A stretch of DNA of 20,309 nucleotides. Origin: a virus. Every line of letters starts with the position of its first letter. The first letter of the stretch is position 1. The translations under genes and the position numbers were made by a program. Positions 1 to 20,309 of this stretch are shown piece after piece. The stretch spans positions 1-20,309 of IMG/VR virus record IMGVR_UViG_3300034198_026716, one strand, 5' to 3'. The notes under the pieces were generated by a model. It did not search any database and was not told where the DNA came from. It saw nothing but the letters and a program-made list of their open reading frames with translations.

Positions 1-215
1 GGGTAAATACGACGAACAAGGGGAATGCTGATGCGTTTGAATTGAGCAACATCGCCCGTGTCGGTGCTGACTTCGTTCATCAGCCTTTGGTTTTCGAGTA
101 GAACTGCGGTAGCAGAGCGAATATGGCGGTCTTCGATACCTTCGAGGAGTCCGGTCTTCTTCCAGCGAGTTTCTAACTCCCTAGCTTCGTTCAAAAATCT
201 TGAATTTGCGTTCAT
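1..215 (-). CDS. 23: Major capsid protein, gp23-like (N-terminal fragment)
   Basis: Partial gene, reading off the left edge of the window; 71 codons are visible. The reverse-strand ATG at 215 follows an AGGA ribosome site. The product begins MNANSRFLNEARELE and has the LLENQ...MNEV...DVAQFKRISIPLVRRIYP pattern, which matches the N-terminal region of T4-type gp23 (LLENQ block, then the Leu-Val-Arg-Arg stretch that opens the mature shell domain). It forms the icosahedral shell. In T4 the N-terminus is removed by the gp21 protease during maturation; the short pre-region here (about 40 residues before LLENQ) contains an L-L-E site that could serve. It lies 30 bases downstream of the scaffold gene on the same strand, in the T4 order 22-23. 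Identification rests on motif memory plus gene order; the rest of the gene is outside the window. Confidence 0.88.
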   Translation of the reverse strand, partial: MNANSRFLNEARELETRWKKTGLLEGIEDRHIRSATAVLLENQRLMNEVSTDTGDVAQFKRISIPLVRRIY

Positions 216-245
216 CTGTTTTTCCTATTCTTTAGGTTAAGGGAA

Positions 246-1145
246 TTACTGTTGTTTCTTCAGACCCGACAGGACCAACAATTGGTCATGGTCGTTATTT
301 GCAGCCGAAGCTGCGTACTCGCTGATGACTACATTGTCATTAGCGGTTGTACCTCTCCCCGTTACTTTCTCTGCTTTCTGCAATCTTTCTTTCTGTTCGC
401 TGATAACAGCGGACTTCCTCTCTTTAGCGACGACCTTACGGCTTTCAGTAATGAGTTCCTGAGCCTGACGGACGGCTTCGTTGAGCTTTGTATTCTCTGT
501 GTTAATGCGGATATTGCGTGCTTCGAGAATACGCAGTTGGCCCCTGAGTTCCTCGACTTGCTTTGAGGTTTCTTGCAGCTTGGCGCTGTTGACACCTGCA
601 AAGTCGTCGTCGGACAGGTAGTTTGATGTGATGTCGATGATGCGGTCGAGAGCAACTTTATGCTCTGCCATGCGGGGGTCTTTCAGGATATCTTGGCGTG
701 CTTGCTCGTAGATTTCAGCGCCCTTGAGTTGCAGGAATTGGTCAACCTTGTCAACGATGTATTCCTTCATCTCAGCCAGTTTGTGATCGTACTCCTCGTA
801 CATCTCGACTTCCAAGTTGTTGTTCTTTTCACGCTCGCTCTTGAGCATCTGATAGGCTTCCTCGTATCCTTCTTCCAGAGCGGACTTGTACTCTTCGCCT
901 TGGACTTCGAGGCGGGTGCGGAGGTCACCGATGATGGCGTATGCTTCCTCGTAGCCTTGCTCGGCAGTCTTCTCTGCATCTGCAAGCTCGTTGGTCAGTT
1001 CGGCATAAGCCTCTTCGAGTTTTTGGTTGTATTCGGTTTCGAGATTCTGCTTGGCTTGCTCGAGCAAACTGTTGACTGACTCGGCAACTTCGTTGACCTC
1101 ATTCTCGGGAAGAAGCTTCTTTAATGCATCTACAATCTTTTCCAT
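246..1145 (-). CDS. 22: Prohead core scaffold protein, gp22-like
   Basis: A 299-residue, very Glu-, Lys- and Ala-rich protein predicted to be almost wholly alpha-helical and coiled-coil, with recurrent EEAY segments (about residues 45-48, 66-69 and 95-98). This is the composition and size of T4 gp22, the major scaffold around which the gp23 shell assembles and which is digested to peptides by gp21. Many L-x-E and I-x-E tripeptides, the kind of site T4 gp21 cuts, are present (for example LLE near residue 28 and ILE near 207). ATG at 1145 follows GAGGATAGG. It sits directly upstream of the gp23-like gene and downstream of the gp21-like gene, as in T4. Sequence similarity to gp22 is weak by nature of the family; position and composition carry the call. 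Confidence 0.85.
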   Translation of the reverse strand: MEKIVDALKKLLPENEVNEVAESVNSLLEQAKQNLETEYNQKLEEAYAELTNELADAEKTAEQGYEEAYAIIGDLRTRLEVQGEEYKSALEEGYEEAYQMLKSEREKNNNLEVEMYEEYDHKLAEMKEYIVDKVDQFLQLKGAEIYEQARQDILKDPRMAEHKVALDRIIDITSNYLSDDDFAGVNSAKLQETSKQVEELRGQLRILEARNIRINTENTKLNEAVRQAQELITESRKVVAKERKSAVISEQKERLQKAEKVTGRGTTANDNVVISEYAASAANNDHDQLLVLSGLKKQQ

Positions 1146-1164
1146 TAGCCTATCCTCGCTTTGT

Positions 1165-1172
1165 GTTATATA
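1165..1172 (-). promoter_or_regulatory. Late-promoter-like TATATAAC box upstream of the scaffold gene
   Basis: On the minus strand the octamer TATATAAC lies 27 bases before the scaffold ATG. It resembles the TATAAATA box of T4 late promoters and the TATATAAG boxes seen elsewhere in this window. No clear -35 element is evident. The call is inference from motif recurrence. Confidence 0.45.
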
Positions 1173-1256
1173 TGCTGAACAATAAATTTTTTAACCAAAA
1201 AACTATTCCGCTCAAAAAAGCAACTTAATTTCGCAGGTTCTTTGGTGGCGACACAT

Positions 1257-1270
1257 AATATAAGTATGCA
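1257..1270 (+). promoter_or_regulatory. Promoter-like AATATAAGTATGCA element before the homing endonuclease gene
   Basis: This element shares 13 consecutive bases (ATATAAGTATGCA) with the one at 5187-5199, and in both cases it begins about 40 bases before the start codon. A second shared block, TTGGACTTAAA, follows at 1286-1296 here and at 5201-5211 in the other leader. The 1146-1296 gap is otherwise AT-rich and divergent, with promoters facing both ways. Confidence 0.55.
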
Positions 1271-1296
1271 TCAATATCTATTTTTTTGGACTTAAA

Positions 1297-2196
1297 GTGA
1301 AAAAATTATCTCAAGAGTTTGTGAAGGATGAGTTTGCATCGTATGCTTGCGAATTGCTCGGGGAATATAGTGGTTTTAGCGTACCTGTTGAGTATCGTTG
1401 CACATGTGGTGTAGTTGGAAAAATAAGTCTGGACAAGTTTCGGCAGAGGGTTCGTCGTGGTGAGTGTTGCAAGGACTGTGCTGGAGTGTGGACAAAGGAT
1501 GAGGATTATATATTGCGGGAATGTTATGGTCGTGTGGGTCGTTTGGAGATATTATCTCGATTAAACAACAAGACATACAGTTCTGTTAAGTCTCGTGCTA
1601 TTGTGTTAGGACTTCGGGGGAACAGGTCGAAGGTGATGGGTATTGTTCGTCGTGGTCGTGGCAGGAGGTATTCGTTTGACAAGGATTTCTTTCGGGTTGC
1701 GGGTTTAGTGAACGGTTATTGGGCTGGTTATTTGTGTGGTCATCATTACAGGGTTGATGTTAGAGGTTCATTTTTTCTGAGGGTCTCGGTTGGTCAAGAG
1801 GGTGTTTTAAGATCATTTCAGGATGTGATATGTCATACTGGATTGCTTCAGAGGGTGAGTAGTGGCCGGTTGATGTTGGTTTTGCATGGAGTTGAGCGTT
1901 GGGTTGAGGATTTGCGGTTGAATTATGGTGATGTATCGGGTCTTGACGAGGGCAAATCTTTAGCTTTCATAGCTGGACTGGTGGATGGTCAGGGTTGTGT
2001 TGGTGCGGTGTTGAAGTTGTATGGTAGTCGTGATTTGTTGACATGGGTTAAGGGTTGGTTTGATTCTTGGTATCCAGAATTAAACAAGAAATTAAGGAAT
2101 TTGCGTTGCATTGAGGGATTGGAATGGGAGTATGAGATATGTGGAGCGAGGGCTCGTTTTTTGATGGAAAAGCTTGGGGAGGGGCGTAGGGTTTAG
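1297..2196 (+). CDS. LAGLIDADG-like homing endonuclease (free-standing)
   Basis: A 299-residue protein starting at GTG 1297; the ribosome site is weak (TTGGA, 7 bases upstream). An N-terminal Cys cluster (C35, C37, C57, C58, C61) looks like a small zinc knuckle. Residues 65-106 (W-T-K-D-E-D ... SVKSRAIVLGL) resemble a Myb/SANT-type helix-turn-helix as found in many phage homing nucleases. Two LAGLIDADG-like helices follow: YWAGYLCGHH at 141-150 and AFIAGLVDGQGCVG at 223-236. The second keeps the catalytic Asp (D230); the first has His where Asp is expected. The gene lies on the opposite strand to its neighbours and its sense strand is strikingly G/T-rich (GGT, CGT, TTG codons), which suggests a separate origin. 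It is wedged between scaffold and protease genes and overlaps the convergent 80-residue gene by 3 bases at the stops. Homing activity is inferred and may be lost. Confidence 0.68.
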   Translation: MKKLSQEFVKDEFASYACELLGEYSGFSVPVEYRCTCGVVGKISLDKFRQRVRRGECCKDCAGVWTKDEDYILRECYGRVGRLEILSRLNNKTYSSVKSRAIVLGLRGNRSKVMGIVRRGRGRRYSFDKDFFRVAGLVNGYWAGYLCGHHYRVDVRGSFFLRVSVGQEGVLRSFQDVICHTGLLQRVSSGRLMLVLHGVERWVEDLRLNYGDVSGLDEGKSLAFIAGLVDGQGCVGAVLKLYGSRDLLTWVKGWFDSWYPELNKKLRNLRCIEGLEWEYEICGARARFLMEKLGEGRRV

Positions 2197-2435
2197 CTTG
2201 ATTTTAGTTGTTGTACTAAATCCATGACGCTATTCCACATAACGCCATTGACTCGTATTCCGTCCATGACAACTTCTGGTTTTTCGCCTGCGATAATTCT
2301 TTTGGCGTATTCAAGATTTTTTGCCTGTCCTGCTTTTTTAATGCCATCTCCCCAGCCTTGAAATACTTGTGCAATCTCGCTGGGTTTATCAATCGTGGAA
2401 TAATATTCTTGGAGCCATTGAGTAAAAGTTTTCAT
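2193..2435 (-). CDS. Small protein with capsid-targeting-like N-terminus (possible internal capsid protein)
   Basis: An 80-residue protein beginning MKTFTQWLQEYY. T4 internal proteins carry a targeting peptide of the form MKTYQEFIAE that directs them into the prohead and is cut by gp21 after I-x-E or L-x-E. Here the same spacing gives L-Q-E at residues 8-10. The rest (GWGDGIKKAG..., RIIAGEKPEVVMDG...) is not recognised. ATG at 2435 follows TAAGGA. The gene lies between the protease and scaffold genes, just past the terminator behind the protease gene. Its TAA stop overlaps the TAG of the convergent endonuclease gene in the shared TTAG. That it is packaged is inference from the N-terminus and location. 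Confidence 0.75.
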   Translation of the reverse strand: MKTFTQWLQEYYSTIDKPSEIAQVFQGWGDGIKKAGQAKNLEYAKRIIAGEKPEVVMDGIRVNGVMWNSVMDLVQQLKSS

Positions 2436-2451
2436 GATATTTCCTTAGGTG

Positions 2452-2491
2452 TTAAAAACAGAAACCGTGATTTTGGTCACGGTTTCTGTTT
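2452..2491 (-). terminator. Rho-independent terminator after the prohead protease gene
   Basis: A perfect 15-base-pair stem (2456-2470 with 2477-2491) has a 6-base loop. On the minus strand the stem is followed by a T run (TGTTTTTAAC). It lies 22 bases past the protease stop and just before the ribosome site of the 80-residue gene, so it would reduce or separate expression of the two. Confidence 0.85.
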
Positions 2492-2513
2492 AAATATAGG
2501 GATTAGATAAATT

Positions 2514-3170
2514 TTACAGTTTGCTTGTGATGTTCTTGGTTTTGCTTTCGATGATGCCACCCAAGCAAGCTAGGAGTGCATCTTTGTTGACGGTTTTGCG
2601 AGCAGGGGTGTTTGTTGATGCTGCTGTGGGTGTAGGATTGTAGTTTTCTTTTTTGGTTCCTGCTACTTTCTCTTGGAAAGCGGAGTGGGTGCTGGGATCG
2701 GCCACAGCGTCGAAGGTGATGAGCTTGTAGCTTTCACCGATGACGAGTATACCGTTCTCATCGCTTCTTCCGTTTCCTACGCCACGGCTGCTGATACCGA
2801 TGCGTACGCCGTCATTGAGGAGGCTTTTGAGTATTTTTCCGTGTGGGGTATTGAGGATTTCTCCTTCGCCCATCAGACTGTTTCCATCCCACCACAGCTT
2901 GGTGATGATGTGGGAAGCCTTCTCGAAGTGGATAATGCTGTCTGTGGGGTGGTCGAGCTCACCGATGAGGCCACGGGCTTCGATGATGGGCACGAGTTTC
3001 TTGACATTTTCGTCTAGAACAGCGTAGGGATAGATTCTCTTGTTCTTGTTGATGGCTTCGGCTTCTTGGAATTTGCCTCGGAAGCGAGTCAGTCCCCTAT
3101 CGGAAACCGACTCGTTGAGGCTCATGCAGAGGCCTCCGCAGCAGTCAACAAACAGTACCTGATTGTCCAT
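2514..3170 (-). CDS. 21: Prohead maturation protease, gp21-like
   Basis: A 218-residue serine protease of the T4 gp21 family (herpesvirus-assemblin-like fold), close to the 212 residues of T4 gp21. Visible family blocks: RGKFQEAEAINKNKRIYP at 31-48, GELDHP with catalytic His74, the W-W pair at 93-94, GISSRG with the catalytic Ser at 127 or 128, and FDAVADPS near 153-160. It is built into the prohead core and cleaves scaffold, internal proteins and the capsid N-terminus. ATG at 3170 follows AAAGGAGTAAAA. An alternative ATG at 3125 also has a GGAGG 7 bases upstream, so a shorter 203-residue form lacking the Cys-rich leader (CCGGLC) is possible. It lies 18 bases downstream of the 611-residue gene. 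Confidence 0.93.
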   Translation of the reverse strand: MDNQVLFVDCCGGLCMSLNESVSDRGLTRFRGKFQEAEAINKNKRIYPYAVLDENVKKLVPIIEARGLIGELDHPTDSIIHFEKASHIITKLWWDGNSLMGEGEILNTPHGKILKSLLNDGVRIGISSRGVGNGRSDENGILVIGESYKLITFDAVADPSTHSAFQEKVAGTKKENYNPTPTAASTNTPARKTVNKDALLACLGGIIESKTKNITSKL

Positions 3171-3188
3171 TTTTACTCCTTTATTTTG

Positions 3189-5024
3189 TTAAACAACAGG
3201 TTTGGGCATAACGGGCTTGAGTGACATTGGGTTGTTCAGACCGGGCCAAGTGTTGCTGAAGCGGTCGTCGCCAAGACCCTCGCTGTCGTCAACAACATTC
3301 TTTTCCTTCATCTTTGCGTTGACTGCTTTGGGAACATAAGGATTGTTCATGTTGGGCCAAGTGTCATCGTTTGCCAAGTTTGACAGGGCGCTGTATCCCA
3401 TTTCGTCGGCGTGTCCCTTGTCGTAGTTTTTTCCATCGCTGGCGGGAGCAGCGTCCTTCCAGCCACCTGTGTTGTTGCTGGCGACTGCGTTTTGTTTTGC
3501 GTTCCACTTGGTCATGGGGTGTTCGCCTGTGGCGGAAACCTCAACTCCGTGGCCCCATCCTTCTTCGTGCTCTTCGGCAGCTTCCAGCAGATCAGCGAGG
3601 TAATCAGCGATTGCCTCGGCCAGTTCCATGTCGGTTTCGCTGTTGCCGTTCAGGATGGAGGAGCACTCACGCATGAAGTCGGCGACTTCGATGCGGGTTG
3701 CCTCGTCGCCGGTTTCAGCAGCGATGCGGTGAACCTCGTGCAGAGCCTTATACAGGTCGGAGAAGATGTTCAGTTCGTTTGTAGCACTTTCGTCAAGCTG
3801 GTCGAACAGGTGTTGTGCAGCGCTGGAGAATTCCTTGTAGGAATCTTCGCAATCGCTGCATTCGGAGCTCACATCGCTTTGGGCTCCAGCGAGTTGTCCG
3901 ATCTTGCGGACCTTGTCGGTGAAGGCGTTGTGTGCTGTGCGGAGGATTGCTTCGGCCATGAAGGAGCAAGTTGCATCATCATAGTTGCTGAGGCTTGCGG
4001 ACTCGAGTGCGAGTGTAATTTGCTCGGCCAGTTCTGTCTCGCTTATGTACAGCAGGTTAGGCCAACGGCTGACGATAGCTTCGAGGGTTTCCTCAAGAGC
4101 GGTGTTGTCAGAGATGTTGTTGTAACGCTTGAGGTCGGCCATAGCCTTGACGAAAACTTGGTCTTCGCTGATTTTCTTCATGCTGGAGCGAAGGACCTTG
4201 AGTTCGGTGTCCATCGTCTTGAAGTTCATGGAGATAATCTTGCCCTCGTTGCGCTTGTTTTGGGTGGGCAGGGCGATTGCGACGACATTTCCACGCTCGT
4301 CGGTTTTGATAGCGGATTCGTTCAGGACAGCGCCTGTGGTTTTGAAGTCGATGTATCCGAGTACATTCTCGCACATCGCACACCATTCTTTCATGGTTTT
4401 TGGCTTGATCTTGCGGGCATAGACTCTCCAGCGGGGATTGACACCACCGCTAATTTTGCTGGACGCTTGATCACGGTGACGGCCAAGCTTCTTGCGCTCG
4501 CTGGGGCTCATTGCAGCAAGGGTTGCTTTGCGAGCACGGGCACGCTTTGCAACGAGCGAGCGGTCTTGCTTGCGACCTTTGAGGGGAGACTTCTTGCCTG
4601 TGGGCTTGGAGACTGTGACCTTGAAAGCCTCGTTGACCATCAATTCACGACGAACGAAGGGCATACTCATGTAGTTCTCGAACATGCTATTTGCTTCGTG
4701 ATCCTTGTTTTCAAGAATATTGTCGATCATTTTGCTGATTGTCTCACGAGCGGAGTTCTTTTCGGACTCCTCTTCGATGACGAGAATCTGGAGGTTTTCC
4801 AGAATAACTTCGTTGTCAGTCATGGTGTATGTGGCGTGGATAAAATTGCCATCGTTGGACTGGTAGGTAACATCAGACTCACCGAATGTATGAAGTTCGA
4901 GACTTTCTAGTCCCAAGGTTTTTGCAAGCGTTTCTGCTGCTTCAATCAATTCCTGTTGAGCTTTTGTTAGTGAATTTTCTTCGATTTTCTTGAAGTTATC
5001 GAAGCTGATTAGTGTTCTCTTCAT
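3189..5024 (-). CDS. Large probable prohead core or inner capsid protein, unknown family
   Basis: A 611-residue protein. The chosen start is ATG 5024, preceded by GAGGGAGT; a longer reading from a TTG at 5099 lacks a ribosome site. The N-terminus MKRTLISFDNFKKIEE resembles the capsid-targeting peptides nearby, with I-E-E as a possible gp21 cut, and more L-x-E/I-x-E sites follow in the first 110 residues. Residues about 138-210 are strongly basic (SPLKGRKQDR, KRARARK, SERKKLGRHR) and could contact DNA; residues about 395-520 are acidic and helical. Two near-copies of T-W-P-x-x-N-N-P occur at 555-562 and 592-599. It occupies the place of T4 prohead core genes 67/68 between portal and protease. 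No family is recognised; packaging is inferred from position and N-terminus. Confidence 0.8.
   Translation of the reverse strand: MKRTLISFDNFKKIEENSLTKAQQELIEAAETLAKTLGLESLELHTFGESDVTYQSNDGNFIHATYTMTDNEVILENLQILVIEEESEKNSARETISKMIDNILENKDHEANSMFENYMSMPFVRRELMVNEAFKVTVSKPTGKKSPLKGRKQDRSLVAKRARARKATLAAMSPSERKKLGRHRDQASSKISGGVNPRWRVYARKIKPKTMKEWCAMCENVLGYIDFKTTGAVLNESAIKTDERGNVVAIALPTQNKRNEGKIISMNFKTMDTELKVLRSSMKKISEDQVFVKAMADLKRYNNISDNTALEETLEAIVSRWPNLLYISETELAEQITLALESASLSNYDDATCSFMAEAILRTAHNAFTDKVRKIGQLAGAQSDVSSECSDCEDSYKEFSSAAQHLFDQLDESATNELNIFSDLYKALHEVHRIAAETGDEATRIEVADFMRECSSILNGNSETDMELAEAIADYLADLLEAAEEHEEGWGHGVEVSATGEHPMTKWNAKQNAVASNNTGGWKDAAPASDGKNYDKGHADEMGYSALSNLANDDTWPNMNNPYVPKAVNAKMKEKNVVDDSEGLGDDRFSNTWPGLNNPMSLKPVMPKPVV
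3228..3362 (-). repeat. Two-copy TWPxxNNP motif at the C-terminus of the 611-residue protein
   Basis: Codons at 3339-3362 and 3228-3251 encode TWPNMNNP and TWPGLNNP, each followed a few residues later by Pro, Lys and Val. The copies are 37 residues apart, separated by a charged linker. They look like short linear binding motifs rather than a folded repeat. Confidence 0.7.
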
Positions 5025-5185
5025 AATCAATTGACTCCCTCTATGCTTGTTAAAGTCTGAATACTCATGCGTTACGGCGCTTACTTGCTTATGTTCCAAA
5101 GAAACACAATTGCTTTCTTAATGACAGTATGTATACCTCAAGAGTCAAATTCGCACCAATAATCGTTATTTTTAAATCCTTCTAG

Positions 5186-5199
5186 TATATAAGTATGCA
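5186..5199 (+). promoter_or_regulatory. Promoter-like TATATAAGTATGCA element
   Basis: It begins 39 bases before the ATG at 5225 and contains the clearest form of the TATATAAG box in the window. It is followed by TTGGACTTAAA at 5201-5211, as in the endonuclease leader. The 5025-5185 part of this gap shows no gene and no convincing minus-strand promoter or terminator. Confidence 0.55.
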
Positions 5200-5224
5200 A
5201 TTGGACTTAAATTTGAGGAAAAAT

Positions 5225-5584
5225 ATGAAAACATTTGAGGAGTTTGTTGTCCAGAAGGAAGTGGCAGCATATGACGGTGAGTCAAGCTCCAAGGACCACA
5301 ATGGTTATGATCCTCAGTCGAAACAGAATTTAGATATAGCTATGGATGCTTTGAAAAGAATTATTGACACAAGGCCTGAAATTATTATAAGTTTTCTGAA
5401 TCAGTACCGCAACGATCCCGATATCAAGGCCATATTGACTCGTCACAAGTTGGATAGTTTTCAGGATATGCGTCCAAAAATGAACCCTCATTTCACGGAG
5501 AAAGGACTTGGAGACAAGACTGGTCAAGAGCCTGATGCTTTGGCTCCTCATTCAGCGGATGTTTATTCTAGCGATGCAAATTAG
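5225..5584 (+). CDS. Small protein with capsid-targeting-like N-terminus
   Basis: A 119-residue protein. ATG 5225 follows GAGGAAAAAT at good spacing; an upstream in-frame ATG at 5195 has no ribosome site and would overlap the promoter element. It begins MKTFEEFVVQKE, close to the T4 internal-protein targeting peptide, although a clean I-x-E or L-x-E cut site is not evident. The middle is helical (LDIAMDALKRIIDTRPEII, then SFLNQYRNDPDIKAILTRH) and the tail is polar. It stands alone on the plus strand between portal-side and core genes. Its TAG overlaps the TAA of the convergent zinc-ribbon gene in one TTAG. No known family recognised; a packaged internal protein is a reasonable guess. Confidence 0.75.
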   Translation: MKTFEEFVVQKEVAAYDGESSSKDHNGYDPQSKQNLDIAMDALKRIIDTRPEIIISFLNQYRNDPDIKAILTRHKLDSFQDMRPKMNPHFTEKGLGDKTGQEPDALAPHSADVYSSDAN

Positions 5585-5835
5585 TGTTTGAACCAGTATT
5601 GATTGGCTTTTTTTAGATTTTCCTCGTTGATTGCGTAGCCGCCCATGTCGCCCAGCACGGTATCAGTACCGCAGTTTGGACAGAGGCATGTTTGATCATT
5701 ATCCGTGTAGTTTGTGATGTCTTTGGTTTCGTATATCTTGCAACAAAAGATACATCCAGCTTGGGTTGACTGCTGGACGAGTCTTTTGTTTTTAAATGCA
5801 AGGGACATGAGTTGTTGCACGGGTGTCTGATCCAT
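5581..5835 (-). CDS. Small zinc-ribbon protein
   Basis: An 84-residue protein with four to six Cys arranged as C-I-F-C-C near residues 28-32 and C-L-C-P-N-C-G near 50-56, followed by T-D-T-V-L-G-D, and an aromatic ending with Y-W-F. This matches a small zinc-binding family I recall from bacteria and phages (C-x-F-C ... T-x-L-C-P-x-C-G-x-D-[ST]-V), whose role is unknown to me. The start ATG at 5835 shares a base with the portal stop (TAATG), so it is probably translationally coupled to the portal gene. Nothing suggests a virion role beyond this coupling. Confidence 0.78.
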   Translation of the reverse strand: MDQTPVQQLMSLAFKNKRLVQQSTQAGCIFCCKIYETKDITNYTDNDQTCLCPNCGTDTVLGDMGGYAINEENLKKANQYWFKH

Positions 5836-8800
5836 TAGCTCCTCACGCTGAAGTCGATGTCTTCAAGGTCGGATTCAATATCGAAGCCTTGTAATTCCAG
5901 ATCATATTTCTTGATATCGTCATCTGTGGGTTCAGCGATGCTGACTGGTTCTGCCATACCAGCCTTCTCTGCTGGTGGTCCTTCGGATGGTGCTGGTAAG
6001 CCCTCGGGTGGTGCTTCAGGAGGAGGTCCTCCTTCAGGTGGAGGTCCTTCGGCTCCGGGTTCTGGCATAGCGTTGGGTCCACCTGCTTCTGCGCCAAGTT
6101 CTTGGTCTTGGCCTTCGGCACTTGGGATGCCAACTCCCAGAAGTTGTGGATTTTGGGCCAAAACTTGCAATTTGAGATCTTCCAGCTTTTGAATTTTGAG
6201 GCGTGCCAGCATTTCGTCGGCATCATCTTGGTTGTATTTGAGGATTTTTGTCATGATGTCAAAGTCTGACATCAACTGACTGCCTTTCAGGGTTCCGGCA
6301 TTGCCGTATCGGGCATTTACAACTTCTGCTCTTGAGAGTTCTCTCCAATCGCTTGGAGGGGTCATTTTGATACGGAGGTCTTTGTAGCTATCTTCTGGGT
6401 ATCCTCTGAGTTGAAGGTGTCTTTCTGCTATTTCCATAATTCCGTCTTCAAAGTGGCTTTGAAGTCTTTCGATCATGCGAGCAAATTTAACATCTTGTGC
6501 TGAGAGGGTAATTCTTGTAGCGCCGGGGTCTTCGTTGTTGAAGTAATTCTTAGGAAAATTAAGAGCCGTGAGGAGTTTATTTCGGAAATAAACTGCGTCA
6601 TCGATTTCGCCCAGATTTTCAGCACCGGGTAGTGTATCGATTCTTGTGTTGCTATTTGGACGAATTGGCAACCAGTAGTCTTCGTCTTGTGCTGGAGGCA
6701 TCCATTTTTCTTCAACTTGATTTGCGCCGGGACTTCCGCTGTTGCTAGTGACTTTTCTTTTGCGAAATTGGTCTTTGATGCGATCCATAAAAGCTTCGGC
6801 TTTGAAAGGAGGTAACTGGCCTACATCGATGTAAAAAACCCTTCTTTCAGGTGCCCGTGTGTTATGGGTAGGTGTGCCGTTTGCTATGAAATTGTGTAGT
6901 TCATTGTCTACTGTGATGTCATAAACTTCTTCTTGACCACAGGGCGTGATGCTACAAACATTTTCATACTGAGGCAATTCTTTTTCGCTTATTGTTACGG
7001 AATGTGATGTGGTAGATTTCATCAAACGATTTTTGGCGATTCCTTTTCTTTGTCTTTCTTTAATTTTACCAGAAGAAAGACCGATTGATGCCCAAACGCT
7101 TTTGATATCTTTCACAAGTTCTTTGTTGCAAAGTTCAATCGTGGAAAACCAAGTTCCCTTGAATGTTGTTCTTTGGCAACTATCAGCATCACTAATTCCT
7201 TTTACAAAAGCTTTGCGAATTTCGAGGTTGGATGTAAACACCCATTGTGGAATTCTTTTGTTTTTTGCTCCGGGGATGTAGCCCAATTCCAAGAAAATTT
7301 CAGCGCCTCTTGCGGATGAGACGCAGTAATTGCCAAATTTTCCTCGTTTATCTGGGTTGTATGATACCTTACCAAAATACTTTTGCAGCAGGCCTGCATA
7401 CTTTTGATTGACTTTTTGCTTGTCGCCAGCAGAAAAAGCAATTCTGCATAATTTTCTTGAAATGGAACCATCCCCAATCAAGAAGCCAAACAATCTTGCA
7501 AATTCTTCATCAACAAATTCTGGAAGATTGATTCTTTCAGAATAAACTTGACTTTTTTTAGCGATGATGAGTTTTGAGTGATCGAGTTCAAAAATATCGC
7601 AAACATTTTTGGCTAAATCGATAGGCAAGGCTTTGCCTTCGGTATACAAAAACTGTTTAGCTCTGTTATCTTTTACTTTGCAATTTTTGAGAAGTTTGGA
7701 AATATTTTCATAATTTCCATTTCTAAATGCGGTTCTCATTTCTGAGGAAAGTTTGGCCCAAGGTTCTTTGGGGGACTTGGGCATCTGTGTCAATACATTG
7801 TCGTTTCTCGTAACGCAAATGAGCTTGTCGGTTTTTGGAATCAAATCTTGAATATCGACATATTGCAGTACGCCTTGACGATTAACAAGTACGGGATGTG
7901 TTGCTGTTCCAACGATTTCAATATGCTTGCTCTTGACTGAAAAAACATTTTGAATTCCGTTGTTAACATGACAAGCGACTTTGGTTGGAATCAATTTTCC
8001 ATCGTAATCGTAGGAGAGAACTGTATCTCCCACTTTGATATCACGAATATTTTTTGTGCCGTTTTGCAAACTTATGACTGTATCGCCAACAAGGCAAAGT
8101 CGATATACAACCATAGCATCTTCTAGCATTCTGAGGCTATGTGCTGGTCCACGGGCTGGTTCGATTAGGGATTGTCCGTAGGGATAGAAGGTTTTGCGAT
8201 CATCACCGATTCGGAAGTGAACAATTTGGCTTGGTGCAAAGCGTATGGCTGTTGTTTGGTTGAGTTCTGTATCGGTCATATCGGTTACGGAGCCACGCAC
8301 GATGGCTTGATAATCTGGTCCTTCTTTGCTTTGTTGATATTCAATAATTCTGCCTTTGACGGTTTCGATGCGATACATTGTTTCGCATGGGAGAGGCATG
8401 GTTCTGTAGATGCCTTCTTTGGGATTTTCTGGATTGATTACGAGTTCAACAAAATAGTCACCTGAAATGCAGAGATTTTTGAACCAAATCCATCCATTTC
8501 TGTTGAGGTTAAGCATTTTGCGGTTCATGAGCAGAAAATCAATTTCATCTTTTATATCTTGGTTTTCCGTGGTGATTTTGATGATATTGCCGTTTTCGTC
8601 TTTTTGGCAGTTGTGGAGAATGACGCTGTCGGTGGCAAAGCACATTTGTTTTTCGACGGATAGGTCGTAGACATCTTGAACTGGTCCGGGTTCAATGCCT
8701 ATGATTCTTCTTTCTTTTTCAAATCGGTTGAGTCTTTTAATTTCCTTGGTAGTAAATCCCTCTCGTGCGAGCCATTCGCCAACGGTTCTCCAATCGTGTC

Positions 8801-9602
8801 CAAGTCTTTCAGCGACTTGTACAGTTTTAAGTCCATCTGCGTATAGTCTGCATCCTAGATTTACGGCTTGCATTTTTGGAGGTATTTTGCCTGTGCGCCA
8901 GTCGTCTACGAATTGTCTTTCGTGAATCCAGCCTTTAGTTTTGGTGTAGATTCTGGGGTATTGTGCGGTTCTCAGTCTGGTGTGATTTTGGCTAGCTTTC
9001 ACACGGTAAAAGGGCATGAGTTCATCTTCGACTTCAAGGTCGCCTGTTTCACACCAAGTGCCGTCTTTTTTTAGAACACGGTGATCTTCTGTGGCTGTGA
9101 AGGTTGATCCATCATCGAGGACGACTGTGATGGTGGGTGCACGCTTTACGAGTCGTGGAGCGTATGCCCAGCCCAAGGTGTAGTCGTTTTTCTCGAAATC
9201 ATAGCAATAAACAAGGAATCTTTCGTCGGCTCTTTTTTCTGTGAGTTCCTTGATGGTGATAAATCCGAAGGGAGTGGCAATTTTAGTGTCACCGGCAACA
9301 CAAGCTTCGTCTGCAAAGACGGTCATGGCAGCTTCGATTTCTGGAACATTACGAAGTCTTTCGTACTCTTTATAACGCATAGCACGATTTGACAGCGTAG
9401 TGGTGTCAATCATGTCATTCGTTTGGCGGTAGCTGCTGAGTCCTCCGCTTACATTCTGCGGATTATTGATATCTGCGCCGATAGCTTCTGGTTGGCTGAT
9501 GCCTGCGGAACTGAACTGACGGGGGTCTTTACGGCGAGCGAGCGGATCGGCTTCGCTGGAGTAGGAAAAAAGCTTGAAAAAATCAGACCATAACGGAGCC
9601 AT
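5835..9602 (-). CDS. 20: Portal protein, gp20-like, precursor interrupted by two inteins
   Basis: A 1255-codon reading frame. Removing two inteins (residues 101-331 and 503-914) leaves a 612-residue portal, somewhat longer than the 524 residues of T4 gp20. Extein blocks typical of T4-like portals are clear: RYKEYERLRNVPEIEAAM, NGWIWFKNLCISGDYFVE, the SQIVHFRIGDD region, and TRAPERRVFYIDVGQLPP followed by the N-Y-F-N region. The C-terminus is a Pro/Gly/Glu-rich tail of about 50 residues and then an acidic end. The portal forms the dodecameric ring through which DNA is packaged and on which the head initiates. ATG 9602 follows AAGGGA. The insertion points fall in conserved extein sequence: ADEA before Cys332, and VVYRL before Thr915. 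The gene is followed at once by the coupled zinc-ribbon gene. Confidence 0.95.
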   Translation of the reverse strand: MAPLWSDFFKLFSYSSEADPLARRKDPRQFSSAGISQPEAIGADINNPQNVSGGLSSYRQTNDMIDTTTLSNRAMRYKEYERLRNVPEIEAAMTVFADEACVAGDTKIATPFGFITIKELTEKRADERFLVYCYDFEKNDYTLGWAYAPRLVKRAPTITVVLDDGSTFTATEDHRVLKKDGTWCETGDLEVEDELMPFYRVKASQNHTRLRTAQYPRIYTKTKGWIHERQFVDDWRTGKIPPKMQAVNLGCRLYADGLKTVQVAERLGHDWRTVGEWLAREGFTTKEIKRLNRFEKERRIIGIEPGPVQDVYDLSVEKQMCFATDSVILHNCQKDENGNIIKITTENQDIKDEIDFLLMNRKMLNLNRNGWIWFKNLCISGDYFVELVINPENPKEGIYRTMPLPCETMYRIETVKGRIIEYQQSKEGPDYQAIVRGSVTDMTDTELNQTTAIRFAPSQIVHFRIGDDRKTFYPYGQSLIEPARGPAHSLRMLEDAMVVYRLCLVGDTVISLQNGTKNIRDIKVGDTVLSYDYDGKLIPTKVACHVNNGIQNVFSVKSKHIEIVGTATHPVLVNRQGVLQYVDIQDLIPKTDKLICVTRNDNVLTQMPKSPKEPWAKLSSEMRTAFRNGNYENISKLLKNCKVKDNRAKQFLYTEGKALPIDLAKNVCDIFELDHSKLIIAKKSQVYSERINLPEFVDEEFARLFGFLIGDGSISRKLCRIAFSAGDKQKVNQKYAGLLQKYFGKVSYNPDKRGKFGNYCVSSARGAEIFLELGYIPGAKNKRIPQWVFTSNLEIRKAFVKGISDADSCQRTTFKGTWFSTIELCNKELVKDIKSVWASIGLSSGKIKERQRKGIAKNRLMKSTTSHSVTISEKELPQYENVCSITPCGQEEVYDITVDNELHNFIANGTPTHNTRAPERRVFYIDVGQLPPFKAEAFMDRIKDQFRKRKVTSNSGSPGANQVEEKWMPPAQDEDYWLPIRPNSNTRIDTLPGAENLGEIDDAVYFRNKLLTALNFPKNYFNNEDPGATRITLSAQDVKFARMIERLQSHFEDGIMEIAERHLQLRGYPEDSYKDLRIKMTPPSDWRELSRAEVVNARYGNAGTLKGSQLMSDFDIMTKILKYNQDDADEMLARLKIQKLEDLKLQVLAQNPQLLGVGIPSAEGQDQELGAEAGGPNAMPEPGAEGPPPEGGPPPEAPPEGLPAPSEGPPAEKAGMAEPVSIAEPTDDDIKKYDLELQGFDIESDLEDIDFSVRS
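6861..8096 (-). mobile_element. Intein 2 in the portal, with LAGLIDADG endonuclease
   Basis: 412 residues, portal residues 503-914. Splicing block A starts at Cys1 (CLVGDTVISL). Block B has GTATHP with His67. Block F is VYDITVDNELHNF. The end is T-H-N (His411, Asn412), followed by Thr as the +1 nucleophile. Between them are two LAGLIDADG helices: FGFLIGDG with Asp209 and KGISDADS with Asp305. Both acidic residues are present, so the endonuclease looks active and the intein mobile. Residues 100-190 form a further helical domain of unclear role. All splice residues are present, so self-excision is expected. The target is the TRAPERR portal motif. Confidence 0.93.
8610..9302 (-). mobile_element. 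Intein 1 in the portal, with helix-turn-helix insert and no LAGLIDADG
   Basis: 231 residues, portal residues 101-331. Block A begins CVAGDTKIAT. Block B is TATEDH with His74. Block F is VYDLSVEKQMCFATDS. It ends L-H-N (His230, Asn231) before Cys as the +1 nucleophile. The usual endonuclease position (about residues 105-200) holds only about 95 residues. These include YPRIYTKTKGWIHERQF and a helix-turn-helix-like stretch, TVQVAERLGHDWRTVGEWL at 160-178. No LAGLIDADG pair or HNH core can be seen. It may be a mini-intein with a residual or alternative DNA-binding domain. Splicing residues are intact. Confidence 0.9.
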
Positions 9603-9626
9603 TTTTAGTTCCCTTGCATAATCACG

Positions 9627-9635
9627 CTTATTTTA
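9627..9635 (-). promoter_or_regulatory. Promoter-like TAAAATAAG box upstream of the portal gene
   Basis: On the minus strand TAAAATAAG starts 33 bases before the portal ATG, matching the spacing of the TATATAAG boxes elsewhere. It is a weaker match to the consensus. No comparable box is seen before the divergent gene at 9674. Confidence 0.35.
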
Positions 9636-9673
9636 GTTATCAAAGTAAAGGGATTTTTCTTCCAAAGGACATC

Positions 9674-10276
9674 ATGAAAAAAATAGTTTTAATTTGCAGT
9701 CATGAGTATTCAGGATCGACTGCCTTATATGAGTCGTTGAATGATCATATTAGGATTCAGGGTTTTAGAAACAAAAACAGATATGAGAGTCCCTTGAGTT
9801 TGTATTATCTAACAAAAAATCATCATAAATTAAGCAATAAATCAGCAATTTTTTTGGATGAGGTTGTACGGAATCATCAAATTAGCACCAAATCGGTTTA
9901 TGATTACTGCAAGTTAATCTTTGTTTTGAGGGAGCCAGAAGCTGTAATGGGCTATATGGTTGGCAACGAAAAAAGAAATCCATCATTTGCTTGCAGATAT
10001 TATAATTTTAGGTTACGCAGACTTTATGAGATGTCAAAAAAGGCATCGGGGTCATTGTTATTGACATATGATGATTTAGCAAGTAACCGTGGTATTGAGT
10101 TGGTTGATAAATATTTAGGACTAAAAACAAGTATCAATTTTGATCCAAATTTATTGATTCCTTTTCAGAGAACATTCAATTTAGATTTGATAACGCCCAA
10201 GGATATGGATGTTTTGAGGGACTCTTATGAGCGTTATCTTTATCTCATGACGCAGAATTTAGTGAGGGTCAATTGA
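9674..10276 (+). CDS. Sulfotransferase-like P-loop protein
   Basis: A 200-residue protein. The start at ATG 9674 follows AAAGGACATC; an upstream in-frame ATG at 9614 lacks a site. The N-terminus MKKIVLICSHEYSGSTALYE has the strand-loop-helix of a sulfotransferase phosphosulfate-binding loop (Y-S-G-S-T at 12-16). Residues 83-92 (FVLREPEAVM) correspond to the family's R-x-P 3'-phosphate block, and LLLTYDDLA at 128-136 to the usual Y-E-D-L strand. Members move sulfate from PAPS to hydroxyls or amines; the substrate here is unknown, and the protein is shorter than typical enzymes (250-300 residues). It faces away from the portal gene and overlaps the convergent M14 gene by 18 bases. A divergent P-loop kinase is the alternative. 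Confidence 0.72.
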   Translation: MKKIVLICSHEYSGSTALYESLNDHIRIQGFRNKNRYESPLSLYYLTKNHHKLSNKSAIFLDEVVRNHQISTKSVYDYCKLIFVLREPEAVMGYMVGNEKRNPSFACRYYNFRLRRLYEMSKKASGSLLLTYDDLASNRGIELVDKYLGLKTSINFDPNLLIPFQRTFNLDLITPKDMDVLRDSYERYLYLMTQNLVRVN

Positions 10277-11329
10277 TTTTAGAGTGCCATCGGAGTTGCG
10301 GTGATATTCTTTTGCAATTCCTGTGTTTTGGCTGAAGTCAATTCCATTATCTGCTGTAGTAATTTTGATATCTGGTGATTTTTCGATAAAATATGTAATT
10401 GCATCTTGGGTGCGCTTAAGTTCGTCTTTAATTTCTTGTAGACTGGGTTTGTGCTGGTGAGTACCGTATTCGATAACAGTAGCGAAGCTGCCGTTTCGAT
10501 AGAACCAGTCAACTTCAGTACCATCGATTGGTGATTTGTAAAGTTCAGCACAATGAATCATTTTGTAATTAGCCATTTTAGCCATTTTGCCAACAATCGC
10601 ATCATAATCTGATTGGTTGGGATTTTTGCCATATTGATCGCCGTAAGGAATGAGAAAAAATCTGCCGTATGTGTGGCCTGACAAAACTGCGTGAGGTTTA
10701 ATTTTCCAGTAGAATTCACGGAGTGCAGCAACGCTGGGCGTGCTTTGGTGTGTTTTGTTTTTAGGAGTGGGGAAGTCACGGTTGGGATCAACGCCATCAA
10801 CAAATCTCTGCTGGGTATAGCTGTCGGGAGAAACGACTGGAATAAAATAAATATCACGAGAATTTATGAGTGTTTTTATTTTGGGATCGGTAGAATAATT
10901 CTTGATTAAATTGCCCAAGTATCCCATAGTTACACCTGCGCTCCATGATTCGTTTCCGTGGATGCAGGCTGTAATAAGAATGACTGGTTTGGTATTTTTA
11001 TCTAATTTATTATTGACTCGAATATAAAAGAGGTCTGTGCCCTTTTTAGATTGGCCGTATATGCCAACTTCTGTGAGGTCTGGAGCTTCTTTATTCCAAG
11101 TTTTGAGTTGTTCGACGGTTTGAGGATAAGAGAGGTGTTGTGGAATGGGGTTGGAAATCTGTGGAGAGCTTGGTTCTGGAGGCGTTTGTGGTTTTGCTTC
11201 AGGAGCTATTTTTTCTGGAACCGGAGCAACTTTAGGCTCAGGGTAAGACTTTGTTTTTAGGTTAAATGTTAAGGTTAAGGCAAGAGATAAGATTCCAATC
11301 AGCATCAGTTTTGAAAAATCGTTTTTCAT
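10259..11329 (-). CDS. Membrane-anchored M14 zinc carboxypeptidase
   Basis: A 356-residue protein. ATG 11329 follows AAGGAGGGTC; a longer reading to 11356 has no site. Residues 6-23 form a hydrophobic signal anchor, followed by a Pro-rich spacer (about 29-66) and the catalytic domain. Every M14 landmark is visible: H124-G-N-E127 (zinc ligands), D-P-N-R184 (substrate carboxylate binding), S-G-H219-T-Y-G (third ligand) and V-I-E287-Y (general base). The enzyme should remove C-terminal residues from peptides, or cut peptidoglycan stem peptides as some bacterial and phage M14 enzymes do, with the domain outside the inner membrane. Only 41 bases separate it from the divergent small gene at 11371. 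A TATATAGT box (11357-11364, minus strand) lies 35 bases upstream. Confidence 0.88.
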   Translation of the reverse strand: MKNDFSKLMLIGILSLALTLTFNLKTKSYPEPKVAPVPEKIAPEAKPQTPPEPSSPQISNPIPQHLSYPQTVEQLKTWNKEAPDLTEVGIYGQSKKGTDLFYIRVNNKLDKNTKPVILITACIHGNESWSAGVTMGYLGNLIKNYSTDPKIKTLINSRDIYFIPVVSPDSYTQQRFVDGVDPNRDFPTPKNKTHQSTPSVAALREFYWKIKPHAVLSGHTYGRFFLIPYGDQYGKNPNQSDYDAIVGKMAKMANYKMIHCAELYKSPIDGTEVDWFYRNGSFATVIEYGTHQHKPSLQEIKDELKRTQDAITYFIEKSPDIKITTADNGIDFSQNTGIAKEYHRNSDGTLKSIDPH

Positions 11330-11356
11330 GACCCTCCTTGTAAAATATGTCGGCAA

Positions 11357-11364
11357 ACTATATA
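11357..11364 (-). promoter_or_regulatory. Promoter-like TATATAGT box upstream of the M14 peptidase gene
   Basis: Minus-strand TATATAGT begins 35 bases before the ATG at 11329. The same octamer occurs on the plus strand at 15023-15030. The nearly palindromic TATATA core could also serve the plus-strand gene at 11371. Confidence 0.4.
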
Positions 11365-11370
11365 TTCATT

Positions 11371-11604
11371 ATGAAGCAATCTTTCCTTGATTATCTGAAC
11401 AAAAAAGAGTGGTTTGGCGGGAGTGCCAACGATCCTTCTAATGTGGAGGACGAGGGCGATGGTGGCGATGGAGTGGCCAAGAGGATGATCACACCGGGAG
11501 CATTTCCCACATATTCGGACAATGAGCTTCCAATTACAGCAAAAAACCGCAAAAACAAGATTCGTTATATGAAAAAAGACTGTAATTGCGATAAGAAAAA
11601 ATAA
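11371..11604 (+). CDS. Small polar protein with capsid-targeting-like start
   Basis: A 77-residue protein. Two starts are possible: ATG 11347 (85 residues) and ATG 11371; neither has a good ribosome site. ATG 11371 is preferred because it gives MKQSFLDYLNKKEW, similar to the MKTFEEF and MKTFTQW starts of the small proteins near the capsid genes. The body is Gly/Asp-rich (DEGDGGDG at about 29-36) and the C-terminus is basic, ending CNCDKKK. No family recognised. It ends one base before the stem of a strong terminator, so it is probably transcribed as a single gene. A packaged internal protein is possible but the cleavage tripeptide is not evident. Confidence 0.6.
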   Translation: MKQSFLDYLNKKEWFGGSANDPSNVEDEGDGGDGVAKRMITPGAFPTYSDNELPITAKNRKNKIRYMKKDCNCDKKK

Positions 11605-11634
11605 AAACCCGCCTTTTTAGGGCGGGTTTATTTT
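11605..11634. terminator. Bidirectional terminator between convergent genes
   Basis: A 9-base-pair GC-rich stem (AAACCCGCC at 11605-11613 with GGCGGGTTT at 11621-11629) is flanked by A-rich sequence on the left and ATTTTATT on the right. It can terminate transcription from both sides and sits between the stop codons of the 77-residue gene and the cysteine peptidase gene. Confidence 0.88.
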
Positions 11635-12349
11635 ATTGTTTCAAAGGTTGCAGGATGTATTCCTTGTCGTAAACCTGTTGTTCCTGTCCACGGTCGATGA
11701 TTGGCAGGTCTTGAATTTTAGGAGCGTACTTTAAGGGGATGATGTCGTTATCAGCGTAGACTGCTGAAACCCATCCATCAAAGTGGCGGTTGAATTCTGT
11801 CATAGTCCAAGTTCTGATAGCTAGGCTTCTATCGCTGTTGTTGATATATTTGACGATGCCTTTCTTTTCATCATAGTGGACTAAGACCATAGCGTGGCCG
11901 GGGATACAGAACAGGCAACCACGGCGTTCTTTGACAACGCTTTTGATGATAAGGCTACGGTCACGGGGGTCCGTGGTTGTTTCAAATTTAACATTGAGTT
12001 GTTTCATTTTGCGTGAAAAACTGTATGTGTTTGCGTAGCTTTTGCATTCAGGATCGTTGGTAAGTCCGATCAGTTTAGGTTCTTCGGCATATCTGCCGAG
12101 GAGTTCTGTTGAGGCCCAGACGCATTGGATGCCGGTTTTGTTGAAGACCCTATCCTTCATGGGGACTGGGACCATGACATCAGCTAGATCGTCATCGACA
12201 GCGCCTTCGATGGCTGCGATGGGATTAGTGTCTGCTGCCAGATAAACATTTGGGTATTGACGATTTCTTATATCGTCAACTGATGGCGCTTGTGCCGTTG
12301 CAGGCAAAACTGTCGCAACAGCAGCAAAAAACGCAAAAAATCTTTTCAT
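11633..12349 (-). CDS. Secreted papain-like cysteine peptidase
   Basis: A 238-residue protein. ATG 12349 follows AAGGAGGTTC; the longer reading to 12391 lacks a site. Residues 1-20 are a textbook cleavable signal peptide (MKRFFAFFAAVATVLPATAQ) with A-T-A or A-Q-A before the cut. The mature part has G-I-Q75-C76-V-W, which is a Gln-Cys-x-Trp active-site start, and P-G-H152-A-M-V-L-V-H-Y-D followed by Y-I-N-N-S-D at 168-173. This Cys, His, Asn/Asp order fits clan CA (papain, C39 or transglutaminase-like). C101, C145 and C148 could form disulfides outside the cytoplasm. Substrate unknown. It lies in a row of peptidase genes and ends at a bidirectional terminator. Function is inferred from motifs only. 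Confidence 0.72.
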   Translation of the reverse strand: MKRFFAFFAAVATVLPATAQAPSVDDIRNRQYPNVYLAADTNPIAAIEGAVDDDLADVMVPVPMKDRVFNKTGIQCVWASTELLGRYAEEPKLIGLTNDPECKSYANTYSFSRKMKQLNVKFETTTDPRDRSLIIKSVVKERRGCLFCIPGHAMVLVHYDEKKGIVKYINNSDRSLAIRTWTMTEFNRHFDGWVSAVYADNDIIPLKYAPKIQDLPIIDRGQEQQVYDKEYILQPLKQ

Positions 12350-12442
12350 GAACCTCCTTGTCATGTTAAGAGTATTGTTCGATGTTGTCATAAGATTTAT
12401 CTTGATATAATACTAAAATATATATGGCTTGATTTTTGAATA

Positions 12443-12475
12443 TCTAAAAAATAAGCCCAGCGAAAAGCTGGGCTT
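12443..12475 (-). terminator. Terminator after the acidic protein gene
   Basis: A 9-base-pair stem (AAGCCCAGC at 12453-12461 with GCTGGGCTT at 12467-12475) has a 5-base loop. Read on the minus strand it is followed by ATTTTTTAG. It ends the minus-strand acidic gene and separates it from the cysteine peptidase gene. The rest of 12350-12496 is AT-rich with TATA-like sequence (for example minus-strand GATAAATC at 12394-12401) but no gene. Confidence 0.85.
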
Positions 12476-12496
12476 TGATGAAAATAATGACGAAAA

Positions 12497-12805
12497 TCAG
12501 TAATCGTCTTCTTCGTCCTGATCTTCTTCGTCTAAATCATCATCATCTTCATCATCCCAGTCCTCATCGTCTTCATCGTCTTCATCGTCTTCATCGTCTT
12601 CGTCCCAGTCTTCATCTTCGTCTTCATCTTCGTCATCTTCGTCATCTTCGTCTTCTTCTTCCCATCCGTAATCATCGTCTTCATCTTCGTCGTCTTCGTC
12701 TTCATCCCAATCATCTTTGTCATCTTCGTCCTCATCATCATAACTAGAGTTATGAAGTTGGTCGGCTTGCATGAACCAATAATCTTTTAAAATGTCTTCT
12801 GACAC
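12497..12805 (-). CDS. Extremely acidic low-complexity protein
   Basis: A 102-residue protein. The best start is GTG 12805, with AAAAGGAG 7 bases upstream; the farther ATG at 12859 has no ribosome site and would overlap the divergent lipoprotein start. The first 20 residues (MSEDILKDYWFMQADQLHNS) are ordinary. The remaining 80 or so are almost only Asp and Glu with scattered Trp, Tyr, Gly and Lys. Such polyanionic tails mimic nucleic acid or bind basic proteins or divalent metal; here the role is unknown. The repeated codons have probably expanded by slippage (four copies of a 9-base unit). It is divergent from the lipoprotein gene with 52 bases between starts, and is followed by its own terminator. 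Confidence 0.75.
   Translation of the reverse strand: MSEDILKDYWFMQADQLHNSSYDDEDEDDKDDWDEDEDDEDEDDDYGWEEEDEDDEDDEDEDEDEDWDEDDEDDEDDEDDEDWDDEDDDDLDEEDQDEEDDY
12564..12599. repeat. Four tandem copies of TCATCGTCT
   Basis: Four perfect 9-base copies lie inside the acidic gene, and degenerate copies of related 9-base units continue to about 12650. On the coding strand each unit adds Asp and Glu codons, so copy-number change keeps the frame. Confidence 0.85.
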
Positions 12806-12834
12806 GGATATTCTCCTTTTGTTGCGGGATGAAT

Positions 12835-12847
12835 AATAAATAATATA
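12835..12847 (+). promoter_or_regulatory. Promoter-like AT-rich box before the lipoprotein gene
   Basis: AATAAATAATATA lies about 20 bases before the ATG at 12858, directly ahead of the AGGAGG ribosome site. It resembles the T4 late box TATAAATA. The call is weak because the whole spacer is AT-rich. Confidence 0.35.
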
Positions 12848-12857
12848 GGAGGGTGTC

Positions 12858-13307
12858 ATGAAAAAAATAGTTTTATTTTTATATTTTTTGATTATTTCGT
12901 TAACGGGTTGTAGTTTCGCTTCTTTTATTTATGCTCCAATAGTAACTGGATATATCATGTGGAAAGATGGCGAGGCTCACAAGTATTACAACGAAGAAGT
13001 AAAAAATATGTATCGAGCCACAAAGAATTCACTAAAGGAATTGAATTATCCGATTGTGAAAGATGAAGAAACATCATATGGATATTACATAGTTGCTGGC
13101 GATGGTGATAGATTTAAAATCAGGATTAGAGAAGCCAAGCCACACATCACGGAAGTAAAAATTCGCATCAACTTTATGGGCAACAAGCCTTATGCAGAAC
13201 TTATCTACCAGCAGATTGATGCGAACACAAACACAATTAATTATGACGATGAGGGCAAGCCTGTTCGTCTGAAGAACAGGCTTCGCAAATCAGCAGACCT
13301 TCCTTGA
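12858..13307 (+). CDS. DUF3568-like lipoprotein
   Basis: A 149-residue protein with ATG 12858 after AGGAGGGTGTC. It has a lysine start, a hydrophobic core and the lipobox L-T-G-C18, so it is a type II signal peptide substrate anchored by lipid at Cys18. The mature part follows the DUF3568 pattern I recall from bacterial lipoproteins: a K/E-Y-x-x-x-V...M-Y-R-A-T...L-K-E-L-N-Y segment (about 42-64), then a G-D-R-F-K-I-R-I strand and a T-E-V-K-I-R-I strand ending with an isoleucine-rich helix. It could alter the host envelope, for example in superinfection exclusion, but that is a guess. It overlaps the convergent metallopeptidase gene by 18 bases at the 3' end. Confidence 0.75.
   Translation: MKKIVLFLYFLIISLTGCSFASFIYAPIVTGYIMWKDGEAHKYYNEEVKNMYRATKNSLKELNYPIVKDEETSYGYYIVAGDGDRFKIRIREAKPHITEVKIRINFMGNKPYAELIYQQIDANTNTINYDDEGKPVRLKNRLRKSADLP
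13257..13283. other. Hairpin near the convergent gene ends
   Basis: A perfect 10-base-pair stem (AAGCCTGTTC with GAACAGGCTT) has a 7-base loop. It lies inside the end of the lipoprotein gene and just past the metallopeptidase stop. There is no T run on either side, so it is not a canonical terminator; it may protect the 3' end of the minus-strand message. Confidence 0.4.
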
Positions 13308-14990
13308 AAGGCTGCTTCCGACTGAATATTTTGCAATTCCCCCTGTGTTTACCTTGGTGTAGCAGCCAAGTTTAGGAGGGGCTGGAACAGGAGGAGAAGC
13401 GCAGTCGCAGGGCTTGGGTTCGCATCCTTTTGCGCACTTAATGCAGCCTGAGTTGTTCTTAGGCTTCCAAGGTTTTTGGTACTCAGGCGAACCGGGAATG
13501 CAGTAATTTGGTTTGTTGCAACCACATGCTATTTGTTTGCGAACAAGTTTGTTGTTGATCACTTCAAAAAGAGCCTTGTCGTGATTTCCAACCAAATTTT
13601 TTAAATTCAGTTGATTAAGGCAGTTGAGTGCTGCTTCAACAACTTCAGCATGTGTTGTTTCTTCTACATGCTCAAGCTGTCCCTCGGGAGAAAAGAAATA
13701 GGCTGATTGTGCAGCAATTTCGACTTCAACGCTGAGAAGGGGATTGTTGTTAAGGGCCATGATTCCCGCTTCATCAACAAGCTTGATTGTTTTTGAAGAG
13801 GTGGTTCTGACAACGATCACATCTTCGTCATCGATTTCATATTCGCCTTTAATGTTGTTCAAAACATCTTCGAGAGACATGGTTCTGAGCATGGCTATTG
13901 GAGCAGTAGTAATTTTGCTATCGGCAAAACATTGAGTCATAATTTGTTGATATTTGTTGCCATTTCTTTGATCTGCGAGAAGCATTTCTTGGCAGACAGA
14001 TTTGAAAAATCTTGTTGAAGCTGCTGCTTTTGTGCAAGCTTGCAGGAAGTAGCTTGTGATTGTGTCACGGGCTGCTGTAAGGGCAACTTTAGCAGTTTGT
14101 CCTGTGGTGATGTTTTTGTTCATTATGCGTAGAAGCAGATCGTAAAACATGCTGCTGAAAACACGGCTAAAGTTGTGTGATTCGTTGATGAGAATATTGT
14201 CAGGTCCATATGTAGGAAGGGTTTCTGGCTTTACATATTTAAACTTGATGGAAAGATCACGAAGACAGTTGCTGAGTTCGCCATCTGCGCCATTGGTGAG
14301 GTTGTAGAGCCCTACACCCATGTCTATGGCCAATTTACTGATCACATTCGATTTAGTGAGATCAGAACCTGTGTCGGCAAGTGCCTTGTCGATGAGTTGT
14401 GGAAATTGCAAGCTGCTAATAAGTGCTGTGATGTCACCAAAAGCCTCATGAAAAGCCCAGACTTCTGGTGCTGCGAGGCTCCACAGGTCTGGTCTTATAA
14501 TATCGAGAAAAGCGTGGCCAAATTCGTGGGCGACAACGCTTCTGGAATCACATGCGAAAATATTTTTATTTCTAACCGTGTCTTTGAAATAAAAGAATTT
14601 GAGTGAGCTTCTGTCGTAGTATGCGTTAATGTCTTGTCCTGCTCTGGGATAGAGATTTAATGCAGAAGTTGAAGCCCATTTATTGATTGTTTTTGGGCTT
14701 TTGGACTTCATGTAGGAAAGTGCATTGTTGACAATTTGACGAAGTGCCAAAGCCTGCTGGGGTATGCTGCCCAAGGTTTGCCCACCTGTGGTTTCGCCAA
14801 TGGCACGCATAGGGAGAATGTTTGCAGTAATCGGTTCGTTGATTACATATAGAGGTTCTGATGCATCAATAAGGTATGTTTTATTTGTTGTTGCAACGGG
14901 TTTTGGAGACGCTTTGGGCGTAGTGATTGCCAATCCTTGCACTACTTGGTCTTTTTTGCTTATCAGCCAATTGATCAATCCTTTTATCAT
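13290..14990 (-). CDS. Thermolysin-like (M4/M36-type) zinc metallopeptidase with Cys-rich tail
   Basis: A 566-residue protein with ATG 14990 after AAAGGAG. The catalytic helix is H155-E-F-G-H159, and H181-E182-A-F-G-D lies 23 residues after it, giving the third zinc ligand. This HExxH plus E-A-x-x-D layout is the gluzincin arrangement of thermolysin (N-E-x-x-S-D) and of fungalysins. The preceding Y-Y-D-R-S-S-L-K-F-F-Y-F strand fits the substrate-side edge strand. No signal peptide is evident: the N-terminus (MIKGLINWLISKKDQV) is amphipathic. The last 90 residues carry many Cys (C-G-C, C-I-K-C, C-D-C) with Pro-rich linkers, a possible metal-binding or disulfide-linked adhesion tail. Substrate unknown; a virion-associated or lysis-released protease is possible. 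It is convergent with the lipoprotein gene. Confidence 0.8.
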   Translation of the reverse strand: MIKGLINWLISKKDQVVQGLAITTPKASPKPVATTNKTYLIDASEPLYVINEPITANILPMRAIGETTGGQTLGSIPQQALALRQIVNNALSYMKSKSPKTINKWASTSALNLYPRAGQDINAYYDRSSLKFFYFKDTVRNKNIFACDSRSVVAHEFGHAFLDIIRPDLWSLAAPEVWAFHEAFGDITALISSLQFPQLIDKALADTGSDLTKSNVISKLAIDMGVGLYNLTNGADGELSNCLRDLSIKFKYVKPETLPTYGPDNILINESHNFSRVFSSMFYDLLLRIMNKNITTGQTAKVALTAARDTITSYFLQACTKAAASTRFFKSVCQEMLLADQRNGNKYQQIMTQCFADSKITTAPIAMLRTMSLEDVLNNIKGEYEIDDEDVIVVRTTSSKTIKLVDEAGIMALNNNPLLSVEVEIAAQSAYFFSPEGQLEHVEETTHAEVVEAALNCLNQLNLKNLVGNHDKALFEVINNKLVRKQIACGCNKPNYCIPGSPEYQKPWKPKNNSGCIKCAKGCEPKPCDCASPPVPAPPKLGCYTKVNTGGIAKYSVGSSLSRKVC

Positions 14991-15020
14991 ATTGCTCCTT
15001 TATAAAGTGAAAGACACATA

Positions 15021-15030
15021 TGTATATAGT
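15021..15030. promoter_or_regulatory. Divergent TATA-like promoter region
   Basis: The plus strand has TATATAGT at 15023-15030, starting 24 bases before the ATG at 15047. The minus strand of the same site reads TATATACA, starting 38 bases before the ATG at 14990. A single palindromic core may serve both genes. Confidence 0.4.
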
Positions 15031-15046
15031 GGTCAGAGGTTGAATC

Positions 15047-15568
15047 ATGAATCGTGAAGACAGGCTAAGAGAGGCAAGGACTACCGAAGCCATGAAGAAG
15101 GGCTATACGGGCATGGAGGGCAAGTTTTCAGTCATAGCACGAAGATTGGGAGAACCTGTGTTGCAGCAAGGCAGTAGTTGTTATGAACAAACTTTTTTAG
15201 AAGACCCGTTTGCTGCCGAATTTATGGATGAAAGTTTGCCGACTTTAGAGGAGGACGACAACAGTTATGAGATAGGTTTGCATTTTGACGGTTTATCTCG
15301 TGGAGCGAATCTTTCCATATTTGTTCATCATTACAACAAAGAAATCGTAGTAGAATTTGAAGGGAGAAAAGTATATCGAGAAATCGCTGGAGAACTGGAA
15401 AGATTTGCTCCGGGGGTCTGGGAAGAAAGGACAGAATCATTTTACAAGTCGGCCAAGTTGATTGAGAGGCGACAGAAACCACTTGAACGCAAGAAAATGA
15501 TTGAAGAAGCAGACAAGAAAAGAAAGGAAATTTTTGATGACTTCAAATCTAAATGGGGACTTGCTTAA
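15047..15568 (+). CDS. Hypothetical protein, first of a four-gene plus-strand run
   Basis: A 173-residue protein with ATG 15047 after AGAGGTTGAATC. The N-terminus is charged (MNREDRLREARTTEAMKKG). The middle has alternating beta-like segments (Y-E-I-G-L-H-F-D-G, then LSIFVHHYNKEIVVEFEGRK). The C-terminal 45 residues form a highly charged helix rich in Lys and Glu. No signal peptide, membrane segment or known motif is seen and the family is not recognised. The next gene starts 29 bases later on the same strand, so the run at 15047-16756 is probably one transcript. Confidence 0.75.
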   Translation: MNREDRLREARTTEAMKKGYTGMEGKFSVIARRLGEPVLQQGSSCYEQTFLEDPFAAEFMDESLPTLEEDDNSYEIGLHFDGLSRGANLSIFVHHYNKEIVVEFEGRKVYREIAGELERFAPGVWEERTESFYKSAKLIERRQKPLERKKMIEEADKKRKEIFDDFKSKWGLA

Positions 15569-15597
15569 AATGTAGGAAACCATCAAAGGAGTGTGAT

Positions 15598-15975
15598 ATG
15601 GGCGACGAGATTCGAGACCTCTTATTAAGCGGTTTCATGATTTATCCTTCTGCTGGAAAGTTTATAGTAAAAAAGGAGTCAGTTCCATCGAGTCAGTATC
15701 AAATAGAACCTCATGAGTGTGATTCATATGCGGAGGCCATAGAGTTGGCTTCGCAACTATTGAAGACTCCCAGAGAAGCAACTTGGGCTGTGACTGTGCG
15801 TTACAACCGTGGCCTTGGTGTCGAATATAAGAATTTAAGTGATGTAATTGCTTCATCAAAAGAAATTGCTTTGCAAAATGCTGAAATTTTAGCGGAAAAT
15901 CATTTTAAGAAGCAAAAAGTCATGATTTCCGGTGTGAAAGTACAACCCAAAATTGACGACAAGTGGGATAAATAA
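15598..15975 (+). CDS. Hypothetical protein, second of the plus-strand run
   Basis: A 125-residue protein. ATG 15598 is preferred because of the AAAGGAG upstream; the in-frame ATG at 15553 would overlap the previous gene and lacks a site. It begins MGDEIRDLLLSGFMIYP. The middle has two amphipathic helices (SYAEAIELASQLL and the SSKEIALQNAEILAENHF region) and a beta-like T-W-A-V-T-V-R-Y strand. No known family recognised. Cytoplasmic by appearance. The promoter-like box for the next gene overlaps its final codons. Confidence 0.72.
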   Translation: MGDEIRDLLLSGFMIYPSAGKFIVKKESVPSSQYQIEPHECDSYAEAIELASQLLKTPREATWAVTVRYNRGLGVEYKNLSDVIASSKEIALQNAEILAENHFKKQKVMISGVKVQPKIDDKWDK

Positions 15976-15983
15976 GTATAGCA
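15969..15983 (+). promoter_or_regulatory. Promoter-like TAAATAAGTATAGCA element
   Basis: It resembles the TATATAAGTATGCA elements at 1257 and 5186, including the GTAT and GCA positions, and starts 41 bases before the ATG at 16010. It overlaps the stop codon of the preceding gene, so it would be an internal promoter of the run. Confidence 0.45.
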
Positions 15984-16009
15984 CATCCTACGAGTCGAAG
16001 GGAGTAAAA

Positions 16010-16528
16010 ATGGATGACAATATGAAGGTGGAAAAGTGGACTTTGGAAGACGGCAGGAGGGCCGAGCGCAGAGTCGTTGAGGTCAAAAATGCTGATGGGC
16101 AAGGAGAAAAAATTGTTGAGTTGCATGTTGAGGACGAGCGTCCTTTGAAATTACAACAACGCATCATCGAGCGTACCAAGCCGATGTTGTATGAGCGCAA
16201 GATCGAGGTCGTTGACCCTGTGAGCGGCAATGTCGTGGAGGAAAAGATTGAAGCACTTGTTGGAGCCAAGGGCGGGGAGAGCAGCTTTGTGACCAAAGAA
16301 GAGCTCCTTGCAGTTTTGGGCTCCTTGAAGAACAAGGAGGAAGTCAAAGTTTTGGCAGCAGCTAAAACTGAAGCTAACAAAAAAGTTGTTAAAAGTTTAG
16401 GTTTAGCGGAGGAACTTGAAAAAATGACAAAACCACAAAAGGATGGTATGTCCATGATGGACAAAGTGCTTTTGGTTGTTATTGCTGCTCAAATTATTGG
16501 TTTGGGCTATATTCTCTTTTTCATGTAA
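16010..16528 (+). CDS. Hypothetical protein with C-terminal membrane segment
   Basis: A 172-residue protein. ATG 16010 follows AAGGGAGTAAAA; the longer reading to 15953 overlaps the previous gene. Residues 1-85 are charged with beta-like repeats (R-R-V-V-E-V, K-I-V-E-L-H-V, R-K-I-E-V-V), residues 95-140 are helical, and residues 152-171 form a single hydrophobic segment (KVLLVVIAAQIIGLGYILFF) with only Met after it. This is the shape of a tail-anchored protein with the bulk in the cytoplasm. No family recognised; phage membrane proteins with this layout can act in lysis or exclusion, but nothing here decides it. Confidence 0.75.
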   Translation: MDDNMKVEKWTLEDGRRAERRVVEVKNADGQGEKIVELHVEDERPLKLQQRIIERTKPMLYERKIEVVDPVSGNVVEEKIEALVGAKGGESSFVTKEELLAVLGSLKNKEEVKVLAAAKTEANKKVVKSLGLAEELEKMTKPQKDGMSMMDKVLLVVIAAQIIGLGYILFFM

Positions 16529-16543
16529 TACAAAAGGAGCGCC

Positions 16544-16756
16544 ATGCCCTCCTATGAAGCATGGAAAAAACTGATACCAAATGATTGGGCAAGTTGTGTT
16601 AAAATACACAACTTGCCTTTTTCGTTTAAATCTACAATTGTTGTTCCTGTGTATGATATGGGTTTATCAGCAGAAACTTGGAGTTATTTTGATTTTAAGC
16701 AGGCTAAAGCTCAGGCTCAAGCTCGGTGCACGGGCCTAGCAGATCATTTTCAGTAA
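16544..16756 (+). CDS. Small hypothetical protein containing an intragenic terminator
   Basis: A 70-residue protein with ATG 16544 after AAAAGGAG, 15 bases beyond the previous gene. The sequence (MPSYEAWKKLIPNDWASCVK..., then STIVVPVYDMGLSAETWSYF) is not recognised. Codons 15-27 lie in a perfect terminator hairpin followed by five T residues, so only a fraction of transcripts would encode the whole protein. The last 53 bases overlap the convergent structural gene. Either the gene is real with attenuated expression, or only its start is a chance match and the run ends at the terminator. Confidence 0.55.
   Translation: MPSYEAWKKLIPNDWASCVKIHNLPFSFKSTIVVPVYDMGLSAETWSYFDFKQAKAQAQARCTGLADHFQ
16588..16622 (+). 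terminator. Strong terminator inside the 70-codon reading frame
   Basis: A perfect 12-base-pair stem (GGCAAGTTGTGT at 16588-16599 with ACACAACTTGCC at 16606-16617) has a 6-base loop and is followed by TTTTT. It points along the plus strand and would end the 15047-16528 run. The minus-strand reading has no T run. Confidence 0.82.
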
Positions 16757-17729
16757 GAACATAAGGCTGCGAGAATATTGAATCGGGATTTTTGTTTGAA
16801 TTGGTGTAAGTGTAGCAAATTTTTGTACCCAACATGCCTGTTTTCGCACCTGTCTGATAGATCAATTGGTTTGTGATACGATCAGAGCCGTCAACGGTGT
16901 TGATAGTGCAGAGGAAAGCTCCGCAGCGTCCACCGAGGTGTTCATAATCTTGTTTAACATCTTCGTAGTTCAAACCGGCGTTGGCAAGAACTGTAACTTC
17001 ACTATCTGTGAAAACATCGCCGGTATTTCCAGCGATTGTGACATTGACAGCTACAGTAAAAGTATCATCATCGATTAGCGTTACGGTTTGTAATCCATCC
17101 AATGATGGAGTTGAGTTACTATTGGCAAAGTATACTGCATCTCCATTGGCAAAACCATGCCCCGGACATAATACCACAGTTGGGTCTGCTACACTATTTC
17201 CAACAATATTTTTACCGATTCTGATGAGTTGTCCGTTAGATTCAGGCGTTGCAAATCTGTTGTCGATTGTATCTTTGTCAAAGTAAGAGGGTATATCAGC
17301 ATAGCCAGCATACTTATTGAATCTGAGAACTAATTCCATACTGCTGTTTGAAACATAACTTTTCATCAAAGAAGCTGGTTTTAACTGTCGAATTCCAATT
17401 TGTTTGCCGTTGTAGAGGGATGCCGAAAAGAATTGTTGGAATACAGTATCGCTGTTTAACGCTGCAACCAGATCATCGGCTGTAATAGAAGAAATCATGC
17501 CTAAACTTACGGTAAAGCTAGACCAGTTTTTAAAATCTGGTCCAAAAGCGTAATTGAAGATTAAATCGGTGTCTACGCTCGATAGGTCAAAAGGACCAGA
17601 ATTCCAGCAGATAAAAAACTCACCGTGGTTGCGATTTTGCGGTACTTTGAAGCTGAGAGTGAAAGCTCTGGAATCACCCACGACATAGTTGCCGAGATAT
17701 TCGTTGAAAAGATTTTGATAAAATGCCAT
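16704..17729 (-). CDS. Probable virion structural protein, unknown family
   Basis: A 341-residue protein with ATG 17729 after GGAAGG. It starts MAFYQNLFNEYLGNYVVGDS and is rich in aromatic, Ser, Thr and Asn residues with predicted beta structure. The segment HGFANGDAVYFA (about 190-201), followed by L-D-G-L-Q-T-V-T-L-I-D-D-D-T-F-T-V, is a pattern I associate with phage tail, neck and fibre proteins (H-G-[FL]-x-x-G-D-x-V, then D-D-D-T-F). No signal peptide or enzyme motif is seen. It has the size of a head-completion or tail accessory protein, but no T4 counterpart is recognised. A strong terminator lies upstream and no clear promoter was found. The stop lies inside the convergent 70-codon frame. 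Confidence 0.7.
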   Translation of the reverse strand: MAFYQNLFNEYLGNYVVGDSRAFTLSFKVPQNRNHGEFFICWNSGPFDLSSVDTDLIFNYAFGPDFKNWSSFTVSLGMISSITADDLVAALNSDTVFQQFFSASLYNGKQIGIRQLKPASLMKSYVSNSSMELVLRFNKYAGYADIPSYFDKDTIDNRFATPESNGQLIRIGKNIVGNSVADPTVVLCPGHGFANGDAVYFANSNSTPSLDGLQTVTLIDDDTFTVAVNVTIAGNTGDVFTDSEVTVLANAGLNYEDVKQDYEHLGGRCGAFLCTINTVDGSDRITNQLIYQTGAKTGMLGTKICYTYTNSNKNPDSIFSQPYVLTENDLLGPCTELEPEL

Positions 17730-17752
17730 TTTTTGCCTTCCATTCTTAATGC

Positions 17753-17799
17753 AAAAAGCCTATTCACACATTTTATGTAGCGTGTGAATAGGCTTTTTT
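17753..17799. terminator. Bidirectional terminator with 17-bp stem
   Basis: AAAAAGCCTATTCACAC at 17753-17769 pairs perfectly with GTGTGAATAGGCTTTTT at 17782-17798 around a 12-base loop. T runs are present in both directions. On the minus strand it ends the unit that includes the small basic gene, the ferritin-like gene and the M28 gene; the downstream structural gene then needs its own promoter or read-through. Confidence 0.85.
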
Positions 17800-17814
17800 G
17801 TCAAATTTATTGAC

Positions 17815-18153
17815 TTAGATTCCAGTCTTGGTAAGGTCGTTATATGAGCGCCTCACAAGAGTGCTGCGGTTGGTCTTGCTTCTACGAAGAGGATTGTCGA
17901 GTCTGAGACTATGGGTTCGGGCAATCTTCTTACGGCAGTAAGTCTTTAGAGGAGCGGTGTTTTCGGTACGGACGGCGTTGCCCTCACGCAACTCATAACC
18001 CGTGAATGATTCATCGGTTTGAGCCGTGATGAGCACAGTTCTACGCACAGGATGAGTATGGGTGCCCTTGTACCAGAAACGGGCAACGGGCAAATTAGAA
18101 ACGAGCTTAGGTGTAAAGTACAAGGGGAGTGAGGTGGTGGACTTACGGTTCAT
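17815..18153 (-). CDS. Small basic protein, unknown function
   Basis: A 112-residue protein. ATG 18153 follows AAAGGATTGACT; a TTG two codons upstream is less likely. It is rich in Arg and Lys, with a beta-like core: ARFWYKGTHTHPVRRTVLI, then FTGYELREGNAVR and PLKTYCRKKIA. A conserved-looking G-Y-E-L-R-E-G turn is followed by a basic C-terminus (LRRSKTNRSTLVRR). The core has the feel of a small barrel fold, and the charge suggests nucleic-acid contact, but no family is recognised. A TAAAATAAC box (18187-18195, minus strand) starts 42 bases upstream, and the gene ends at the 17-bp terminator. Confidence 0.72.
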   Translation of the reverse strand: MNRKSTTSLPLYFTPKLVSNLPVARFWYKGTHTHPVRRTVLITAQTDESFTGYELREGNAVRTENTAPLKTYCRKKIARTHSLRLDNPLRRSKTNRSTLVRRSYNDLTKTGI

Positions 18154-18214
18154 AGTCAATCCTTTCTTATTAATTTAAAGCAACAAGTTATTTTAAGATC
18201 GTATCTGAATAAGG

Positions 18215-18649
18215 TCAAACGCCACGCAATATTTGCCGGAAGTGATCGACATCTTCCCTGCTGTGTTCAACCTGCTTTTCATAAAATATTTCAATCCAAG
18301 TGCCATCCGTGCCACCCAACTCAACAGCCTGCTCCATTCTTTTGACATAATTGTCAACAACTTCAGATTCCATCTTGAGAGCGTGCTGAATAATATCCTT
18401 GGCAGTAGCAAGGTCGGGAATTTGTTCATCACCCCAACCATTCACGATTGAACCACCTAAACCGACAATCATGTCTGAAAATTCTGTGACATGGCCCATT
18501 TCGTTTGCAGCTTCTTTGAGGAAAAGTTCTTTGTATTCATGGCAATGCAATCCCACAACCTTGCTGGCGTGATATAAGTAAAACCTCATGTGAGACCATT
18601 CACGATGGAGGTCTTCATTAATAAGTTTGAGCATAGTTTCAAGGTTCAT
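18215..18649 (-). CDS. Ferritin-like (bacterioferritin/Dps-type) four-helix protein
   Basis: A 144-residue protein with ATG 18649 after TTTGGAG. Four helices show the ferritin-like pattern. Helix A is NEDLHREWSHMRFYLYHA, with E17 in the metal-ligand position. Helix B is KEAANEMGHVTEF with E50-x-x-H53. Helix C contains M-E94-S-E96. Helix D is YEKQVEHSREDVDHF with H129. The expected E-x-x-H of helix D reads Q126-V-E-H129, so one ferroxidase ligand may be changed or shifted. Such proteins store iron or detoxify peroxide, and 144 residues is slightly short of bacterioferritin (about 158). Its start overlaps the M28 peptidase stop as ATGA, so the two are co-translated. Function is inferred from the fold pattern. 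Confidence 0.8.
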   Translation of the reverse strand: MNLETMLKLINEDLHREWSHMRFYLYHASKVVGLHCHEYKELFLKEAANEMGHVTEFSDMIVGLGGSIVNGWGDEQIPDLATAKDIIQHALKMESEVVDNYVKRMEQAVELGGTDGTWIEIFYEKQVEHSREDVDHFRQILRGV

Positions 18650-19779
18650 GGCTTATCTCCAAATTGCATGTCTTTCTGGCCGTGGTCGTGACTATAGTCC
18701 ATTTCTTTGAATGAACCGTAGTCGAATGCTGGTTTTTTGTCGGCATTGCAAACATTCCAAGCCAACTCAAAACCATATTTTGTAACTTTCTCAAGACCTT
18801 CGTAGTTAATTTTATCTGGTGTATCTTTGGGAGTGTGGTAGTAAGGGTGAAGTCCTGTGTGTAAGAAAGCTACTGGTACTTTTTTATTATAGAAAGGCGC
18901 ATGATCACTTCCACTTGCGCCTCTAAGTGTTACGGTTTTTGCAAACGCATATTTTTTTGACAACTCATTAATTGCTGACCCGATATCCGGTGAACTTTCA
19001 TTTGTTTCAAAAGCAACTGTTTTGCCTTGATTTAAATATCCAATCATATCCATGTTTAGCATGAATACATGCTTAGTGATATCTGGATTCCCTTTGGGGA
19101 AAAGAGGATTGTTGACATAATGATAACTGCCCAACAAGCCCATTTCTTCACCAGAAAAAGCCATAAATATTACAGTTCTCTTGTTTTGTCCTTCAAGATA
19201 TTTGAAGGCACGGGCAATTTCCATGAGTGCTGCTGTTCCGGTTGCGTTGTCGTCGGCACCGGGATGTATTTTACCACCTCCCCAACGGCTCATAGATGGT
19301 CCATAACCGATGTGATCCATGTGAGCACCAATAACCACAACTTCATCTTTTAGATTCTCATCACTTCCTTCGATCCAAGCATATACATTTTGTGAGAACG
19401 CATCCCCAACTTCGTTGTTAGGTCCGGGGTTAGTTCTGCGAATTGAGAATTTGTGATATTCCGTGGGCAGTCCTATTGATTCAAAATTCTTTTTGACATG
19501 TGATGCTGCCAGCTTATTGCCATTCTTACCAGACATTCTGCCTTCAAATTTGTCTGATGCCAGAAGTTCAACATTTTCTTTTAAAGGTTGTCTTTCAATT
19601 TTTTTTACAGCTTCTTCAACGGTGGCAAGTGGTGGCTTTTTCTCCTCTTGAGGCAGTTCTTTTTTGGTTTCTGGCTTTTGAATCTGCTCGACTGGCTCAT
19701 GCGTGTTAATTGGCTTGCTTAGTAAAACAACGAGAAATACTACTGCTAAAACAAGGGCGGTTATCTGTAATCTGCGCAT
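18646..19779 (-). CDS. Membrane-anchored M28 zinc aminopeptidase
   Basis: A 377-residue protein. ATG 19779 follows ACGGAAGC; the longer reading to 19848 would run through the terminase start and lacks a site. Residues 4-20 form a hydrophobic anchor after a double Arg, followed by a charged Pro/Glu/Lys spacer to about residue 52. The M28 metal site is complete: H153-M-D155, D176 in GADDN, the E211-E212 pair in FSGEEMG, D244 in NMDMIGY and H315 in YYHTPKD. It should remove N-terminal residues from peptides outside the inner membrane. A TATATAAA box (19811-19818, minus strand) starts 39 bases upstream. It is translationally coupled to the ferritin-like gene and divergent from the terminase gene. 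Confidence 0.9.
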   Translation of the reverse strand: MRRLQITALVLAVVFLVVLLSKPINTHEPVEQIQKPETKKELPQEEKKPPLATVEEAVKKIERQPLKENVELLASDKFEGRMSGKNGNKLAASHVKKNFESIGLPTEYHKFSIRRTNPGPNNEVGDAFSQNVYAWIEGSDENLKDEVVVIGAHMDHIGYGPSMSRWGGGKIHPGADDNATGTAALMEIARAFKYLEGQNKRTVIFMAFSGEEMGLLGSYHYVNNPLFPKGNPDITKHVFMLNMDMIGYLNQGKTVAFETNESSPDIGSAINELSKKYAFAKTVTLRGASGSDHAPFYNKKVPVAFLHTGLHPYYHTPKDTPDKINYEGLEKVTKYGFELAWNVCNADKKPAFDYGSFKEMDYSHDHGQKDMQFGDKP

Positions 19780-19795
19780 ATTGCTTCCGTTTTGA

Positions 19796-19818
19796 TATAT
19801 AAGATGGCTCTTTATATA
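19796..19818. promoter_or_regulatory. Overlapping divergent promoter between M28 and terminase genes
   Basis: The plus strand has TATATAAG at 19796-19803, 37 bases before the terminase GTG. The minus strand has TATATAAA at 19811-19818, 39 bases before the M28 ATG. The boxes face outward past one another within a 53-base gap, so simultaneous use of both would be mutually exclusive or competitive. Confidence 0.55.
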
Positions 19819-19832
19819 GAGTAAGGTGGACC

Positions 19833-20309
19833 GTGGATCAGCCAACATTTTTTAAAAGCGTCAAAGAATCAGCTTGGCGTGGCAATTTCAAATCGTTGAA
19901 AGAATATTACCAGTTGGGTGGAAACATGTACCCAAATACTGGTCGTTATGAATTTGATCCACGATACTATGAATTCAACAAATACGAGCTTGAAATCGAT
20001 CCAGATGAGCCGATGGATGCCGTTGAAAATTACGATGCAGCACGCAGAAAAAAGGAAATCATCAAGTGTACTGAAAGTTTTTCATATTTTTGTCATAAGT
20101 ATGTCAAGATTTTGCATCCCATGCGGGGCTTGATTCCATTTGTTTTATTTAAATATCAGAAAAAAACTATTCACGACTATGAGAGCAACAGGTTTAACAT
20201 CATTTCAAAATTCCGGCAGGGCGGTCTGACAACAGTTACCTTGTTGTGGGGTTTGTGGCGTTGCATGTTTCAGCTAGATCAGCAGATCATGTTAATCTCA
20301 AAGACCGAC
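19833..20309 (+). CDS. 17: Terminase large subunit, gp17-like (N-terminal fragment)
   Basis: Partial gene running off the right edge; 159 codons are visible from GTG 19833, which follows AAGGTGG; no in-frame ATG precedes it. The first 80 residues are a charged N-terminal region. From about residue 83 the ATPase domain begins: FCHKYVKILHPMRGLIPFVL and then the adenine-side F-K-Y-Q-K at 106-110. The P-loop K-F-R-Q-G-G-L-T-T at 126-134 is followed by the strand IMLISKTD at the window edge. This K-F-R-Q-x-G-x-[ST]-T pattern is the deviant Walker A of T4-type large terminases, in which a basic residue before the loop stands in for the usual lysine. It powers DNA packaging through the portal. It is divergent from the M28 gene, unlike T4, where 17 and 20 are on the same strand. 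Confidence 0.9.
   Translation, partial: MDQPTFFKSVKESAWRGNFKSLKEYYQLGGNMYPNTGRYEFDPRYYEFNKYELEIDPDEPMDAVENYDAARRKKEIIKCTESFSYFCHKYVKILHPMRGLIPFVLFKYQKKTIHDYESNRFNIISKFRQGGLTTVTLLWGLWRCMFQLDQQIMLISKTD

Follow-up and report, generated by a model that had tools for sequence, protein, structure and literature searches.

A conserved set of unrelated peptidases beside the packaging genes of very large phages suggests a dedicated envelope-protein digestion system

Phage proteases are known mostly from head maturation. What, then, would a phage do with four further, mutually unrelated peptidases encoded between its portal and terminase genes? Such a set occupies the minus strand of a 20,309-nucleotide fragment of a T4-like phage (IMG/VR record IMGVR_UViG_3300034198_026716), the whole of which is referred to here as the window. 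These are the genes concerned:

2514-3170, S77 prohead protease, distinct from the four peptidases
10259..11356, minus strand, M14 zinc carboxypeptidase with a membrane anchor at the N terminus and a spacer rich in proline; translation probably begins at 11329 (MKNDFSKLM...)
11633..12391, minus strand, Cys peptidase of predicted papain/C39 fold, predicted to be exported via the signal sequence MKRFFAFFAAVATVLPATAQA; translation probably begins at 12364 or 12349
12497..12859, minus strand, acidic Asp/Glu-rich ORF between the Cys and M4-like genes, with similar acidic ORFs in the same place in relatives
12858..13307, plus strand (opposite to the peptidases), DUF3568 lipoprotein (Pfam PF12092, 2.6e-12)
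13290..14990, minus strand, M4-like metallopeptidase of predicted thermolysin/fungalysin fold with a Cys-rich C-terminal extension and without an export signal
18215..18649, minus strand, ferritin-like protein directly downstream of M28 (Pfam PF00210, 2.6e-13)
18646..19848, minus strand, M28 aminopeptidase (predicted) with a spacer and a membrane anchor at the N terminus; translation probably begins at 19779 (MRRLQITALVLAVVFLVVLLSK)
19842..20309, plus strand, translated 5' portion of the gene for the large terminase, a gene that starts just upstream of 19842 and is cut by the window end

Families, folds, and active sites

Two of the four peptidases belong to established Pfam families. The M14 protein matched PF00246 with 96 bits (E=4e-27; cut-off, 21.6 bits), and its closest PDB match was carboxypeptidase T, with which it shares the HxxE...H ligands, the NR substrate-carboxylate pair, and the catalytic Glu but not the N-terminal anchor, a feature of the phage protein. 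Residues H133, E136, R184, N192, R193, H228, and E296 were invariant in 11 orthologues, and hydropathy and inspection placed the hydrophobic anchor segment in 100% of orthologues. Cell-wall peptides could be an alternative substrate for trimming by this enzyme. The M28 protein matched PF04389 with 155 bits (E=2.5e-45; cut-off, 21.3 bits), and both family and residues fit a predicted aminopeptidase, the two-metal ligands and catalytic Glu (H176, D200, E234, E235, D267, and H338) being invariant in 20 orthologues. It has the Pfam family, the catalytic Glu, and all metal ligands in common with the M28 aminopeptidases of MEROPS (Vibrio/Aeromonas leucyl aminopeptidase; LapA-like) but is membrane anchored with a spacer and belongs to a separate phage clade. 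In the M28 tree, that clade was well supported (100/99) and had no clear donor; cellular relatives were found in several phyla at 45% identity or less.

The other two peptidases were assigned by predicted structure. No family match was found for the Cys peptidase in Pfam, NCBIfam, or PHROGs, and even a 23-sequence profile retrieved no C39 match by sequence from Pfam, NCBIfam, or PDB. Its AlphaFold model, with a core pLDDT of >90, is predicted to have a papain-like fold: a Foldseek search of PDB returned C39/PCAT peptidases (E 5.6e-5, probability 1.00, TM by target 0.6-0.7), with significant matches limited to C39/PCAT and papain-like peptidases, and a fold search of BFVD gave only weak C39, lysin, and orphan matches. 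Residues Q89, C90, H166, and N185 were invariant in 31 of 31 sequences, and an N-terminal hydrophobic segment was present in 97% of orthologues by hydropathy and inspection. The predicted fold and the Gln/Cys/His order are those of C39/PCAT domains and other papain-like enzymes. In contrast to C39/PCAT, which its sequence does not match, the phage enzyme is predicted to be a stand-alone exported protein, has Asn as the third residue and Gln directly before Cys, and ends in a C-terminal tail.

For the M4-like protein of the window, searches of Pfam, NCBIfam, and PHROGs likewise returned no family match; a match to M36, below the cut-off, appeared in one orthologue. The AlphaFold model (pTM 0.80) matched only M36 fungalysin and M4 thermolysin at E <0.001 in Foldseek, indicating a thermolysin/fungalysin fold. 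The HEFGH motif was conserved, and H155/E156/H159/E182/D186 plus H272 were invariant in 24-25 orthologues. Like thermolysin (M4) and fungalysin (M36), the protein thus combines HExxH, a distal Glu xxx Asp, and a downstream His within the same overall fold; it differs from them in lacking a Pfam M4/M36 match over the cut-off and a signal or propeptide and in carrying the Cys-rich C-terminal extension. Hydropathy and inspection revealed no N-terminal signal or anchor in any correctly started orthologue, and the M4-like protein therefore cannot be counted as an endopeptidase acting outside the inner membrane.

The initial annotation of this DNA had claimed four non-capsid peptidases besides the prohead protease, all with recognizable catalytic residues; a membrane anchor plus spacer was assigned to two of them and a signal sequence to one. 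These claims held: the positions are as annotated, S77 is separate, and the folds are unrelated. Catalytic residues are intact and invariant in relatives of all four, within active sites backed by Pfam for M14 and M28 and by predicted folds for the other two. The anchors of M14 and M28 are conserved, and the signal is on the Cys peptidase.

Conservation of the block

Whether related phages keep the set together between terminase and portal, rather than having its genes scattered singly, had been put forward as a check, and the block recurred in the same order and on the same strand in dozens of IMG/VR contigs, the largest being 532,729 bp. Because of this synteny and the invariant active sites, the block is not a product of chance, and chance or misannotation as the origin of the four-peptidase set is ruled out. 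The large terminase gene is divergent from M28, and in relatives PF03237 adjoins M28. In the ferritin-like protein, E17, E50, H53, and E94 were invariant (n=22).

Since relatives were first found via their peptidases, ascertainment bias was controlled by a portal-seeded scan, which yielded 22 distinct loci among the best 80 listed, a listing that favors close relatives. Among the matches listed, 20 of the 22 loci encoded at least one peptidase of the set; the Cys and M4-like peptidases were found in 15, the DUF3568 lipoprotein, a conserved block member, in 13, and M14 in 11. A scan with the M14 sequence of the window alone gave no match, reflecting a limit of the scan patterns, as neighbors do carry M14.

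M14 was absent from several genomes that keep the other peptidases, and M28 was absent from some. The M4-like protein was more widely conserved than the rest of the set, and its gene was the only one of the set in a 595-kb relative (LR756511.1). These patchy losses, the solitary M4-like gene, and the lack of export of its product would fit a view of the peptidases as independent passengers that are neighbors only, with M14 acting on peptidoglycan peptides, the M4-like protein on virion assembly, and M28 on signal removal. We consider this view unlikely, as linkage is conserved and, as described below, the genes have an upstream element in common and one tail occurs on three peptidase classes.

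A C-terminal tail common to three peptidase classes

Most relatives encode a fifth peptidase, trypsin-like (S1) and predicted to be exported, just beyond the window. Several orthologues exceeded the PF13365 Trypsin_2 cut-off of 27.6 bits (31.9, 33.7, 31.4, and 29.8 bits), some falling just below it. The H/D/S catalytic triad, shared with PF13365 peptidases, was invariant in 52 of 52, and an N-terminal signal or anchor was present by hydropathy and inspection; in contrast to other members of that family, these proteins form a phage-specific branch bearing the tail described here. A few relatives also encode, outside the window, a caspase-like peptidase, a candidate member of clan CD by its GHG and QxSC motifs, which were invariant in 5 sequences; this set had no Pfam match, and a PDB profile search gave chance matches only. 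The initial annotation had suggested that an endopeptidase might act with an amino- and a carboxypeptidase outside the inner membrane. The thermolysin-like enzyme, which has no export signal, drops out of that scheme, and the Cys and trypsin-like enzymes would take its part.

The Cys, trypsin-like, and caspase-like proteins have a C-terminal tail of ~27 residues in common, located in the window as follows:

11636..11719, minus strand, C-terminal tail of the Cys peptidase (residues 225-252, KIQDLPIIDRGQEQQVYDKEYILQPLKQ)

Among 19,322 ORFs scanned, all 70 distinct tail-bearing ORFs belonged to these three classes, and when 2.9 million viral contigs were scanned with the tail alone, only predicted exported peptidases of the same classes matched. 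Cys and S1 profiles each retrieved the other's tails, and ~90% of tail-bearing ORFs had an N-terminal hydrophobic segment. Neither the trypsin-like peptidase nor a tail spanning three unrelated peptidase classes had been noticed in the initial annotation.

Dockerins, T9SS C-terminal domains, and PEP-CTERM are C-terminal tags on otherwise unrelated exported enzymes. The phage tail resembles them as a short C-terminal element on such enzymes but has only ~27 residues, no transmembrane segment, and an unrelated sequence, and it has so far been found only in peptidases of these phages. A host sorting signal was considered and rejected, as the tail had no match in the 32 mixed and 392 planctomycete genomes searched; DUF3568 was found in only 2 planctomycete genomes in the host search. 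We infer that the tail serves as a tag for docking, sorting, or activation and that a single common partner reads it. Tentatively, it may belong to a modular envelope-proteolysis system in which exported endopeptidases, differing in fold (at least three, unrelated to one another) but interchangeable, bear one phage-specific tag recognized by a common partner and work with anchored amino- and carboxypeptidases. A search of the open-access literature, which was not exhaustive, found no earlier description of such a system, and to our knowledge no viral tagged system of this kind has been described.

Promoter-like elements and the role of the set

All four peptidase genes are preceded by TATATA, a palindromic element that is promoter-like by sequence and a candidate promoter:

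11359..11364, TATATA upstream of M14 (12 of 12 orthologues)
12419..12424, TATATA upstream of the Cys peptidase (12 of 17 orthologues)
15023..15028, TATATA upstream of the M4-like gene, in a divergent region (17 of 18 orthologues)
19796..19818, TATATA in two copies upstream of M28 (14 of 16 orthologues)

It was not found upstream of the portal (0 of 20) or S77 prohead protease (0 of 17) genes. The T4-type late promoter TATAAATA was not enriched, whereas TATATA was.

In this clade of very large phages, the conserved set and common tail suggest a dedicated system for digesting envelope proteins. The explanation we favor, with a probability of about 0.45, is a coordinated set of exported peptidases for complete envelope-protein digestion during virion production. 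Families, folds, residues, topology, linkage, and tail are read from sequence, and from these we infer activity, tag function, timing, substrate, and benefit. The set, conserved, probably vertically inherited, and placed in the head and packaging gene region, would be switched on from its own TATATA-type promoters. Endopeptidases that leave the cytoplasm by means of a signal peptide, an anchor, or a lipobox (the C39-fold Cys enzyme, in most relatives the trypsin-like enzyme, and rarely the caspase-like one) would cut envelope and periplasmic proteins, and a common tail read by one partner would make their catalytic domains exchangeable. M28 and M14, on membrane anchors predicted to face the periplasm, would then finish the peptides from the amino and carboxy ends to amino acids, feeding virion production while the envelope is weakened. 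That the set includes exopeptidases for both peptide ends speaks for full digestion and not for a single cut.

Endopeptidases predicted to be exported, with lipid or membrane anchors, promoter-like elements of their own, and a position among head and packaging genes, might instead be lysis or release factors that, late in infection, disrupt a protein layer of the envelope or a network of outer-membrane proteins. This is unlikely, as exopeptidases would be of little help in taking a lattice apart, neither a holin nor a spanin was identified adjoining the peptidase genes, and the ferritin and DUF3568 lipoprotein of the block do not fit. Al-Shayeb et al. 2020 (PMC7162821) noted that huge phages encode membrane and surface proteins with a possible influence on susceptibility to other phages, in keeping with a set that edits the surface, removing receptors, targets of competing phages, or envelope-bound defense proteins for superinfection exclusion or counter-defense. 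A variety of targets could be served by several endopeptidases, each specific and differing in fold, but specific cuts need no pair of amino- and carboxypeptidases, and the region contains late genes, whereas exclusion usually acts early; we regard such editing as improbable.

Under the favored digestion reading, the M4-like protein would be a separate, non-exported endopeptidase, cytoplasmic or in the virion. Its lack of a signal, its Cys-rich C-terminal extension, and the encoding of the set among structural genes could also indicate virion-borne entry enzymes taken into the envelope at infection, which is very unlikely because proteins assembled into virions in the cytoplasm would have no use for signal peptides, anchors, and lipoboxes.

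With imprecisely cut tails, evidence for co-variation between the Cys and S1 tails of the same genome was weak (p about 0.02). An entire phage clade, with some members >500 kb, keeps coordinated, export-ready peptidases beside its capsid genes, allowing a direct test of whether large viruses digest the host envelope to feed, to be released, or to protect themselves. A tag that directs assembly or location would be a new portable targeting element.

Peptidases next to the T4-like head genes

The window, an IMG/VR virus fragment of 20,309 bases, carries T4-like head genes on the minus strand; past the portal the minus-strand order is M14, cysteine peptidase, acidic protein, thermolysin-like protein, possible tail protein, ferritin-like protein and M28, with small plus-strand genes interspersed, a DUF3568 lipoprotein among them.

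246-1145 (-), core/scaffold-like gene, T4-like head gene
2514-3170 (-), S77 prohead protease, T4-like head gene
between S77 prohead protease and portal (-), 636-aa protein
5835-9602 (-), T4-type portal with two inteins
10259-11356 (-), M14 carboxypeptidase
11633-12391 (-), papain/C39-fold cysteine peptidase
13290-14990 (-), thermolysin-like metallopeptidase, 566 aa
18646-19848 (-), M28 aminopeptidase
right edge of the window, large terminase, start divergent relative to M28

The initial annotation described four unrelated non-capsid peptidases, and these are borne out as real, by sequence for M14 and M28 and by predicted fold plus invariant residues for the other two. M14 and M28 score far above the Pfam cut-offs; in the PDB, M14 matches carboxypeptidase T and M28 matches leucyl aminopeptidases. 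The cysteine peptidase and the thermolysin-like protein had no match in any library searched (Pfam, NCBIfam, PHROGs), and their structures were predicted from alignments of phage orthologues. Significant PDB fold matches of the cysteine peptidase model (core pLDDT above 90) were C39/PCAT and papain-like peptidases; for the 566-aa model (pTM 0.80), M36 fungalysin and M4 thermolysin were the sole fold matches below E 0.001. By predicted fold and motif the former resembles C39 enzymes and the latter both M4 and M36, but each falls outside those families by sequence. The thermolysin-like protein ends in a Cys-rich extension (terminus SRKVC), which an in-frame TAA splits off or breaks in three related contigs (G004, G013 and G020).

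Conservation and a candidate promoter element

When related phages were checked for the same set between portal and terminase, order and strand proved to be kept. Searches with M28, the cysteine peptidase and the thermolysin-like protein recovered relatives with the same genes on contigs of up to 532,729 bp, conserved genes being roughly 40-75% identical and the terminase lying beyond M28. Because these relatives had been found through the peptidases themselves, the scan was repeated with the portal only as a control. Among the matches listed, 22 distinct loci had at least 10 kb upstream; 20 carried at least one peptidase, 15 the cysteine and thermolysin-like peptidases together and 11 M14, with M28 often outside the sampled stretch. 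In a tree, the phage M28 proteins grouped in a single clade with strong support (100/99), a pattern compatible with one acquisition and subsequent inheritance. Just one named relative was recovered, LR756511.1, an uncultured phage of 595 kb; it carries the thermolysin-like gene, and the exported peptidases were not found in it. In the 532-kb genome, a SIR2-family protein (L060:16257-17000) lies between the cysteine peptidase and M14.

The window holds eight copies of TATATA where 2.0 would be expected. Seven of them are found a short way upstream of the four peptidase genes, M28 having two, and of the core and 636-aa genes. Relatives have it upstream of M14 (12/12), the thermolysin-like gene (17/18), M28 (14/16) and the cysteine peptidase (12/17), and never upstream of portal (0/20), S77 (0/17) or ferritin (0/20). 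The site is palindromic, partly common to divergent genes, and looks like a candidate promoter element that would give each peptidase its own transcript.

Export, a shared tail and a proposed role

In relatives, the N-termini of M14 and M28 consist of a short charged segment and a single hydrophobic helix, followed by a spacer rich in Pro, Glu and Lys, and 97% of distinct cysteine peptidase orthologues have an N-terminal hydrophobic signal. The anchors and signal proposed earlier thus stand; the thermolysin-like protein as an exported endopeptidase does not, its orthologues having no N-terminal hydrophobic signal once misplaced upstream starts are discounted. Exported endopeptidase activity must therefore come from other proteins.

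The cysteine peptidase profile also hit the C-terminal 25 residues of ORFs on other contigs that are unrelated to it. These ORFs encode trypsin-like proteins (PF13365 over cut-off) with predicted export signals and the H/D/S triad in 52 of 52. Of 19 related contigs examined, 15 had such a gene, in most cases just beyond the terminase. Both classes end in a common stretch of ~27 residues that reads approximately IPIIDRNxPQGxYPxDYILxP. With a profile of the tail alone, a third tail-bearing class came up in the 532-kb genome; it is putatively caspase-like, having GHG and QxSC motifs of the kind seen in clan CD proteases. Scanning the viral collection with the tail only gave 26 loci, and each distinct tail ORF read out was an exported peptidase from one of the three classes. 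Among 19,322 ORFs from all loci collected, 70 distinct ORFs bear the tail (C-terminal in 69): 45 trypsin-like, 20 cysteine, 5 caspase-like and no other, some orthologues scored as tail-less retaining a divergent one. Neither 32 assorted bacterial genomes nor 392 planctomycete genomes yielded a match to the tail. We infer that it is a phage-specific tag, portable between exported peptidases and possibly serving docking, sorting or activation. One genome (locus L056:5628-6506 plus contig G014) has tail-bearing cysteine and trypsin-like peptidases ~12 kb apart.

During virion production, exported endopeptidases would cut envelope proteins, and the anchored aminopeptidase (M28) and carboxypeptidase (M14) would then reduce the peptides to amino acids. 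We prefer such digestion to pure lysis or exclusion because exopeptidases of both directions appear anchored where peptides would arise and amino acids be taken up, and hold it at a probability of about 0.45 because M14 and M28 are absent from some relatives.

The M14, M28 and trypsin families are already known, and huge phages encode membrane and surface proteins (PMC7162821). A non-exhaustive search of the open-access literature found no earlier description of the peptidase set or of the tail; a categorically new tagged exported-peptidase system is a tentative proposal, with the odds somewhat against it.

Neighboring genes and host hints

Of the portal's two intein-like insertions, one covers residues ~101-343 and the other ~497-914, with LAGLIDADG/Hom_end matches in the latter. 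A 299-aa ORF (1297-2196, +), unique to the window among relatives checked, resembles a homing endonuclease of the free-standing type and matches no family significantly. Divergent from the portal lies a conserved 220-aa protein (9614-10276, +), sulfotransferase-like by eye and without a family match. The 120-aa ORF at 12497-12859 (-) is extremely rich in Asp/Glu, with acidic counterparts at the same position in relatives (e.g., 17811-18173 of related locus L014). The ferritin-like protein (18215-18649, -; E17/E50/H53/E94 invariant), next after M28 in nearly all relatives, is a phage-encoded iron-binding protein.

Near a distant phage contig with the cysteine peptidase, locus L064 encodes a PEP-CTERM-like exported protein and CsrA (5395-6198 and 6789-7040; CsrA 6.8e-23), a possible host hint. 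The DUF3568 lipoprotein (12858-13307, +) is conserved within the island on the strand opposite to the peptidases; among 27 bacterial genomes searched, its family occurred in two Planctomycetota only, a weak host hint.
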